DNA of 64,000 nt. Origin: Sedimentimonas flavescens. GTDB taxonomy: Bacteria; Pseudomonadota; Alphaproteobacteria; Rhodobacterales; Rhodobacteraceae. The notes below the pieces were generated by a model. The model worked only from the letters and a program-made list of their open reading frames with translations, made no database searches and was not told where the DNA came from. The stretch covers positions 62,001 to 126,000 of the forward strand of contig NZ_JAHVAI010000001.1 in NCBI RefSeq assembly GCF_019264375.1, written 5' to 3'. Numbering within the stretch: the stretch's first letter is position 1; every line of letters begins with the position of its first letter. Positions 1-64,000 of this stretch are shown here, piece by piece. Made by a program: the position numbers and the translations under genes.

Positions 1-4
1 GGGA

Positions 5-424
5 TCACGCCATCAGGCGGCGGTATTCGATCTTGGGGCAACGGTTCATGATCACGGATTTGCCCGCAGCGATTGCGGTTTCGGCCGCAGCGTCGTGCTG
101 GACGCCAATCTGCATCCAGATCGTGCGCAGCGCGGGAAGGTTCGCCAGCGCGGCCTCGACAATGGCGGGCACGGCGCTTGACTGGCGGAAGATATCGACC
201 ATATCGACGGCGATCTCTTTGGGGATCGCGGCGAGGTCCGCATAGACAGTTTCACCCAGAATCACCTGCCCCGCGAGGCCGGGATTGACCGGGATGATGC
301 GATACCCCGCCGCCTGGAGGAACTCGGAAACATAATGCGAGGGGCGACCGGGCTCGGCGGAAAAACCCATCACGGCGATGGTCCGGGTCTCGGTCAGTAT
401 GTTTCGAATTTCAGGATCTTGCAT
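5..424 (-). CDS. CoA-binding domain protein (YccU type)
   Basis: A 139-aa protein made of a single Rossmann-like CoA-binding domain of the YccU type. The N-terminal stretch TRTIAVMGFSAEPGRPSHYV matches the nucleotide-binding loop of the family, and the C-terminal part carries a conserved NRCPKIEY motif. Such proteins are small and cytoplasmic; they resemble the CoA-binding domain of succinyl-CoA synthetases, but their role is not established. GGAG lies just upstream of the ATG. A hairpin on the same strand separates it from rlmB, so it is probably transcribed on its own. Confidence 0.85.
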   Translation of the reverse strand: MQDPEIRNILTETRTIAVMGFSAEPGRPSHYVSEFLQAAGYRIIPVNPGLAGQVILGETVYADLAAIPKEIAVDMVDIFRQSSAVPAIVEAALANLPALRTIWMQIGVQHDAAAETAIAAGKSVIMNRCPKIEYRRLMA

Positions 425-449
425 GGCGCGCTCCGTTTTGGTGCGACAC

Positions 450-485
450 TAAAGAAAAAGGCGCCCAAGCCAAGGGCTGGGCGCC
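450..485 (-). terminator. Rho-independent terminator, minus strand
   Basis: Inverted arms GGCGCCCA (460-467) and TGGGCGCC (478-485) form an 8-bp GC-rich stem. Read on the minus strand the stem is followed by a T-rich run at 450-459. It probably ends transcription from rlmB, although it sits about 125 nt past the rlmB stop. Confidence 0.65.
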
Positions 486-610
486 AAGTGGCGGAACGAG
501 GGACAGTGAACCGAAGCGCGGAGGTTCCGCAACCGCGCTTCCACAATCATGAGATAGGTATGTAAAATCCCGATTAAAGGGCCTCACGGCGATCTCGCGT
601 CCTTGTGAAC

Positions 611-1393
611 TCAGCGGTTCACTGCGGCATAGAGCGAAATCGCCGCCGCGTTCGAGACATTGAGCGAGCCGAACTCCCCCGCGAAGGGAATCTTGACGAG
701 CTTGTCGCAGGTCTCGCGCGTCTTTTCGCGCAGGCCCGGCCCCTCGGCACCCAGCACCAGCGCAACGGGGCGGGTGCCCACTTCGGCAAGGCCCTCGGCA
801 AGGGTCATCTCGGCCTCGCCCGCAAGGCCGAGCAGCACGAATCCCATGGCGCGCAGTTCCTCCATCGCATCGGCGAGATTGGTGACGCGCAGATAGGGCT
901 GGCGTTCCAGCGCCCCCGAGGCGGTTTTCGCCAGCGCCCCGGTTTCGGGGGCCGAATGGCGTGCGGGCGCCACGACGGCGCGCGCACCGAAGACCTCGGA
1001 CGAGCGCAGGATCGCGCCGACGTTATGCGGGTCTGTCACGCGATCCAGCATCACCACCAGCGGCGCACCGCGGCCGGTCAGGCAGACCTCTTCGAGCGAA
1101 CCCCAGTTGAGCGGTTTGACCTCAAGCGCCGCGCCCTGGTGGACGGAATCGGGGGCCAGAGTGACGTGATTGTCAAACTTGCGCGGATCGACGATCTCGG
1201 GCTCGACCCCGCTCACCGCGATCGCCTCAAGCAGCTTGTCCGAGGCGTTTTTGGTCAGCACGAGGCGCAGCTTTTGTCGCGCGGGGTTCATGAGCGCATC
1301 ACGCACGGCGTGCAGGCCGAAAAGCCAGACCGTCTCGGCGGCGGCGGCACGTTTGGCGCGTTCCTTGTCGATTACCCAGCTCGGCTTTTTCAT
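611..1393 (-). CDS. rlmB: 23S rRNA (guanosine-2'-O-)-methyltransferase RlmB (TrmH/SpoU family)
   Basis: A 260-aa SPOUT-class methyltransferase expected to 2'-O-methylate a guanosine of 23S rRNA using S-adenosylmethionine. The N-terminal substrate-binding domain starts with VWLFGLHAVRDAL at about residue 22. The catalytic domain shows the three SpoU motifs: DRVTDPHNVGAILRS, ALVLGAEGPGLR, and LNVSNAAAISLYA near the C-terminus. The length is normal for RlmB. AGGAG lies upstream of the ATG. It is divergent from tRNA-Tyr. Paralogous TrmH enzymes are hard to exclude completely, but the substrate-binding domain favours RlmB. Confidence 0.9.
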   Translation of the reverse strand: MKKPSWVIDKERAKRAAAAETVWLFGLHAVRDALMNPARQKLRLVLTKNASDKLLEAIAVSGVEPEIVDPRKFDNHVTLAPDSVHQGAALEVKPLNWGSLEEVCLTGRGAPLVVMLDRVTDPHNVGAILRSSEVFGARAVVAPARHSAPETGALAKTASGALERQPYLRVTNLADAMEELRAMGFVLLGLAGEAEMTLAEGLAEVGTRPVALVLGAEGPGLREKTRETCDKLVKIPFAGEFGSLNVSNAAAISLYAAVNR

Positions 1394-1548
1394 GGCTTAC
1401 TCCTGCATTGCCGCCGTTGATGCGCGCAAATGCGCAAAATCGCAAGCCTGCCGCCGATGCAGGCAGCATTATGCAGGGGATCCAAGGGGCAAATTTCGGC
1501 CCCCGGGCGGCGTGTGTGATTTTCTTCACGCACCGCGTTCTGCCCCCC

Positions 1549-1577
1549 TTGACGCCCCCCGCCCCCTTCGGTATTCC
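1549..1577 (+). promoter_or_regulatory. Candidate sigma-70-type promoter of tRNA-Tyr
   Basis: TTGACG (1549-1554) and TATTCC (1572-1577) are separated by exactly 17 nt. The expected start point lies only a few bases before the mature tRNA 5' end at 1590. The spacing and position fit a strong stable-RNA promoter. Confidence 0.6.
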
Positions 1578-1589
1578 CCGCCCCACGTC

Positions 1590-1673
1590 GGGTGACGAGC
1601 TGCAAGGTGCGGCAGCGGACTGTAACTCCGCCGGGGAGACCCATGCCTGGTTCGATTCCAGGGTCACCCACCA
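1590..1673 (+). tRNA. tRNA-Tyr (anticodon GTA)
   Basis: The acceptor stem is GGGTGAC (1590-1596) paired with GTCACCC (1663-1669), followed by discriminator A and an encoded CCA (1671-1673). The anticodon stem GCGGA/TCCGC encloses loop CTGTAAC with anticodon GTA at 1622-1624. The T arm is CCTGG-TTCGATT-CCAGG. A long variable region of about 14 nt follows the anticodon stem, as expected for a class II tyrosine tRNA. No integrase or repeated 3' end is present nearby. Confidence 0.93.
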
Positions 1674-1791
1674 TCCCCCTCTCAGGAATGGTGATTACAC
1701 GGGGCCCGCGCCCCGCCGTACGCGGCGGGTGAGTGCCTTCCCCCCCTGCCGAATTCCGCTATAGTGCCGCAGCATTCAGGACTGCGGACCC

Positions 1792-2787
1792 ATGGGCACT
1801 TCGGCTGACAACCCTCTCGATTACAACGTTTTCTGCGTCGTTCAGGCGGGGCGGCTAGAGTATGAGGCGATCATCTTCGCGCGCTCGTTCCGCGCGGCGA
1901 ACCCGGGCTTTCGGGGCCGGCTGTTGATGGCCGAGCCCTCGGGCGCGCGCTGGTCGCAGCCCACACAAATCTCGGGTCCGGTGCGCGAACTGTTGCTGGC
2001 AGAAGGCGTCGAGTTCATTCCCTTCGAGAACCAGCACTTTGGCGAGTCCTACCCGCAGGGCAACAAGATCGAGGCGATGGCCGCCATGCCCGGGGCTCCC
2101 TTCATCTTTTTCGACACAGATACGGTGTTCACCGGCCCGCTTGCGTCGGTGGCGTTCGATTTCCACCGTCCCTCAGCCTCGATGCGGCGCGAGGGGACCT
2201 GGCCCGCACCGCCGCTTTACGGCCCCGGTTACACGGGTATCTGGAAGGCGCTTTACGACCGCTTCGGGTTGGATTTCGAAAGTTCGCTCGATCTGAGCCA
2301 GTTCGACGAACACTGGGAGCGGTATCTCTACTTCAACGCGGGTTGGTTCTTTGGCGCCGATGCGCAGGCCTTTGGCGAGCGTTTCCTGCATTACGCCCAT
2401 GCGATCCGTTGGGATACGCCCGATGAGCTGGCCTGTCAGTCGCTCGATCCGTGGCTCGATCAGATCGCCCTGCCGCTGGTGATCCACTCGTTTGGCGGGG
2501 GGCGTCCGGGGCCGGATCTGGCGGGGCTGGATGGCGATGTCAGCTGCCATTACCGCGCTCTGCCCTTGCTTTATGCGCGCGAAGGCGATGCCGCAGTCGA
2601 GATGGTCGAACAGGTCTGCGCGCCCAATCCAGTGAAGAAGATACTCAAGGCCTATGAGCCCGCCAAGAAACTGATCTATCAGGGAAAAGGTCGCGCGTTG
2701 CGGGCCATGTTCGACCGTAGCGCCCTGCCCCGACGCGAACAGGCGCTGCGCAACGCGATCCGCCGCGAGGGGCTCTGGCTGCGCTGA
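1792..2787 (+). CDS. Putative glycosyltransferase-like protein with DxD motif
   Basis: A 331-aa protein without a signal peptide or membrane segment. The core hydrophobic strand FIFFDTDTVFTGPL puts a DxD-type metal/sugar-nucleotide motif at residues 108-110, typical of GT-A fold glycosyltransferases. Before it, an alternating pattern (YNVFCVVQAGRLEYEAIIFARSF) resembles the start of a GT-A Rossmann-like fold. An FNAGWFFG motif further on resembles the acceptor-side NAGV/NSGV motif of GT8- and GT2-like enzymes. I cannot name the donor or acceptor. It stands alone between tRNA-Tyr and the sulfhydrylase gene. Confidence 0.6.
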   Translation: MGTSADNPLDYNVFCVVQAGRLEYEAIIFARSFRAANPGFRGRLLMAEPSGARWSQPTQISGPVRELLLAEGVEFIPFENQHFGESYPQGNKIEAMAAMPGAPFIFFDTDTVFTGPLASVAFDFHRPSASMRREGTWPAPPLYGPGYTGIWKALYDRFGLDFESSLDLSQFDEHWERYLYFNAGWFFGADAQAFGERFLHYAHAIRWDTPDELACQSLDPWLDQIALPLVIHSFGGGRPGPDLAGLDGDVSCHYRALPLLYAREGDAAVEMVEQVCAPNPVKKILKAYEPAKKLIYQGKGRALRAMFDRSALPRREQALRNAIRREGLWLR

Positions 2788-2867
2788 AACATGCGTGCAA
2801 TCGAATGTGATTGAAGCCCATCGGGGCCACGGCTAGGCTCCCCCCGATTTCGTTTAGGGAGGGGCCC

Positions 2868-4151
2868 ATGACCGACTATTCCTTCGACACCCTGCAAGTG
2901 CATGCGGGGGCCGAGCCCGATCCGGCCACCGGCGCGCGCCAGGTGCCGATCTACCAGACCACCGCCTATGTCTTCAAAGACGCAGAGCACGCCGCGCGCC
3001 TCTTCAACCTGCAAGAGGTGGGCTACATCTACTCGCGCCTGACCAACCCGACCGTTTCGGCGCTGGCCAATCGCGTGGCCGCGCTTGAGGGCGGTGTCGG
3101 TGCGGTCTGCTGCTCGTCGGGGCACGCGGCGCAGATCATGGCGCTCTTCCCGCTGATGATGCCGGGCTGCAATATCATCGCCTCGACCCGTCTTTACGGC
3201 GGCACGATCACCCAGTTCAGCCAGACCATCAAACGCTTCGGCTGGTCGGCGAAATTCGTCGATTTCGACGATCTGGAGGCGCTTGAGGCCGCGGTGGACG
3301 ACAACACGCGCGCGATCTTCTGCGAGTCGGTCTCGAACCCCGGCGGCTATGTCACCGACCTGCCCGCCGTTTCGGCCGTCGCCGACAAGGTGGGCCTGCC
3401 GCTGATCGTCGACAACACGCTGGCCTCGCCCTACCTGTGCCGCCCGATCGAGCATGGCGCGACCCTCGTCGTGCATTCGGCAACCAAGTACCTGACCGGC
3501 AACGGCACCGTCACCGGCGGCGTCATCGTCGACTCGGGCAAGTTCGACTGGTCGGCCTCGGGCAAGTTCCCCTCGCTGTCGGAACCCGAGCCTGCCTATC
3601 ACGGGCTGAAATTCCACGAGGCGCTCGGCCCGATGGCCTATACCTTCCACTCGATCGCCATCGGCCTGCGGGATCTGGGCATGACGATGAACCCGCAGGG
3701 CGCGCATTATACGCTCATGGGGATCGAGACGCTGAGCCTGCGCATGGAGAAGCACGTCGCCAACGCCAAGACCGTGGCAGCCTGGCTCGAAGCCGATCCG
3801 CGTATCGACTACGTGACCTATGCGGGCCTCGAAAGCTCGCCCTGGCATGAGCGCGCGAACCGCGTTTGCCCCAAGGGCGCCGGGGCGCTGTTCACCGTTG
3901 CGGTCAAGGGCGGCTACGACGCTTGCGTGAAACTGGTGAACAATCTCAAGCTGTTCAGCCATGTGGCGAACCTTGGCGATGCGCGTTCGCTGATCATCCA
4001 TTCGGCCTCGACCACGCACCGCCAGTTGACCGAAGAACAGCAGGTTGCCGCAGGCGCCGCGCCGAACGTGGTGCGCCTGTCGATCGGCATCGAGAATGCC
4101 GCCGACCTGATCGCCGATCTCGATCAGGCGCTGGCTGTCGCCACGGCGTGA
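2868..4151 (+). CDS. metY: O-acetylhomoserine aminocarboxypropyltransferase (sulfhydrylase)
   Basis: A 427-aa PLP enzyme of the Cys/Met metabolism family, expected to make homocysteine from O-acetylhomoserine and sulfide in methionine biosynthesis. The N-terminus FDTLQVHAGAEPDPATGARQ is typical of MetY. The PLP lysine lies in the motif HSATKYLTGNGTVTGG (Lys207). The start at 2868 is chosen because AGGGAGGGG precedes it by a few bases and family proteins begin there; an in-frame extension upstream has no ribosome site. Length matches MetY (about 430 aa) rather than the shorter MetB/MetC enzymes. Confidence 0.92.
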   Translation: MTDYSFDTLQVHAGAEPDPATGARQVPIYQTTAYVFKDAEHAARLFNLQEVGYIYSRLTNPTVSALANRVAALEGGVGAVCCSSGHAAQIMALFPLMMPGCNIIASTRLYGGTITQFSQTIKRFGWSAKFVDFDDLEALEAAVDDNTRAIFCESVSNPGGYVTDLPAVSAVADKVGLPLIVDNTLASPYLCRPIEHGATLVVHSATKYLTGNGTVTGGVIVDSGKFDWSASGKFPSLSEPEPAYHGLKFHEALGPMAYTFHSIAIGLRDLGMTMNPQGAHYTLMGIETLSLRMEKHVANAKTVAAWLEADPRIDYVTYAGLESSPWHERANRVCPKGAGALFTVAVKGGYDACVKLVNNLKLFSHVANLGDARSLIIHSASTTHRQLTEEQQVAAGAAPNVVRLSIGIENAADLIADLDQALAVATA

Positions 4152-4199
4152 TGCCTACGCGGGCAGTTCGTACCCGCGACCGGCAAAAACCTGACTATC

Positions 4200-4228
4200 G
4201 CCCCGCCCCTTTCGGGCGGGGCGCTTTT
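4200..4228 (+). terminator. Rho-independent terminator after the sulfhydrylase gene
   Basis: GCCCCGCCC (4200-4208) pairs with GGGCGGGGC (4214-4222) around a 5-nt loop, followed by GCTTTT. It lies about 50 nt after the metY stop. Confidence 0.8.
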
Positions 4229-4304
4229 CACAGGCGGCAAACTGCTTTACCAAGGGTCGCGACGGGTGAATCCGCGCCCCTTTCGATCAGCCAGAGCCAC
4301 CGGA

Positions 4305-7010
4305 ATGAAACCCAGCTTCGCGCTCAATCTCTCGCTTGACGGCATTGGTCTTCTGCATCGCCGGGCCGATGGCTGGGCGCGGTTGGGTGAGGTCTCACTT
4401 GAGGTCGATGACCTGCAAGGCGCGTTGACCGGCCTGCGCCGCGCAGCCCTTTCGGCCGAACCGCGCGGGCTGACCTCGAAACTGATCATCCCCGCCTCGC
4501 AGATCCTCTATACCGAGGTTCGCGCCCCCGGACCGCGCACCGCGCAGCGCCGCAGCCAGATCGCCGCCGCGCTGGAGGGGATGACGCCCTACCCCGTCGA
4601 GGATCTCATTTTCGACTGGTCCGGCAATGGCGAAACCGTGCAGGTCGCCATCGTCGCGCGCGAAACCCTGGCCGAGGCGGAGGCCTTCGCCGAGTCGCAC
4701 GGCTTCTGCCCGATCTCCTTCGTCGCCCTGCCCGAGCCGGGGCAGTTCGGTGGCGAGCCGTGGTTCGGCCTCACCGCCAATGCCGCCCAGCACCTTCCCG
4801 AAGGCGCGCGCGTTGACCGCGATCAGGACCCGGTGCGCGTTGTCGAGCAGGTCAGCCTGGAAGAGTTCCTGGCCGCGACCGAAGAGCCGGTTGTCGAACC
4901 TGCGCCCGAGCCTATTGCTGAAGAAGAAGTGCCGGAGGTTTCGGTCGCGCCTCCTTCCGATCCGGAGCCCCCCGCCGAGCCCCCGGTGCCTGAGCCGGAG
5001 GATGCCGACGATGAAGAGGCTCTCACCGATCTGGAACTGGCGCTGAACGCGCCCTTCGTGCCCGACCTGCCCCCGGCAGAGGAGGCGCCGCCGCAAGAGC
5101 TGTCGCTTGCCGAAGAACCGCTCGAACCCGCTGTGCCGGATACGCCGCAGGCGGAGCTCGAGCCGCAGGAAAGCCCCGAGCAGCCGACAGAACCCGAGGC
5201 CCCCGTTCCCGCCTTCAGCTCGCGCCGCACGCCGGAACTTGCCGCGCGCGCCGACGATGCTGGCGTCACGCCCCGTCTGGGCGGCGCGGCGCGGCTGCAC
5301 CCGATGCCGCCGCGCACCATGCCACCCGAGCAGAAGGCCAAGCTGATGCAAAGCGGTTCGGCCGGGGTCACGGCGCCGGGCCTGGCGCTGCCCGAAACGG
5401 ATCTGCGCAGCGCCGCCGAAACGCTGAAACGCGCCGCGAAAGCCGGGCTAGACAAGGCCGCGCGCGGAACGGTGAAACTGGGCGACAGCGCGGGCAAGGC
5501 GCTGGTGAAAAGCCTCAAACCCAAACTGGATGACGAACCTGCCACCGCTCCGGAGGAGGCCGAACCCGCTGCCAGCCCGTTTGGCACCTTCCAGCCCGCC
5601 CTCACAGGCGGAAAGCCCAGGCATTTTGGGCTGAAGCTGACGGCAGGGCTGGTGCTGTTCCTTGGTATCGTCGCGCTTTGGTCAAGCTTCCTTGGCGACG
5701 ACACCCCGCCTGCCGAGGTCGCAGCTCTGGAAACGCAGGCACCAGCGCCCGCACCCGAAATCACGGCGCCTGCGGCACAGCCCGCACCCGAACCGGCCGC
5801 GACCGAAACCGCCGCGCCGCCCCCCGCTACGGAACAAGCCGCGGCGGAACCGGCCCCGGCGGTGCCCCAACCTGCCGAGCCAACCCGGTCTAGCCCCGAG
5901 ATCGTTCCGGCGCCGAACCTGTCGCTCTCGTCGATCTCGACGGCCGATCCGGCTTTGCGCGACACGACCGCCACGGCGACGCTGCCCCCGGCTGAAAGCC
6001 TCACCGACAGCCAACCGGTCATGCCGCCGCCGCCGCCGCCCTTCGAGCAGCTTGCGCGGCTGACACCCGAGGGCGACATTCAACCCACACCGCAAGGCGT
6101 GGTCATGCCGGGCGACTTCACGCTTTACGCGGGCAAGCCCCCGCGCCTGCCCGGGCCGCGCCCCGAAGCGATCGCCGCCGCCGCGCTGGTGGCCGCAGCG
6201 GCGCCCGCCGCCCCGACCGAGGCCGAGGAACCCGCCCCCTACGCCGATCCGGCGCTGGCAGGTCTGCGTCCCAAGCCCCGCCCCGCCGCCATTGAAGCCG
6301 CCGCGCAAGCGGCAGCGCAGGCTGCCACGCCAGAACCCGCCCCCGAGGCCAGCACGCCCGAGACCGACGACGGTGCCGCGCTGACACCCGAGCAAAGCAC
6401 ACGCCTGGCGCTTCTGGCCAACGCGAAACCGAAGGCGCGCCCGGCCTCGATCGCGAGTGCCTTCGCGACCGCAAGCGCCGCCGAGGAGGCCGCCGCAGCC
6501 GAGGCCGCCCGCGCCGCCGAAGCGCAAACCGCCGCCCTTGCCAGCGCCACGGCGCGCGCGGTTTCTGTCTCGCGCCGCCCACCTGCGAAACCGCGCAACT
6601 TCACTACCTCGGTCGAGAACGCATTGGCCGCCGCGATTGCCGCCGAACCCGCCCCGGCCGCAACCCAGGTTGCCGCAGCCCCCGCTCGCCAGGCCGCGAT
6701 CGAGCCGCCCCCCGAGGAACTGGACGAACCCGAGCCCGTCTCGGTCGCCCCCAAGCTGCCCACCTCTGCCTCGGTGGCCAAGCAGGCAACGCTGAAAAAC
6801 GCCATAGACCTCAAGGAAATCAATCTGATCGGGGTCTATGGCTCGTCTTCGAACCGCCGCGCGCTGGTGCGCCTGTCGAGTGGCAAGTACGTCAAGGTCT
6901 CGGTCGGCGATCGATTGGATGGTGGCAAGGTGACCGCCATCGGAGCCGGACAACTGACTTACAAGAAAGGCTCTCGCAACTATACGCTGACGCTTCTGAA
7001 AGGGAGCTAA
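4305..7010 (+). CDS. Orphan inner-membrane protein: GspL/PilM-like N-terminus fused to PilP/GspC-like C-terminus
   Basis: A 901-aa protein very rich in Ala, Pro and Glu. Residues 1 to about 165 resemble the actin-like cytoplasmic domain of GspL/PilM: an Asn-Leu-Ser-Leu-Asp-Gly start, then MTPYPVEDLIFDW (93-105) and VAIVARETLAEAEAFAESHG. An acidic Pro-rich stretch follows, then one hydrophobic membrane segment at about 445-463, then about 360 residues of Ala/Pro-rich linker. Residues 830-901 form a compact domain (INLIGVYGSSSNRRALVRL, then VKVSVGDRLDGGKVTAIGAG) like PilP/GspC periplasmic domains. N-in topology is inferred. The ATG at 4305 fits the family-like N-terminus; a GTG at 4266 with AAGGG upstream is an alternative. 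No other pilus or secretion gene is nearby. Confidence 0.6.
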   Translation: MKPSFALNLSLDGIGLLHRRADGWARLGEVSLEVDDLQGALTGLRRAALSAEPRGLTSKLIIPASQILYTEVRAPGPRTAQRRSQIAAALEGMTPYPVEDLIFDWSGNGETVQVAIVARETLAEAEAFAESHGFCPISFVALPEPGQFGGEPWFGLTANAAQHLPEGARVDRDQDPVRVVEQVSLEEFLAATEEPVVEPAPEPIAEEEVPEVSVAPPSDPEPPAEPPVPEPEDADDEEALTDLELALNAPFVPDLPPAEEAPPQELSLAEEPLEPAVPDTPQAELEPQESPEQPTEPEAPVPAFSSRRTPELAARADDAGVTPRLGGAARLHPMPPRTMPPEQKAKLMQSGSAGVTAPGLALPETDLRSAAETLKRAAKAGLDKAARGTVKLGDSAGKALVKSLKPKLDDEPATAPEEAEPAASPFGTFQPALTGGKPRHFGLKLTAGLVLFLGIVALWSSFLGDDTPPAEVAALETQAPAPAPEITAPAAQPAPEPAATETAAPPPATEQAAAEPAPAVPQPAEPTRSSPEIVPAPNLSLSSISTADPALRDTTATATLPPAESLTDSQPVMPPPPPPFEQLARLTPEGDIQPTPQGVVMPGDFTLYAGKPPRLPGPRPEAIAAAALVAAAAPAAPTEAEEPAPYADPALAGLRPKPRPAAIEAAAQAAAQAATPEPAPEASTPETDDGAALTPEQSTRLALLANAKPKARPASIASAFATASAAEEAAAAEAARAAEAQTAALASATARAVSVSRRPPAKPRNFTTSVENALAAAIAAEPAPAATQVAAAPARQAAIEPPPEELDEPEPVSVAPKLPTSASVAKQATLKNAIDLKEINLIGVYGSSSNRRALVRLSSGKYVKVSVGDRLDGGKVTAIGAGQLTYKKGSRNYTLTLLKGS

Positions 7011-7163
7011 GGCGCGATCCGATCAACTCGGGTAACAGCCGCGAAACATCGCCCGTTTCGCCTTGCGCCCGGTCCAGCATTCTCTAGGCTTAGAGCCGGT
7101 CCACCATTTTTTCCTCCCCCATTCGCGCCGCGCCCCGCGTAGCCCAACCAGATAGTGCACCCG

Positions 7164-9053
7164 ATGGAAGGCTTCCTCCTTCAAGCCACACTTTACCTTA
7201 TTGCGATGGTCATCGCTGTGCCGCTCGCCTCGCGGGCGGGGCTTGGCTCGGTTCTGGGCTATCTGATGGCGGGTATTCTGATCGGCCCGGTGCTGGGGCT
7301 TTCCGGCTCGGAAATGACCGATCTTCAGCATTTCGCCGAATTCGGCGTGGTGATGATGCTGTTTCTGATCGGCTTGGAGCTGGAGCCCCGCGCGCTTTGG
7401 GCGATGCGCGACAAGCTGCTCGGGCTAGGCGGGCTTCAGGTGCTGGTGACGGTCGCGGCAGTCACGACGCTGGCGCTGCTGCTGGGGCAGCCGCTGCGCA
7501 TCGCGCTTGCACTTGGGATGATCTTCGCGCTCTCCTCGACCGCTATCGTGCTGCAAACGCTGAACGAAAAGCGCCTGATGCAGACCGCAGGCGGGCGTTC
7601 GGCCTTCGCGGTGCTGCTGACGCAGGATATCGCCGTCATCCCGATGCTGGCGCTGATGCCGCTTTTGGCGCTGCCCGGTGCGCGGGCACTGTCGAAGGCC
7701 GAAGCCTCCGACAACGTTGTTGCCCATTTCATCGACAGCCTGCCGGGCTGGGGGGTAACGCTGATCACGCTGGCCGCGGTGGCGTTTGTCATCCTTGCCG
7801 GTCACCTGCTGGTGCGTCCTCTCTTCCGCTTCGTCCACGCCGCCAAGCTGCGCGAAATCAACACCGCGATGGCGCTGATGATCGTGGTCGGCATCGCCTC
7901 GCTGATGAACCTCGTGGGGCTTTCGCCCGCGCTTGGCACCTTCCTCGCGGGCGTCGTTCTGGCCGACAGCGAGTTCAAGCACGAGCTGGAAAGCGATATC
8001 GAGCCCTTCAAGGGCCTGCTGATGGGGCTGTTCTTCATCACCGTGGGCGCGGGGATCAACTTCACGGTCTTCACGGCAGCACCGGTCACGACCGTGCTTC
8101 TGGTTTTCGCGCTTGTCGGCCTCAAGGCAGCGATCCTTTACGTCCTTGCGCGGGCCTTCCGGCTGAAAGGCGGGGACAAGACGCTGTTCACGCTCGGGCT
8201 GGCGCAGGCCGGTGAATTTGGCTTTGTCCTGGTGTCCTTCGCGGTCGGACAACGCATCCTGCCGGCCGCAATCGCGGAAAAGACCCTGCTGATCATTGCG
8301 CTCTCAATGCTGATCACGCCGCTTCTGTTCATCGCGCACGAGCAACTCGCCCGGTTCCGGCGCGACGAAGATGGCCCCTCGGCCGATGAGATCGACGAGC
8401 AGCAACCCATCATCATCGCCGGGGTTGGCCGCTTCGGCCAGGTGGTCAACCGCATGATCACCATGTCGGGCTTTCAGACGACCGTTCTGGATGCCGATCT
8501 CAAGACCGTGCAACTGATGCGGACCTTCGGCTTCAAGAGCTATTTCGGCGACCCGACGCGGCCCGATCTGCTGGCCGCCGCCGGGCTGGCCAAGGCGCGC
8601 GTGCTGGTCGTATGCCTCGACGACAAGGCCTCGACCACGCGGCTTGTCGCCTATGCGCGGCGTCTGCGGCCGGACCTGCACATCATCGCCCGCGCGCGCG
8701 ATCGTATTCACGTGTTCGAGCTTTACCGGGCCGGCGCCGACGACATCGTGCGCGAGATGTTCGACTCTTCGCTGCGCTGTGCGCGCTACGTGCTTGAGAA
8801 TGTCGGGCTGAGCGAATTCGAAGCCGCCGAGCTTGAAAAGACCTTCTTCAAGCTCGACCGCGCCGCCGTGCGCGATCTGGCGCAGGTCTGGAAGCCCGGC
8901 GTTCCGGTCGAACAGAACCCCGAATACATCAAGCGCACGCGCGAGCTGAATGCCGAACTGGAAGCCGAAATGATGGAGCGGTTCTCGCGCCGGACCAGCA
9001 AGATCGATGCCGACGACCGGCCAGCCGACGCCGGCGTCACGAAAGAGGGTTGA
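7164..9053 (+). CDS. Monovalent cation:proton antiporter-2 family protein (KefB/KefC type)
   Basis: A 629-aa membrane protein of the CPA2 family. The first 390 residues hold about 12 hydrophobic segments with the usual GYLMAGILIGPVLG and FALSSTAIVLQTL motifs. A cytosolic TrkA-N (RCK) domain follows, with the NAD-binding sequence IIAGVGRFGQVVNRM around residue 420. It probably exchanges K+ (or Na+) for H+ across the inner membrane; Kef channels are gated by glutathione adducts, but no ancillary KefF/KefG gene is present. ATG 7164 was preferred over GTG 7155; neither has a clear ribosome site. Confidence 0.88.
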   Translation: MEGFLLQATLYLIAMVIAVPLASRAGLGSVLGYLMAGILIGPVLGLSGSEMTDLQHFAEFGVVMMLFLIGLELEPRALWAMRDKLLGLGGLQVLVTVAAVTTLALLLGQPLRIALALGMIFALSSTAIVLQTLNEKRLMQTAGGRSAFAVLLTQDIAVIPMLALMPLLALPGARALSKAEASDNVVAHFIDSLPGWGVTLITLAAVAFVILAGHLLVRPLFRFVHAAKLREINTAMALMIVVGIASLMNLVGLSPALGTFLAGVVLADSEFKHELESDIEPFKGLLMGLFFITVGAGINFTVFTAAPVTTVLLVFALVGLKAAILYVLARAFRLKGGDKTLFTLGLAQAGEFGFVLVSFAVGQRILPAAIAEKTLLIIALSMLITPLLFIAHEQLARFRRDEDGPSADEIDEQQPIIIAGVGRFGQVVNRMITMSGFQTTVLDADLKTVQLMRTFGFKSYFGDPTRPDLLAAAGLAKARVLVVCLDDKASTTRLVAYARRLRPDLHIIARARDRIHVFELYRAGADDIVREMFDSSLRCARYVLENVGLSEFEAAELEKTFFKLDRAAVRDLAQVWKPGVPVEQNPEYIKRTRELNAELEAEMMERFSRRTSKIDADDRPADAGVTKEG

Positions 9054-9081
9054 AACGAAAACGGGCCCCGAAGGGCCCGTC
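9054..9081. terminator. Bidirectional terminator between kef-type gene and carD
   Basis: ACGGGCCC (9061-9068) pairs with GGGCCCGT (9073-9080). On the minus strand the stem is followed by TTTTCGTTT, so it works best for carD; on the plus strand the T run is short. Confidence 0.75.
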
Positions 9082-9101
9082 TTGCGTAAATCTACCTGCG
9101 A

Positions 9102-9611
9102 TCAGGCGGCGCGACCAACCAGAACGTCATCGACTTTCTTTGCGGCGCCAGCCTCGTCGGTGCCCGACACGGCGGCGACTTCACGGGTCAGACGCTCCAG
9201 CGCGGCTTCGTAAAGCTGACGCTCGGAATAGCTCTGCTCGCGCTGATCATCGGCACGGTGCAGATCGCGCACGACCTCGGCGATCGACAGCAGATCGCCC
9301 GAGTTGATCTTTTGCTCATACTCCTGCGCGCGGCGCGACCACATCGCCCGCTTGACCTTGGCCTTGCCTTTCAGCGTTTCGAGCGCACGGGTCACCACCT
9401 CGGGCGAGCTGAGCCCGCGCATACCGATATCGACGGCCTTGTTGGTGGGAACGCGCAGCGTCATCTTGTCTTTCTCGAACGAGATGACGAAGAGTTCGAG
9501 ACGGATACCAGCGATCTCCTGCTCTTCGATCGACATGATTTTGCCGACACCATGTGCGGGATAAACAACGAAATCGTCCGGGCGGAATTCGGTTTTCTTG
9601 GTCTTGGTCAT
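9102..9611 (-). CDS. carD: CarD family transcriptional regulator
   Basis: A 169-aa protein of the CarD/CdnL/TRCF-RID family. The N-terminal RNA polymerase interaction domain begins FRPDDFVVYPAHGVGKIMSI, the family signature, and the C-terminal helical half (KRAMWSRRAQEYEQKINSGD) is the DNA-contacting region. In Rhodobacter, CarD activates many sigma-70 promoters that lack an optimal -10 element. AAGGAAG lies about 8 nt upstream of the ATG. A terminator hairpin follows the stop, and a candidate promoter lies about 155 nt upstream, so it is probably monocistronic. Confidence 0.93.
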   Translation of the reverse strand: MTKTKKTEFRPDDFVVYPAHGVGKIMSIEEQEIAGIRLELFVISFEKDKMTLRVPTNKAVDIGMRGLSSPEVVTRALETLKGKAKVKRAMWSRRAQEYEQKINSGDLLSIAEVVRDLHRADDQREQSYSERQLYEAALERLTREVAAVSGTDEAGAAKKVDDVLVGRAA

Positions 9612-9925
9612 TCAGTCGCTTCCTTGCAGCCGGGGCGGTCACCCTATCCGACAGCGCACAAGACACCCACGGCGCTTTAAGCTCCGCGATGTCTCTCGCA
9701 GTCAAAGATAAACCCCCGGCAGGCGAGCAGGTCTGCGAGGGCGGGATCAAACTCCAATGTCACAATAATGTAGCACAAAATTGGACCGATTCAAAGCGCG
9801 GCAAAGCATCACTGTTATGCGAATGCAGAAACTCAAGCCCTTGAAGGGCAACAAGCCTCACGCCTTCCGTCGCGTCATGCGCTGTGAACGACCCGAATCA
9901 GGGGCGCGCCGGACCGAGATGAGAA
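9612..9925. other. 314-nt intergenic region upstream of carD
   Basis: No coding region or RNA gene is evident here. It holds the candidate carD promoter (9767-9794) and a long 5' leader for carD. The remaining part, up to the fdxA stop, shows no clear terminator. Confidence 0.5.
9767..9794 (-). promoter_or_regulatory. Candidate carD promoter
   Basis: On the minus strand TTGAAT (complement of 9789-9794) and TACATT (complement of 9767-9772) are separated by 16 nt, in an AT-richer patch of the intergenic region. This predicts a carD leader of about 150 nt. Confidence 0.4.
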
Positions 9926-10264
9926 TCAGTCGCCCTGGCCCGGATTCGGGCTGAAGTACTTATCAAGCTTGCCCGGCTCGCCGTCATACTTCTCGTGATC
10001 CGGCATCGGGTCTTTCTTCTGCGTGATCACGGGCCAAAGTTCGGCGTATTTGCGGTTGAACTCGACCCAGTCTTCCATTCCCGGCTCGGTATCGGGGCGG
10101 ATCGCGTCGGCGGGACACTCGGGCTCGCATACGCCGCAGTCGATGCATTCGTCGGGGTGGATCACCAGCGTATTCTCGCCCTCGTAGAAGCAGTCCACGG
10201 GACAGACTTCGACGCAGTCGGTGTATTTGCAGGCGATGCAGTTATCGGTGACGACATAGGTCAT
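9926..10264 (-). CDS. fdxA: 7Fe ferredoxin (3Fe-4S/4Fe-4S), FdxA
   Basis: A 112-aa ferredoxin of the FdxA/FdII type. Cysteines at 9, 12, 17, 21 and at 40, 43, 46, 50 form the two cluster-binding sets; the spacing C-x2-C-x4-C-x3-CP of the first and C-x2-C-x2-C-x3-CP of the second is typical of [3Fe-4S][4Fe-4S] proteins. The C-terminal extension ([20 protein letters not shown]) is also typical. It transfers electrons in the cytoplasm; its partners are not known from context. It follows the helicase and S4 genes on the same strand, a common arrangement in this family of bacteria as I recall. Confidence 0.95.
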
Positions 10265-10372
10265 GGAGCAACCCCGGATCGTTTAGGTTCTGGCGATACC
10301 TAGCGGGGCGTTGCGGATCAATCAAGGGAGAGTGTCACAGAAAAGCCGGGCTGCGGCGATCTGGCCCCGCAC

Positions 10373-10687
10373 TCAGAACGGGCGTTCGGCTTCGGGCGCC
10401 GCGTGCGGAACGTTGGGCTCGTCAAGCGCGGTATAGAGGGTCGCGGCCTCACTCGCCGGGCCGCGACGCTCACCGCAGCCCTCGATCCGGATGACGCGCA
10501 CGGCCCCCGCAACGCTGACCGTCAGGACATCGCCGGGGCCAACCGCCCGCCCCGGCTTGTCGATGCGCTGGCCGTTCACGCGCACGCGCCCGGCCTGCAC
10601 CAGATCGGCGGCCAGCCCGCGCGTCTTGACGAACCGCGCGTGCCAGAGCCACTTGTCGATACGGATCCGGTCAGATCCGTGCGCCAT
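10373..10687 (-). CDS. RNA-binding S4 domain protein (HslR-like)
   Basis: A 104-aa protein with an N-terminal S4 RNA-binding domain: RIDKWLWHARFVKTRGLAAD followed by GRVRVNGQRIDKPGRAVGPGD. This is the pattern of HslR (Hsp15), which binds stalled 50S subunits carrying nascent chains; the exact role here is inferred. The start lies only a few bases downstream of the helicase stop, so the two are almost certainly co-transcribed. Confidence 0.88.
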   Translation of the reverse strand: MAHGSDRIRIDKWLWHARFVKTRGLAADLVQAGRVRVNGQRIDKPGRAVGPGDVLTVSVAGAVRVIRIEGCGERRGPASEAATLYTALDEPNVPHAAPEAERPF

Positions 10688-10690
10688 CGC

Positions 10691-13447
10691 TTACTTCTTG
10701 TCCTTCAGAGCCGCGAGGATCGCGAAGGGGCTATCAGGGTCGATCGGCTTTTCCTTCTTGGGCGGGCGGGCCTCGAAGTGGCGCGCGCCCTTGCCCTCAT
10801 GCGGCTTACCCTTGCCTTTGGGCTTGCCGCCGCCTTTGCGCTCGCCACGGAATTCGGGCTTGCCACCCTCGCGGCGCTTGCCCTCGCCACCGTCGCGGCG
10901 CGGCGCGCGCTCGGGGCGCGGGTTGTGGCGCGGACGCGGGGCCCAGGCAAAGGTGAAGAACACTTCCATCTCGGGCGCGGCAGAGGCCGCCTCGGCCTCA
11001 GCCTCGGCGATCGGCGAGGCATCCTCGGGGATCGGGTTCTCGGCGCCAGCCTCGGGGGCCTTCGGCTCCGCCACCGGACGGGTCTTTTCGCGCTCGCCCT
11101 TCTCGGCCTTGTAGCCAAGGCCCTCCATCAGGTCGGCGAACTGGTCCAACGTCATACCGGTGATCGAGAGCATGTCGGGATTGGCCTCGAAGCCACCCCG
11201 GCTGTCCTGACCGCGCAGCAGGTCGGCCAGACGCTCGAGCATGTCGATGCGGATCGCGCGCGACCCTGCCGGGCGATAGCCCGAAAGCGTATAGGCCTGC
11301 ATACCCACTTCGGGGATATGCGGGATGGTCACCAGACCCGGAGGCGGGCTTTCGGGGAACTCCGACAGGCCTTCCCAGAGCGCCGAAAGCACCAGGCGCA
11401 GACGGGTCGGCGCGGGCTTGAGCAGCGCCTGCATGAAGATCGTGTACTGGCCAAAGCGCACGCCGTGCTTGCGCAGCGCGCCGCGAGCGTCCTGGTCAAG
11501 TTCCTTGACCTCTGCGGCCACGCCTTCGCGCGGCAGGATGCCCATGCCCTCGACAAGGCGGAAGGCAAAGCCACGCGCAAGTCCGGTCAGGGCCTCGTCA
11601 CGGCTGATCGCCAGAAGCGGCTCGAACAGGGTTGCGACCTTGCGGTCGATGAAATGCTGCAGACGGCGCTTGACCTTCTCGGCAACCTCGGGACCGGCCT
11701 CTTCATCGACGAAGGCCTCGACCGAGGGTTTCGCCGGCTCAGAGCCCTTCACGAGCTTGCCGACGGCGATCTCGCCCCACATCAGGCCACCCTGCTCGGT
11801 GAAGTCCATCTCGGTATCGGGTGCGTTGTAGAAACGGTCCGCCCGCAGGTTGAACTCGGGACGCAGCGCCTCGTAGGCGGCACGTGCCAGCATCTTCGCC
11901 TCATCGGGCGAGGAGGTCGCATCCTGCCGGAACCGGAATCCGTCCAGACGGCCAGCGAATTCGCCTTCGACCATCACTTCACCCTTGTCGTTCACCTCGG
12001 CCACGAGGGTCTCCTTCTGCTTGAGCCGGCGCAGCAACACAGAGGTGCGCCGGTCCACAAATCGTTGGATCAGTGCGCCATGCAGCGCATCCGACAGGCG
12101 GTCTTCTACAGCGCGAGTCTCCTCGCGCCAATGGCTTTCGTCATCGACCCAGCCCTTGCGCTGCGCCACGTATGTCCAGGTGCGGATAAACGCGAGCCGT
12201 TTCGACAGCGCATCGATGTCCCCCTGCACCCGGTCGATCCGCTCGATCTGGCCACGCAGCCAGTCCGATGGGATCCCTTTGCCGCCCTGCAGGAAGCCGA
12301 AGATACGCGCCAGCAAAGTCGCATGTTCCGTCTGCGAGATCGAGCGGAAATCGGGTATTCGGCACACATCCCAGAGCAGACGCACATCATTTGGGTGCCG
12401 CACCCGGTCGATGACTTCCGGATACTCGCTGAGTGCCTTGAGAGCACGCAGATCGTCCGCCTCGCGCCCGCGCGTCAGCCACTCGTCGCCGGGGCTTTCC
12501 TCAAGCGACTGGATCAGCCGGGGCAGCGTTCCGAACTCAAGCCGCGGGTTGCGCCATTGCAGGCGCTGGATCGGCGCAAAGCGGTGGTTCTCGACCGCGT
12601 CGATCACCTCGGGCGGCAGCGGCGAGGCCTCACCGGTCACGCCGAAGGTGCCGTCCATCGTGTGCCGCCCTGCCCGTCCGGCGATCTGGCCAAGCTCATG
12701 CGGGAAGAGATGCCGCATCCGGCGCCCGTCGAATTTCGCCGTGGCCGAAAAGGCGACATGCTCGATATCGAGGTTCAGGCCCATGCCGATGGCATCTGTG
12801 GCAACGAGGTAATCGACATCCCCATTTTGATACATGGCGACCTGCGCATTGCGCGTGCGCGGGCTGAGCGCCCCCATGACGACCGCCGCGCCACCCTTCT
12901 GGCGGCGGATCAGCTCGGCGATGGCATAGACATTTTCAACCGAAAAGCCGACGATGGCGCTGCGCGGCGGCATCCGGCTTATCTTTTTCGAACCTGCCCA
13001 CTTGAGTTCCGAGAAACGCTCCCGCCGGGTGAACTGCGCCTTGGGCACCAGCGCCGCGATGGCGCCTTTCATGGTCTCCGAGCCGAGGAACAGCGTCTCG
13101 TGCAGGCCGCGCGCGTGCAGCAGGCGGTCGGTGAAGACATGGCCACGCTCGGGGTCGGCGCAAAGCTGGATCTCGTCGAGGGCCACAAAATCGGCACCGA
13201 CATCGGGCATCGCCTCGGTGGTGCAGACCCAATACTGCGTGCGCTCGGGGACGATGCGTTCCTCACCCGTGACTAGCGCCACGACCGAGGGGCCGCGCGC
13301 CTTGACGATCCGATCATAGACCTCGCGCGCCAAAAGCCGCAGTGGCAGCCCGATGACGCCGGTGCGATGCGCCAGCATGCGTTCAATCGCGTAATGCGTC
13401 TTGCCGGTGTTGGTCGGCCCCAGCACGGCCGTGATACGCGCAGACAT
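10691..13447 (-). CDS. SUV3-like DEAD/DEAH-box RNA helicase
   Basis: A 918-aa helicase resembling the mitochondrial SUV3 family. Walker A is GPTNTGKT (residues 10-17), and motif II is DEIQ in FVALDEIQLCADPERGHVFT, the variant found in SUV3. Helicase domain 2 shows ATDAIGMGLNLDIEHVAF and QIAGRAGRH. The C-terminal 130 residues are a low-complexity basic tail rich in Lys, Gly, Arg and Pro that probably binds RNA. SUV3 works with RNA-degrading enzymes in mitochondria; an RNA role here is an inference. It heads a helicase-S4 gene pair. GGCGGG precedes the ATG. Confidence 0.88.
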   Translation of the reverse strand: MSARITAVLGPTNTGKTHYAIERMLAHRTGVIGLPLRLLAREVYDRIVKARGPSVVALVTGEERIVPERTQYWVCTTEAMPDVGADFVALDEIQLCADPERGHVFTDRLLHARGLHETLFLGSETMKGAIAALVPKAQFTRRERFSELKWAGSKKISRMPPRSAIVGFSVENVYAIAELIRRQKGGAAVVMGALSPRTRNAQVAMYQNGDVDYLVATDAIGMGLNLDIEHVAFSATAKFDGRRMRHLFPHELGQIAGRAGRHTMDGTFGVTGEASPLPPEVIDAVENHRFAPIQRLQWRNPRLEFGTLPRLIQSLEESPGDEWLTRGREADDLRALKALSEYPEVIDRVRHPNDVRLLWDVCRIPDFRSISQTEHATLLARIFGFLQGGKGIPSDWLRGQIERIDRVQGDIDALSKRLAFIRTWTYVAQRKGWVDDESHWREETRAVEDRLSDALHGALIQRFVDRRTSVLLRRLKQKETLVAEVNDKGEVMVEGEFAGRLDGFRFRQDATSSPDEAKMLARAAYEALRPEFNLRADRFYNAPDTEMDFTEQGGLMWGEIAVGKLVKGSEPAKPSVEAFVDEEAGPEVAEKVKRRLQHFIDRKVATLFEPLLAISRDEALTGLARGFAFRLVEGMGILPREGVAAEVKELDQDARGALRKHGVRFGQYTIFMQALLKPAPTRLRLVLSALWEGLSEFPESPPPGLVTIPHIPEVGMQAYTLSGYRPAGSRAIRIDMLERLADLLRGQDSRGGFEANPDMLSITGMTLDQFADLMEGLGYKAEKGEREKTRPVAEPKAPEAGAENPIPEDASPIAEAEAEAASAAPEMEVFFTFAWAPRPRHNPRPERAPRRDGGEGKRREGGKPEFRGERKGGGKPKGKGKPHEGKGARHFEARPPKKEKPIDPDSPFAILAALKDKK

Positions 13448-13462
13448 TTTTCCCGCCCAGTC

Positions 13463-14023
13463 TTACAGCGCGACGCCCGCGAGCGCCTTCTCCAGCATGT
13501 CGATTGCGTCTTTCACATCCTGCTGGTGCGGGTTCAAGGCGAAAGAGGCGCGATAGGCCGCCAGCGCGCGCTCGGGCTGCTCCATATCGTCGAGAATCAT
13601 GCCCAGGCCATTCAGCGCGCCCCAATGACGCGGCTCAAGCCGCAGGGTCTGCGCGATATCCGACAGCGCCGGCCCGTAGCGGCCGGCGACAAAGAACGCC
13701 GTGGCGCGCGCATTCCAACCCTCGGGGAAGTCCGGCGCGTGATCTGTCAGCGCGGTCAGATGCTCGATCGCGGCGTCGAGGTCGCCCGCGTCGAGCGCCT
13801 CGGTCCCGCGCTTGAGCAGCAGATCCATCGCCGGAGAGCCCGAACGCGACCAGGCCCGTTCGATATCCGATTGCGCGCGCGCCCAACCTGGATAGTCTGG
13901 ATCGGCCAGTTCGGCGAAGTATCGCTCCAACCCGGTGGTCTCGGAATGTGCCGTAACGGCGCTGCAAAACAGCGTGAGAAATGCCGCAACGGCATATTTG
14001 TTTATGGCTGTTGGCCCGCGCAT
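13463..14023 (-). CDS. Secreted tetratricopeptide repeat protein
   Basis: A 186-aa protein with an N-terminal signal peptide (hydrophobic segment AVAAFLTLFCSAVTA) and three or so TPR units from about residue 70: ALDAGDLDAAIEHLTALTDH, then GRYGPALSDIAQTLRLEPRH, then EQPERALAAYRASFALNPHQ. TPR modules mediate protein-protein contacts; a periplasmic location is inferred. The ATG at 14023 is chosen because an upstream in-frame start is TTG and gives a non-standard leader. It lies 16 nt from the helicase start on the same strand. Confidence 0.78.
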   Translation of the reverse strand: MRGPTAINKYAVAAFLTLFCSAVTAHSETTGLERYFAELADPDYPGWARAQSDIERAWSRSGSPAMDLLLKRGTEALDAGDLDAAIEHLTALTDHAPDFPEGWNARATAFFVAGRYGPALSDIAQTLRLEPRHWGALNGLGMILDDMEQPERALAAYRASFALNPHQQDVKDAIDMLEKALAGVAL

Positions 14024-14088
14024 AACTAAAATGTAACCCAACCGCCGGAGAAAGCGATAGGTCCGGCGTTCACATTTCGGAGGAGTTC

Positions 14089-14376
14089 ATGAGCGAAATC
14101 ATCGAGAAGGCCGTTGCCGCGCTGCAAGAGAAGATGCCGAACGGTTTTCCCTCGACCGCGAAATTCGTCATCACCGACGAGGGCGCGATCGTGATCGACG
14201 CCGACGGGGTGCGTGCGGGCGATGACGAGGCGGACGTGACGCTGACCGCCAATGCCGAAACCTTCAAGGGCATCCTGAGCGGCGACGTCAACCCGACCAT
14301 GGCTTTCATGACCGGCAAGCTGAAGATCGACGGCTCGATGGGCCTGGCGATGCAGCTTGGCTCGGCGCTGAGCTGA
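14089..14376 (+). CDS. SCP2 sterol-binding domain protein
   Basis: A 95-aa protein consisting of one SCP2-like lipid-binding domain. Recognisable features are KFVITDEGAIVIDADGV, ADVTLTANAETFKGILSGD and MAFMTGKLKIDGSMGLAMQL, a pattern common in small SCP2 proteins of alphaproteobacteria. It likely binds a hydrophobic acyl or sterol-like ligand in the cytoplasm. A strong GGAGGAG site precedes the ATG. Its stop codon overlaps the start of the next gene, so translation is likely coupled. Confidence 0.88.
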   Translation: MSEIIEKAVAALQEKMPNGFPSTAKFVITDEGAIVIDADGVRAGDDEADVTLTANAETFKGILSGDVNPTMAFMTGKLKIDGSMGLAMQLGSALS

Positions 14377-15323
14377 TGGAAGAGGCCCCCTTTCACGCCG
14401 CGATTTCCGGCGGTCCTGAAGGGGGGCGCGCCCTCTGGCTGCATACGGCAGACGAACGGCGCATCCGCCTGGGGCTCTGGCCTGCGGCGGGAGAGGCGCG
14501 CGGGACGGTGTTCATCTTCCCCGGCCGCACCGAATATATCGAGAAATACGGCCTTGCGGCGGCCGAGTTCACCGCGCGGGGCTATGATGTGCTTGCGATC
14601 GACTGGCGCGGGCAAGGGCTGGCGGATCGCCCCCTCGCCGACCAGATGATGGGCCATGTGGAGCGTTTCGCCGAGTATCAGATCGACCTCGCCGCCGTGC
14701 TTCATGCCGCCGAGGCGCTGGATCTGCCCCGCCCCTGGCTCGCACTTGGGCATTCCATGGGCGGCACGATTGCGCTGCGTGCCCTCAGCCGGCCGCATCC
14801 CTTTGCCGCGGTCACCCTGTCGGCGCCGATGCTGGGGATCGCGCTGAACGCGCCGATGCGCCAGATCGCCCTGCCGCTGGCGCGAGTGCTGCTCGACAAC
14901 CCGCGCGCACGGCGCTACGCACCCGAAACCAGCGAAGTCACCTATGTGCTGACCGACGGGTTTCAGAATAACTTCCTGACGACAGATGCGATGATGTGGG
15001 CCAAGCTGATCGAGCAGGTGGCCGAAGTGCCCGCGCTCGCACTAGGCGGCCCCTCGCTGCACTGGGTCGCCGAGGCGTTGCTGGAGTGTCAGGCGCTGCT
15101 GAAACTGCCCGCGCCTGACCTGCCCTGCTACTGCGCCCTTGGCACGGATGAGCGCGTCGTGGACAGCACGGCGATCCGGCAGCGACTGAAAGACTGGCCC
15201 GCCGCGCGGCTTGAGATGTTCCCCGGCGTGCAGCATGAGATCATGATGGATAAGCCCGAAACCGGCGCGCGTTTCTATGCAAGCTGCCTGGCGCTGTTCG
15301 ACGCGGCCACGGACGCGGCTTAA
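14376..15323 (+). CDS. Alpha/beta hydrolase, lysophospholipase (PldB-like)
   Basis: A 315-aa serine hydrolase of the alpha/beta fold, close to the PldB/monoglyceride lipase group. The nucleophile elbow is GHSMGG in WLALGHSMGGTIALRAL. GTVFIFPGRTEYIEKYG contains the oxyanion region and DVLAIDWRGQGLADR the usual strand after it. The last His is in VQHEIMMDKPE. It is coupled by a 1-nt overlap to the SCP2 gene, which suggests a role with acyl-lipid substrates. Its stop overlaps the stop of the convergent Anbu gene by 3 nt. Confidence 0.87.
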   Translation: MEEAPFHAAISGGPEGGRALWLHTADERRIRLGLWPAAGEARGTVFIFPGRTEYIEKYGLAAAEFTARGYDVLAIDWRGQGLADRPLADQMMGHVERFAEYQIDLAAVLHAAEALDLPRPWLALGHSMGGTIALRALSRPHPFAAVTLSAPMLGIALNAPMRQIALPLARVLLDNPRARRYAPETSEVTYVLTDGFQNNFLTTDAMMWAKLIEQVAEVPALALGGPSLHWVAEALLECQALLKLPAPDLPCYCALGTDERVVDSTAIRQRLKDWPAARLEMFPGVQHEIMMDKPETGARFYASCLALFDAATDAA

Positions 15324-16045
15324 AGCTCGATCTGGCTAAAACCTTCGCGCAGCGCGCTCGACCAGGCCTCGGACATACGGGCAAAATCAGGGTCTTTCGC
15401 CTCGATCCGACGGCGCGAGGAAACCCGGCAGGCATCGCGCTCGATCACCGCCAGATCCAGCGGCATCCCCACCGACAGGTTCGAGCGCAACGTCGAATCC
15501 ATCGACAGCAGCACCGCCTTTTGCGCGTCCTCGATGCTGGTCGAGGGGGTCACCACGCGGTCGAGGATCGGCTTGCCGTATTTATGCTCGCCGATTTGCA
15601 GGAAGGGCGTGTCCTCGGTCGCCTCGATGAAATTGCCCTCAGGGTAGACGAGGAACATCCGCATCGCCCCGCCCGCGCGCTGCCCCGCCACGATCATCGA
15701 GGCCGAGACGCTGACTTTCGCTGCGTTCATCTTGTGGTCGATATCCTCGCGGACCGAGGCCAGCGTATTGCCGATGATCTCGGCCACTTTCAACATGCTC
15801 GGCGCCAGCATGATCGAGGTCTCACCCGTCGCATCGTCATCCTCGATCGCCTCGCGCAGGCGCGCGATGGTGGTCTGGGTGACCGAAAGCGACCCGGCCG
15901 TCAGCACGGTGATGACCCGCTCGCCCGGATCCTCGAAGGTGAACATCTTGCGGTAGGTCGCGATATTATCGAGCCCCGCATTCGTGCGGGTATCGCTCAG
16001 CAGCACCATGCCCGCATCCAGCAGCAGGCCAACGCAATAGGTCAT
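15320..16045 (-). CDS. Anbu family proteasome-like Ntn hydrolase
   Basis: A 241-aa protein of the Anbu (ancestral beta subunit, also BPH) branch of proteasome/HslV-like N-terminal nucleophile hydrolases. The start MTYCVGLLLDAGMVLLSDTR places Thr2 so that removal of Met would expose the catalytic Thr, followed by the family motif SDTRTNAG and YRKMFTF. Anbu proteins form rings in vitro but their peptidase substrate is unknown. GGGGGAAAGA precedes the ATG at 16045, which supports that start over upstream codons. It is the last gene of a four-gene operon with transglutaminase, alpha-E and ATP-grasp genes. Confidence 0.92.
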   Translation of the reverse strand: MTYCVGLLLDAGMVLLSDTRTNAGLDNIATYRKMFTFEDPGERVITVLTAGSLSVTQTTIARLREAIEDDDATGETSIMLAPSMLKVAEIIGNTLASVREDIDHKMNAAKVSVSASMIVAGQRAGGAMRMFLVYPEGNFIEATEDTPFLQIGEHKYGKPILDRVVTPSTSIEDAQKAVLLSMDSTLRSNLSVGMPLDLAVIERDACRVSSRRRIEAKDPDFARMSEAWSSALREGFSQIEL

Positions 16046-16079
16046 TCTTTCCCCCGGGGATTCGCGCCGACGGCCGAGA

Positions 16080-16892
16080 TTATTGTTGGGTTGCCTCCAA
16101 GGCAACTGCGACATCAAGGCTCTCTTCGCCAACACCGAGGGCAATCCCCTTGATCGGCGCTGCATCCCGCGCATCCGCGCCCGAGCCGAGGCGAATATAC
16201 CGCTGGTCAGGGCAACACGCATTGGCGGGATCAAAGCCGACCCAACCTATGTTCGGCACATGCACCTCGGCCCAGGCGTGAGTGGCTTCGTGCGGCTCGC
16301 CATCATCGCGGGCAAAGAGATACCCAGACACATAGCGGGCCGGAAGCCCCACGGCCCGCGCCGCGGCAATCAGCGCATGGGCATGATCCTGGCAGACTCC
16401 CTCGCCCAACGACAGCGCCTCGGCGGCGGTGGTGTGGGCTTGTGTGACGCCAGGCTTGTAGGCGATGGCAGCCGAGACGGCGCGGGACAGGCGGTGCGCG
16501 CGATCCAGATCGTCCTCGGCACCAAGGACGGCTTCATTGGCAAGGGTTTCCAGCGCATCATCGACCCAGGTCGCGGTGGTCTCGCACAGGTAGGACAGCG
16601 GCGGAACCTGCTCGCGGTGGCCGCGCAGCACGCCGGCCAGATCGATCGTCTCGACCTGTCCCGATGCAGTTATCGTGACCTTGCTGACCGGGCCGCGCAC
16701 GGACCAGCCCTCGATCCTGTCGCCCGCTCCGTCCTTGAACGAACCGCCCCGGATGCCGCCCTCGACCGACACATCCCAACGGATGATCCGCTGCCCGTCG
16801 AAGCGCGACGGGAAGAGGCGCAGCGTCTGCACCGCAGAGCGCATCGGCACATCGTATTGGTAGGTGGTAACGTGGTTGACTGTCAGGATCAT
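16080..16892 (-). CDS. Transglutaminase-like cysteine protease family protein
   Basis: A 270-aa protein with an N-terminal bacterial transglutaminase-associated domain (MILTVNHVTTYQYDVPM) and a transglutaminase core. The catalytic triad is visible: Cys167 in GEGVCQDHAHAL, His205 in THAWAEVHV, Asp221 in VGFDPANAC. Members are papain-like thiol hydrolases or crosslinking enzymes; which activity applies here is not known. The start overlaps the alpha-E gene stop by 4 nt, showing tight coupling in the Anbu operon. Confidence 0.92.
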   Translation of the reverse strand: MILTVNHVTTYQYDVPMRSAVQTLRLFPSRFDGQRIIRWDVSVEGGIRGGSFKDGAGDRIEGWSVRGPVSKVTITASGQVETIDLAGVLRGHREQVPPLSYLCETTATWVDDALETLANEAVLGAEDDLDRAHRLSRAVSAAIAYKPGVTQAHTTAAEALSLGEGVCQDHAHALIAAARAVGLPARYVSGYLFARDDGEPHEATHAWAEVHVPNIGWVGFDPANACCPDQRYIRLGSGADARDAAPIKGIALGVGEESLDVAVALEATQQ

Positions 16893-17842
16893 CTGGCTTC
16901 TCCGCTCAGATAGGCGTTGTGCACCATCACGGACAGCTCTCCGACCTCGCGGATGAACCGCGTGAGGAACTCATGCAGGCCCTCTTCGAAGATGTCCTCG
17001 ACACGGGTTTCGGCCAGCTCACTTACCAGCGCGCAAGCGCGCATCTGCGCCGGACCGCTCTTGTTGTAATTCTGGCTGAGCGCGTCGAGATGCTCCATCG
17101 CGGCGTCGGCCGCCGAGATCAGCGAGCGTGGCGACTGCCGGTTCAGGATCAGGAAGTGGGCGATCTTGGCGGCCGTGACCTCGCCGCCGTAAGCCCAGTG
17201 GAAGGCCCGCGTGGCCGAAAAGGCGCGCAAGAGCGTCTGCCACTGGTAATTGTCCAGCCCCGAGCCCACGAAATCAACCGACGGCAGCAGGACGTAGTAT
17301 TTCACGTCGATCAGACGCGCGGTGTTGTCGGCGCGCTCCAGCGCGAAACCGAGGTTGAGGAAGCTGTAGCCGTCATTGCGCAGCAGCGTGGCATCCATCG
17401 TGCCGCGCACGAGCGCCGCCTGCCGGTTCACCCATTCGGTCAGTTCGGTCAGCTCCAGCTCCGAGCGCGGCATCCGCTCCAGTTGCCGGATTTCCTGATA
17501 GGCCATGTTCAGCGCGTCCCAGACCTGGCTGGTCATTGCAGTCCGCACGATACGGGCGTTCTCTCGTGCGCTGGCGATGCAGGAAATCACCGAGGACGGG
17601 TTGTCGCGGTCGAAGAACAGGTAGCTTTCGATGTTGCGCTGCACCGGGTCGCCATATTTCGCGGCAAACCCCTCGGAGGTGCCCGAAGCCTGCAACAGGC
17701 TTTCCCATTCCGAGCGATAGCCATGCCCTGCCGAGGGCATCAGCGCGATGCGCGCGCCGACCTCAAGCAGTCGCGCCATGGTTTCGGCCCGCTCGATATA
17801 GCGTGCGATCCAGAACAGGTTTTCCGCAGTCCGGCTTAGCAT
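16889..17842 (-). CDS. Alpha-E domain protein (DUF403)
   Basis: A 317-aa all-alpha protein of the alpha-E (DUF403) family. It starts MLSRTAENLFWIARYIERAE, the family signature, and continues with many long helices, including VKYYVLLPSVDF and AFHWAYGGEVTAAKIAHFLI. Its biochemical function is unknown; it is almost always encoded with ATP-grasp and transglutaminase genes, as here. The start at 17842 matches the family N-terminus; an upstream in-frame ATG would add about 35 unrelated residues. Confidence 0.9.
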   Translation of the reverse strand: MLSRTAENLFWIARYIERAETMARLLEVGARIALMPSAGHGYRSEWESLLQASGTSEGFAAKYGDPVQRNIESYLFFDRDNPSSVISCIASARENARIVRTAMTSQVWDALNMAYQEIRQLERMPRSELELTELTEWVNRQAALVRGTMDATLLRNDGYSFLNLGFALERADNTARLIDVKYYVLLPSVDFVGSGLDNYQWQTLLRAFSATRAFHWAYGGEVTAAKIAHFLILNRQSPRSLISAADAAMEHLDALSQNYNKSGPAQMRACALVSELAETRVEDIFEEGLHEFLTRFIREVGELSVMVHNAYLSGEAR

Positions 17843-17915
17843 TCCGCCTCTCCGCTGAAATGAGACGTTCCGGGCATCGCGGAACGGTATTGATGGCTCG
17901 GTTCGGGGCGCTGTC

Positions 17916-19328
17916 TCATTCGGCCAACACCCATGTATCCTTGACACCGCCGCCTTGCGACGAGTTCACCACCAGCGAGCCCTCGGTCAGCGCCACGCGC
18001 GTCAGCCCGCCGGGCACCAGCTCGATCTTCTCGCCCACCAGGCAATAGGGCCGCAGATCGACGTGGCGGGGCGCGATCCCATCCTCGACGAAGGTCGGCG
18101 TCGTTGAAAGCGCGAGCGTCGGTTGCGCGATGTAATTGTCGGGGTCTTCGACGATCTTGGCACGGAAGGACTCGATCTGCTCCTTGGTCGATTTCGGGCC
18201 GACAAGCATGCCATAACCGCCCGAGCCATGCACCTCCTTGACGACCAGATCGCCAAGGTTTTCTAGCACATATTTGCATTCATCCGCCTTGGCGCATTGC
18301 CAGGTGGGGACGTTTTGCAAGATCGGCTCTTCGCCCAGGTAGAAGCGCACCATCTCGGGGACGAAGGTGTAAACCGCCTTGTCATCCGCCACGCCCGCAC
18401 CCGGCGCCGAGCAGATCGACACGCCGCCCGAGCGATAGACATCCATCAGCCCCGGCACACCCAGCATCGACTCGGGCCGGAAGCAGAGCGGATCAAGGTA
18501 GGCGTCATCGATCCGGCGATAGATCACGTCAAGCTTCTTGGGCCCTTCCGTCGTGCGCATCCACACAAAGCCGCCCTCGACGAACAGATCCGCGCCCTCG
18601 ACCAGTTCGACCCCCATCAGGTCGGCCAGAAAGCTGTGCTCGTAATAGGCCGAGTTGTAATGCCCCGGCGTGAGAATGGCGATGGTGGGCTCACGCTCGC
18701 ATTTCGCGGGCGCGACCGAGGCCAGCGTGCGGCGCAGCGCATCGGCATAGCCATCTACCGGCTCAATCCGGTTCTCGCGGAAGATCTGCGGGAACATGCG
18801 CATCATGATCTCGCGGTTTTCCAGCATGTAGCTGACGCCCGAGGGCGTGCGGCAGTTGTCTTCGAGCACGTAGAACTCATCCGGCCCCGTACGCACAAGG
18901 TCGATGCCGACGATATGGCTGTAGATCCCGCGCGGGGGCGTAAAGCCCGTCACGGCGCGTTCGAATGCGTCGTTCTGATAGACCAGTCGCGCCGGGATCT
19001 TGCCCGCCCGCACGATCTCGCCGCGCCCGTAAACATCGAGCAGGAAGGCGTTGAGCGCCCTTGCGCGCTGCTTGATACCACGTTCCAGCCGGCGCCATTC
19101 AAGCTGGGTGAAGACGCGCGGAAACATGTCGAAGGGGATCAGGCGGTCCGGGTCGCCGCCCTCGCCATAGACCGCAAAGGTGATCCCGATACGGCGAAAC
19201 AGGGCTTCGGCCTCGGCCTGCTTCATCTGCCGCAACTCGGCGGGCATATCGCGGGTCCAGCCCTCAAGCCGGGCGTAAGGCTCGCGGACTTTGCCGCCGT
19301 CATACATCTCGTTGAAATAGTTCGTCAT
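17916..19328 (-). CDS. Circularly permuted ATP-grasp protein (DUF404/DUF407)
   Basis: A 470-aa protein of the circularly permuted ATP-grasp type. It begins with YFNEMYDGGKVREPYARLEG and later shows YVLEDNCRTPSGVSYMLENR and DLVVKEVHGSGGYGMLVGP, the ATP-binding loops. The family is thought to ligate amino groups or peptides to carboxylates using ATP, but no substrate is proven. It is the promoter-proximal gene of the operon with alpha-E, transglutaminase and Anbu proteins. Confidence 0.9.
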   Translation of the reverse strand: MTNYFNEMYDGGKVREPYARLEGWTRDMPAELRQMKQAEAEALFRRIGITFAVYGEGGDPDRLIPFDMFPRVFTQLEWRRLERGIKQRARALNAFLLDVYGRGEIVRAGKIPARLVYQNDAFERAVTGFTPPRGIYSHIVGIDLVRTGPDEFYVLEDNCRTPSGVSYMLENREIMMRMFPQIFRENRIEPVDGYADALRRTLASVAPAKCEREPTIAILTPGHYNSAYYEHSFLADLMGVELVEGADLFVEGGFVWMRTTEGPKKLDVIYRRIDDAYLDPLCFRPESMLGVPGLMDVYRSGGVSICSAPGAGVADDKAVYTFVPEMVRFYLGEEPILQNVPTWQCAKADECKYVLENLGDLVVKEVHGSGGYGMLVGPKSTKEQIESFRAKIVEDPDNYIAQPTLALSTTPTFVEDGIAPRHVDLRPYCLVGEKIELVPGGLTRVALTEGSLVVNSSQGGGVKDTWVLAE

Positions 19329-19557
19329 GGGGCGTGATTCCTCCGGCCTTGATCGAATCTTAGGCAGCGGATTGGGCGAGTGAAAGCGGATGCCGCCAAG
19401 GAAAGGGAAAAGCCCACGGCTTTTGCCTGAAATTTGGGATCGCGCCCAAATAATAAGCGAACGGCCATGGCCGCGGCGAAACTTCGGCCCGTCCCGCCCC
19501 TTGCCCCCACCGGGGCCAAGCCCCTATGTCTTGGGCTATACCTAGCAAGAGGCCGCC

Positions 19558-21375
19558 ATGACATTTCCCCTGCCCCAACCCGTCTTCGATGCGAACGCCA
19601 GCGCCGGGGGGTTCGGCGATCTGCCCGATTGGGATCTGAGCGACCTCTACCCCGCCCCGGACGCCCCCGAATTCGCGCGAGACATGGCGCAGCTTGAGAA
19701 AGACTGCGCCGCCTTTGCCGCCGATTACGAGGGCAAGCTGGCGACGCTCGACGCCGCTCAGATGGCGCAATGCATCGCGCGCTACGAGACGATCGAAACC
19801 ACCGCCGGGCGGCTGATGTCCTATGCCGGTCTGCGCTATTACCAGAACACCACCGATGCCGGGCGCGTCAAACTGATGGCCGACGCGCAGGACAAGATCA
19901 CCACCTTCACCACGCCGCTGGTGTTCTTCTCGCTGGAGTTCAACCGTATCGACGACGCCCGCTATGAGGCGGTGTTCAACGACCCGCTGGTCAACCGCTA
20001 CAAGCGCGTCTTCGACCGGATGCGCGCGATGAAGCCCCATCAGCTGTCCGACGAGATGGAGAAATTCCTGCACGACCAGTCGGTCGTCGGCGCCGCCGCC
20101 TGGAACCGGCTCTTCGATGAAACCACCGCCGCGCTCGAATTCGAGGTGCTGGGCGAAACGCTGAACCTGGAGGCCACGACGACGCTGCTGTCGGATCACG
20201 ACCGCGCCAAGCGCGAGGCCGCCGCGCGCGAACTGGCCCGCGTGTTTGGCGAGAACATCAAGATCTTCGCGCGCGCGCACAACACGCTGGCCAAGGAAAA
20301 GGAAATCGAGGACCGCTGGCGCAAGATGCCCACCCCGCAGACCGGGCGCCACCTGTCGAACGATGTCGAGCCCGAGGTGGTCGAGGCGCTGCGCAACGCC
20401 GTTGTTGCCGCCTATCCGCGCCTGTCGCACCGCTATTATGCGCTGAAGGCACGCTGGCTTGGCCTCGACAAGCTGCAGGTCTGGGACCGCAACGCGCCGC
20501 TGCCGACCGAGGCCCCGCGCAAGATCATGTGGGACGAGGCGCGCGCGACCGTGCTTGAGGCCTATGCCGCCTTCGCCCCGCAGATGGCCGAGCTTGCGCA
20601 GCCCTTCTTCGACAAGGGCTGGATCGACGCGGGCGTCAAACCCGGCAAGGCGCCGGGCGCCTTTGCGCACCCGACCGTGACCACGGTGCACCCCTATGTG
20701 ATGCTGAACTACCTGGGCAAGCCGCGCGACGTGATGACCCTGGCGCATGAGCTTGGCCACGGCGTGCACCAGGTTCTGGCCGCCGGTCAGGGCGAGATGC
20801 TGGCCTCGACCCCGCTGACGCTGGCCGAGACCGCCTCGGTCTTCGGCGAGATGCTGACCTTCCGCAAGCTGCTCGACGGCGCCAAGACCAAGGCCGAGCG
20901 CAAGACGCTTCTGGCGGGCAAGGTCGAGGACATGATCAACACGGTCGTGCGCCAGATTGCCTTCTACGATTTCGAATGCAAACTGCACGCCGCCCGCGCG
21001 CAGGGCGAGCTGACGCCCGACGATATCAACGCGCTGTGGATGTCGGTGCAGGCCGAAAGCCTTGGTCCGGCGTTTGAGTTCATGGAGGGATATGAGACCT
21101 TCTGGTCCTACATCCCGCATTTCGTCCATTCGCCCTTCTACGTCTATGCCTATGCCTTCGGCGACGGGCTGGTGAACGCGCTTTACGCGGCCTATGCCGA
21201 CGGGCTGCCCGAGTTCCAGCAGAAGTATTTCGAGATGCTCACGGCGGGCGGCTCGAAGCACCACAAGGAATTGCTTGCGCCCTTCGGGCTCGACGCCTCA
21301 GACCCGGCCTTCTGGGACAAGGGTCTGTCGATGATCGCGGGCTTCATCGACGAGTTGGAAGCGATGGAAGACTGA
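19558..21375 (+). CDS. pepF: M3 family oligoendopeptidase F
   Basis: A 605-aa zinc metallopeptidase of family M3. The zinc motif is HELGH (His397-Glu398 and His401) in MTLAHELGHGVHQVL, followed by the family glutamate region LAETASVFGEML. It probably cleaves oligopeptides in the cytoplasm. There is no signal peptide. It is divergent from the ATP-grasp gene, and a strong hairpin follows its stop. Confidence 0.93.
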   Translation: MTFPLPQPVFDANASAGGFGDLPDWDLSDLYPAPDAPEFARDMAQLEKDCAAFAADYEGKLATLDAAQMAQCIARYETIETTAGRLMSYAGLRYYQNTTDAGRVKLMADAQDKITTFTTPLVFFSLEFNRIDDARYEAVFNDPLVNRYKRVFDRMRAMKPHQLSDEMEKFLHDQSVVGAAAWNRLFDETTAALEFEVLGETLNLEATTTLLSDHDRAKREAAARELARVFGENIKIFARAHNTLAKEKEIEDRWRKMPTPQTGRHLSNDVEPEVVEALRNAVVAAYPRLSHRYYALKARWLGLDKLQVWDRNAPLPTEAPRKIMWDEARATVLEAYAAFAPQMAELAQPFFDKGWIDAGVKPGKAPGAFAHPTVTTVHPYVMLNYLGKPRDVMTLAHELGHGVHQVLAAGQGEMLASTPLTLAETASVFGEMLTFRKLLDGAKTKAERKTLLAGKVEDMINTVVRQIAFYDFECKLHAARAQGELTPDDINALWMSVQAESLGPAFEFMEGYETFWSYIPHFVHSPFYVYAYAFGDGLVNALYAAYADGLPEFQQKYFEMLTAGGSKHHKELLAPFGLDASDPAFWDKGLSMIAGFIDELEAMED

Positions 21376-21381
21376 TCGAGA

Positions 21382-21406
21382 AACGGGGCCGCGAGGCCCC
21401 GTTTTC
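21382..21406. terminator. Rho-independent terminator, likely bidirectional
   Basis: AACGGGGCC (21382-21390) pairs with GGCCCCGTT (21395-21403) and is followed by TTTT on the plus strand, right after the pepF stop. On the minus strand it is followed by TTTC, so it can also end the Hint gene, whose stop codon overlaps the T run. Confidence 0.85.
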
Positions 21407-22214
21407 ATTCCCAGAGCGCCGCCATCGCCTTCATACCTAGGCGCGGCAGGGCCATCTCGCCGAAATCCTCGATCCGGCGGATATGCGGAAAGAGCGCAAC
21501 GAACAGCTCCAGCATCCGCGGATCGACCAGTTGCTCAAGACCGACGCCCGGATGATAGCTTTCCACCTCGACCCCGGCGACGCGCAGGGCGGCGTGGCGA
21601 TCGAGCACGACGTGATAGGTGGTGATCGGAGCGACGGGGGCGACCTCAATGATGCCGATGCCGTCCACCAGCGCGCAGGCGGGCACAAAGGCCGCCTCCG
21701 CGTCCGCAATGCGGCGAACCCGCGCGCTGTCCATGCGGATGCGTGCGCCCGGCCCGAGCACCAGATCGGCGACCGGGCGCCCCTCGCCCAAGGCCTCGGC
21801 GGTCAGGCGCGTCATGCAGGTCCGGCCGTCGCTACAGTCCGGCCGCATCGCGGCAAAATGCGTCATCGATCCGATCCAGCGGACCAGGCAGGTCTCGCCG
21901 CCCGCAACCAGAACGTGACTGCCCGGCATCAGGTCCTCGATCGCGCAGGGGCCTGCGGTGGTCTGCACGACAGCGCCACGCGCAAGCGCAGAACAGGCGT
22001 GCTCGAACAGCGGAATCGCGGGCGCAATACGGTTTGAGGTCTCAATCTCGCCCGAAGACGTGAGCCAGGCGGCCTCGTATCGGCGCGTCAGAGGAATCGC
22101 GCGCAGAGGCCGCCGCTCAGTTCCAACGTGCCCGCGCAGATGCGCGTGCGATGGGCCAGACCGGTCCCCGCCAGAGATTGCAACACCCATGGCAGGAGGG
22201 TGAGGATATGACAT
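21405..22214 (-). CDS. Hint (Hedgehog/intein) domain protein
   Basis: A 269-aa protein with a Hint fold from about residue 70. Cys74 in EHACSALARGAVVQTTAG occupies the position of the usual CF-x-GT start, and the motifs HVLVAGGETCLVRWIG and TTYHVVLDRHAALRVAGVEV are typical of the bacterial Hint_2 family common in Rhodobacterales. These domains are homologous to self-splicing or self-cleaving elements, but most stand-alone bacterial copies have no known substrate. No cargo domain and no signal peptide are evident. The ATG at 22214 was chosen because it starts the family-like region; an upstream ATG exists. Confidence 0.78.
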   Translation of the reverse strand: MSYPHPPAMGVAISGGDRSGPSHAHLRGHVGTERRPLRAIPLTRRYEAAWLTSSGEIETSNRIAPAIPLFEHACSALARGAVVQTTAGPCAIEDLMPGSHVLVAGGETCLVRWIGSMTHFAAMRPDCSDGRTCMTRLTAEALGEGRPVADLVLGPGARIRMDSARVRRIADAEAAFVPACALVDGIGIIEVAPVAPITTYHVVLDRHAALRVAGVEVESYHPGVGLEQLVDPRMLELFVALFPHIRRIEDFGEMALPRLGMKAMAALWE

Positions 22215-22430
22215 GCGAACAGCCCTTTCGGTCTGGTCACATCTGCTACGGCCCCCACCGGATGCAGAGAGACAGACCAATTATGGGCGGCCGGCGCATT
22301 GGCGTCAAATTTATGAAGCTATTATGACGGCCCGCGAGACCAGTCCGCGCCCGGCATCGTCACTGTTTCCCCGAACACGGATTCCGCCGCATTCTCGCCA
22401 CAGTTCGAGGCACTCACAGCGAATCGCGGA

Positions 22431-23192
22431 TCACAGCCGGATGGTCGAGATCAGGCGGCCATAGTCGGCTTCGCCCGCATGGGTTGTGCGGCGATAGGAG
22501 TAGAACCGCTCGCTATCCGAGTAGGTGCAGTGGCGCGTCCATTCAGCCTCACCCACGCCAGCCTCGCGCAGGCGATGCAACCCGAAGGCCGGCAGATCGA
22601 ACATCGGCTTGCCCGCGGGCCCGCCCGAGAAGAAGCGGCCATAATCGGGGTCTTCGACAAGGAAGTTTTCCATGAAGTCGTGGCCGACTTCATAGGCGCG
22701 CTGCGAGATACAAGGGCCGATGACCGCCGTGATATTCGCGCGATCCGCCCCGAGGGCCTCCATGGCCTCGACCGTCGCCTCAAGCACCCCCTCAAGCGCG
22801 CCACGCCAGCCCGCATGGGCCGCACCCACGACCCCGGCCTGACGGTCGGCAAACAGCACCGGCTGGCAATCGGCGGTCAGCACGGTCAGCAGCACGCCCG
22901 GGGTCGCCGTCACCAGCGCATCGGCCTGCACCGCCGCGTCAAGCGGGCCTGTCACGCTTAGCACATCGGCGGAATGGATCTGGTGCACACCCACCATCGC
23001 CTCGGGCGTCACGCCCATGGCCGCGGCCACGCGATCGCGGTTGACGTTGACGGCGTCCGTCAGATCGCTGGACCCATGGCCGCAATTCAACCCCTGGAAC
23101 ACACCCGAAGAGGCGCCCCCCTTGCGGGTGAAGAAGCCATGCGCGACACCGTTCAGCGCGGGCGAAGTCAGAATTTCAAGCGTGGTCGGCAT
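22431..23192 (-). CDS. pgeF: Peptidoglycan editing factor PgeF (polyphenol oxidase family)
   Basis: A 253-aa protein of the PgeF/YfiH/laccase-domain family. Motifs include HGFFTRKGGASSGVFQGLNCG and the metal site ADCQPVLFADRQAGVVGAAHAGWRGAL with its Cys and His residues, then VIGPCISQRAYEVG. PgeF removes wrongly incorporated L-Ser from peptidoglycan precursors in E. coli; the same role is inferred. It lies 2 nt from the upstream methyltransferase gene and is probably translated from the same transcript as lgt. Confidence 0.93.
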   Translation of the reverse strand: MPTTLEILTSPALNGVAHGFFTRKGGASSGVFQGLNCGHGSSDLTDAVNVNRDRVAAAMGVTPEAMVGVHQIHSADVLSVTGPLDAAVQADALVTATPGVLLTVLTADCQPVLFADRQAGVVGAAHAGWRGALEGVLEATVEAMEALGADRANITAVIGPCISQRAYEVGHDFMENFLVEDPDYGRFFSGGPAGKPMFDLPAFGLHRLREAGVGEAEWTRHCTYSDSERFYSYRRTTHAGEADYGRLISTIRL

Positions 23193-23194
23193 GA

Positions 23195-24277
23195 TCAGTC
23201 AGCGGCCCCATCGAACCCCGGAGGCAGTGGGGCGGTAGCGGGATAGATGGCAAGGGTTTGGAACAGGTGACCCATTTCCTCGGGGTGGGTCAAGCGGCGA
23301 TGCGCAGCGATATGGCTTTCGAGCGCCGCGCCGCTCAGCTTGCTGGCAAGGCCCTGCGCGCGCGCCGTGATGCCGAGACGTTCGAGCAACACGCCTTGCG
23401 GTGTCATCGCGCTGACGGCGGCGCCCGCGTTGCGCGCAGAATGGGCGAGCGGTGCGAACGCGACATGGGCGGTCAGATCCGCCTCGCCGGGGTTGGCGAA
23501 GGGGCTTTCGGGCTTGTGCGCGCGCAGGGCCTGAAACGTATCGCCAAGGCTGCGCCAGTTGCCATAATCGATGAAGATCGCAACCCCGCCCTGCGCAGCG
23601 ATGCGCCCCGCCACGGCAGAGGCTACGGACGGGCCGCCGGGGCAGATCTCGACGACATCGCCCTCGGACGTATCGGCCATGCGATCGCGCAGCAAAGCCA
23701 GCGGCAGCGGCGCGGTGAGGCCGGGCACCAGCGCGCCATCGGGGCCGAGGCCCACCTGACGCTCGGCCCAGGCATTACCGTGGCGCTCGAACTGGCGGAT
23801 CGGCAGAGCGTCAATGAATTCGTTGGCGACGAGATAAAGCGGGCCTTCGGGCAACTCCTCGACGCTTTCGTGCCAGGTCACGTCCAGCCCCGCCAACCGG
23901 TCGCGCTGGATACCGCGCAGGGTGGCGGAAGCCTCGACCAGATGGATCTCGGCGGCCTCGAGCATACCGGGCACGGCGCGCATCGCGCGCGTCATATCGG
24001 CCATCAAGGTACCGCGCCCCGGCCCCGGCTCGGCCAGAACAAAACGCGCAGGCCGGCCCTGATCGACCCAGACCTGCGCGAGGCACAGGCCCAGCATCTC
24101 ACCGAACATCTGCGAGATTTCGGGCGCAGTGATGAAATCGCCCGCCGCCCCGAAGGGATCGCGCGTCGCGTAATAGCCGTGCGCGGGATGCAGCAGGCAT
24201 TCGGCCATATAGTGATCGAGGCGCATCGGCCCCTCGGTCGCGATCTTGCGAGCGAGGATCGCGGCCAGCGGGGTCAT
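23195..24277 (-). CDS. SAM-dependent methyltransferase, MidA/NDUFAF7 family
   Basis: A 360-aa class I methyltransferase of the DUF185 (MidA, NDUFAF7) family. The N-terminus [31 protein letters not shown] and the motif [19 protein letters not shown] are characteristic. NDUFAF7 methylates an arginine of complex I in mitochondria; bacterial relatives are likely protein arginine methyltransferases. Its start is fixed by a 4-nt ATGA overlap with the lgt stop at 24274-24277. Confidence 0.88.
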
Positions 24278-25152
24278 GCCGCTCTCCGCGCGCGCCAGAT
24301 CAGCCACAGACCCACGACGATCATCGGCAGAGACAGGATCTGACCCATCGTAAGCCCGCCACCGGCGAATTGCAGCGCATAGCCCAAGGGGTTGTCAACG
24401 CCGGCAAATTGCGCGTCGGGCTGGCGGAACAGTTCGACAAAGGCGCGGGCCGCACCGTAACCAATCAGGAAGACGCCAAAGAGCGTGCCGGGGCGGCGCA
24501 GCGCGCCAGCCTGCAACATCACCCACAGGATGGCGCCGAGCAAAAGCCCCTCAAGCCCCGCCTCGTAAAGCTGCGAGGGGTGGCGCGCGCAGAGGCCATC
24601 GACCTGCCCGGCCCAGCCGTAACAGGCCTGCGCCTCGGGCACCGGGAATATCACGCCCCAGGGCATGTCGGTCGGGCGGCCCCAAAGCTCGGGCTTGATG
24701 AAGTTCGCGATGCGCCCCAGGAACAGCCCGATCGGCGCGACCAGCGCGGCGGCATCGGCGATGTTCAGAACCGGCAGCATGTTGCGGCGGCAATACCACC
24801 AGATCGCCACGACGACGCCCAGAAATCCGCCATGGAAGGACATGCCGCCCTGCCAGACCTTCAGGATCTCAAGCGGATTGCTGAAATAATAGCCCGGCTG
24901 GTAGAACAGCACGAAACCAAGCCGCCCGCCAAGAACCACGCCCACGATCACGGCGGTCAGCAAATCCTCGACCCGCTCGGGCGGCATCGGCGCCTGCCCG
25001 CCCCACAGCTTGGGGCGCCGCATCAGGCCAACGACCATACGCCAGCCCAGCACCAGCCCCGCGATATAGGCCAGGGCATACCAGCGGATCGGCAGGCCCA
25101 CACCCGGGATGACAAAGGCGTTCGGGTCGATATCTGGGAAGGGAATGGCCAT
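24274..25152 (-). CDS. lgt: Prolipoprotein diacylglyceryl transferase Lgt
   Basis: A 292-aa multi-pass inner-membrane enzyme that transfers diacylglyceryl from phosphatidylglycerol to the cysteine of prolipoproteins. Signature residues are visible: [31 protein letters not shown] and [15 protein letters not shown]. Six or seven hydrophobic segments are present. The start at 25152 gives [17 protein letters not shown], the family N-terminus. It is first in the lgt - methyltransferase - pgeF operon. Confidence 0.95.
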
Positions 25153-25268
25153 GGCGCTCCTCGTGTCGGGGCGCACAACACCTCGGCCCCGCGGCGAAGT
25201 CAACCTTGTCTCTGGGCGCGTGCAGGCTCATATAGGGCAAAACCCCGTGATACGACCGGAGAGACCCG

Positions 25269-25514
25269 ATGGAAGCGCCGAACAAGTTCTTTGACGAGAT
25301 GTCCAAGCTGATGACCAACGCCATGGGCGTGGCCCAGGGCGCCAAGACCGAGGCCGAGACCGCGATGAAAAGCTGGATGGACCGCTGGCTGGCCGACCGC
25401 GATTTCGTCACCCGCGAGGAATTCGACGCGGTGAAAGCCATGGCCCAGAAGGCGCGCGAGGAGAACGAGGCCCTCAAGGCCCGCATCGCCAATCTCGAAA
25501 ACGCCGAGAAGTAA
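25269..25514 (+). CDS. ubiK: Accessory factor UbiK family protein (BMFP)
   Basis: An 81-aa protein of the UbiK (formerly BMFP/DUF526) family. The C-terminal helix FDAVKAMAQKAREENEALKARIANLEN is a predicted coiled coil used for trimerisation. UbiK assists aerobic ubiquinone synthesis by binding UbiJ and lipids. The gene is divergent from lgt and convergent with the NUDIX gene, which starts directly at its stop. AGAGACCCG lies upstream of the ATG. Confidence 0.88.
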   Translation: MEAPNKFFDEMSKLMTNAMGVAQGAKTEAETAMKSWMDRWLADRDFVTREEFDAVKAMAQKAREENEALKARIANLENAEK

Positions 25515-25934
25515 TTACCCGCGCCCGAGCGCGCGACGCAGCACCTCATCGACGCGGCGGCTCATCGGGAGTTGCCGCGCGAGCACCTGTCCGACCTCGA
25601 CCCATGCCGCCTCAAGCGCGTCATCGGCGGCGACGGGCTCCCCCGCCCGGTAGCGGCATTGCACCGCGACAAGGTGATAGTGGAAGGCCACGGCGCCGCT
25701 GTCATCATGCGAGATCGCATCGGCGCTGGCGATGATCTGGCCCTGATCCGCGCTGACGCCGGTTTCCTCGGCCAGTTCGCGCAGGGCGGCGGCCTCGACC
25801 GTCTCGCCCCAATCGACCTTGCCACCCGGAAAGCCCCAAAGCCCGGCATCGGGCGGATTTGCGCGGCGCACCAGCAAGACCGAGTCGCCCCGCAGGACCA
25901 CGGCCAGAACGCCAAGGCGCGGAATGCCGCTCAT
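25515..25934 (-). CDS. NUDIX hydrolase
   Basis: A 139-aa NUDIX domain protein. The Nudix box reads [26 protein letters not shown], matching GX5EX7REUXEEXGU with the catalytic glutamates. It probably hydrolyses a nucleoside diphosphate derivative or pyrophosphate-linked metabolite; the substrate cannot be read from the sequence. Its ATG overlaps the stop of the DUF6476 gene by 4 nt on the minus strand. Confidence 0.9.
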
Positions 25935-26233
25935 TGCCCGCCAGCCAGAACGGTTTGGCCAATCAGCCGCCCGTCGGCCGCATAGACCAACACGCGATCA
26001 TCGGCGCTCAGCACCACGATGCGCTCGCCTGCAAAGGTGATGGCGGCGGGCGAGACCCCTTCGGGCAGCGCGATCGTCTCGGGCAGGACGGGCATCACCG
26101 CCTTGTCCGGCATGCGGATGACAATCAGCGCGACGATGATTATAAGCCCCAGGATCATCGTGGCCGTCAGCGCCGTCACCAGAACTTTGAGAAAGCGGAC
26201 CTCGGGCAGCGGGGTCTGATCGGAAGGCATCAT
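25931..26233 (-). CDS. DUF6476 family membrane protein
   Basis: A small protein of about 100 aa with one hydrophobic segment, [23 protein letters not shown], near residues 16-38. The C-terminal half ([23 protein letters not shown]) looks like a short beta-rich extracytoplasmic domain. It matches the DUF6476 family of alphaproteobacteria; the function is unknown. Start choice is uncertain among 26230, 26233 and 26242; the beginning overlaps the start codon of rluD on the other strand. Confidence 0.7.
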
Positions 26234-27290
26234 GTCGGACATGGAAGAACGTATCCTGAAGCTGGTGATCGAAGCCGGAGAGGACGGCAATCCCCCCGCT
26301 GACCGCCTTGATAAGGCGCTTGCCGCCATTGTGCCAGAGGAAGCGGCCCTGTCGCGCTCGCGCCTGGCGAAGATGATCGCCGAGGGTGCGGTGCTGCGCA
26401 ATGGCGCGCCGATCACCGACCAGAAGGCCAAGGTGGCCGTGGGTGATGTCTACGAGATCACGCTGGAGCCCCCCAAACCCGTCGAAACCGTCGCGCAGGA
26501 AATCCCGCTGGAGGTGCTGTGGGAGGATGACGACCTGATCGTCATCGACAAGCCTGCGGGCATGGTCGTTCACCCCGCGCCGGGGTCTGAGGATGGCACG
26601 CTGGTGAACGCGCTCTTGCACCATTTCGGCGGCAATCTGTCGGGCATCGGCGGCGAGGCGCGGCCCGGCATCGTGCATCGCATCGACAAGGACACCTCGG
26701 GGCTGCTCGTTGTGGCGAAATCCGACCGCGCGCATCACGGCCTTGCCGCACAGTTCGAGAAGCACTCGGTCCACCGCCATTACCTGGCCGTGGTGCATGG
26801 TGTGCCCAATGCTGCCGACCCGCGCCTGCGCGGCACGCGCGGGGTCAGCTTTGAGGCGGGGAATATCCTGAAAGTCACCTCGCAGCTAGCGCGCCACAAG
26901 ACCGACCGCCAGCGTCAGGCGGTGCTGTTCGACGGCGGCCGCCATGCTGTCACCCGCGCTCGCGTGGTCGAGGATTTCGCCGGCACCGCGTCACTGGTGG
27001 ATTGCTGGCTCGAGACCGGGCGCACGCACCAGATCCGTGTGCACCTGGCCCATGCGGGTCACGGGCTGATCGGCGATCCGGTCTATGGCGGCAAGCGCAA
27101 GCTACCCGCCAAGGTGATCGGCGAGGCCGCCGCCCAGGCTGCTGCCGGCTTCCCCCGGCAGGCGCTGCACGCGGCCACGCTTGGCTTCATCCACCCCGTC
27201 ACGCGCGAGGAGCTGAGCTTCTCCTCCCCCCTGCCCGCCGACATGGAGGCGCTGCTGGACGCCCTGCGCAACGGCGTGCAGAAGGGCTGA
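26232..27290 (+). CDS. rluD: RluA family 23S rRNA pseudouridine synthase (RluD-like)
   Basis: A 352-aa pseudouridine synthase. An N-terminal S4 domain (about residues 15-85) precedes the catalytic domain. The catalytic Asp152 lies in HRIDKDTSGLLVVAK, and GRTHQIRVHLAHAGHGLIGD is the second conserved motif. RluD modifies 23S rRNA helix 69 and helps late 50S assembly. GGAAGG precedes the ATG at 26232. Related RluC enzymes cannot be fully excluded, but the length and S4 arrangement fit RluD. Confidence 0.9.
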   Translation: MSDMEERILKLVIEAGEDGNPPADRLDKALAAIVPEEAALSRSRLAKMIAEGAVLRNGAPITDQKAKVAVGDVYEITLEPPKPVETVAQEIPLEVLWEDDDLIVIDKPAGMVVHPAPGSEDGTLVNALLHHFGGNLSGIGGEARPGIVHRIDKDTSGLLVVAKSDRAHHGLAAQFEKHSVHRHYLAVVHGVPNAADPRLRGTRGVSFEAGNILKVTSQLARHKTDRQRQAVLFDGGRHAVTRARVVEDFAGTASLVDCWLETGRTHQIRVHLAHAGHGLIGDPVYGGKRKLPAKVIGEAAAQAAAGFPRQALHAATLGFIHPVTREELSFSSPLPADMEALLDALRNGVQKG

Positions 27291-27385
27291 GCTGTTAGCG
27301 TTCACGAAAGCGTCAGCTAGTGTTGCGATACGACGGAAAGCGCTTCATTCTGCGTTCAGCACTCTGAGATATCGGCCGGACAGCA

Positions 27386-27413
27386 CTTGAACGGCGCGTC
27401 AGCGTTCCCACTT
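27386..27413 (+). promoter_or_regulatory. Candidate heat-shock type promoter upstream of rpoH
   Basis: CTTGAA (27386-27391) and CCCACTT (27407-27413) are separated by 15 nt. They resemble the sigma-32 elements CTTGAA and CCCCATnT. The site is 29 nt before the rpoH start, which would allow autoregulation. This is a weak match and only a candidate. Confidence 0.3.
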
Positions 27414-27441
27414 TTGGGGGTCGATGAGGGAGAAGGTCTGA

Positions 27442-28341
27442 ATGACAACTTATGCCAACCTGCCTGCGCCCAGTCCTGAACAGGGCCTGAACCGCTATCT
27501 GCAGGAAATCCGCAAGTTTCCGCTCCTCGAACCCGAGGAGGAATACATGCTGGCCAAGGCTTGGGTCGATCACCAGGATTCGGAATCCGCACATCGGCTG
27601 GTGACCTCGCACCTGCGTCTGGCTGCCAAGATCGCCATGGGCTACCGCGGCTATGGCCTGCCGCAAGCCGAGGTGATCTCGGAGGCGAACGTGGGCCTGA
27701 TGCAGGCCGTCAAGCGTTTTGACCCGGAAAAGGGCTTCCGTCTGGCCACCTATGCGATGTGGTGGATCCGCGCTGCGATTCAGGAATACATCCTGCGCTC
27801 GTGGTCGCTGGTGAAGCTTGGAACGACCTCGGCGCAGAAGAAGCTGTTCTTCAACCTGCGCAAGGCCAAATCGAAGATCGGCGCCTATGAAGACGGCGAC
27901 CTGCGCCCCGAGAACGTGGCCCAGATCGCGCGCGATCTGAACGTGACCGAGGAAGAGGTCATCTCGATGAACCGCCGCCTGTCGGGCTCTGACGCGTCGC
28001 TGAATGCGCAGGTCGGGGCCACCGACGGGGACGGCGGATCGCAATGGCAGGACTGGCTTGAGGATACCGACGCCGACCAGGCCGAGGCCTATGCCGAGGC
28101 AGACGAGTTGGAGGCCCGCCGCGCCATGCTGTTCGCCGCGATGGACGTTCTGAACGAGCGCGAGCGCGATATCCTGATGCAGCGCCGCCTGCGCGATGAG
28201 CCCGTCACGCTGGAAGAACTCTCGAGCCAGTATGACGTCTCGCGCGAGCGAATTCGCCAGATCGAGGTGCGCGCCTTCGAGAAGTTGCAGGACCGGATGC
28301 GGACCCTTGCCCGCGAAAAGGGCATGGCAATACCCGCTTAA
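27442..28341 (+). CDS. rpoH: RNA polymerase sigma factor RpoH (sigma-32)
   Basis: A 299-aa group 3-like sigma factor of the RpoH family. Region 2 shows GLPQAEVISEANVGLMQAVKRFDPEKGFRLATYAMWWIRAAIQEYI, with the SWSLVKLGTTSAQKKLFFNLRK stretch that holds the RpoH box. Region 4.2 is EELSSQYDVSRERIRQIEVRAFEKLQ. It controls heat-shock and, in Rhodobacter, part of the singlet-oxygen response. Its length and RpoH box exclude RpoD. A hairpin terminator follows. Confidence 0.95.
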   Translation: MTTYANLPAPSPEQGLNRYLQEIRKFPLLEPEEEYMLAKAWVDHQDSESAHRLVTSHLRLAAKIAMGYRGYGLPQAEVISEANVGLMQAVKRFDPEKGFRLATYAMWWIRAAIQEYILRSWSLVKLGTTSAQKKLFFNLRKAKSKIGAYEDGDLRPENVAQIARDLNVTEEEVISMNRRLSGSDASLNAQVGATDGDGGSQWQDWLEDTDADQAEAYAEADELEARRAMLFAAMDVLNERERDILMQRRLRDEPVTLEELSSQYDVSRERIRQIEVRAFEKLQDRMRTLAREKGMAIPA

Positions 28342-28370
28342 GGCCGTATTCGCGCCATGAAACTCTGCAA

Positions 28371-28395
28371 AAACGGGCCATCGCGGCCCGTTTTT
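28371..28395 (+). terminator. Rho-independent terminator after rpoH
   Basis: AAACGGGCC (28371-28379) pairs with GGCCCGTTT (28385-28393) around ATCGC, followed by TT and then C. It lies 30 nt after the rpoH stop and ends 16 nt before the ankyrin gene start. Confidence 0.85.
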
Positions 28396-28410
28396 CTTGC
28401 CGAGGATTTC

Positions 28411-29349
28411 ATGACGAAGATTCGCAAAGATAGTGCTTTGCACCCGCATACGACCCTGCGCCCCACCGCTGCCGCCACCCGCGCGCGCATGGTGCAGCCG
28501 GTTGTGATCGAAGACGTCGCCCGCAACGCCGCGGCCGACCGGGCCGAGCTTTGGCTGGCGCAGGTCCGCGCGGCTGAGCAATCGGGCAATATGGAGCGGG
28601 TGGCCGCCCTGGTGCAGATGCTGCGCGCCAACTCGGCGCGCCCGGCCTGCAATAGTGCCGATCCGAACCACGAGCTTCGCGATGCAATCGAAAGCGGGGA
28701 TCTTGCCGCCCTGACAAACCTGCTCGCCTCGGGCGTCGACCTGAACGCCCTGACGGACGGTTTCGGAATGCCGCCGCTGATCTGGGCCATGAGCGCCAAT
28801 CACCGCTCGGCCAAGGTCATCGGTGCGTTGCTGGCGCATGGGGCCGATGCGCGCTTTGTCAGCGACGAAGGGTATAACCCGCTGCATTTTGTCGGTGGCT
28901 ACCCCTGGGGCGAAGAAACCCCCAAGGAGCTTTGCACCATCGTCGGGCTGCTGAAAAAGCACGGCGCGCGGATCGAGGGGCGCACTCATTGGGGCTGGAC
29001 ACCGCTTTACCGCGCCGTCTTCGAGGGCAACACCACCGAGGTCGCGGCGCTCCTGCGCCATGGAGCCGATCCGAATGCCGCCCCGACCGAGCGCGCGGCC
29101 CCCGGCTATGCCCGCGCCGAACATATGCTGATCGCCGCCGGACATCAGGCCGGCAAGCTGCGCCTGTTGCTTGAACACGGCGCCGACCCGCGCCCGGTCA
29201 TCGGCAGTTTCGCCGTGAAGGCCGCGCAAGCCGAGATGGCGCTGGCCGAACGCCGCGCCAATGGCCGCGATGCGCGCTACGAAGCGGAAGTGGTCGAAGG
29301 TTACGAGGCATCGCTTGCACTGATGCGCGCGGCGCTTGCCCGCCACTAG
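28411..29349 (+). CDS. Ankyrin repeat protein
   Basis: A 312-aa protein with ankyrin repeats from about residue 90 to 260. Visible units are AIESGDLAALTNLLASGVDL, then VIGALLAHGADARFVSDEGYNPLHF, then AVFEGNTTEVAALLRHGADPN and a final KLRLLLEHGADP. The N-terminal 80 residues are basic and unlike a known domain. Ankyrin repeats bind partner proteins; no partner is suggested by context. The ATG at 28411 follows CGAGGA; an upstream ATG at 28357 lies before the rpoH terminator and is unlikely. Confidence 0.8.
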   Translation: MTKIRKDSALHPHTTLRPTAAATRARMVQPVVIEDVARNAAADRAELWLAQVRAAEQSGNMERVAALVQMLRANSARPACNSADPNHELRDAIESGDLAALTNLLASGVDLNALTDGFGMPPLIWAMSANHRSAKVIGALLAHGADARFVSDEGYNPLHFVGGYPWGEETPKELCTIVGLLKKHGARIEGRTHWGWTPLYRAVFEGNTTEVAALLRHGADPNAAPTERAAPGYARAEHMLIAAGHQAGKLRLLLEHGADPRPVIGSFAVKAAQAEMALAERRANGRDARYEAEVVEGYEASLALMRAALARH

Positions 29350-29405
29350 ACCCCGCCCTGCGGTTCGGGATAGGGTGCCCGCGTTAGCGCAAACGGAGGG
29401 GCATC

Positions 29406-30380
29406 ATGAAACCGATCAACTGGGGCATCCTGGGGGCGTCGAATTTCGCGCTGAAGCATATGGGGCCCGCAATCCATGCCGCAAGCGGCGCACGGCTCGG
29501 CGCCCTTGCCACCTCCTCGCCCGAGAAAGCCGCGCCCTTCTGCGCCTTCTGCCCCGACTTGCGGGTGCATGACAGCTACGACGCGCTGCTGGCCGACCCC
29601 GAGATCGAGGCCGTCTATATTCCCCTGCCCAACACGCTCCACATCGAATGGAGCCTCAAGGCGCTGGCCGCAGGAAAGCATGTCCTGTGCGAGAAACCCA
29701 TCGCCATGCGCGCCGAGGAAATCGGCCCGCTGATCGCCGCACGCGATGCCGCGGGCCTCTTCGCAACCGAGGCCTATATGATCGTGCATCACCCGCAATG
29801 GGAACAGGTGCGGGAGTGGCTCGACGAGGGCCAGATCGGCGAGTTGCGCCATGCCGACGTGGTGTTTTCCTTCAACAACCCTGACCCGGCGAATATTCGC
29901 AACCGGGCGGAAACAGGGGGCGGCTCGATCCCCGATATCGGCGTCTATGCCTATTCCTCGGTGCGCTACGCCGCGCGGGCGGAACCGGGCGCGCTACGCG
30001 CGCTGATCCGGCGCGAGAATGGCGTGGATGTCTTTGCGCAGGTGACCGGCGAGATGATCGGCCCGCAGGGCGGCTTCAGCTACTCGGCCATCACCTCGAC
30101 GCGCCTGCACCCGAGGCAAGAGGTCACCTTTCAGGGCGATCGCGGCCTGATCCGGGTGCATGTGCCCTTCAACGCCGGTGTGGCCGGCGAAGCTGCGCTC
30201 ACCCTGCAACGCACGGGCGAGCCCGACCGCGTCCTGCGCCATCCCGGCGTAAATCAATACGTGCTTCAGGTCGAGAACTTCGCCCGCCACATCCGCGAGG
30301 GCGCGCCCTACCCCTGGACGCTTGAAGACGCGCGCGCGGGGCAGGCGATGATCGACAAGGTGCGGGCGTCCGAGGCCTGA
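29406..30380 (+). CDS. Gfo/Idh/MocA family oxidoreductase
   Basis: A 324-aa NAD(P)-dependent oxidoreductase. The N-terminal Rossmann domain begins INWGILGASNFALKHMGPAI, and the conserved CEKPIAMRAEE (EKP motif) follows. The C-terminal half is the Gfo/Idh/MocA substrate domain. The substrate, probably a sugar or cyclitol derivative, cannot be read from the sequence. Its stop abuts the Lrp gene stop of the opposite strand. Confidence 0.88.
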   Translation: MKPINWGILGASNFALKHMGPAIHAASGARLGALATSSPEKAAPFCAFCPDLRVHDSYDALLADPEIEAVYIPLPNTLHIEWSLKALAAGKHVLCEKPIAMRAEEIGPLIAARDAAGLFATEAYMIVHHPQWEQVREWLDEGQIGELRHADVVFSFNNPDPANIRNRAETGGGSIPDIGVYAYSSVRYAARAEPGALRALIRRENGVDVFAQVTGEMIGPQGGFSYSAITSTRLHPRQEVTFQGDRGLIRVHVPFNAGVAGEAALTLQRTGEPDRVLRHPGVNQYVLQVENFARHIREGAPYPWTLEDARAGQAMIDKVRASEA

Positions 30381-30881
30381 TCAGGCAAGCTTGGCCAGAC
30401 GCTCTTCGAGCACATCGAAGGGCACGCCGGGTTCATCCTTGGCACAGCGGATCACCAGCGAGGTCTTGACCGAGGCGACGTTCTCGGCTGCGGTCAGTTG
30501 CCCCGTCAGGAAGCTCTGGAAGGTGCTCAGATCGGGCGCGGCGCATTTCAGCACGAAGTCGATCTCGCCATTCAGCATGTGGCACTCACGCACGAGCGGC
30601 CAAGCGCGGCAGCGGCTCTCGAAAGCCGACAGGTCGGCCTCGGCCTGGCTTTGCAGACGCACCATGGCAAAGACCTGAACCTCGAACCCCAGCTCGCGCG
30701 GGTTCACATCGGCATGGTAACCGCGAATAAAGCCCGCCTCTTCCAGCGTGCGGACACGGCGCAAGCAGGGTGGCGCCGAGATTCCGACGCGTTTGGCCAG
30801 TTCGACGTTGGTCATCCGGCCGTCCGCCTGCAGCTCGGCCAGAATCTTCCGGTCGATCTCATCAAGCTTTGTACTGGCCAT
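30381..30881 (-). CDS. Lrp/AsnC family transcriptional regulator
   Basis: A 166-aa regulator. The N-terminal winged helix-turn-helix is LDEIDRKILAELQADGRMTN followed by ELAKRVGISAPPCLRRVRTLE, and the C-terminal RAM domain ends in a normal length for the family. Such proteins sense amino acids and act on neighbouring or distant genes. GGAGGT precedes the ATG at 30881. The gene is divergent from trxB, and a near-perfect 17-bp palindrome lies between them. Confidence 0.92.
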   Translation of the reverse strand: MASTKLDEIDRKILAELQADGRMTNVELAKRVGISAPPCLRRVRTLEEAGFIRGYHADVNPRELGFEVQVFAMVRLQSQAEADLSAFESRCRAWPLVRECHMLNGEIDFVLKCAAPDLSTFQSFLTGQLTAAENVASVKTSLVIRCAKDEPGVPFDVLEERLAKLA

Positions 30882-30927
30882 GGTTACCTCCACAATTGCG
30901 CGCGAACTTACTCGCGAGACGGGATGG

Positions 30928-30944
30928 GCGCAATAATATTTCGC
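30928..30944. promoter_or_regulatory. Candidate Lrp/AsnC operator between lrp and trxB
   Basis: GCGCAATAATATTTCGC is almost palindromic, with only two mismatched symmetric positions. It lies in the 168-nt divergent region, 47 nt from the regulator start. An AT core with flanking GCG/CGC arms is typical of Lrp-family sites, so autoregulation is the likely use. Confidence 0.45.
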
Positions 30945-31037
30945 ACAGGCGAGATCAAGAGCAATTGACATAGTCACCCAAGCGCAACGAAGGGGTTTCC
31001 GCCGCGCTCCGCTCTGACTATATCGGTCGGGGAATGA

Positions 31038-31991
<954 letters not shown>

Positions 31992-32016
31992 CCGTGCCAT
32001 CGACCATCGAAACAGC

Positions 32017-32043
32017 AAACGCCCCGGCCTGCCGGGGCGTTTT
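32017..32043 (+). terminator. Rho-independent terminator of trxB
   Basis: AAACGCCCCGG (32017-32027) pairs with CCGGGGCGTTT (32032-32042), ending in TTT. It lies 26 nt after the trxB stop. Confidence 0.85.
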
Positions 32044-32056
32044 GCATTTCACGGGC

Positions 32057-32086
32057 AAATGACAAAGGGGGCCAGCCGGCCCCCTT
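32057..32086 (-). terminator. Terminator of the hsp20-DUF1150 operon
   Basis: AAGGGGGCC (32065-32073) pairs with GGCCCCCTT (32078-32086). On the minus strand it is followed by TGTCATTTG, a T-rich stretch. It lies about 20 nt past the DUF1150 stop. Confidence 0.7.
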
Positions 32087-32106
32087 GGTATTCGCCTGTC
32101 GCGGGT

Positions 32107-32334
32107 TCAGTGCACGTTCACCGGCGCCAGATCGTTCTGCCGCGCCAGGATGAAGGCCTGCGCGCGATCCTTCACCAGCGCAAGCCGCTCGCCATTGGCG
32201 TCGTGCACCGCGTAGAGCTTGCGCAGCCCGCCCGCCTGGGCTTGCACCTCTTCAGGCAGTTCGCTCACATCGACAGGGCGGACATAGACGATGCGCTCGC
32301 CGCTTTCGTGACCGAAGTCGAATTTCGTATCCAT
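32107..32334 (-). CDS. DUF1150 family protein
   Basis: A 75-aa protein of the DUF1150 family, found in alphaproteobacteria directly downstream of small heat-shock genes. It has the family pattern RIVYVRPVDVSELPEEVQAQ and KLYAVHDANGERLALVKDRAQAFILAR. The function is unknown. It starts 10 nt after the hsp20 stop, so co-transcription and a stress role are inferred from context. Confidence 0.88.
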   Translation of the reverse strand: MDTKFDFGHESGERIVYVRPVDVSELPEEVQAQAGGLRKLYAVHDANGERLALVKDRAQAFILARQNDLAPVNVH

Positions 32335-32344
32335 GCGCGCCTCC

Positions 32345-32758
32345 TTACTTGCGGTGGATCGGGATCGTCTGCACGACAGGGTCGGGCTGCGCCCGCTTCA
32401 GGTCGATATGCAGAAGACCGTTTTCCAGCCCTGCGCCCGCAACCTCGACCCCCTCGGCCAGCACGAAGCTGCGCTGGAAGGCACGCGCCGCGATACCGCG
32501 GTGCAGGAACAGCCGCTCGGCCCCCTCATCGGCCTGCCGTCCGCGGATGACCAGAGCGCGGTCCTCCATGGTGATCGACAGATCGGCGTCGGAAAAACCG
32601 GCCACGGCCAGCGTGATGCGGAACGCGTCAGCCCCGGATTGCTCAATGTTATACGGCGGGTAGCCGTCCGAGCCGGATTTCACCGTCCGCTCGACAAGGC
32701 GCTCAAGCTGGTCGAAGCCCAGCAGGTACGGATGCGCGCCAAAGCTCAGTTTCGTCAT
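32345..32758 (-). CDS. Small heat-shock protein Hsp20 (IbpA-like)
   Basis: A 137-aa protein with an alpha-crystallin domain covering about residues 30-130. The pattern YPPYNIEQSGADAFRITLAVAGFSDADLSITMED and the IAARAFQRSFVLAEGVEVAGAGLENGLLHIDL stretch are typical of IbpA/HspA proteins. It binds unfolding proteins and keeps them soluble until Hsp70 acts. The upstream region contains CTTGAA but no convincing matching -10 box. Confidence 0.92.
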   Translation of the reverse strand: MTKLSFGAHPYLLGFDQLERLVERTVKSGSDGYPPYNIEQSGADAFRITLAVAGFSDADLSITMEDRALVIRGRQADEGAERLFLHRGIAARAFQRSFVLAEGVEVAGAGLENGLLHIDLKRAQPDPVVQTIPIHRK

Positions 32759-32955
32759 GTGGCAAGCCCTTCTTCAAGCGACGTTGCAAACAGGATCCCG
32801 CGCGTGCGGCCATCCCTTCCTTCAAGATATGGGCAGATGAAAGATGCGCTGCAAGAGGGTGCGGCCTTCGCGCACAGGCCGATTTTTCCACCGCAAGGGC
32901 GCGCAATTGTTATATTAACGTTCTCTGCGACCGAGTCGTCACGCCAGCCAAACGG

Positions 32956-33183
32956 ATGCCAGATATGAACGCACATATCGAGATGAACCCTGAAGAGGTG
33001 CTCCGCATGAAACTTGAGGTGCTCAGAAGCGAGCACCGCGACCTTGATGAGGCGATTCACGCGCTGCAACAGGCCGGGCATCCCGACCAATTGCGCCTTG
33101 TGCGGTTGAAGAAGCAGAAACTCGCGCTCAAGGACCAGATTGCGCGGATCGAGGACCACCTGACGCCCGACATCATCGCCTGA
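32956..33183 (+). CDS. DUF465 family protein
   Basis: A 75-aa protein whose second half is a charged helix-rich segment: LRSEHRDLDEAIHALQQAGHPDQLRLVRLKKQKLALKDQIARIED. This is the DUF465 pattern, predicted to form a helical hairpin or coiled coil. The function is unknown. An alternative start is the ATG at 32965; neither has a strong ribosome site. It is divergent from hsp20 and close upstream of purE. Confidence 0.82.
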   Translation: MPDMNAHIEMNPEEVLRMKLEVLRSEHRDLDEAIHALQQAGHPDQLRLVRLKKQKLALKDQIARIEDHLTPDIIA

Positions 33184-33240
33184 GCCCTTGCTCCCGCGAC
33201 GCACCTGCCTATAGTGCGCGCCTCGGACGGAGGGACGATC

Positions 33241-33726
33241 ATGGGCGTTAAAGTTGGAATCATCATGGGCAGCCAGTCGGACTGGTCCACCATGCGCGAG
33301 GCGGCAACCATCCTCGACGAGCTTGGCATCGCCTACGAGAAAAAGATCGTCTCGGCGCACCGCACCCCCGACCGTCTCTGGACCTATGGCAAGAGCGCCG
33401 TCGAGCGCGGCCTGCATGTGATCATCGCGGGAGCGGGTGGCGCGGCACACCTGCCGGGCATGATGGCCTCGAAGACCCGCGTGCCGGTGATCGGCGTGCC
33501 GGTCCAGACCCGCGCGCTGTCGGGCGTGGACAGCCTTTATTCGATCGTGCAGATGCCCAAGGGTTTTCCCGTCGCGACCATGGCGATCGGTGCGGCGGGT
33601 GCCGCCAATGCTGGCCTGATGGCCGCTGGCATCCTCGCTATCAATGACGCCGATCTGGCCGCGCGCCTTGATGCATGGCGCGACGCCCTTTCCGCCTCGA
33701 TCCCGGATGAGCCTGCCGATGAGTGA
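33241..33726 (+). CDS. purE: 5-(carboxyamino)imidazole ribonucleotide mutase
   Basis: A 161-aa class I PurE that isomerises N5-CAIR to CAIR in purine synthesis. The motif [25 protein letters not shown] is the substrate-binding signature, followed by [16 protein letters not shown] and [27 protein letters not shown]. The start at 33241 follows GGAGGGACG. Its stop overlaps the purK start by a few bases, so the two are translated together. Confidence 0.96.
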
Positions 33727-34783
33727 GATGCTGCAACCCGGCGCGACCATTGGCATTCTTGGCGGCGGACAACTGGGGCGGATGCTCTCGGTTGCGGCCT
33801 CGCGGCTTGGCTTCAAGTGCCACATTTTTGAACCCGGCGCCGAGCCCCCGGCGGGCCATGTTGCGCATCGGGTGACCATCGCAAGCTATGACGATGCGGC
33901 GGCGCTGGTCGAGTTCGCGGCCTCGGTCGATGTGGTGACCTACGAGTTCGAGAATATCCCCACCGAGGCGCTCGACCTGATCGAGGCCACCCGCGCGATC
34001 CGCCCGGGTCGCCGCGTTCTGGCGATCAGCCAGGATCGCATTCACGAGAAGAGCTTTCTGAACGAGATCGGCTTGGCCACCGCGCCCTGGGCCGAGGTGA
34101 CCGATCTGGCCTCGCTTGAGGCCGCGATCGCGAAGATCGGAACGCCCGCCATCCTCAAGACCACGCGGCTTGGCTATGACGGCAAGGGCCAGGCGCGGAT
34201 CATGGCGCCCGAGGATGCCCCCGCCGCGCTTGCGGCAATGGAGGGGGCGACCGCCGTTCTTGAGGGCTTCGTCGATTTCTCGGCCGAGATTTCGGTGATC
34301 GCGGCGCGCGGGCTTGATGGCTCGGTCGCCTGTTTCGATCCCGGCGAGAATGTCCACAAGAGCGGCATCCTGCACACGACCACCGTGCCCGCGCGGATCT
34401 CGGAGGCGCAGCGCACCGATGCGATCCTGATCGCGGCGCGGATCCTCAACGCGCTCGATTATGTCGGCGTGCTGGGGGTGGAGCTGTTCGTGACACCCAA
34501 GGGTCTATTGGTGAACGAGATCGCGCCGCGGGTGCATAACTCGGGCCACTGGACGCAGGCAGGCTGTGCGGTCGATCAGTTCGAGCAGCATATCCGGGCC
34601 GTCGCCGGTTGGCCGCTTGGCGATGGCAGCCGCTATGCCGATGTCGAGATGCTGAACCTGATCGGCGACGACGTGGCGATGGTGCCGGATCTGGCCAAGA
34701 CGCCGCGCACGCAGATCCATCTTTACGGCAAGGCCGAAGCAAAGGCCGGGCGCAAGATGGGGCATGTGAACCGCGTGCTCTGA
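33719..34783 (+). CDS. purK: 5-(carboxyamino)imidazole ribonucleotide synthase
   Basis: A 354-aa ATP-grasp enzyme that converts AIR to N5-CAIR with ATP and bicarbonate. It starts [20 protein letters not shown] and shows the ATP-grasp signature [17 protein letters not shown] and [20 protein letters not shown]. The start at 33719 overlaps the last codons of purE; an in-frame upstream ATG at 33707 is also possible. The GC-rich repeat follows the stop. Confidence 0.95.
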
Positions 34784-34788
34784 GCGCG

Positions 34789-34850
34789 CGGGGGCGCTGC
34801 CCCCTCGGGCCTGCGGCCCTCTCCCCCGAGGTATTTCCGCCAAGAAGAAA
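34789..34850. repeat. GC-rich dispersed intergenic element of Rhodobacterales type
   Basis: The sequence holds short inverted GC arms (GGGGGCGCTGCCCCC-like and GGGCCTGCGGCCC) followed by CCGAGGTATTTCCGCCAAGAAG. I recall similar elements (ending in a GTATTT..GCCAAGAAGAA tail) in many Rhodobacterales genomes, placed after genes. Only one copy is visible in this window. Confidence 0.4.
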
Positions 34851-35693
34851 TCAGGATTTCTTAAGCGAGAGGGCAATGCCGCCGAGGACAAGGGTGGCCG
34901 AGATCCAGAAGCGGGGACCAGGCACCTCGGCCAGCAAGAGCGCGCCGCCAAGCGCCGCGATGAGGGGCACCGAGAGCTGCGCGATCGCGGCAAGGCTGGC
35001 GGGAACCTGCGGCAGCACGCGATACCAGAGCGCATAGCCAAGCCCCGAAGTGATCGCGCCCGACGCCAGTGCGGGCCAGATACCCCAAGCCTGCCCCTGC
35101 CCCGGATCGCCCGAGGCTGCAAGCCAGCCGAGCGCCAGAACCAGCGCCAGCGTGAAGTTGAGGGCGGTTGCCGCGAGCGGGTCGCGCACGCCCCGCCCGT
35201 TAAGCGAGTAGAGTCCCCAGCCGATACCGCCGAGCACCATGAGACCCACGCCCGCCGGATCGATATGAGCGTCACTCGAGCCGGGTAGGAGCAGCGTCAC
35301 CAGGCCCGCGAAGGCCAGCGCCGCGCCGATCAGGCGCCAGCGGGTCAGGCGCTCATGCGTGATCCAGGCGCCCACGAACATGGTGATCTGGACCGAGCCG
35401 AACAGCACCAGCGCGCCGACGCCCGCGTCGATCAACCCGCTCGCGATGGAGAAGCCGTAGATATAGAGAAACAGCGTCGCCATGCCCACCAGAACGATCT
35501 TGGGGCTGATCCGCAGGGACTGCGCGCCTTGCAGCGCCAACGTCAACCCGAGCAGCACGACCGCCCCCGCGCCCAGGCGCAGAACCGCCACCCATTCCGG
35601 GTCGAGCCCCGCGCCGAAAACCGCCATCCGGTTCAGTACCGAATTCGCGGCAAAGGCCACCATGACAAGCGAGACAAGCAGGAAGAGACGCAT
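34851..35693 (-). CDS. EamA/DMT family transporter
   Basis: A 280-aa membrane protein with about ten hydrophobic segments in two EamA repeats, starting RLFLLVSLVMVAFAANSVLNRMAVFG. It belongs to the drug/metabolite transporter superfamily and probably exports or imports a small metabolite; the substrate is not known. The GC-rich repeat lies just beyond the stop. It is convergent with purK. Confidence 0.88.
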   Translation of the reverse strand: MRLFLLVSLVMVAFAANSVLNRMAVFGAGLDPEWVAVLRLGAGAVVLLGLTLALQGAQSLRISPKIVLVGMATLFLYIYGFSIASGLIDAGVGALVLFGSVQITMFVGAWITHERLTRWRLIGAALAFAGLVTLLLPGSSDAHIDPAGVGLMVLGGIGWGLYSLNGRGVRDPLAATALNFTLALVLALGWLAASGDPGQGQAWGIWPALASGAITSGLGYALWYRVLPQVPASLAAIAQLSVPLIAALGGALLLAEVPGPRFWISATLVLGGIALSLKKS

Positions 35694-35747
35694 GGCGGCA
35701 TCCTGCGCGAGGGGCGCGGGGAATGCAACGCGCCTTCCGTGCGGAGG

Positions 35748-36476
35748 TTAGTGGCGGGAGGCCAGCTCTTTGAAGGCCGCTATCCAGCTCATTTCAGGGC
35801 GAAAATCGCCGGTTTCGATGAAGCTCAGCACCTCGAGGATCACCCGGGGATCGTTCATCATCCAGGTATGGGTCACGGGCAGCACGATATGCGCGCTGAT
35901 CCCTGCGCCGAGGGTACTGGTGACCGAGACCTTGCCGTCATCCGGTCCCGGGATCAGCGCCGAGGTCACCGGGTTGAGGCTTTCGTTTCCCGCGATCACC
36001 CCGGCGGGAAAATTCACGGGCGGCAGTTGGGCCGCGATTCCGTCGGGGCCGGTCCCGAGGCGCAGGCCGGCGGGGCCGTTCAGCCAGGCAAACCACGCCT
36101 GATCGCCGAAGGTATCGACAATCTCCGATCCCTGCGCAGGGGGCGCCAGCATGACCGCGCGGCCGATACGAGCGCTGTTTCCCGGCTCGGTCGCCCAAAG
36201 TCGCAGCAAGATCCCGCCCATCGAATGGGTCACGACCTGCACGGGGCCCTCGGGGCAGCGGGCCACGGCGTCCTCGACATAGGCAAGAAGCTCGGGCAGC
36301 GGCAGGCGTGTGGAGGGGTAATCGGCATTGACCACCTGATAGCCGCGGCCGGTGAGCACCTTTTCCAGCACGCTCAGACTGGCGGGGCCACGCGCAAGCC
36401 CGTGCAGCAGCACGACGCATTCCGCCGAGGCGGGCAAAGCCGACAGCAGGAAAAGAAGAAAGGCCCGGACCCACAT
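35748..36476 (-). CDS. Secreted alpha/beta hydrolase (lipase-like)
   Basis: A 242-aa protein with an N-terminal signal peptide (AFLLFLLSALPASA). The nucleophile is Ser in VTHSMGGILLRL, the lipase elbow with Thr instead of the first Gly. CVVLLHGLARGPASL forms the oxyanion region. A catalytic His may be in LPVTHTWMMND. It is probably a periplasmic or secreted lipase or esterase; the substrate is unknown. Confidence 0.8.
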   Translation of the reverse strand: MWVRAFLLFLLSALPASAECVVLLHGLARGPASLSVLEKVLTGRGYQVVNADYPSTRLPLPELLAYVEDAVARCPEGPVQVVTHSMGGILLRLWATEPGNSARIGRAVMLAPPAQGSEIVDTFGDQAWFAWLNGPAGLRLGTGPDGIAAQLPPVNFPAGVIAGNESLNPVTSALIPGPDDGKVSVTSTLGAGISAHIVLPVTHTWMMNDPRVILEVLSFIETGDFRPEMSWIAAFKELASRH

Positions 36477-36516
36477 GGACCGGACCTTATCGCGGCTCTC
36501 GGGTGCTGGCCAGAAC

Positions 36517-37536
36517 TCAGCCCTGCGAATAGAGACCTTCGTAGATCGGCACGAGCGTGTCGGTCTCGAAGAGCGACGACACCGAGGTACCCGACCAGGT
36601 ATTCAGGATCGCCTGGGCAAACATCGGCGCGGTCGGCACGATGCGGATGTTCTTGGCAGCCCTCACGGCGTCAGTCGGCTCGATCGAGTCGGTGATGACA
36701 AGCGATTTCATGACCGAATTGGTCACACGCTCTATCGCCGGGCCCGACAGGACGCCATGCGAGATATAGGCGTGAACCTCGGTCGCGCCAGCCTCCATCA
36801 GCACCTCGGCGGCCTTGCACAGCGTGCCTGCGGTGTCGCAGATGTCGTCCACGATGATGCATTTCTTGCCGCTCACGTCGCCGATCACGGTCATGCCGGC
36901 GACTTCGCCCGCCTTCTCGCGGCGTTTGTCCACGATGGCGAGGGGGGCGTTGATCCGCTTGGCAAGCTCACGCGCGCGGGCCACGCCGCCGACGTCGGGC
37001 GAGATCACCATGATGTCGTCGGTCTGGCCCTTGAAGTGGTGCAGGATGTCCAGCGCGAAGATCGGCGAGGCATAGAGGTTGTCCACCGGGATATCGAAGA
37101 AGCCCTGGATCTGGGCTGCGTGCAGATCAAGCGTCAGGATGCGGTCGACGCCCGCCTCGGTCAGCAGGTTCGCCACCAGCTTGGCCGAGATCGGCGTGCG
37201 CGCCTTGGCGCGGCGATCCTGGCGGGCATAGCCGAAATAGGGGATCACGGCGGTGATGCGATCGGCCGAGGAGCGCTTGAGCGCATCGGTGATGATCAGC
37301 AGTTCCATCAGGTTGTCGTTCGCCGGGCGCGAGGTCGACTGGATGATGTACATGTCCTCGCCGCGGACGTTCTCGTAGACCTCGACGAAGATCTCCTGGT
37401 CGTTGAAACGCTCGACGCGCGCATCGACCAGTCCGACCGACATGCCGCGGTGCATGGACATCCGCCGTGCGATGGAAGTCGCCAGCACCTTATTGGCATT
37501 GCCGGAGATCAGTTTCGGTTCGGTCATGGCAGGCAT
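36517..37536 (-). CDS. prs: Ribose-phosphate pyrophosphokinase
   Basis: A 339-aa class I PRPP synthase that makes PRPP from ribose 5-phosphate and ATP. Signature regions include [19 protein letters not shown] and the flexible-loop motif [21 protein letters not shown], then [19 protein letters not shown] and the PRPP-binding [17 protein letters not shown]. It feeds the purine pathway whose purEK genes lie nearby but are not co-transcribed. AAAGGTGACCT precedes the ATG at 37536. Confidence 0.96.
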
Positions 37537-37650
37537 CAGGTCACCTTTCGGCTGCGCCGGGAGCAGCGCCGGCGGATTCGGGGGGATTGCGCCTGCCTTA
37601 GCACCGGCCTAGCCTGCCCGCAAACATGACGCGCGCGTGAAAGGTGCCCG

Positions 37651-38247
37651 ATGGCCCATATTGACTATTTTTTCTCTGTTCTCAGCCCCTGGACCTATCT
37701 GGCGGGCACCCGTCTTGAGGAAATTGCGGCTCGCCACGGCGCGACGATCACCTATCGGCCGTTTGACGTGATGTCCCTGTTCGACCGTACCGGGGGCACG
37801 CGTCCCGCCGCGCGCCACCCCAATCGCGTGGCCTACCGCAAGCAAGAGCTTGATCGCTGGTCGAAGCGCCTTGGGATGGAGATGGACACCGGCATGGTCA
37901 CGCCGCACAACCCCGCGCCTGCGTCTTACGCGATCATCGCCGCGCAGAAGGCCGGCGGCGGCGATCTGGGCGGTCTGACCCATGCGATCTTGCGCGCGCG
38001 TTGGGCCGAGGACAAGGACATCGCCGATGATGCGGTAATCCGCGCGGCGCTGGAGGCCAATGGGTTCGACGGCAATCTCGTGACCACGGGGCTGTTCGAC
38101 GGCGCGATGGCCTATGAACGCAACCTCGAAGACGCCGTCGAACAGGGTGTCTTCGGCACGCCTTTCTATATCGTGCGCGAGACCGATCAGCGTTTCTGGG
38201 GGCAGGACCGGCTGGAGTTCCTCGACGAGCATCTGGGAACGCTCTGA
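37651..38247 (+). CDS. 2-hydroxychromene-2-carboxylate isomerase-like DsbA family protein
   Basis: A 198-aa protein of the DsbA/GST-kappa family. The N-terminal HIDYFFSVLSPWTYLAGTRLE matches HCCA isomerase, where SPW replaces the thioredoxin CxxC. The C-terminal VFGTPFYIVRETDQRFWGQDRLEFLDEHL is also typical. HCCA isomerase is a step of naphthalene degradation and uses glutathione, but no other aromatic pathway gene is present, so the real substrate is uncertain. It ends with a TGATG overlap to the next hydrolase. Confidence 0.85.
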   Translation: MAHIDYFFSVLSPWTYLAGTRLEEIAARHGATITYRPFDVMSLFDRTGGTRPAARHPNRVAYRKQELDRWSKRLGMEMDTGMVTPHNPAPASYAIIAAQKAGGGDLGGLTHAILRARWAEDKDIADDAVIRAALEANGFDGNLVTTGLFDGAMAYERNLEDAVEQGVFGTPFYIVRETDQRFWGQDRLEFLDEHLGTL

Positions 38248-39059
38248 TGCCCAAGGATATTCGACTGGGCGCCGAGACCAACTGGCAGGTCATCGGCGAA
38301 GGAGAGCGGCCTGCGCTGGCAATCCATTGCATGTTGGGCGCAGGCGAGATGTGGGCGCCGGTTCTCGCGCCGCTTGGCGCGCAGATCAGCGCGACAACCT
38401 TTGACCTTCCCGGTCATGGCAAAAGCGCGCCGTGGACCCCGGAGACGGTCGAGCCGGGCGCCTATCAGCGGCTGGCCACGCAAATCGCGGCCTCTTTCAT
38501 CGAACGGCCGGTGGATCTGATTGGGCACAGTTTCGGCGCTATCGTAGCGCTGCGTATCGCCGTGGCCGCTCCGGAAGCGGTACGATCCCTGACGCTGGTT
38601 GAACCGGTCCTGTTCGCGGCCGCCCGGAACACGGAGGAATGGAACACCCTGCGGCCCCACCAGGACCACCTCGAGGCGCTGATGGCTGCCGGGGAGCACG
38701 AAGAGGCCGCACGTCGTTTTGTCCGGGACTGGGGGGTTGGGCTGCCGTGGGAGGCGCTGCCGGCGCATCAGCGCGCGCAGTTCATCGCGCAGATGGCGAT
38801 CATCGCCGAAGTCGCGCCGGGCAATTTCGACGACCCCGGAAATATCTGCCGCGAGGGCGGCCTGGAGCAGATCGACGCACCGGTGCTGCTGGTTCACGGA
38901 GACCGCAGCCCGCCGATCACGGCCCGCGTGTGCGAGTCCATCGCCGCGCGCCTGCCCGATGTCGGAACCGCTTGCGTGCCGGGCGCGGGGCACATGCTAC
39001 CGCTTACCCACGCGCAGCAACTGTCCGAACTGATCGCCCTGAACCTCGACCGCAGCTGA
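38247..39059 (+). CDS. Alpha/beta hydrolase
   Basis: A 270-aa alpha/beta fold hydrolase. The nucleophile elbow is GHSFGAIVALR, preceded by TTFDLPGHGKSAPW. The catalytic His is likely in PGAGHMLPLTH. There is no signal peptide. Translational coupling by 1-nt overlap to the HCCA-isomerase-like gene suggests both act on one pathway. The substrate is unknown. Confidence 0.87.
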   Translation: MPKDIRLGAETNWQVIGEGERPALAIHCMLGAGEMWAPVLAPLGAQISATTFDLPGHGKSAPWTPETVEPGAYQRLATQIAASFIERPVDLIGHSFGAIVALRIAVAAPEAVRSLTLVEPVLFAAARNTEEWNTLRPHQDHLEALMAAGEHEEAARRFVRDWGVGLPWEALPAHQRAQFIAQMAIIAEVAPGNFDDPGNICREGGLEQIDAPVLLVHGDRSPPITARVCESIAARLPDVGTACVPGAGHMLPLTHAQQLSELIALNLDRS

Positions 39060-39067
39060 CGCGCCCT

Positions 39068-40411
39068 TCAGGCGCGCAGCCACGGCCCGCGCCAGAAGCG
39101 AACGCTCAGCGTGAGGCCCACGCAGGCCAGCCCGATCACGAGGCCAAGCCACAGACCGACCCCGCCGTAGCCAAGCGGGAAGGCCAGAACGTAGCTTGAG
39201 GGGATGCCGATCAGCCAATAGCTGATCGTGGCCACCCACATCGGCACGCGCGTGTCATGCACCCCGCGCAGAAGCCCAAGCACCATGACCTGCGTCGAGT
39301 CGAACAACTGGAACAGCGCCGCGACAACCATCAGCCGCGCGCCAAACGCCATGATCGCGGGCGCCTCGGGGTTGGTGCGGTCCAGAAACAACCCAATAAG
39401 CTGCTGAGGGATCGCCAGAAACACCACAACGGTCACCAGCCCGAACACGAGCGAGAGCACCTGCGCGACCAGCGCCCCATCGCGCAGACGCACGATGTCG
39501 CGCGCGCCCGAGGCACGGCCCGCGCGCACCGTGGCCGCGTTCGACAGGCCCATATGCACCATGAAGGTCAGCGAGGCGAGTTCCAGCGCGATCCCGTGTG
39601 CCGCCAGTTCACGCGTGCCAATCCAGCCCATCATCAGCGCCGAGGCCTGAAACAACCCCGCCTCGGACAGCGAGGTCAGCCCGATCGGAATCCCCATCCG
39701 CGCGACCGAGTAGAAAGACGGCCAATCCGGGCGCCAGAAGCGCTGGAACAGATGCACATGACGCAAAGCGGGCGCATAGGCCGCGTAAAGCATCAAAAGC
39801 CCCGCGGTTGCGATCTGCACCGCAACCGAAGCCAGCGCCGCCCCGCGCACCCCCATCTCGGGGGCGCCCAGGTTGCCGAAGATGAACATCCAGTTCAGCA
39901 CGATGTTCAGGCCCACCCCCAGCCAGGTGACCCACATCACGACCTGAGTTCGCTCCTGCGCGGCAAGAAAGCCTTTGAGGACGGCAATGATCAGCGCGGG
40001 CACCATGCCCAGCATCGCGATCCGCAGATATTCCTGCGCCAGCGCGGCAAGCTCGGGCTGTTGGCCCAGCAGGATCAGGATCTGCCCCGAATTCCACATC
40101 AGCGGCGTCACCAGCGCGCCGTAGAGGATCGACAGCCACAGCCCCATCCGCGCATCGCGTCGCGCCTGCGTATCGTCCCCCGCGCCAAGGCTGGCGGCAA
40201 CGCGCCCCATCACGGCATAGGAGAACCCGGACCCAAGGATGAACAGGAAGAAGAAATAGCTCGAACCCAGCACGACCGAGGCCAGTTCGGGCACGCCATA
40301 CCAGCCGAGCATGATCGTATCGGTGACATGCAGCCCCATCTGCGCCAGGTTGGAGCCGATAATCGGCAGGCCGAGCGTCAGGAGCGCTTTGGAATGGCCC
40401 GTAAATGTCAT
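39068..40411 (-). CDS. MATE family efflux transporter
   Basis: A 447-aa multidrug and toxin extrusion transporter with about twelve hydrophobic segments. The first is TLGLPIIGSNLAQMGLHVTDTIMLGWYG, the MATE signature, and the half-way repeat begins MGIPIGLTSLSEAGLFQ. It exports organic cations or drugs using a Na+ or H+ gradient. The start at 40411 gives the normal family N-terminus; ATG 40447 would add 12 residues. Confidence 0.9.
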   Translation of the reverse strand: MTFTGHSKALLTLGLPIIGSNLAQMGLHVTDTIMLGWYGVPELASVVLGSSYFFFLFILGSGFSYAVMGRVAASLGAGDDTQARRDARMGLWLSILYGALVTPLMWNSGQILILLGQQPELAALAQEYLRIAMLGMVPALIIAVLKGFLAAQERTQVVMWVTWLGVGLNIVLNWMFIFGNLGAPEMGVRGAALASVAVQIATAGLLMLYAAYAPALRHVHLFQRFWRPDWPSFYSVARMGIPIGLTSLSEAGLFQASALMMGWIGTRELAAHGIALELASLTFMVHMGLSNAATVRAGRASGARDIVRLRDGALVAQVLSLVFGLVTVVVFLAIPQQLIGLFLDRTNPEAPAIMAFGARLMVVAALFQLFDSTQVMVLGLLRGVHDTRVPMWVATISYWLIGIPSSYVLAFPLGYGGVGLWLGLVIGLACVGLTLSVRFWRGPWLRA

Positions 40412-40497
40412 CCGGCCCGCATCTAAATTTGACTGCAAGGTAAACATCGAGCGACGCTAGCCGAGCGAATTTGCCTCGTCCACAGATTCCTACGTGC

Positions 40498-41079
40498 CTA
40501 GCGCTCTTTGCGCCGCCCGGTGATCATCGGCGTCACAAGGTCTTCGCGCTTCCAGAAACGGTAGAACAGGATGGCGCCGACATGGAGCACCACAAGGATC
40601 AGCAGCAACACCCCCAGCCGGTGATGCCAGCCAAGCGCCCAACGGTTCCAGGACGTCGAGACCGAATCCGCAAGCGGCCCGATATTGATATAATCCTCGG
40701 GGTCGATGATGAGACCTGTTCCCACCTGCCCCACCAACACCAGCAGCATTGCCACGACCGACAATCCGCCAAGCGGGTTATGGCCATCGCTGTGCGAAGC
40801 CGCCCGCGCGGGCAAGGTCCGCAGATAGGCCAGCACCGCCTTGGGTCCTTTGACGAATTGCGCGAAACGCGCGTTGGCCGGGCCGATCAGCCCCCAGATC
40901 AGGCGAAACGCCAGCAGCCCGATGACCGTGTAGCCCGCGTAGAAATGCAGCGTCATCTTGAGCGGACCGAACTGGCCCAGCAACCAGCCGCCGACCACGG
41001 CCAGCACCAGCAACCAATGGAAGGCGCGCAGCGCCGGGTCCCAGATCTGCGGCGCAGATTTTTCGGGGGGTGAACTCAT
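40498..41079 (-). CDS. Cytochrome b561-type membrane protein
   Basis: A 193-aa membrane protein with four hydrophobic segments of the cytochrome b561 family. Histidines in positions for haem ligation are seen in RAFHWLLVLAV, TLHFYAGYTVIG, GWHHRLGVLLLI and VVLHVGAILF. It probably passes electrons between quinol and a periplasmic cytochrome. The gene lies 65 nt downstream of the cytochrome c' gene on the same strand, so the two are likely partners. Confidence 0.88.
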   Translation of the reverse strand: MSSPPEKSAPQIWDPALRAFHWLLVLAVVGGWLLGQFGPLKMTLHFYAGYTVIGLLAFRLIWGLIGPANARFAQFVKGPKAVLAYLRTLPARAASHSDGHNPLGGLSVVAMLLVLVGQVGTGLIIDPEDYINIGPLADSVSTSWNRWALGWHHRLGVLLLILVVLHVGAILFYRFWKREDLVTPMITGRRKER

Positions 41080-41099
41080 GGGGCGTCAATCCTTCTTGC

Positions 41100-41122
41100 G
41101 AGGCCGCGCGCGGCGCGGCCTC
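41100..41122. repeat. Intergenic hairpin between cytochrome c' and b561 genes
   Basis: GAGGCCGCGC (41100-41109) pairs with GCGCGGCCTC (41113-41122). No T run follows on the minus strand, so it is more likely a partial terminator or mRNA-stability element than a full terminator. Confidence 0.4.
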
Positions 41123-41144
41123 ACGAGGTCATTGCGTGGCGCGA

Positions 41145-41594
41145 TCACTCGGGCAGGCGATAGACGTCGTGGCAGGCCTTGCAGGCGCCGCCAAACTTCT
41201 CATAGGCGGCAGCAAACTCGGCGCCATCCCCGCCCTGGGCCACAGCGATCAGCTCGGCCCCGGCCTCATGCATGGCTTTGCCCTTTGCGCCGAAATTCTC
41301 CATATCTTCCCAGATCTTGGCCATGGCACGGGTCTTGCCCGGCACATCCGCATCCGAGGTTCCCGGCGCGAAGAGCGGCGCGGTATCCGTCGCCAGAATG
41401 GCTTCAAGCTTGGCGGTCTCGGCCTTAGCAGCCTCGGCATCAAAGGACTGGGTCAGCGGCCCCATCGCCTTCATCGACGCGCCAAGCGACTTGAAATAGG
41501 CCTGACGGGCCTCGACCGTGGCCATCGGGTCGGCGAAGGCAGAGGATGCGAACACGAGGGCTGCGGGAATGGCGGCAAGAAGAATTCGGCGCAT
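41145..41594 (-). CDS. Cytochrome c'
   Basis: A 149-aa periplasmic protein. A signal peptide ([17 protein letters not shown]) ends near residue 21. The C-terminal [12 protein letters not shown] is the CxxCH haem site with the usual cytochrome c' four-helix context ([13 protein letters not shown] at the start). Cytochromes c' bind NO and protect cells from nitrosative stress in Rhodobacter; this role is inferred. AAAGGAG precedes the ATG at 41594. It pairs with the b561-type gene. Confidence 0.92.
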
Positions 41595-41706
41595 GAAGCG
41601 TCTCCTTTGAATGGATGGTTCCGGTGTTACGCGGTCGGGTATCGTTTCCGGCGCAAATATCGCCGAAACGGAATGTGACATTCCCCGGCGGGCAACGTCC
41701 AGCCCT

Positions 41707-42303
41707 TCAGGGCTTGCTCGCGATAAAGTCAACAAGCGCCGCGCGCCCGGCGTGTCCCACACCCTCGTCAAGGATCGCGTCGTAATCGGCCTGATGCAGG
41801 ATGGGCCAACCGGGGAAAGCCTCGCGCAGCAGATCGAGCGTGTAGAGGTGAGCGACATTTCCCGGCCCGCCCGAGCCGTAGCCGGGCTGGCGCGTGGCGA
41901 AACCATGGATCAGCATCAGACCGCCCGCCCGCAGCGCCCGAGCGGCTCCGTCGAAGATCCACGCGCGGAAGGCGGGGTCGGCGAATTGGATGAAACAGGC
42001 CAGAACCGCGTCAAATTGCGCCTCGGGCCAGTCAACACTCGCAAGATCCGCCACGCGCCAATCGACGCTGACGCCACGCGCCTGCGCCAGATCCCGCGCC
42101 TTTGCCAGCGCGTTGGGCGAGGATTCAAACGCCGTCACCCGCAGCCCCTGCCCCGCCAGATAGACCGCGTTGCGCCCCTCGCCCTCGGCGAGGCTCAGCA
42201 CGCGGGCGCCCGGCGCTAGCCGCCACGCCTGGCGGCGCACGAAATCCGCAGGCTCGGTGCCAAAAAGAAAGTCAGGTCCGGAAAAACGCTCGTTCCAACT
42301 CAT
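41707..42303 (-). CDS. Class I SAM-dependent methyltransferase (TehB-like)
   Basis: A 198-aa methyltransferase. Motif I is [21 protein letters not shown], where ExGxGRN is the TehB/thiopurine type, followed by [22 protein letters not shown]. The family modifies tellurite, thiols or other small molecules; the target here is unknown. It is transcribed alone on the minus strand. Confidence 0.83.
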
Positions 42304-42337
42304 CTCAACCCCCGTTCGACCAGATCAAGGATGGTGG

Positions 42338-42375
42338 AAAAACGGCGCGCGGCAAGCTGACGACCTGCCGCGCGC
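42338..42375 (-). terminator. Rho-independent terminator of the PPK2 gene
   Basis: GCGCGCGGCA (42345-42354) pairs with TGCCGCGCGC (42366-42375). On the minus strand the stem is followed by a TTTTT run (complement of 42338-42342). It lies 6 nt past the PPK2 stop. Confidence 0.8.
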
Positions 42376-42381
42376 GACTGT

Positions 42382-43410
42382 TCAGGTCCGGGTGCGGCGC
42401 TGATCGGGATGCAGCGAGGCGCCCAGGATATGTTCCGACTGATGGACCACATGGCTTGCGTGACCGACGATCAGCGGATCGGGCGGCGTTGCGATGCTCA
42501 GGTCCTTGTCCGGGTAATCGAGCGTCGAAAGGAAGTGCTTCATGCAGTTCAGCCGTGCGCGCTTCTTGTCGTTCGACTTGACGATCGTCCAAGGCGCGTC
42601 GGCGGTGTCGGTGTAAAAGAACATCGCCTCCTTTGCCTCGGTGTAGTCATCCCACTTGTCCAGCGACGCCAGATCGATCGGGCTGAGCTTCCAGCGCTTG
42701 AGCGGATCGGTCTCGCGCGATTTGAAGCGGCGACGCTGTTCGTCGCGCGTAACCGAGAACCAGTATTTGTAGAGCCGGATCCCCGAGCGCACGAGCATCC
42801 GCTCCAGCTCGGGCGTCTGACGCATGAATTCGAGGTATTCGGTGGCGGAACAGAAGCCCATGACCCGCTCTACGCCCGCACGGTTATACCAGCTGCGGTC
42901 GTAGAAAACCATCTCGCCCGCCGTCGGCATCCAGCGGATATAGCGCTGGAAATACCACTGGCCGCGCTCTTCGTCAGTGGGCTTGTTCAGCGCCACGACG
43001 CGCGCGAAACGCGGATTGAGGTGTTCGTTGAAACGCTTGATGGTGCCGCCCTTGCCGGCGGCGTCGCGGCCTTCGAAAAGAATGACGAATTTCTGCCCCG
43101 TCTCCAGCGCCCACAGCTGAACCTTGAGCAGTTCGGCCTGAAGCTGGGCCTTTTCCTTCTCGTAGGTCGGGCGGCCCAAGCGGCGAGAATAGGGATATTT
43201 CCCGGTCTCAAAAGCAAGGCGGATGGCATTGGGATCGACGCGCGGAAAACTCTTGGGGCCGACGCTCTCTGGCTCGCCGGGAACGACTGCGGGGTGCGGC
43301 TCGTTCGGATCGACAGGTTTCGCCACAGGAACCGCCTCGACCTTCGCGGCCGGAACAGTCGGAGCTTCCTCTACAGCTTGAATTTCTTCTTTTGCGATCT
43401 GATCTTCCAT
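42382..43410 (-). CDS. ppk2: Polyphosphate kinase 2
   Basis: A 342-aa PPK2 family enzyme. A Pro/Glu-rich N-terminal extension (residues 1-60) precedes the catalytic domain. Walker A is FEGRDAAGKGGTIKRFNEH (114-122), Walker B region is VFYDRSWYNRAGVERVMGF, and a lid motif RRFKSRETDPLKRWKLSPID follows. PPK2 enzymes use polyphosphate to make GTP/ATP or reverse the reaction. The start at 43410 is preceded by GGAGGG with correct spacing. A terminator follows. Confidence 0.92.
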   Translation of the reverse strand: MEDQIAKEEIQAVEEAPTVPAAKVEAVPVAKPVDPNEPHPAVVPGEPESVGPKSFPRVDPNAIRLAFETGKYPYSRRLGRPTYEKEKAQLQAELLKVQLWALETGQKFVILFEGRDAAGKGGTIKRFNEHLNPRFARVVALNKPTDEERGQWYFQRYIRWMPTAGEMVFYDRSWYNRAGVERVMGFCSATEYLEFMRQTPELERMLVRSGIRLYKYWFSVTRDEQRRRFKSRETDPLKRWKLSPIDLASLDKWDDYTEAKEAMFFYTDTADAPWTIVKSNDKKRARLNCMKHFLSTLDYPDKDLSIATPPDPLIVGHASHVVHQSEHILGASLHPDQRRTRT

Positions 43411-43567
43411 GCACATCCCTCCAATCAATCTGAACTCGATGCGCCATAGCGGAAAACCGGCAAACCCGCCTTGATGCGCATCAACCTAGAGCAATTCCAG
43501 ATCGAAGATCGCTCTTTTCTTCCGGACACAGGCAGGCCAACCTGCCCCCATCGAACAGGAGACGGCG

Positions 43568-44233
43568 ATGATTACCCTTTACGGCATGTACCGCTCGCGC
43601 GCGACGCGCAACATCTGGGCGCTTGAGGAACTGGGCCTGCCCTACACCCTCAAGCCGGTCATCCAGGCCTACCGGCTTGAGGCCAAGGGCATCGACCCGC
43701 TGGCACCGGATGCCCCTTTCAACACGCGCAGCCCGGAGTATCTGCGGCTGACCTCGGCAGGCGCGATCCCGGTGATGGAGGATGCAGGGCTGCTGCTGTC
43801 CGAGTCGCTTGCGATCAACCTCTATCTTGCCAAGAAGGCTGGCGGCACGCTGGCTCCGCGCGATGCGCGCGAAGAGGCGCTGATGATGCAATGGGCGCTT
43901 TACGGCGCCACCGCGATCGAGGGTCCCGCGCTCGAGATCACCTTCGCCTATGCCAAGGGCGTGGATGAGGGCGGCCAGCGCGTGATCGAGACTTCGGCCG
44001 ACCAGTTGCTGCGCCCGCTCAAGGCGCTCGAGGTCCATCTGGCCGCGCATAGCCACATGGTTGGCGGGCGCTTCACGGTGGCCGACATCAACATGGCCGA
44101 GATCGTGCGCTATGCCCAACCCCACGCGCCGTTGATGGCGCAGGTGCCGCGCGTCAAGAGCTGGCTGGAGCTGTGCCAGTCCCGTCCGGCCTTCAAGAAG
44201 ATGTGGGCAACGCGCGACGGCGAGCCGGCCTGA
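43568..44233 (+). CDS. Glutathione S-transferase family protein
   Basis: A 221-aa GST-like protein. The N-terminal thioredoxin-fold domain is MITLYGMYRSRATRNIWALEELGLPYTL, with the cis-Pro region GAIPVMEDAGLLLSESLAINLYL. The C-terminal all-alpha domain contains VGGRFTVADINMAEIVRYA. It probably conjugates or reduces a small substrate with glutathione in the cytoplasm; the substrate is unknown. Confidence 0.9.
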   Translation: MITLYGMYRSRATRNIWALEELGLPYTLKPVIQAYRLEAKGIDPLAPDAPFNTRSPEYLRLTSAGAIPVMEDAGLLLSESLAINLYLAKKAGGTLAPRDAREEALMMQWALYGATAIEGPALEITFAYAKGVDEGGQRVIETSADQLLRPLKALEVHLAAHSHMVGGRFTVADINMAEIVRYAQPHAPLMAQVPRVKSWLELCQSRPAFKKMWATRDGEPA

Positions 44234-44331
44234 TCGGGTCCAAAGCAGGCGCGGGTCTGCCCCCGTGCTTGCTCACCCGCCCCTAGCTGCTGTATCTCTT
44301 TCCCTCAAAGCTACAAAAGAAAGCGAGCAGC

Positions 44332-46290
44332 ATGGCCGACGATCTTCTCTCCGCGCAGCCCGAGAAAGCCTATGACGCCTCCTCGATCGAGGTGCTCGAA
44401 GGGCTGGAGCCGGTGCGCAAGCGGCCGGGGATGTATATCGGCGGCACGGATGAACGCGCGCTGCACCATATGGTGGCCGAGATCCTCGACAACTCGATGG
44501 ACGAGGCCGTGGCGGGTCACGCCAGCCGCATCGAGGTCGAGCTGAACGCCGATTACTCGGTCACGATCCGCGACAACGGCCGCGGTATCCCGATCGACCC
44601 GCACCCCAAATTCCCCGGCAAATCGGCGCTTGAGGTCATCTTGTGCACCCTGCACGCGGGCGGCAAGTTCTCGGGCGATGCCTACCAGACCTCGGGCGGT
44701 CTGCACGGGGTCGGCGCCTCGGTCGTGAACGCGCTGTCGGATACGATGGTCGTGCAGGTGGCGCGCAACAAGGAGCTGTTCGAGCAGCGTTTCTCGCGCG
44801 GCCTCCCGCAGGGGCCGGTCGCCAAGATCGGCGCGGCGCCGAACCGGCGCGGCACCACGGTGACCTTCCACGCTGACGAGCAGATCTTTGGCCATCACCG
44901 CTTCAAGCCCGCGCGGATGATGAAGATGGTGCGCTCGAAGGCCTATCTCTTCTCGGGCGTCGAGATCCGCTGGAAATCCGAGATCGACGATGGCGAGACC
45001 CCGACCGAGGCGGTGTTTCACTTCCCGGGCGGTCTTGCCGACTACCTGACCGAGACGCTTGGCAAGGCCGCGACCTATGCCGACCGCCCCTTCGCGGGCA
45101 AGGTGCAGTTCCAGGAGAAGTTCGGCGTGCCCGGCCTGGTCGAGTGGGCGATCAACTGGACGCCCTCGCGCGACGGGTTCATCCAGTCCTACTGTAACAC
45201 CGTCCCCACCCCCGAAGGTGGCACGCATGAGGCGGGCTTCTGGGCCGCGATCCTCAAGGGCATCCGCGCCTATGGCGAGCTGGTCAACAACAAGAAATCC
45301 AAGGAAATCACCCGCGAGGATCTGCTGACGGGCGGCTGCGCGCTTGTGTCGTGCTTCATCCGCGAGCCGGAATTCGTGGGTCAGACCAAGGACCGCCTTG
45401 CCACCGTCGAGGCGCAGCGGCTGGTCGAGGGCGCGGTGCGCGACCACTTCGACAACTGGCTGGCGGCCGATACGAAATCGGCGGGCGCGATCCTCGACTT
45501 CCTCGTGCTGCGCGCCGAGGAGCGCCTGCGCCGCCGTCAGGAAAAGGAAACGCAGCGTAAATCAGCCACCAAGAAGCTGCGCCTGCCCGGCAAACTCGTG
45601 GATTGCTCGGCCACCAATCGCGCCGGGACCGAGTTGTTCATCGTCGAGGGCGACTCGGCAGGCGGTTCGGCCAAGATGGCGCGCGACCGGCAGACCCAGG
45701 CGCTGTTGCCCCTGCGCGGCAAGATCCTGAACGTGCTTGGGGCGGCGTCGAACAAGCTCGGCCAGAACCAGGAGATCAACGACCTGTCGCAGGCGCTTGG
45801 CGTGGGCCTTGGCACCAAGTTCAACATCGACGATCTGCGCTACGACAAGATCATCATCATGACCGACGCCGACGTGGATGGGGCGCACATCGCCTCGCTC
45901 CTGATGACGTTCTTCTTCACCCAGATGCGCCCGATGATCGACAAGGGTCACCTGTATCTGGCCTGCCCGCCGCTTTACCGCCTGACGCAGGGCGCCAAGC
46001 GGCTTTACGTGGCCGATGATGCCGAGAAAGAGGAATGGCTGAAGAAAGGTCTGGGCGGCAAGGGCAAGATCGACGTGCAGCGCTTCAAGGGTCTGGGCGA
46101 GATGGACGCCAAGGATCTCAAGGACACCACGATGAACCCCGCCACGCGCAAGCTGATCCGGGTGACGATCCATGACGATCTGCCCGGCGAAACCGCCGAT
46201 CTGGTCGAGCGTCTGATGGGCAAGAAGCCCGAGCTGCGCTTTCAGTACATTCAGGAAAACGCCCAATTCGTGGAAGAGCTGGACGTGTAA
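44332..46290 (+). CDS. parE: DNA topoisomerase IV subunit B
   Basis: A 652-aa GHKL ATPase subunit. ATP-binding motifs are EILDNSMDEAVAGHA and IRDNGRGIPIDPHPKF, and SGGLHGVGASVVNALS. The Toprim domain has VEGDSAGGSAKMARDR and DADVDGAHIASLLMTFFF. Topoisomerase IV decatenates daughter chromosomes; ParC must be elsewhere. Length and DNGRGIP context fit ParE rather than the longer GyrB (about 800 aa). It is coupled by 1-nt overlap to ybaK. Confidence 0.93.
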   Translation: MADDLLSAQPEKAYDASSIEVLEGLEPVRKRPGMYIGGTDERALHHMVAEILDNSMDEAVAGHASRIEVELNADYSVTIRDNGRGIPIDPHPKFPGKSALEVILCTLHAGGKFSGDAYQTSGGLHGVGASVVNALSDTMVVQVARNKELFEQRFSRGLPQGPVAKIGAAPNRRGTTVTFHADEQIFGHHRFKPARMMKMVRSKAYLFSGVEIRWKSEIDDGETPTEAVFHFPGGLADYLTETLGKAATYADRPFAGKVQFQEKFGVPGLVEWAINWTPSRDGFIQSYCNTVPTPEGGTHEAGFWAAILKGIRAYGELVNNKKSKEITREDLLTGGCALVSCFIREPEFVGQTKDRLATVEAQRLVEGAVRDHFDNWLAADTKSAGAILDFLVLRAEERLRRRQEKETQRKSATKKLRLPGKLVDCSATNRAGTELFIVEGDSAGGSAKMARDRQTQALLPLRGKILNVLGAASNKLGQNQEINDLSQALGVGLGTKFNIDDLRYDKIIIMTDADVDGAHIASLLMTFFFTQMRPMIDKGHLYLACPPLYRLTQGAKRLYVADDAEKEEWLKKGLGGKGKIDVQRFKGLGEMDAKDLKDTTMNPATRKLIRVTIHDDLPGETADLVERLMGKKPELRFQYIQENAQFVEELDV

Positions 46291-46766
46291 TGAGCACCCA
46301 GACCCCGGCCACCCGCGCACTGACACAGGCGAAGGTGGCCTTTCGCGTGATGGAATACGACTACGTGTCCGGGCAGGACAAGATCGGCCTGCACGCGGCC
46401 GAGGCGGTCGGGGCCGATCCGGGCCGGGTCCTCAAGACGCTGATGGTCGAGGTCGATGGCAAGCCCGCCTGCGCGGTGATCCCCTCCGATCGCTCGCTGT
46501 CGATGAAACGGGTAGCCACGGCTTTCGGCGGCAAGTCGGCCACGATGATGCCCCCCGACAAGGCCGAGCGTCTGACCGGCTTTCACACCGGCGGCATCAG
46601 CCCCTTCGGGCAAAAGCGCCGCGTGCCGGTGGCCTTCGAAGCCAGCGCCCTTACCGTGCCTGAGGTCGTCATCAACGGCGGCAAGCGCGGCATGATGGTG
46701 GCCCTCGCCCCCGCCGATGCGCTGGCCGCCAGCGGCGGGGCGCCCCACCCGCTTTGCGCCGACTGA
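46290..46766 (+). CDS. ybaK: Cys-tRNA(Pro)/Cys-tRNA(Cys) deacylase YbaK
   Basis: A 158-aa protein of the YbaK/EbsC/ProX family. It shows the family pattern YVSGQDKIGLHAAEAVGADPGRVLKTLMVEVDGKPACAVIPSD and TGFHTGGISPFGQKRRVPV. YbaK removes mis-acylated Cys from tRNA-Pro and edits mischarged tRNA. The ATG overlaps the parE stop by 1 nt (TAATG). Confidence 0.93.
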   Translation: MSTQTPATRALTQAKVAFRVMEYDYVSGQDKIGLHAAEAVGADPGRVLKTLMVEVDGKPACAVIPSDRSLSMKRVATAFGGKSATMMPPDKAERLTGFHTGGISPFGQKRRVPVAFEASALTVPEVVINGGKRGMMVALAPADALAASGGAPHPLCAD

Positions 46767-46780
46767 CCCCTTGATTTGCA

Positions 46781-46804
46781 GCGTTGCAACGCCGTTCGGC
46801 GTTG
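46781..46804. repeat. Overlapping inverted repeats upstream of ilvD
   Basis: GCGTTGCAACGC (46781-46792) is a perfect 12-bp palindrome. The same CAACGC arm also pairs with the downstream GGCGTTG (46798-46804), so two alternative stems are possible. The second stem covers part of the candidate -35 element. No T run follows. Confidence 0.45.
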
Positions 46805-46830
46805 GCAAATCCCCCTCGCCTGCGCTATGA
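46802..46830 (+). promoter_or_regulatory. Candidate ilvD promoter
   Basis: TTGGCA (46802-46807) and CTATGA (46825-46830) are 17 nt apart, in the 110-nt gap between ybaK and ilvD. It would allow ilvD to be transcribed independently of parE-ybaK. Confidence 0.4.
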
Positions 46831-46876
46831 GGGCGCAACGCCGCGCTTCGGGCGGCCAAGATATCGGAGGAGCCAG

Positions 46877-48712
46877 ATGCCCTATTACCGTTCCCGCAAA
46901 TCCACCCATGGCCGCAACATGGCGGGCGCCCGTGGCCTCTGGCGCGCCACCGGCATGACCGACAGCGACTTCGGCAAGCCGATCATCGCAGTCGTCAACT
47001 CGTTCACACAATTCGTGCCGGGCCACGTCCACCTCAAGGATCTGGGCCAGATGGTCGCGCGCGAAATCGAAGCCGCGGGCGGTGTGGCCAAGGAATTCAA
47101 CACCATCGCCATCGATGACGGTATCGCGATGGGCCATGACGGGATGCTCTACTCGCTGCCCTCGCGCGAGGTGATCGCCGATAGCGTCGAATACATGGTC
47201 AACGGCCATTGCGCCGATGCGATGGTCTGCATCTCGAACTGCGACAAGATCACTCCCGGCATGATGATGGCCGCCATGCGCCTCAACATCCCGGTGATCT
47301 TCGTCTCGGGCGGCCCGATGGAAGCGGGCAAGGAAGGCGCCGAGATCGTCGGCCACGACCTCGATCTGGTCGATGCGATGGTCGCCGCTGCCGATGACAA
47401 ATACACCGACGAGGAAGTTCTCGCGATCGAGAAGGCCGCCTGCCCGACCTGCGGGTCGTGCTCGGGGATGTTCACCGCGAACTCGATGAACTGTCTCGCC
47501 GAGGCGCTTGGCCTTGCGCTGCCGGGCAACGGCTCGATGCTGGCCACCCACGCCGACCGCAAGGAGCTGTTCCTCGAAGCCGGCCGCAAGATCGTCGAGA
47601 TCACCAAGCGCCATTACGAGGGCGAAGAGAAGGGCCTGCTGCCGCGCGAGATCGCGACCTTTGAGGCCTTCGAGAATGCCATGAGCCTCGATATCGCCAT
47701 GGGCGGCTCGACCAACACCGTGCTGCACCTGCTGGCCATCGCCCATGAGGGCGAGGTGGATTTCACCATGGCCGACATGGACCGCCTGTCGCGCAAGGTT
47801 CCGTGCCTGTCGAAGGTCGCGCCCGCCAAGCAGGACGTGCATATGGAAGACGTGCACCGCGCGGGCGGCATCATGGCCATTCTGGGCGAGCTGAACCGTG
47901 GCGGCCTGCTGCATGGCGACGTGCGCACCGTCCATTCCGAGACTCTGGCCGAGGCCATCGCCAAGTGGGACGTGATGACCGCAAACGACCCCAAGGTCGA
48001 GGAATTCTACCGGGCGGCGCCGGGCGGCGTGCGCACCACGCAGGCCTTCTCGACCCAGAACCGCTATAAGGAGCTCGACAGGGACCGCGCCAAGGGCGTG
48101 ATCCGCTCGGTCGAACACGCTTTCTCGAAGGATGGCGGGCTTGCGGTGCTGTCGGGCAATATCGCGCTTGACGGCTGCATCGTGAAAACCGCGGGCGTGG
48201 ATGACTCGATCCTCAAGTTCTCGGGCCCGGCCAAGGTGTTCGAATCGCAAGATGACGCCGTGTCGGGCATCCTGACCGGCAAGGTCGTCGCTGGCGAAGT
48301 GGTGGTGATCCGCTACGAAGGACCGCGCGGCGGGCCGGGGATGCAAGAGATGCTCTACCCGACCTCCTATCTGAAATCGAAGGGCCTTGGCGCCAAATGC
48401 GCGCTGCTGACGGATGGTCGCTTCTCGGGCGGCACCTCGGGCCTCTCGATCGGGCACGTCTCGCCCGAGGCAGAGGAAGGCGGGCTGATCGGCCTGGTGG
48501 AAACCGGCGATCTGATCGAGATCGACATCCCGAACCGCACGATCCATCTGGCCGTGGCCGAGGATGTGCTGGAGGCGCGCCGCGCCGCCAAGGGCCCCCT
48601 GCCCTGGGCCCCCGCCGCGCCGCGCCCGCGCGCCGTTTCGACCGCGCTCAAGGCCTATGCGCTGCTGGCGTCGTCGGCGGCCAAGGGTGGCGTGCGCATC
48701 CTGCCGAAGTGA
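46877..48712 (+). CDS. ilvD: Dihydroxy-acid dehydratase
   Basis: A 611-aa Fe-S dehydratase of valine and isoleucine biosynthesis. The Fe-S cysteines are in [14 protein letters not shown] and [37 protein letters not shown] is the C-terminal catalytic motif. The ATG at 46877 follows CGGAGG and gives [20 protein letters not shown], the family N-terminus. It is separated from ybaK by 110 nt and followed by a strong hairpin. No other ilv gene is in the window. Confidence 0.96.
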
Positions 48713-48730
48713 TCGCGTCTCAGTAAAGTG

Positions 48731-48761
48731 AAAAGGCCGCGCTCTCTGGCGCGGCCTTTTT
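48731..48761. terminator. Bidirectional terminator between ilvD and VOC gene
   Basis: AAAAGGCCGCGC (48731-48742) pairs with GCGCGGCCTTTT (48749-48760). T runs flank both sides, so it can serve ilvD on the plus strand and the VOC gene on the minus strand. Confidence 0.85.
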
Positions 48762-48763
48762 CG

Positions 48764-49159
48764 TTAGAGGTAGCGCCCACCGCGTTCGAGCACCTCAATC
48801 TGATAACCATCGGGGTCGGCGATAAAGAAGAACCGCGCAATCACCTGCCCTGCGGGCGCGAAATCGACGATCTTGCGCGGGGCAAGGCCCGCCGCCTCCA
48901 TCCGCGCATGTTCGGCCGCCGCATCCACAACCGATACCGCCAGATGGCCATAGCCATCGCCCAGATCGTAAGGCTCGGACCGGCCCTTGTTGACCGTCAA
49001 CTCCAGCTCGAAGGTGCTTTCCGGGTTCGACAGGTAGAGCAATATGAAATCCGGAAAATCGAGCCGCTCGGCTACGCTGAGACCAAACGCCGCCTCGTAG
49101 AAGGCGACCGAACGCGCCTCGTCCAGCACGCGGATCATCGAATGGATCATCTTGGCCAT
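48764..49159 (-). CDS. VOC family protein (glyoxalase/lactoylglutathione lyase-like)
   Basis: A 131-aa protein with two beta-alpha-beta-beta-beta units of the vicinal oxygen chelate fold: MIHSMIRVLDEARSVAFYEAAFGL and LAVSVVDAAAEHARMEAAG. Metal-ligand residues are suggested in MIHSMIRV (His), STFELELTVN (Glu) and LAVSV. It resembles lactoylglutathione lyases, but the exact substrate is unclear. AGGAGGGG precedes the ATG at 49159. Confidence 0.85.
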   Translation of the reverse strand: MAKMIHSMIRVLDEARSVAFYEAAFGLSVAERLDFPDFILLYLSNPESTFELELTVNKGRSEPYDLGDGYGHLAVSVVDAAAEHARMEAAGLAPRKIVDFAPAGQVIARFFFIADPDGYQIEVLERGGRYL

Positions 49160-49258
49160 GAGCCCCTCCTGTTCTGGCGGGCAGATTAGAAAGCGCTGCA
49201 CCCAGCCGCAACCTCTGGCGCGGCGCCGCTCAGCCCCGCCTGCGCGACGGATCCTCTC

Positions 49259-49966
49259 TCAACCCTGCGGCAGGGCGCCTGCGGTGATCGCCTGCACCCC
49301 GTCCATCACATCGGCGGAAAGCGCGGCCTGTGCGGCCGCCCCATCGCGGCGCAACAAGGCGCGCAGGATCTGGTCATGATAGTCAGTCGTGCGCAGCATA
49401 TTCGCCCGATCGGGCGTCAGTTCGCGCACCACGGGGCCAAGCCTCATCCAAAGCGGGTCAAGCAACGCCTCCAGGAAGTGGATTCGCGCCGCCGCCGCAA
49501 GGCCGCGGTGAAAACGCAGGTTCGCAGCCAGGAAGGCGGTGGTATCTCCCCGCTCGGCCGCAATGCGCATCGCGGCATTATCCTCGGAAAGATCGGCCAG
49601 ATCCTCTTCGCTCCGCCGTTCGGCAGCCGCATGCACGGTCTCGGTTTCCAGCAGCATTCGTAGCCGGATCAGATCGGCGCGCTCCTCGCTGCTGAGTTGC
49701 GGCACCATCATCGTGCGTCCGGGCGTCGAGACCAGCGCCCCAAGGCTTTCGAGCCGCTGGACCGCGTCGCGCACCGGCATCAGGCTCGTGCCCATCTCCA
49801 CGGCAAGCGCCCGCAGCGGCAGCTTCTGTCCGGCGGCGAAGCGCCCGGCCATGAGATCGGCGCTGAGTCGGCGAAACACCTGTTCATGCAACGGCCCCTG
49901 CGGCGCCGGAGCAGAGGTCTCGGAAGGGGCAACTGGGTCGGCGTCTAGGTCAGGCATCGGGTCCAT
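49259..49966 (-). CDS. GntR family transcriptional regulator (FCD domain)
   Basis: A 235-aa GntR regulator. The winged helix-turn-helix is LHEQVFRRLSADLMAGRFAA followed by LPLRALAVEMGTSLMPVRDAVQRLESLGAL, and the C-terminal FCD effector domain is LIRLRMLLETETVHAAAERR onward. It is divergent from the transaminase gene. A 12-bp palindrome lies 10 nt upstream of its start and another near the transaminase start, which suggests both self and target control. Confidence 0.9.
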   Translation of the reverse strand: MDPMPDLDADPVAPSETSAPAPQGPLHEQVFRRLSADLMAGRFAAGQKLPLRALAVEMGTSLMPVRDAVQRLESLGALVSTPGRTMMVPQLSSEERADLIRLRMLLETETVHAAAERRSEEDLADLSEDNAAMRIAAERGDTTAFLAANLRFHRGLAAAARIHFLEALLDPLWMRLGPVVRELTPDRANMLRTTDYHDQILRALLRRDGAAAQAALSADVMDGVQAITAGALPQG

Positions 49967-49975
49967 AGCAAAAAT

Positions 49976-49987
49976 TTGTTATAACAA
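49976..49987. promoter_or_regulatory. GntR operator site 1
   Basis: TTGTTATAACAA is a perfect 12-bp palindrome, 10 nt upstream of the GntR gene start. Its core GTTATAAC recurs at 50040-50047. The position suits repression of the regulator itself. Confidence 0.65.
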
Positions 49988-50037
49988 GTTGCACGACTCA
50001 TTGCGAATTTCAAGCACTCCTGAAAAACTGTCGCGAA

Positions 50038-50049
50038 TCGTTATAACAA
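50038..50049. promoter_or_regulatory. GntR operator site 2
   Basis: TCGTTATAACAA repeats the palindromic core GTTATAAC of site 1. The centres are 62 nt apart, about six helical turns, so two dimers would face the same side of the DNA. It lies 16 nt before the transaminase start. Confidence 0.65.
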
Positions 50050-50064
50050 AATCGCCGAGGTCGC

Positions 50065-51453
50065 ATGTTCGTCTCTCCACTGTCCAACTCGCTCGCAGCC
50101 GCCGACATCGCATCGACGCTGCACCCAAACACCAATGCGCGCCTGCATGAGAAAAACGGGCCCGTGATCATCGAACGCGGTGACGGGATCCGGGTCTGGG
50201 ACACCAATGGCAAGGATTACATCGAAGGGCTGGCAGGGCTGTGGTCAGTCGCGGTCGGCTTTTCCGAGAAGCGCCTCGCCGACGTCGCCTATCAGCAGAT
50301 GCTGAAGCTGCCCTATTACCACACCTTTGCCTCGAAGGCGCACGAGCCCTCGATCCGGCTTGCCGAGAAGCTGATCGAGATGACGCCCGCGGGCCTCGAC
50401 CGGGTGTTCTTCACCAACTCGGGCTCTGAGGCGAACGACACGATCGTCAAGCTCGTCTGGTATTACAACAACGCGCGCGGCCTACCCAAGAAGAAGAAAT
50501 TCCTCGCCCGGAACAAGGGCTACCACGGGATCACCGTCGCGTCAGGCAGCCTGACCGGCCTGCCCGTCAACCACAAGGACTTCGACCTTCCCGCGATCCC
50601 CGTGCGGCACCTGACGTGTCCGCACCACTACCGCTTCGGCCTTCCCGGCGAGAGCGAGGCAGAGTTTGCCGCGCGCCTCGTCGCGGAGGCCGAGGCGGTT
50701 TTTTTGGAGGAAGGGCCGGATACCATTGCCGCTTTCATCGGCGAACCGCTGATGGCTGCGGGCGGCGTCATGCCTCCGCCCGAAGGATATTGGCAGGGGA
50801 TCGAGGCACTCTGCCGGAAATACGACATCCTGCTGGTGTCGGACGAGGTGATCTGCGGTTTCGGCCGGCTCGGAACGCCGTTCGGCTGCCAGAAATACGG
50901 GTTCAAGCCCGACATCATGACCGTCTCGAAACAGATCGTCTCGTCTTACATGCCGTTGGCTGCGCTGCTCTTCTCGGACGAGATCTATCAGGTGGTTGCG
51001 GACAACACGAACAAGCTCAACAGTTTTGGCCATGGCTTCACCGCCTCCGGGCATCCGGTGGCCACGGCGGTTGCACTTGAGAACCTCGCGATCATGGAAG
51101 AACGGGATCTGATGGGGAATGCCGCCCGGCTGGAAGCTACGTTCCAATCAGGATTGCGCAGGCTTGGCGCGCATCCGCTCGTGGGCGAGGCGCGCGGCGC
51201 GGGGCTGATCGGGGCGCTTGAACTGGTGGCCGACAAGGCGACCAAACGGCCCTTCGACCCGATTGGGCGCGTGGGCGCCATCGCCACCGAGGAAGGCCAT
51301 GCGGCGGGGCTGATCTTCCGCGCGATCGGTGATCAGCTCGCGCTCTGCCCGCCTCTGATCGTGAACGAGGCCGACATCACCGAAATCCTCGCGCGGATGG
51401 AAACGACGCTGGAGCGCACCGCCGCACGGGTCGCGGCAGAGGGGATCGCATGA
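50065..51453 (+). CDS. Class III aminotransferase (omega-amino acid transaminase-like)
   Basis: A 462-aa PLP transaminase of fold type I, class III. The PLP lysine is Lys289 in DIMTVSKQIVSSYMPLAALL. The cofactor-binding region VFFTNSGSEANDTIVKLVWY and LLVSDEVICGFGRLGTPFGC are typical. Such enzymes move amino groups from omega-amino acids or amines to pyruvate or 2-oxoglutarate. It overlaps the SnoaL-like gene by 4 nt and is controlled from the divergent GntR region. The actual amine donor is unknown. Confidence 0.9.
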   Translation: MFVSPLSNSLAAADIASTLHPNTNARLHEKNGPVIIERGDGIRVWDTNGKDYIEGLAGLWSVAVGFSEKRLADVAYQQMLKLPYYHTFASKAHEPSIRLAEKLIEMTPAGLDRVFFTNSGSEANDTIVKLVWYYNNARGLPKKKKFLARNKGYHGITVASGSLTGLPVNHKDFDLPAIPVRHLTCPHHYRFGLPGESEAEFAARLVAEAEAVFLEEGPDTIAAFIGEPLMAAGGVMPPPEGYWQGIEALCRKYDILLVSDEVICGFGRLGTPFGCQKYGFKPDIMTVSKQIVSSYMPLAALLFSDEIYQVVADNTNKLNSFGHGFTASGHPVATAVALENLAIMEERDLMGNAARLEATFQSGLRRLGAHPLVGEARGAGLIGALELVADKATKRPFDPIGRVGAIATEEGHAAGLIFRAIGDQLALCPPLIVNEADITEILARMETTLERTAARVAAEGIA

Positions 51454-51860
51454 CCCAAGCGCAACGCGCAATCGAGGCGCAGGACAAGGCCCTCGAGGCC
51501 GCGCGGAGAAGGACGCTCGCGGCCTTCGCGGAAGCGTGGAATACCCGTGATCTCGAGGGGCTGATGCGCTGCATGGCTACGGATTGCGCCTTTCACGGCG
51601 CGGCGGGCCCAGACCCCGAAGGGGTCCGCCACGCCGGGCGCTCGGCGGTCGAGGCGGCCTATGCGGCGATCTTCGCGGCCTTCCCCGATGCACATTGGGC
51701 CCCGCGCGAGACGCTACTGATCGGGGATCGCGCTTTGACGAGCTGGCGCTTTACCGGCACTCGGACGGATGGAACCCGGGTCGAGGTCGACGGCTGCGAC
51801 ATCCTCGTCTTCGATCAGGATCGTATCGCGCTCAAGGACAGCTATCGCAAGGCGGGCTAG
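51450..51860 (+). CDS. SnoaL-like/NTF2 family protein
   Basis: A 136-aa protein with the NTF2-like SnoaL fold. The hallmarks are LAAFAEAWNTRDLEGLMRCMATDCAFHGAAGPD near the start, then YAAIFAAFPDAHWA and LTSWRFTGTRTDGTRVEVDG. The fold includes polyketide cyclases, isomerases and dehydratases, so the reaction is unknown. The ATGA overlap with the transaminase gene suggests it acts on the same pathway. Confidence 0.85.
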   Translation: MTQAQRAIEAQDKALEAARRRTLAAFAEAWNTRDLEGLMRCMATDCAFHGAAGPDPEGVRHAGRSAVEAAYAAIFAAFPDAHWAPRETLLIGDRALTSWRFTGTRTDGTRVEVDGCDILVFDQDRIALKDSYRKAG

Positions 51861-51885
51861 TCCAACCGCCTGCGACCAACAAGAA

Positions 51886-51912
51886 AACGCCCGGGCAGAT
51901 CGCCCGGGCGTT
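51886..51912. terminator. Terminator between the SnoaL-like gene and livK
   Basis: AACGCCCGGGC (51886-51896) pairs with GCCCGGGCGTT (51902-51912). The minus-strand reading is followed by TTTTCTTGTT, so it can end the Liv operon as well as the transaminase operon. Confidence 0.75.
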
Positions 51913-51966
51913 GTCGTTTCCAAGGAGGCCAGTGGCCGCGCCGGGGAATGCCCCGGCGCGCCAGGA

Positions 51967-53166
51967 TCACTTCATCAGCGCTTCCATCGGCACCGGCTCC
52001 GAGATCGTCCATTCGTCGACGATACCCGGCTTGCCATCCTTGACTTCGGCGATCAGATAGCGCGCCTTGTTCTGATGGTGCAGCTCGGGGGTGAAGGTGC
52101 GCGGACCGAAGAGCGTGGGCTCGCCGTCCATCTTCTCAAGCTCGGCGACAACGGCACCCGCATCAATCGAACCGGCGCGCTCGACGGCCTTGGCCCAGAC
52201 GTCGATCATCACGTAACCCGGATAGGTGTATTGCGTTGCCGGGTCCGAACCGGTCTTTTCCTTGTAGAGCGCGTTGAACGCGTTCACGTCCGGGTTCGGG
52301 TCATCGCCATAGACCGAACCCTGCACCGGCACATAGAAGTCCGACAGATCCGGCACTGCCGAAAGCCAGTAGCTGCCGTCGACCGCCGAGCCGTTCAGGA
52401 TCATCGAATTGATGCCAGCGGCGCGGATCTGCTTGATGGCCGACACAGCCCCCGGCATCATGGTGCAGAGCATGATCGCGTCGGGCTCTTTCGGCAGCGC
52501 CTTGATGCGGCTGATCTGGGCTGCAATCGAGGCGTCGTCGTTCTTGAACACGTCCTCGCCCGCAAGGTTCGCATCTGCCAGCGTCGGCAGCATCCAGTCG
52601 AAACCGTCGCAGATGCCCTTGTTGTAGACATAGGAGGTGTCGAGCAGGCGATAGAAATCGCGCGCGCCCTTCTTCTCATGGGCCCATTGCGCCATGGTCG
52701 CGCCCTGCACCGCCGCTAGAACCGAGGCCGAGAAGGAATGCGGGCCGACGCCCTGCACACCAGCCTTGATCGATTCCGCGCAGAGGAAGAACGACACCTT
52801 ACCAGAGCTTTCCGCGGTCAGAGCAGCCGGCGCGCCGAAATCGTAGTCGCAGGACACGACGACCATATCGGCCCCCGCATCAAGAACGCTCAGGCCCGCC
52901 TTGGCGCCCTCGGCCCGGTCAGTCTTGGTGTCGGCATTGACCACCTTGATCTGCTTGCCAAGCAGACCGCCCGCCGCGTTGATCTCTTCGATACGGATCA
53001 TCGCGGCGTCCTGCGCGGGTTTGTCATAGGCCTGCATGAAACCGGTTTCGGCGGTGGCGAAGCCCACAACGATATTGCCGTCGGCGTCTTCGGCCAGCGC
53101 GCCGGTCATCGGCGTCACGGCCAGCGCGAGCGCGCTCAGGCCAGTCATCAGTCGGGTGCGGGTCAT
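51967..53166 (-). CDS. Branched-chain amino acid-type ABC transporter substrate-binding protein
   Basis: A 399-aa periplasmic binding protein of the LivJ/LivK type. A signal peptide (LMTGLSALALAVTPMTGALA) is visible. The mature region starts GNIVVGFATAETGFMQAYDKPA and shows the ligand-binding fold with LLGKQIKVVNADTKTD. It is last in the minus-strand liv operon, about 40 nt from livM. In Rhodobacteraceae many such proteins bind amino acids, amides or urea rather than leucine, so the ligand must be tested. Confidence 0.88.
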   Translation of the reverse strand: MTRTRLMTGLSALALAVTPMTGALAEDADGNIVVGFATAETGFMQAYDKPAQDAAMIRIEEINAAGGLLGKQIKVVNADTKTDRAEGAKAGLSVLDAGADMVVVSCDYDFGAPAALTAESSGKVSFFLCAESIKAGVQGVGPHSFSASVLAAVQGATMAQWAHEKKGARDFYRLLDTSYVYNKGICDGFDWMLPTLADANLAGEDVFKNDDASIAAQISRIKALPKEPDAIMLCTMMPGAVSAIKQIRAAGINSMILNGSAVDGSYWLSAVPDLSDFYVPVQGSVYGDDPNPDVNAFNALYKEKTGSDPATQYTYPGYVMIDVWAKAVERAGSIDAGAVVAELEKMDGEPTLFGPRTFTPELHHQNKARYLIAEVKDGKPGIVDEWTISEPVPMEALMK

Positions 53167-53206
53167 GGTGTTCTCCTGTTGGTCGATTTTGGTTGGTTTT
53201 GATGTT

Positions 53207-54292
53207 TCACGCGTCCCCTGCGGGGACGTTTCGGGTTGCGGCGGAGGAGTTCCTCCGCCTTGCGCCTAGCCGCGCGGGCCAGACGAATTCACGGGCGAAA
53301 AGCCCCGAGGGACGGCGCGCGAGGATCACGATCATCACGACGCCGAGAAGGATTTCCTGAAGACCGCCCGGCAAGGCAAAGGTGCTCTCGCCCACGGGCA
53401 CGCCACGTTCGAGCCAGCGCAGCCCCTGGATCAGCAGCGACAGCAGGACAACGCCCATCACCGCGCCGGTCAGCGTGCCGATGCCGCCGACAACGAGCAT
53501 GGAAAGCGTGATGAAGGTCAGCCCCAGGTAGAAGGTGTCGGGTGTCACGACACCGATCGAATGCGCCATCAACGCCCCGCCCAGGCCCACCACCGCACCC
53601 GAGAGCGTGAAGGCCACAAGCCGCACGCGGGGGATGTCGATGCCCGAGGCAAGCGCCGCAGTCGGTTCGTCACGGGCCGCGCGCAGTGCAAGGCCATGGC
53701 GCGAGATCGCATGTGCCCAGGCGATGAACACGGCGGCAATCGCGCCAATCAGATACGGCCAGATGGTGCGCACGATCGGGATGCCGACAACCGAATTGGT
53801 CGCCGAGGTGACGCTTTCCCAATTCGCGTAGATCGTGTTGATCATCGCCAGCATGGCGAAGGTTGCGATACTGGCGGCAATCCCCGAGAGCCGCATCAGG
53901 ATTCGCCCGAAGATAAGCGCGAAGACCCCGGCGAAGATCCCCGCCAGAACCGCCCCCGGCCCATAGGGCAGTTGCAGCGCCTTGAGCCAGTCGGGCAGGC
54001 CCGGGAACGAGAGCTCTTTCATCATCGGCGGCATTGTCAGCCACGCAGCCGCATAAGCGCCCATGCAGGTAAAGCCGATATGGCCGAAGCTGAGCACGCC
54101 CGAGTTGCCGACGAAGATGTAGAGCCCGGTCACCAGGATCACCCGCACGAAGATGTCGATCATCGTCTGGTTGAAGGGGCGCGAGCCATAGGCGACGGTG
54201 ACCAGGGCGAGCACGACAAGAACGGCCGATAGGATCAGGGGCGTCGAGATCGTGCGAAGGGCCACGGATTTCACTTTGGGGAAGCTGGCCAT
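53207..54292 (-). CDS. livM: Branched-chain amino acid-type ABC transporter permease LivM
   Basis: A 361-aa permease with about nine hydrophobic segments. The signature GNSGVLSFGHIGFTCMGAYAAAW and the coupling-loop region ALRAARDEPTAALASGIDIPR are typical of LivM. It forms the membrane channel with LivH. Only 3 nt separate it from livH. The C-terminal tail is Arg-rich. Confidence 0.9.
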   Translation of the reverse strand: MASFPKVKSVALRTISTPLILSAVLVVLALVTVAYGSRPFNQTMIDIFVRVILVTGLYIFVGNSGVLSFGHIGFTCMGAYAAAWLTMPPMMKELSFPGLPDWLKALQLPYGPGAVLAGIFAGVFALIFGRILMRLSGIAASIATFAMLAMINTIYANWESVTSATNSVVGIPIVRTIWPYLIGAIAAVFIAWAHAISRHGLALRAARDEPTAALASGIDIPRVRLVAFTLSGAVVGLGGALMAHSIGVVTPDTFYLGLTFITLSMLVVGGIGTLTGAVMGVVLLSLLIQGLRWLERGVPVGESTFALPGGLQEILLGVVMIVILARRPSGLFAREFVWPARLGARRRNSSAATRNVPAGDA

Positions 54293-54295
54293 GGC

Positions 54296-55201
54296 TCAGA
54301 CCCTTTCCTTGGTGCCGCGCGCGGCGATCAGGCCCTGCGGGCGGAAGAGAAGCACGAGGATCACCGCCCCGTAGACGAAGGCATCGCGGAAGGGCCGCGC
54401 CTCTGGCGGCAGCACGGTCTGCATCACGACCGAAGCCGCCCCGAGCAGGAACCCCGCCAGCACTGCCCCTTCGAGCGAGCCGAGCCCGCCAATGACGGTG
54501 GCGATGAAGGCCATCAGCATGACCGCCCCGCCCATCTGGATGTCGGCCGTGCCGGTCTGTGCGCCCAGAATGATCGAGATTGCCCCGGCCAGAGCGCCCG
54601 ATAGCGCGAAGGCCCCCATGATCACACGGTTCGCGCGCACGCCCAGCATCCGTGCCATGGTGAAGTTCTCGGCAGCGGCGCGCATTTCTAGCCCGAACCG
54701 GGTGCGGCGCACGAAGACCGAGAGCGCGATGAGCATGACGATGGTCGCGAGTATTGTGATGAGCTGCAAGAGCGGCATCCGGGCGCCGAGGATCTCGACC
54801 GGCTGGCTAAGCGCCGGCAAGAGCGAGATCGACTTCGGCCGGCTCGAGAACAGCATCAGCAGGAAGTAGCGGATAACGAAACCGAGCGCGAAGGAGGCGA
54901 TCATCATCGTGGCCGGGCTTGCGTGGCGGAAGCGGCGGAAAACGACGATTTCGGAAAGGACCGATAGCCCCGCCCCCACCGCCAGCACGAAGGGGATCAA
55001 GAGGAACCACGGCAAGTGGCCCGCGAAGACGATGGCCACCGCATCGGTCGAGGGCCACAAAAGCGCGAAGACCGAGAAGGCGATAACGTCGCCATGGGCG
55101 AAGTTCACCAGCCGCATCACCCCGAAGATCAGCGCGATCCCGAGCGCGCCGAGCGCGTAAAGCGAGCCGAGGCTGAGTGCGTCGAACAATACCTGCAGCA
55201 T
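54296..55201 (-). CDS. livH: Branched-chain amino acid-type ABC transporter permease LivH
   Basis: A 301-aa permease with eight to nine hydrophobic segments. It begins LFDALSLGSLYALGALGIALIFGVMRLVNFAHGDV, the LivH signature, and contains MRAAAENFTMARMLGVRANR, the coupling loop contacted by the ATPases. The start overlaps the livF stop by 1 nt. Confidence 0.9.
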   Translation of the reverse strand: MLQVLFDALSLGSLYALGALGIALIFGVMRLVNFAHGDVIAFSVFALLWPSTDAVAIVFAGHLPWFLLIPFVLAVGAGLSVLSEIVVFRRFRHASPATMMIASFALGFVIRYFLLMLFSSRPKSISLLPALSQPVEILGARMPLLQLITILATIVMLIALSVFVRRTRFGLEMRAAAENFTMARMLGVRANRVIMGAFALSGALAGAISIILGAQTGTADIQMGGAVMLMAFIATVIGGLGSLEGAVLAGFLLGAASVVMQTVLPPEARPFRDAFVYGAVILVLLFRPQGLIAARGTKERV

Positions 55202-55935
55202 CAGTGCTCTCCATATCCGAAATAGGCGGCCTGAAGGGCCTCGCTTTGGCCCATCGCGCCCGCATCGCCGTCGAGCAGGATCTGCCCGCCGCGCATCAGG
55301 ATCATCCGGCCGCCGACCATCACCGCGCGGGTCGAGCTTTGCTCGACGATCAGCAGCGTCAGCTTGCGGTGCGCGCGCAGCCCGATCAGCCGCTCATAGA
55401 CCTGATCTGTGATATTGGGCGCGAGACCGAGCGAGGGCTCGTCGATGGCGATGAGGCGTGGGTTGGTCATTAGCGCCCGGCCGATCACCAGCATCTGTTG
55501 CTGCCCGCCCGACAGCAGCCCTGCCTGGCCGTGGCGGCGCTCCTTGAGGATCGGGAAGGTGTCGTAAACCTCTTCCAGCGCGCTCGCCGCGCGGGCCTTC
55601 CAGCCGCGTTCGCGCGAATGCATGCCGGTGCCCAGAAGCAGGTTCTCCTCAATCGAGAGCGAGCCGAAGACATCGCGCCCCTCGGGCACCATCGACAGGC
55701 CCATGCGCGCGATCTCTTCGGGGGCGCGACCGGTGATCTCGATCCCGCCAAAGTCAATCCGCCCGCCCGCAGGCGGCGTCACACCCGCGATCGCCCGCAT
55801 CAGCGAGGACTTCCCCGCACCGTTCGGGCCGGTGATGAACAGGATCTCGCCCTCGGCCAGTGTGAAGGCCACCTCGCGCACCGCGGTCAGGCGGCCATAA
55901 CGGATGGTGACATCGGAAACGGCAAGCAAGCTCAT
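55201..55935 (-). CDS. livF: ABC transporter ATP-binding protein LivF
   Basis: A 244-aa ATPase. Walker A is ITGPNGAGKSSLM, the signature is LLSGGQQQMLVIGRAL, and Walker B is RLIAIDEPSLGLAP. The VPEGRDVFGSLSIEENL region is typical of LivF. It pairs with LivG to power LivHM. Its ATG overlaps the livG stop by 4 nt. Confidence 0.92.
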   Translation of the reverse strand: MSLLAVSDVTIRYGRLTAVREVAFTLAEGEILFITGPNGAGKSSLMRAIAGVTPPAGGRIDFGGIEITGRAPEEIARMGLSMVPEGRDVFGSLSIEENLLLGTGMHSRERGWKARAASALEEVYDTFPILKERRHGQAGLLSGGQQQMLVIGRALMTNPRLIAIDEPSLGLAPNITDQVYERLIGLRAHRKLTLLIVEQSSTRAVMVGGRMILMRGGQILLDGDAGAMGQSEALQAAYFGYGEH

Positions 55936-56684
55936 TGCATCACCTCCAGAACCGGAAGGGTGCTGTCGGCGGCGGTCCCCATATAGGCGTGGCGCACGGT
56001 TTCCGAGGCGCGGATCTGCTCGGGCGGGCCGTCCTCGATCACGGCGCCGGAGTCGAGCACGACGATATGGTCGCAGGTTTCCAGCACCAGGCCCACGTTA
56101 TGCTCGATGAGCAACACGCCGCAGTTCAGCTCGGTCGCAATGCGGCGGATCAGGGCGGCAAGTTCTGCCGCCTCGGGCGCGCTCATGCCGGCTGCGGGCT
56201 CGTCGAGCAGGATGTAACCCGGGCGCCCCATCAGCGCGCGGCCGATGGCCACGCGGCGTTCGTCGGTATAGGGCAGCGTACCGGCAATCCGGTCCGCAAG
56301 CGGCGCGATGCCGACCCAGTCGAGCATTGCCTGCGCCTCGGCAACCGCTGCGGCGCGCGAGAGGCCCAGGCCCACGCCCGTCACCTCGAGATTGTCGATC
56401 ACCGGCAGTTCACGAAAGAGGCGCCCGCCCTGAAAGGTGCGCGCGACGCCACGGCGGCGGACCTGATGCGGCGCAAGCCCGACAAGGCTTTCGCCGTCGA
56501 GCTTCACCGCGCCTTCGGTCGGCGCCTGAAAGCCGGTCAGTACGTTCACCAGAGTCGTCTTGCCCGCACCGTTCGGACCGATGAGACCCGTGACATGGCC
56601 GGGCGTCACGCTCAGGCGCGCCTCGGAAAGCGCCTTGAGCCCCGCAAAGGCCACGGAAATATTGTCAGCTTCGAGTTGGCGCAT
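55932..56684 (-). CDS. livG: ABC transporter ATP-binding protein LivG
   Basis: A 250-aa ATPase. Walker A is LIGPNGAGKTTLVNVLTGF, Walker B YILLDEPAAGMSAPEA, with the signature region LPYTDERRVAIGRALM in the degenerate form common in LivG. The start at 56684 follows AAGGGCGGA. It is the first liv gene, separated by 223 nt from the pxpC stop on the same strand, so it may also have its own promoter. Confidence 0.92.
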   Translation of the reverse strand: MRQLEADNISVAFAGLKALSEARLSVTPGHVTGLIGPNGAGKTTLVNVLTGFQAPTEGAVKLDGESLVGLAPHQVRRRGVARTFQGGRLFRELPVIDNLEVTGVGLGLSRAAAVAEAQAMLDWVGIAPLADRIAGTLPYTDERRVAIGRALMGRPGYILLDEPAAGMSAPEAAELAALIRRIATELNCGVLLIEHNVGLVLETCDHIVVLDSGAVIEDGPPEQIRASETVRHAYMGTAADSTLPVLEVMQ

Positions 56685-56907
56685 TCCGCCCTTCCATCCG
56701 GTTCTTGGAAAAGGGGCTACCGTTCCCAAAAGCTGCGCTTTCGGGTCGGGTCTTCCCTCCCTGTGGTTTCGGCGGCCTCTTTTCGGGCCGTCCGGGTGTT
56801 TAGCGTCGCACGGCGCGCCGGGCCTGTCTTGTCGCGGAGCGCGCCCAAACTTGACGCTCGGTGCGCTCCGCTCCGGGACAGGGCCCGGACCGGGGCAAAC
56901 GGGGGGC

Positions 56908-57879
56908 TCAGCCCGCCAGATGCGCCCGCGCCGCGGTGAAAAGCGCGCCATTGTCGGCGCGCGCGGCCAGCGCCTGATCCAGCGTGACCGGCACGAACTG
57001 AGCGGGACGGTGCGGCTGAAGCTGGGCGATCACATCCATATCGGCCGAGATCACGGCACCGAGCATCATGTAGCCACCGCCCGAGACCGCATCGCGGTGC
57101 AACACGATCGGTTCGGTTCCCGAGGGCACCTGGATCGAGCCATAGGGATAGCAGGCATCGACAATGTTCGACGGGTCCGAGCCTGCGCCGAAGGGCTGCA
57201 CGCGCTCGACGAATTCGAGCGGATGGCCGCCGCGGAAGCGATAGCCGATCCGGTCGGCCTCGGGCGCGACCTTCCAGACATCCTCGAAGAAGCGCGCACC
57301 CGCCGCCTCGGTGATCCGGTGCCAGTAAAGGCCGGGCAGCATCCGAAGCTCGATTTCGGTCGCCTCGGGGCGGCGCAGCGCGACTGGCAGGCTGCGACCG
57401 GGCGTGCCTGCCCCCTGCCCCACCGGCAGTTCGTCGCCCGCCTTGATCGCGCGGCCCTGATAACCGCCAAGCGCCCCCAGAACATAGGTGGAGCGCGAGC
57501 CGAGCACGACCGGCACGTCGATCCCGCCCGACACCGCGATATAGGCCCGCGCGCCGCCCTTGAGGAAACCGAAGCTCAGCCGGTCGCCCGCCTTGACCGC
57601 AAAGCTCTCCCAGGTCGACTGCTCGACACCGTTCAGCTTGGGCGGCAACTCGCCGCCGGTGATGGCGATCACTGCCGGAGCGGTGAATTCCAGTTCCGGC
57701 CCCATGAAGGTCGCCTCGAGCAGGGCCGCGCCCTCGGGGTTGCCCACGAGAAGGTTGGCCACCATCGTCGCGAAGCGATCCATACCGCCGCCTTCGGGGA
57801 AGCCGAGGTGATAATAGCCCGGCCGGCCGAGGTCCTGCACCGTGGTCGAAAGCCCGGGGGTGATTACCTTAATTGCCAT
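56908..57879 (-). CDS. pxpC: Biotin-dependent carboxyltransferase family protein (PxpC/KipA)
   Basis: A 323-aa protein of the KipA/PxpC (AHS2) family. It begins IKVITPGLSTTVQDLGRPGYYHLG, the family signature, and includes RAYIAVSGGIDVPVVLGSRST. AHS2 is one half of the carboxyltransferase domain of urea carboxylase; PxpC is a subunit of ATP-dependent 5-oxoprolinase. The start overlaps the pxpB end by 11 nt. It precedes the liv genes in the same direction. Confidence 0.92.
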   Translation of the reverse strand: MAIKVITPGLSTTVQDLGRPGYYHLGFPEGGGMDRFATMVANLLVGNPEGAALLEATFMGPELEFTAPAVIAITGGELPPKLNGVEQSTWESFAVKAGDRLSFGFLKGGARAYIAVSGGIDVPVVLGSRSTYVLGALGGYQGRAIKAGDELPVGQGAGTPGRSLPVALRRPEATEIELRMLPGLYWHRITEAAGARFFEDVWKVAPEADRIGYRFRGGHPLEFVERVQPFGAGSDPSNIVDACYPYGSIQVPSGTEPIVLHRDAVSGGGYMMLGAVISADMDVIAQLQPHRPAQFVPVTLDQALAARADNGALFTAARAHLAG

Positions 57880-58744
57880 TGAGGGCCTCCATCAGACGGG
57901 CATTGGCGCCGGCCATGTCGCGGTTGAACTCGGTCAGGCTGAAGTCGCACGAACGGATCGTCGGCTCCCACTCGTTTGCCTCGATCGCCTCGAGCGTGGC
58001 ATCGTATTCATCACGCGTCTGGGGGCGGAACTTGACGATGTCCCCCGGCTTGAAGAGGCACATCTCCTCCGAGAGATAGCGCACCTTTTGGCTCGGGTCG
58101 TAGATCGGGGCGGGCGTTACGCCATACATCTGATAGCCGCCCGCGCCGCGCACCGAATAGATCGCGGCGAAGCAGCCGCCATGGCCGACGGTCAGTTTCG
58201 GCGTGTCGGTCCGCGGGCGCAGGTATTTCGGCGCCTGGATCTGCTTTTTCTGCTCAACAAGCTGGTAGAGGAACGGCAGCCCCGCAACGAAGCCCACCAT
58301 CGACACAAACCAGGGCGTTCCGGCATGGGCCGCAATGAACTCCTCGATCGTGGCATAGCCATTGACGCGGGCGGAGTATTCCAGATCGGTGGAATTCGGA
58401 TCCTGGTGCCGCTCGCGGAAACGCATCTCGGTCTCATGTGTCCAGGGGTCCTGGTAGTAGACCGGCAGTTCGATGATCCGCGTGGCCAGCGTCTGGTCCG
58501 ATTTCGCCGCCTGCTCCTCAAAGCTTCTCAGCTCCCTAAGCATGTCGGTGGGGCTAATCTTGTCGGGGTCGAACTTGACCTGAAAGCTTGCGTTCGCGGG
58601 GCAGGTCTCGATCACGCCGGGGATCTGCGCCGCGCGCACCGCGTTGATCATCGAAAGCCCCGTGAAGAACGACTCGAGCGACATGGATTCGGAAACCTCG
58701 CCGAAGATATGCTCGTCGCCGCCATGAGAGAAACGTATCGCCAT
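57869..58744 (-). CDS. pxpB: Allophanate hydrolase subunit 1-like protein (PxpB/KipI)
   Basis: A 291-aa protein of the KipI/PxpB (AHS1) family. The typical PVYYQDPWTHETEMRFRERH and VRGAGGYQMYGVTPAPIYDP motifs are visible, and the N-terminal ~40 residues are longer than in minimal PxpB. AHS1 pairs with AHS2 in urea carboxylase and 5-oxoprolinase. It lies 11 nt from the biotin carboxylase gene stop and overlaps pxpC by 11 nt. Confidence 0.92.
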   Translation of the reverse strand: MAIRFSHGGDEHIFGEVSESMSLESFFTGLSMINAVRAAQIPGVIETCPANASFQVKFDPDKISPTDMLRELRSFEEQAAKSDQTLATRIIELPVYYQDPWTHETEMRFRERHQDPNSTDLEYSARVNGYATIEEFIAAHAGTPWFVSMVGFVAGLPFLYQLVEQKKQIQAPKYLRPRTDTPKLTVGHGGCFAAIYSVRGAGGYQMYGVTPAPIYDPSQKVRYLSEEMCLFKPGDIVKFRPQTRDEYDATLEAIEANEWEPTIRSCDFSLTEFNRDMAGANARLMEALNGN

Positions 58745-58755
58745 CCCTTATCCTT

Positions 58756-60129
58756 TCAGCCTTGCGCGTCGTTCAGACGGTCCGCGTTTTCGGAAAGCCA
58801 GCCCTCAAGCCAGCGGGTATGCACCGCGCCCGCGCGCACCGTCTCGTCGGCAGCCAGCGCGAGAAACAGCGGCTTGGTGGTCTTCATCCCCTCGATCGAA
58901 AGCTCGGTCAGCGCGCGGGTAAGCCGCGTGATCGCAGCCTCGCGGGTCTCGGCGTGAACGACGAGCTTCGCCAGCAGCGAGTCATAGAAGGGCGGAACCT
59001 GATAGCCTTGGAAAAGCATGGAATCGAACCGCACGCCGGGGCCGCCGGGCAGGCGCAGATCACCGACCTTGCCCGGGAAGGGCGCGAAATCGCGCGCCGG
59101 GTCCTCGGCGTTGATGCGCACCTCGATTGCATGGCCGCGCGGGACGATGTCGCGCTGCTTCAGACGCAACGCCTCGCCGCCGGCGATCCGCAGGCCTTCG
59201 GCCACCAGGTCCACCCCGGTGATCATCTCGGTCACCGGATGCTCGACCTGGATACGGGTGTTCATCTCGATGAAGTAGAACTGGTCGGCCGCATCGTCGT
59301 ACAGGTATTCGACCGTACCCGCGCCCGAATAGCTGACCGCACGCGCCAAGGCGACCGCCGAGGAGCAGAGCCGATCGCGCAGCCCCTCGGAGAGCGCCGC
59401 CGAGGGCGCCTCTTCCCAGACCTTCTGGCGGCGGCGCTGCAGCGAGCATTCGCGCTCGAACAGGTGAATGGCATCGGTGCGGTCACCGAGCACCTGCACC
59501 TCGATATGGCGCGCGCGGCCGATCACCTTCTCCATGTAAAGCCCGCCATCGCCAAAGGCAGACAGCGCCTCAGCCTCGGCCTGCGGAAAGGCCTGCTCGA
59601 ATTCCGCGAGGTTGTTGGCGATGCGAATACCGCGCCCGCCGCCGCCTGCCGCGGCCTTGATCATCACCGGAAAGCCCGTGTCGATCAGGATATGGCGCGC
59701 CTCTTCGATCCCAGCCACACGGCCGCTCGAGCCCGGAACCACCGGCACGCCTGCGGCATGGGCCGCCGAGCGGGCCGACACCTTGTCGCCCATCAGCCGG
59801 ATCGCGTCACCCGAGGGCCCGACAAACACCAGCCCCGCCGCCGCAACGGCATCGGCGAATTCGGCATTCTCGGCGAGGAACCCGTAGCCGGGATGGATCG
59901 CATCCGCCCCGGTCGTCTCCGCCGCCGCAAGGATCGCAGCCATGTTCAGGTAGGATTTCTTGGCCGCGGGCGGCCCGATATTGACCGCCTCGTCGGCAAG
60001 CTGGACATGCAGGGCGTCGGTATCGGCAGCCGAATGCACCGCCACCGTCGCAATCCCGAGGTCACGGGCTGCACGGATGATCCGCACGGCGATCTCGCCT
60101 CGGTTCGCGACCAGAAGTTTCTTGAGCAT
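58756..60129 (-). CDS. accC: Biotin carboxylase (AccC-type)
   Basis: A 457-aa ATP-grasp enzyme that carboxylates biotin with bicarbonate and ATP. It begins MLKKLLVANRGEIAVRIIRA and shows the ATP-binding loop IKAAAGGGGRGIRIAN and catalytic motif EMNTRIQVEHPVTEM. The length matches stand-alone AccC (about 450 aa). A paralogue of the fatty-acid enzyme is likely, because it is encoded with KipI/KipA genes. Its start overlaps the carrier gene stop by 1 nt. Confidence 0.93.
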   Translation of the reverse strand: MLKKLLVANRGEIAVRIIRAARDLGIATVAVHSAADTDALHVQLADEAVNIGPPAAKKSYLNMAAILAAAETTGADAIHPGYGFLAENAEFADAVAAAGLVFVGPSGDAIRLMGDKVSARSAAHAAGVPVVPGSSGRVAGIEEARHILIDTGFPVMIKAAAGGGGRGIRIANNLAEFEQAFPQAEAEALSAFGDGGLYMEKVIGRARHIEVQVLGDRTDAIHLFERECSLQRRRQKVWEEAPSAALSEGLRDRLCSSAVALARAVSYSGAGTVEYLYDDAADQFYFIEMNTRIQVEHPVTEMITGVDLVAEGLRIAGGEALRLKQRDIVPRGHAIEVRINAEDPARDFAPFPGKVGDLRLPGGPGVRFDSMLFQGYQVPPFYDSLLAKLVVHAETREAAITRLTRALTELSIEGMKTTKPLFLALAADETVRAGAVHTRWLEGWLSENADRLNDAQG

Positions 60130-60362
60130 CAGTCGAGATCCGCCAGAGGGGTGCCGGCCATCACCGGCTCTTCGTTATCGACGCTGAAGCGGATGTTGGT
60201 GCCCGCGACGTCCGAGGTGACCTCGATGTAGGATTTCATCACCTCAATGAGGCCGATCACATCGCCCACGGCGACCGCATCGCCATCGGCCTTGTAAGGC
60301 GGCTTGTCCGGTGCCGGCGTGCGGTAGAAGGTGCCGGGAAGCGGGGACAGGATCTGGGCCAT
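60129..60362 (-). CDS. Minimal biotin carboxyl carrier protein
   Basis: A 77-aa protein that is only a biotinyl domain. It starts LSPLPGTFYRTPAPDKPPY like AccB and has the lipoyl/biotinyl hairpin with Lys43 in LIEVMKSYIEV, where E-V-M-K-S replaces the usual E-A-M-K-M. Normal AccB proteins are about 150 aa with an N-terminal linker that is absent here. AAGGAG precedes the ATG at 60362. It is coupled to the biotin carboxylase, so it probably serves that enzyme. Confidence 0.88.
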   Translation of the reverse strand: MAQILSPLPGTFYRTPAPDKPPYKADGDAVAVGDVIGLIEVMKSYIEVTSDVAGTNIRFSVDNEEPVMAGTPLADLD

Positions 60363-60382
60363 TCTTGGCGCTCCTTTCGTGA

Positions 60383-61108
60383 TCAAACGGTTTCTTCCGA
60401 CACCGCGGCGCGCACGGCGCGGGCGATGTCGATGGCATTGGGCGTGTCGGAGTGCACGCAGATGGTCTCGCAGCGCGTCGGGAAGGTCGAACCGTCGTTC
60501 GCCGTGCCCTGCCCTTCGCGAATGGCACGCAGGCAGCGCGCCGCCATCTCTTCGGGGTCCTTGGCTTCGTGCTCGCGCGTGACGATCAGCGCGCCGCCGG
60601 GCGCGTAATCCAGATCGCAGTAATATTCTGCGACGAACTTGTGCCCGCGCTCGGCGTAGACGCGCTCATGCAGCGTGCCAATCATGCCAAACAGCGGCAC
60701 GCCGTAGATATCGGCGACGTCGCAGACGGCATGGGCCACCTCTTCCTGACGCGCGGCCATGCCATAGAGGCTCCCATGCGGCTTGATGTGGTTGAGGACC
60801 ATGCCCTCGGCGCGCAGAAAACCGACAAGCGCGCCCACCTGATAGAGCATGCAGTTCGCCAGTTCCTCGCGGCCCATCTTCATCTCGCGCCGCCCGAAAC
60901 CCTGCAGGTCCGGCAAGGACGGATGCGCCCCGACCTTGACGCCATGCGCCTTGGCCAGACGCACAGTGGCGCGCATGTGGTCGGGGTCGGAGCCATGAAA
61001 ACCGCATGCGACATTGGCCACATCGATCAGCGGAATCATGCCCTGATCGTCCCCCATCCGATAGAGGCCGAATCCCTCTCCCATGTCGCAGTTCAAGCTC
61101 GCCCGCAT
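60383..61108 (-). CDS. pxpA: LamB/YcsF family protein (PxpA, 5-oxoprolinase subunit A)
   Basis: A 241-aa protein of the LamB/YcsF family. Signature regions are SLNCDMGEGFGLYRMGDDQ, IDVANVACGFHGSDPDHM and NHIKPHGSLYGMAARQ. In bacteria PxpA works with PxpB and PxpC to open 5-oxoproline with ATP. It is the first gene of the minus-strand cluster and is divergent from the LysR gene. Confidence 0.92.
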   Translation of the reverse strand: MRASLNCDMGEGFGLYRMGDDQGMIPLIDVANVACGFHGSDPDHMRATVRLAKAHGVKVGAHPSLPDLQGFGRREMKMGREELANCMLYQVGALVGFLRAEGMVLNHIKPHGSLYGMAARQEEVAHAVCDVADIYGVPLFGMIGTLHERVYAERGHKFVAEYYCDLDYAPGGALIVTREHEAKDPEEMAARCLRAIREGQGTANDGSTFPTRCETICVHSDTPNAIDIARAVRAAVSEETV

Positions 61109-61163
61109 TCAACTCATCTCCGTTTATCCCTGCCCTCAAGGGTGAGCCGAAGATGGGTGACTT

Positions 61164-61206
61164 GAATAGTTCTATTTATTGAATATTAATATCTGAAAAA
61201 TCGATA
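61164..61206. promoter_or_regulatory. AT-rich divergent promoter region with palindrome
   Basis: This short AT-rich stretch contrasts with the GC-rich surroundings. It holds ATATTAATAT (61183-61192), a perfect 10-bp palindrome, within a TTTATTGAATATTAATATC context. It is the likely control region for pxpA and the LysR gene, and LysR proteins often use such sites. Confidence 0.5.
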
Positions 61207-61224
61207 CTTCTTGGCAGGCCAACC

Positions 61225-62133
61225 ATGTCACTGACTTTAAAACAAATTCGCTATTTCGTCGCGGCCGCCGAAACCGGACAGGTCAGCCACGCCGCTATGG
61301 AAATGAACATTTCCCAGTCATCCGTGACTTCTGCAGTGCAATCTTTGGAGAACCAACTGGGCGTCCGACTGTTCGAGCGCGGCCATAGTGGCGTCACCCT
61401 GACGATCGAAGGCGCACGTTTCTTGAATCACGCCCGGACGATCATGGCGGCGGTCGACGACGCCGTGCGCAGCCCGCTTGGCACCGAGCGGAAGGAAAGT
61501 GGCACGCTGAGGGTGGCGACGACCTACACCGTCGCGGGCTACTACATGCCGCGCTATTATGCGCGCTTTCGCAGCAACTATCCCCTCATCACCCTTGAGA
61601 TGCACGAGGTGGCACGCGACCGGATCGAAAGCGGGCTTCTGGAAGGCGAGTATGACATCGCCGTCATGCTGGTCTCGAACATTGCCAATTCAGCCGAGAT
61701 TGCGCACGAGACGCTGGTCAGCTCGCAGCGGCGTCTTTGGTTGCCGACCGATCACCGCCTGTGCGATGCCAAGCAGATCAGCCTGCAAGACGTCGCGCGC
61801 GAGCCCTACGTGATGCTGACCGTCGACGAGGCAAAGCAGACCGCGGGCCGCTACTGGGACCATGCCGGCGTCGTGCCGAACGTGATCTTTTCGACCTCGT
61901 CGGTGGAGGCCGTGCGCTCGATGGTGGCAGGCGGAATGGGCGTCACGATCTTGTCCGACATGGTCTATCGCCCGTGGTCGCTTGAGGGGCGACGGCTGGA
62001 GGTCCGCACCCTTTCGGACGAGGTCCCCAGCATGGATGTCGGTCTGGCATGGTCGCGCGCAGAGCCCCTCAAACCGGTAGCCGAGGTCTTTCGAAGCTTC
62101 ATGACCATGGCCACCGGAGGCGGGGGGGAATGA
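61225..62133 (+). CDS. LysR family transcriptional regulator
   Basis: A 302-aa LysR regulator. The N-terminal helix-turn-helix is LKQIRYFVAAAETGQVSHAAMEMNISQSSVTSAVQSLENQLGV, and the effector domain begins LGTERKESGTLRVATTYTVAGYYMPRYYARF. It is divergent from pxpA and likely controls that cluster. Its stop codon forms one arm of a hairpin shared with the bioY stop. Confidence 0.93.
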   Translation: MSLTLKQIRYFVAAAETGQVSHAAMEMNISQSSVTSAVQSLENQLGVRLFERGHSGVTLTIEGARFLNHARTIMAAVDDAVRSPLGTERKESGTLRVATTYTVAGYYMPRYYARFRSNYPLITLEMHEVARDRIESGLLEGEYDIAVMLVSNIANSAEIAHETLVSSQRRLWLPTDHRLCDAKQISLQDVAREPYVMLTVDEAKQTAGRYWDHAGVVPNVIFSTSSVEAVRSMVAGGMGVTILSDMVYRPWSLEGRRLEVRTLSDEVPSMDVGLAWSRAEPLKPVAEVFRSFMTMATGGGGE

Positions 62134-62153
62134 GCCTGCGCCTGACAGGCTCA
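62131..62153. terminator. Convergent hairpin containing both stop codons
   Basis: TGAGCCTG (62131-62138) pairs with CAGGCTCA (62146-62153). The arms include the LysR stop TGA and the bioY stop on the other strand. No T run follows in either direction. Confidence 0.45.
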
Positions 62154-62699
62154 GGACGTGCGAGAGAGAATGCTTCTGGGACGCACCCGCGCGAGTGAGG
62201 TGGTCAACAGACCGGCGACGATAGCCTTGGCGACATCACCCGGAATGAAGGCTACGACCAGCACCGCGGCTTCGGTCAGGCTCTTTTGCAGCACGATGGA
62301 CATGCCGACGATCCCGAAGGCGTAAAGCACGACAATGCCGCCTATGACGGATGCGATCATCGCGACCAGCGCCAACGGCGCGGCCCGCCATTTCTCGACG
62401 ATCCAACCGGTCACGTAAGCCGCCGCGACCCAACCGACCAGGAACCCGGCGGTCGGCCCCACAAAGACGCCAAGCCCGCCGCGTCCGCCCGACAGCAGGG
62501 GCAGCCCGAGCGCCACCAGCAACAGGAAAAGCAACACCGCCAGCGCCCCGCGCCGCGCCCCCAACACCGTTCCGCACAGCATGATCCCCAGGCTTTGCGC
62601 CGTGATCGGAACGCCAAACCCCAAGGTGATCGTCGGTATCATACCCAACGCGGCAATCAGAGCCGCAAACAGTGCCACATGGGCGAGAGTTCTTTCCAT
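62151..62699 (-). CDS. bioY: Biotin transporter BioY
   Basis: A 182-aa membrane protein with six hydrophobic segments, the S-component that binds biotin. It shows MIPTITLGFGVPITAQSLGIMLCGTVLGARRG and the GGRGGLGVFVGPTAGFLVGW motif typical of BioY. It is coupled to bioN by 1-nt overlap. It is placed next to a biotin-dependent carboxylase cluster, which suggests biotin supply for it. Confidence 0.93.
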   Translation of the reverse strand: MERTLAHVALFAALIAALGMIPTITLGFGVPITAQSLGIMLCGTVLGARRGALAVLLFLLLVALGLPLLSGGRGGLGVFVGPTAGFLVGWVAAAYVTGWIVEKWRAAPLALVAMIASVIGGIVVLYAFGIVGMSIVLQKSLTEAAVLVVAFIPGDVAKAIVAGLLTTSLARVRPRSILSRTS

Positions 62700-63316
62700 C
62701 AGTCTTCCTCCTGAGGCGCCAAAAGCCCGCCGCGCGCGCGGAGCGCCTCGGCTACATATTCTGCATCATCGAGCGCCACGGCGACAAGCGGCAGAACGAT
62801 CCGCCAATGCGCCCTGCGGTGGGAGCGCGCCGCCCAGCTTTGTGTCAACTCCCGCCCCTTCTGCGCCAGCACCGGGATCGTACGCACCACCAGCATCACG
62901 CAGATCTCAAGCAGCCGAGGGTTCAACCCAAGCCGTGCGAAGGGCTTCGTGCAGGCACCGGCGACCTGCATGATGTCGCTCAGCCGGGTGGTCATCGTCA
63001 CAAGGTTCGCTGCGCCGACCACCGTAACCAGCCGTATTACGATGACCAGCCCCTGAAGGCTGTCCTCGATATAGATGTGCCAGGCCATGACCCCCAGAAC
63101 AAAGGGCCAGAGGATGATCAGCCGGCGCAACCCGACCGTGAAGAAGAGCCAGCCCGGCGCCGCGTACAGGCCCAACATCACGAGAAGCGCCGCACATTGC
63201 ACCCATAACTGTGCCGTCGAGGCCAGTCCCAGTGTCACCAGCGACAACAGCCCCAGCTTGAGGGCCGCTGGCCAGCCATGGGCCGCAACTCTAACCGGCG
63301 AGGTGAGAGATATCAT
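62699..63316 (-). CDS. bioN: Energy-coupling factor transporter T component (BioN)
   Basis: A 205-aa membrane protein of the EcfT family with five or so hydrophobic segments. The C-terminal EYVAEALRARGGLL contains the ARG signature used to contact ATPases. It joins BioM and BioY to form the biotin transporter. Its start lies inside the end of bioM, overlapping by 26 nt. Confidence 0.88.
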   Translation of the reverse strand: MISLTSPVRVAAHGWPAALKLGLLSLVTLGLASTAQLWVQCAALLVMLGLYAAPGWLFFTVGLRRLIILWPFVLGVMAWHIYIEDSLQGLVIVIRLVTVVGAANLVTMTTRLSDIMQVAGACTKPFARLGLNPRLLEICVMLVVRTIPVLAQKGRELTQSWAARSHRRAHWRIVLPLVAVALDDAEYVAEALRARGGLLAPQEED

Positions 63317-64000
63317 CGCCCTCTCCCTGCCGCGCCATCTCGTCTAGATAGCCCCCCAGAACCGCAGCCCCGTCGCCCAGGGCCGCGATGCGCCCCTTTT
63401 CAAGCCACAGGACCGTTTCATAACCTGCCAGATCCGCCGGGTCGTGCGAGACATGGATAACGGCCCCCTGAAACAACCCAAGATAGCGGGTCAGCTGGGC
63501 CTTTGTCGGAATGTCCAGCCCGGCGAAGGGTTCGTCCAGCAGCAGCGTTCGCGGCGCCATCGCGACGACCGACATCAGGCAGACAAGATGTTTTTGCCCT
63601 TGCGAAAGGGTCGACACGAAAACATCGGCCCAGTCAGATTTCCCGAACCGCGCAAGGGTCGCGCGCGCCTCGTCCTGCGCTGCGCGCTTGCTGCGCCCGA
63701 GTTGTCTCAGACCAAAAACGATCTCCTCCAGAACGGTCGGAAAGATGATCTGATGATCGGGGTTCTGAAACAGGATGCCGACCTCACGCAATGCCGCGCG
63801 ACGATCGGACAGGACATCGGTGCCATTCAAGCGGCACTGACCGGCGGAGGGGGCAACCAACCCCGCCACAAGCCGCAGCAGGGTCGACTTGCCCGAGCCG
63901 TTGCGCCCGACAATGCCTAAGCGCCGGAACGACAGATCCAGATTGATCCGCTCAAGAACAAGCCGCGCGTCAAGCTGAAGGCTCGCCTCAGTGATCTCCA
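63291..64000 (-). CDS. bioM: Energy-coupling factor transporter ATPase (BioM), 5' end beyond window
   Basis: The reading frame runs off the right edge, so the N-terminus is missing by a few residues. The visible part has LVLERINLDLSFRRLGIVGR, Walker A GRNGSGKST, a signature LSQGQKHLVCLMS (LSGGQ variant) and Walker B LLLDEPFAGLD. It is the ATPase of the biotin ECF transporter together with BioN and BioY. Confidence 0.9.
   Translation of the reverse strand, partial: EITEASLQLDARLVLERINLDLSFRRLGIVGRNGSGKSTLLRLVAGLVAPSAGQCRLNGTDVLSDRRAALREVGILFQNPDHQIIFPTVLEEIVFGLRQLGRSKRAAQDEARATLARFGKSDWADVFVSTLSQGQKHLVCLMSVVAMAPRTLLLDEPFAGLDIPTKAQLTRYLGLFQGAVIHVSHDPADLAGYETVLWLEKGRIAALGDGAAVLGGYLDEMARQGEGDDISHLAG

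Follow-up and report, generated by a model that had tools for sequence, protein, structure and literature searches.

A five-gene operon joining pxpABC homologues to a biotin carboxylase and carrier looks like a close cousin of urea carboxylase

The operon and its surroundings

The window, i.e. the whole stretch of DNA analysed, is 64,000 nt of Sedimentimonas flavescens (GCF_019264375.1, NZ_JAHVAI010000001.1 positions 62,001-126,000, forward strand). One tight minus-strand operon at 56908-61108 comprises pxpA, a gene for a 77-aa biotin carrier, an AccC-type biotin carboxylase (BC) gene, pxpB and pxpC. PxpA (60383..61108, 241 aa) is a LamB-YcsF family hydrolase (LamB_YcsF, 289.6 bits); the short biotin carboxyl carrier protein (BCCP; 60129..60362) matches Biotin_lipoyl at 46.4 bits; the BC (58756..60129, 457 aa) has three biotin carboxylase domains; PxpB (57869..58744, 291 aa) is a KipI-like carboxyltransferase (CT) subdomain C/D (CT_C_D, 130.4) and PxpC (56908..57879, 323 aa) a KipA-like CT subdomain A/B (CT_A_B, 289.1). 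The carrier starts at the ATG at 60362 (the mechanical open reading frame opens at TTG, 60386); the family scans used the 76 residues that follow its initial Met. A 20-nt gap separates pxpA from the carrier gene, which overlaps the BC gene by 1 nt (TGATG); an 11-nt gap precedes pxpB, which overlaps pxpC by 11 nt. The sequence-only reading had described five adjacent minus-strand genes with overlaps or gaps of about 20 nt or less; this packing is borne out, as are the coordinates and families, with profile scores far above chance.

Downstream on the same strand lie LIV-type ABC transporter genes: a LivG-like ATPase (55932..56684, with its start at ATG 56684 and 250 aa long; the family scans covered 55932-56723), a LivF/UrtE-like ATPase (55201..55935), permeases named LivH-like (54296..55201) and LivM-like (53207..54292) from position and conservation, and a periplasmic binding protein (51967..53166, Peripla_BP_6). 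The ATPases resemble Liv/Urt proteins in the family scans, with scores below the equivalog cut-offs. Convergent with the transporter genes is a plus-strand class III aminotransferase gene (50065..51453; NF004767, 742.1 > 517), with homologues close to several related operons. On the other flank are a divergent plus-strand LysR-type regulator gene (61225..62133, family scans), of a kind that also adjoins many related operons, and a minus-strand gene for the biotin transporter component BioY (62151..62699, Pfam 123.3 bits), followed by genes named bioN/bioM-like from position (62699-63316 and 63291-63869). Rfam had no match in 49000-64000, guanidine riboswitches included, which rules out a known riboswitch at the locus. 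A separate canonical pxpABC set lies elsewhere in the genome, outside the window. The genome also has, apart from the operon, an AccB-like gene next to an AccC-like one.

Recurrence and neighbouring genes

The operon is found in many proteobacteria. A PxpC family search of a 150-genome sample gave 69 CT_A_B places, of which 62 were read; the other seven are a fragment (G004) and six places presumed to encode urea carboxylase, with reading frames of 1245-1325 aa. Five of the 62 loci read are of the present kind (type-1), and all five have the order A-BCCP-BC-B-C. Among 80 loci retrieved through the BC, and so with BC present by construction, 55 show the same order, two lack A, or A and the carrier, on the stretch, and 23 show no type-1 B. 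The order also occurs in six of nine plasmid loci read, found with PxpB. This recurrence (5/5 sample loci, 55/80 BC-fetched loci) rejects chance adjacency of the five genes, and bears out the co-occurrence of accC, a short BCCP and kipIA that had been raised from the sequence alone. Record names for the genes include acetyl-CoA carboxylase, 5-oxoprolinase subunit and allophanate hydrolase subunit, and are probably misleading.

BioY is encoded within 6.5 kb of 12/49 type-1 loci vs 0/56 others, and bioB follows the Acidiphilium operon. CapA and CapB genes are both present at 6/49 type-1 loci vs 0/56 others, with one of the six cases (L101) at an identity of only 32-33%. Equivalogs of gabT occur at type-1 loci L049 and L053, and the Ruegeria operon has gabT and SSADH genes no more than 5 kb away. 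Aminotransferase genes are within 6.5 kb of 9/49 type-1 loci vs 2/32 canonical ones (Fisher p 0.19; p-values overstate here because the rows are related). Together, the CapAB, GABA transaminase and BioY/BioB neighbours suggest biotin-fed lactam or omega-amino-acid catabolism.

Affinities of the subunits

The carrier passes NCBIfam equivalog NF005457 (113.5 > 87) and aligns without gaps to the E. coli AccB BCCP; a biotinylation lysine in its motif IEVMKSY is predicted by that alignment only. The BC passes NF009471 (744.1 > 686). Both look AccC/AccB-like, not urea-carboxylase-like, and bear 'acetyl-CoA carboxylase' names, as would be expected of spare AccBC subunits for acetyl-CoA carboxylase or another acyl-CoA carboxylase. 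We consider that role very improbable: the genome has its separate AccB-like and AccC-like pair, no CoA-type CT (AccA/AccD) is among the five genes, and in the BC tree the type-1 BCs form their own clade (100/100), all 20 rows coming from such operons.

The CT subunits sit elsewhere. PxpB K173 aligns with K1605 of K. lactis urea carboxylase (KlUA), to which the part of PMC5770610 available assigns a likely role as general base in carboxyl transfer. Residue 173 is Lys in 58/58 type-1 PxpB rows with the residue and in 15/15 urea carboxylases vs Arg in 33/33 canonical PxpB; the count leaves aside L050 and L068, whose contigs end before B, and L015, whose interrupted B frame has a gap at 173, while L071-L073, type-1 by locus reading, are outside the type-1 set. 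PxpC D241 is common to the operon and urea carboxylase, where canonical PxpC has Ser, and insertions shared with urea carboxylase are also present. With even thresholds, type-1 columns shared with urea carboxylase only outnumber those shared with canonical proteins only by 23 vs 8 (80%) or 28 vs 17 (50%); uneven thresholds gave 22 vs 8. The PxpB model (pLDDT 91.6) fits urea amidolyase/urea carboxylase best (TMq 0.79-0.81) vs 0.38-0.60 for canonical chains, a gap partly due to length since those chains are shorter (YbgJ reaches 0.85 when normalised to the target). The PxpC model fails to tell canonical proteins from urea carboxylase (E 6.8e-32 for YbgK vs 1.5e-30 for urea carboxylase), and its pLDDT falls below 50 at 231-238, overlapping a loop common to type-1 and urea carboxylase.

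In trees, a clade of type-1 and urea carboxylase has support of 98/92 (PxpC), 99/97 (PxpB) and 100/99 (joined). The operon proteins are thus placed as sister to urea-carboxylase CT, not inside its clade and not as ordinary 5-oxoprolinase subunits, a placement partly on long branches: the tree program flags the long stems of both groups, and in trees without urea carboxylase the type-1 position is an open fork. The PxpB and PxpC trees hold 23 of the type-1 rows; the PxpC tree is without L015, L016, L061, L115 and L122, and the joined trees are also without eleven long-branch rows (L143, L138, L139, L136, L126, L107, L104, L105, L125, L111, L118).

The kinship of KipI/KipA with urea carboxylase CT, which the sequence-only reading cited as known, extends in this pair to urea-carboxylase-type active-site residues. 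The description of the set as a split urea-carboxylase-like module holds for that half; it does not fit the AccC/AccB-like BC and carrier, so the whole would not just be a urea carboxylase divided into subunits but would pair its halves differently.

PxpA keeps the family-conserved residues, with S220 in place of the G of canonical PxpA in the column analysis; an apparent R177T was set aside as a type-1 change since the alignment could be shifted by one position, the adjacent R178 being present in 59/59 type-1 rows. It passes NF003814 (261.3 > 226) and NF003816 (214.2 > 213) and misses the cut-offs of three PxpA equivalog models. The NF003814 match, and the name 5-oxoprolinase subunit PxpA in most plasmid records read, would suit an ordinary ATP-dependent 5-oxoprolinase, in which PxpBC phosphorylates 5-oxoproline, PxpA hydrolyses it, and the BC and carrier are merely co-located; the available parts of PMC13274462 and PMC8453981 describe PxpABC as phosphorylation plus hydrolysis, with biotin unmentioned there. 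We judge this improbable. The PxpB and PxpC equivalogs are missed (TIGR00370, 73.1 < 145.55; NF045499, 209.4 < 500), only the broader PxpC model TIGR00724 being passed (254.3 > 230.2), and R173K, S241D and the urea-carboxylase-like insertions, the canonical set elsewhere in the genome, the togetherness of the five genes in all sampled type-1 loci and the BioY/BioB neighbours also speak against it. The sequence evidence supports the earlier view that this form is distinct from biotin-free PxpABC.

The residue change does not simply track biotin. Nine other BC-linked pxpABC loci (T2) have R173 (9/9) and S241 (8/9), as canonical proteins do, so some pxpABC sets linked to a BC are Arg-type, BC linkage and Lys are not strictly coupled, and a rule that Lys means biotin and Arg means none fails. 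The Arg-type pair bound to a mycobacterial carboxylase in PDB 9yx5 (below) also speaks against such a rule. Three divergent Lys-type PxpB/PxpC pairs have no adjoining BC gene.

Known relatives and a candidate activity

Urea carboxylase/urea amidolyase (TIGR02712; K. lactis 3VA7, 5I8I) shares with the operon its sister CT clade, the catalytic Lys, some twenty columns and the best PxpB fold match. It differs in being a single chain of ~1200 aa, in its BC, and in being paired with allophanate hydrolase, whereas the operon CT is paired with PxpA. The separate genes and the missed TIGR02712 cut-off of 1303.85 (partial scores 530.4 for BC, 213.6 for C, 91.5 for B) agree with the earlier claim that the operon differs from the single-chain enzyme. 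Relative to PxpABC 5-oxoprolinase, with homologous PxpA, PxpB and PxpC, the operon has the BC and carrier added, and Lys and Asp at PxpB 173 and PxpC 241. The other genes of P. aeruginosa PA0492-PA0496 we take to be YcsF/KipI/KipA. That cluster is likened to ours by description only: excerpts of PMC6249292 and PMC5521831 place a biotin enzyme (PA0493) and an AccC-like gene (PA0494) in one operon. PDB 9yx5, by its title, has the KipI/KipA-type pair MSMEG_0435-0436 bound to mycobacterial long-chain acyl-CoA carboxylase, and an alpha3 subunit is listed for it; this resembles the operon in joining such a pair to a biotin-dependent carboxylase, but the PxpB is Arg-type and the carboxylase different. 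No paper on 9yx5 was found in the open-licence literature.

On balance we favour a multi-subunit biotin-dependent carboxylase-hydrolase performing biotin-relayed N-carboxylation followed by YcsF hydrolysis, likeliest on a lactam. From the gene content and homologies we infer the complex, its biotinylation, the carboxylation, the hydrolysis and the substrate as follows. At the expense of ATP, the BC would load CO2 from bicarbonate onto the biotin of the 77-aa carrier, which would swing to a PxpB/PxpC heterodimer; this urea-carboxylase-type CT, with K173 as likely base, would carboxylate an imported substrate at its amide nitrogen. The activated N-carboxy amide would be hydrolysed by PxpA, and the carbamate would then lose CO2, for a net amide opening driven by ATP with bicarbonate as catalyst. 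The likeliest substrate would be 2-pyrrolidone or another gamma/delta-lactam, yielding an omega-amino acid for an aminotransferase. Aspergillus lamA/lamB are linked to 2-pyrrolidinone. Among the matches listed from the open-licence literature there was nothing on that link, nor on the function of this operon. Lactam hydrolysis by CapAB and OplAB, whose Cap members adjoin some type-1 operons, needs ATP and bicarbonate, as the proposed activity would; these enzymes differ in belonging to the hydantoinase family, and the portions of the sources available describe no biotin part.

The same N-carboxylation could act on a non-lactam (acyclic amide, ureido, hydantoin or guanidino compound), PxpA hydrolysing the carboxylated product. 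The CT's sister relation to urea carboxylase and the Liv/Urt-like importer ATPases would fit, and the Rhizobium johnstonii operon adjoins a Zn-dependent hydrolase gene; there and in Shinella another kind of ABC transporter lies alongside, with no lactam genes in the stretch. We nevertheless think a non-lactam rather unlikely, given the lack of Rfam matches around the locus and the CapAB and gabT genes near some type-1 operons. The genome, moreover, has no urease match and no allophanate hydrolase over cut-off (best 185.4 vs 511.05), so plain urea use is unlikely, and we rejected plain urea degradation.

The more specific form of the favoured reading, a biotin-relayed lactamase in which a urea-carboxylase-type CT carboxylates the ring nitrogen, YcsF opens the ring and CO2 is returned, we hold tentatively, at just under an even chance. 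OplAB is reported to have no more than trace activity on gamma-butyrolactam in the part of PMC11033972 available, a gap that the operon would fill if it opens gamma/delta-lactams; this would also bear on recycling of nylon-4/5 monomers and make the relation of urea carboxylase to the 5-oxoprolinase fold testable. A biotin-relayed lactamase would add another type of amide opening driven by ATP and would be a living link between biotin-free 5-oxoprolinase and urea carboxylase, in which an ATP-driven hydrolase may have become a carboxylase once Arg was replaced by Lys and a pair resembling AccBC was recruited.

The operon and its recurrence

The five adjacent minus-strand genes that the sequence-only reading placed at 56908-61108 were confirmed in position and strand, and their claimed tight packing (overlaps or gaps of about 20 nt or less) agrees with measured junctions of -11 to +20 nt. 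Their products are PxpA (YcsF), a 77-aa carrier (BCCP), an AccC-type biotin carboxylase (BC), PxpB (KipI) and PxpC (KipA), of Pfam families LamB_YcsF, Biotin_lipoyl, biotin carboxylase (three domains), CT_C_D and CT_A_B, respectively. A LIV-type ABC importer begins 223 nt past the operon on the same, minus strand (ATPases at 55932-56684 and 55201-55935, permeases at 53207-55201, binding protein at 51967-53166); a LysR gene is divergent from the operon and is followed by a BioY gene. No Rfam family matched within 49000-64000.

In the Sedimentimonas flavescens assembly (3.38 Mb in 62 contigs), CT_A_B and YcsF are each encoded twice. The second set lies on contig 45 in the order pxpB-pxpC-pxpA, and the 19 kb read around it gave no match to BC or carrier. 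Of the five BC domains in the genome, one is that of the operon, another adjoins an AccB-like gene on contig 5, and the other three belong to open frames 684-1171 aa long. Given the separate pxpB-pxpC-pxpA set and the contig 5 pair, the operon is not required as the sole 5-oxoprolinase or the sole source of AccBC.

Co-occurrence of accC, a short BCCP and kipIA, raised by the sequence-only reading as a sign of a conserved set, was checked in 150 genomes of the phylum, searched with CT_A_B and not with BC. CT_A_B was present in 50 genomes at 69 places; the 62 read comprise 5 loci of the operon's kind (type 1), 9 pxpABC loci with another BC nearby (type 2), 15 single-chain urea carboxylases and 33 ordinary 5-oxoprolinase loci (canonical). 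The order A-BCCP-BC-B-C held in all five type 1 loci. A second set was fetched by contig scan with BC as query (best 80 of 231 loci), which guarantees a BC in every locus; the full order is found in 55 of these 80. In one more (L054) A is not beside the rest of the operon, and in another (L071) the stretch begins within BC; the remaining 23 are 21 BC relatives in other contexts (51-57% identity) and two stretches that end early (L050, L068). One genome (G070) combines type 1, canonical and urea carboxylase, the last judged by a 1266-aa open frame. Among relatives the type 1 operon is a patchy trait, PxpB of at least 63% identity occurring in 8 of 41 genomes (own genome counted). PxpB matched 89 of 72,556 plasmid records at 1e-40, haloarchaea and actinobacteria included; nine such loci were read, of which six show the complete gene order, and PKY occupies the Lys site of PxpB (position 173) in every one of the nine.

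Some variants were also seen. Three archaeal or actinobacterial loci with Lys-type PxpB/PxpC (L163-L165) have no adjoining BC gene, the archaeal one having a short carrier about 3 kb off. In six type 1 loci (L060, L062-L066) PxpA is 39-44% identical to the window PxpA (60383-61108), versus 58-86% in other type 1 loci, and may have been swapped. PxpA residue 220 is S in 59/59 type 1 rows versus G in 28/28 canonical. Two close copies have interrupted PxpB frames: G161 (contig 517:3489-4358; a single in-frame TAG, in an assembly 84% complete) and L015 (3486-4358; the frame ends early).

Ancestry of the transferase and its biotin supply

In the K. lactis urea amidolyase, the available text of PMC5770610 names Lys1605 the most likely general base in carboxyl transfer, with 0.095 of kcat retained by K1605A. 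This residue aligns to PxpB K173 (allowing a 593-residue offset between 3va7 and 5i8i). Position 173 is K in all 58 type 1 rows having the residue and in 15/15 urea carboxylases; it is R in 33/33 canonical and 9/9 type 2. PxpC position 241 is likewise D in 59/59 type 1 and 15/15 urea carboxylases, and S in 33/33 canonical and 8/9 type 2. Columns in which type 1 equals urea carboxylase and not canonical outnumber the reverse 23 to 8 at even 80% thresholds (27 to 14 at 60%, 28 to 17 at 50%), and several lie inside insertions absent from nearly all canonical proteins. The PxpB model (pLDDT 91.6) best fits urea amidolyase and carboxylase (TMq 0.79-0.81), versus 0.38-0.60 for canonical KipI-type chains, a gap due partly to the shorter length of those chains. 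For PxpC the model (pLDDT 86.3) matches YbgK and urea carboxylase equally well, with residues 231-238 uncertain.

Trees of PxpC (98/92), of PxpB (99/97) and of both joined (100/99) all place type 1 as sister group to urea carboxylase, with the tree program flagging long stems for both groups. When each is treed without the other, urea carboxylase joins the type 2 fused group (93/93) and the position of type 1 is an open fork; the sister relation therefore draws on shared residues and insertions as well as on the trees. The type 1 BC groups weakly with AccC-like BC (89/48) and is separated at 100/98 from the BC of urea carboxylase and from two long-chain BC that this genome encodes, by their length probably acyl-CoA carboxylases; the carrier is alignable with E. 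coli AccB. Transferase trees and residues, BC tree and carrier together make the module, as judged by sequence, a urea-carboxylase-like transferase with an AccBC-like supply.

Type 2 loci and known relatives

The type 2 loci (L103, L104, L105, L115, L120, L121, L122, L128, L134) are a second kind of BC-linked pxpABC. They keep Arg at the catalytic site, and several have BC and BCCP in a single frame and a fused PxpB-PxpC (about 530-570 aa); none of the nine has BioY within 6.5 kb. Six form a clade adjoining type 1 and urea carboxylase in the PxpB tree. P. aeruginosa PA0493-PA0496 is presumably the same operon as that of the window.

For PA0493 and PA0494, the available text of PMC6249292 calls the exact function unknown, and section 8 of Lombard and Moreira (PMC3199775), as available, describes adjacent gene pairs resembling the two urea carboxylase transferase parts, functional data being absent. 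NCBI-style records label PxpC here 'biotin-dependent carboxyltransferase family protein'. In PDB 9yx5, released 2025-11-26, the M. smegmatis pair MSMEG_0435-0436 is seen bound to a long-chain acyl-CoA carboxylase; this pair is of KipI/KipA type like ours but Arg-type, unlike the Lys-type PxpB of the window. Contact of such a pair with a carboxylase is thus not new in itself. A search of open-licence papers found none on that complex, and the Lys-type/Arg-type split and mixed ancestry were not met among the matches listed.

Neighbouring genes and a proposed reaction

Neighbours were counted up to 6.5 kb from C in loci for which 12 kb or more had been read, Fisher values being computed on related rows. 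BioY occurs in 12/49 type 1 loci, 0/32 canonical, 0/9 type 2 and 0/15 urea carboxylases (5e-5, related rows), and CapA with CapB in 6/49 type 1 versus 0/56 others (0.009, related rows). Five of these six CapAB cases are that of L051, whose CapA and CapB exceed equivalog cut-offs (1241.9 and 1112.7 > 1000), or are at least 77% identical to it; the sixth (L101) is at 32-33%. Class III aminotransferases occur in 9/49 type 1 versus 2/32 canonical (0.19, related rows), further ones lying at 6.6-7.2 kb, outside control windows. Equivalogs of gabT lie directly past C in two loci (L049, L053), and in Ruegeria TM1040 both gabT and a succinate-semialdehyde dehydrogenase gene lie up to 5 kb upstream; Acidiphilium has bioB past C, and Diaphorobacter has molybdenum hydroxylase genes near the operon. 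None of these genes occurs in the stretches read from Rhizobium johnstonii and Shinella. Molybdenum hydroxylase genes are close to four type 1 operons (L047, L048, L099, L166), and these enzymes might convert a cyclic imine to a lactam.

In the reaction we propose, BC and the carrier would form carboxybiotin, PxpBC would hand CO2 to an amide nitrogen, and PxpA would cleave the activated amide. A biotin-dependent carboxylase-hydrolase acting on some amide is quite likely. The CapAB and gabT neighbours and the PxpA partner favour a lactam as substrate, which we hold somewhat more probable than otherwise; lactam hydrolysis by CapAB and OplAB, members of another family, also needs bicarbonate according to the published extracts available. 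The operon is a real, recurrent enzyme system, and probably a misnamed one.
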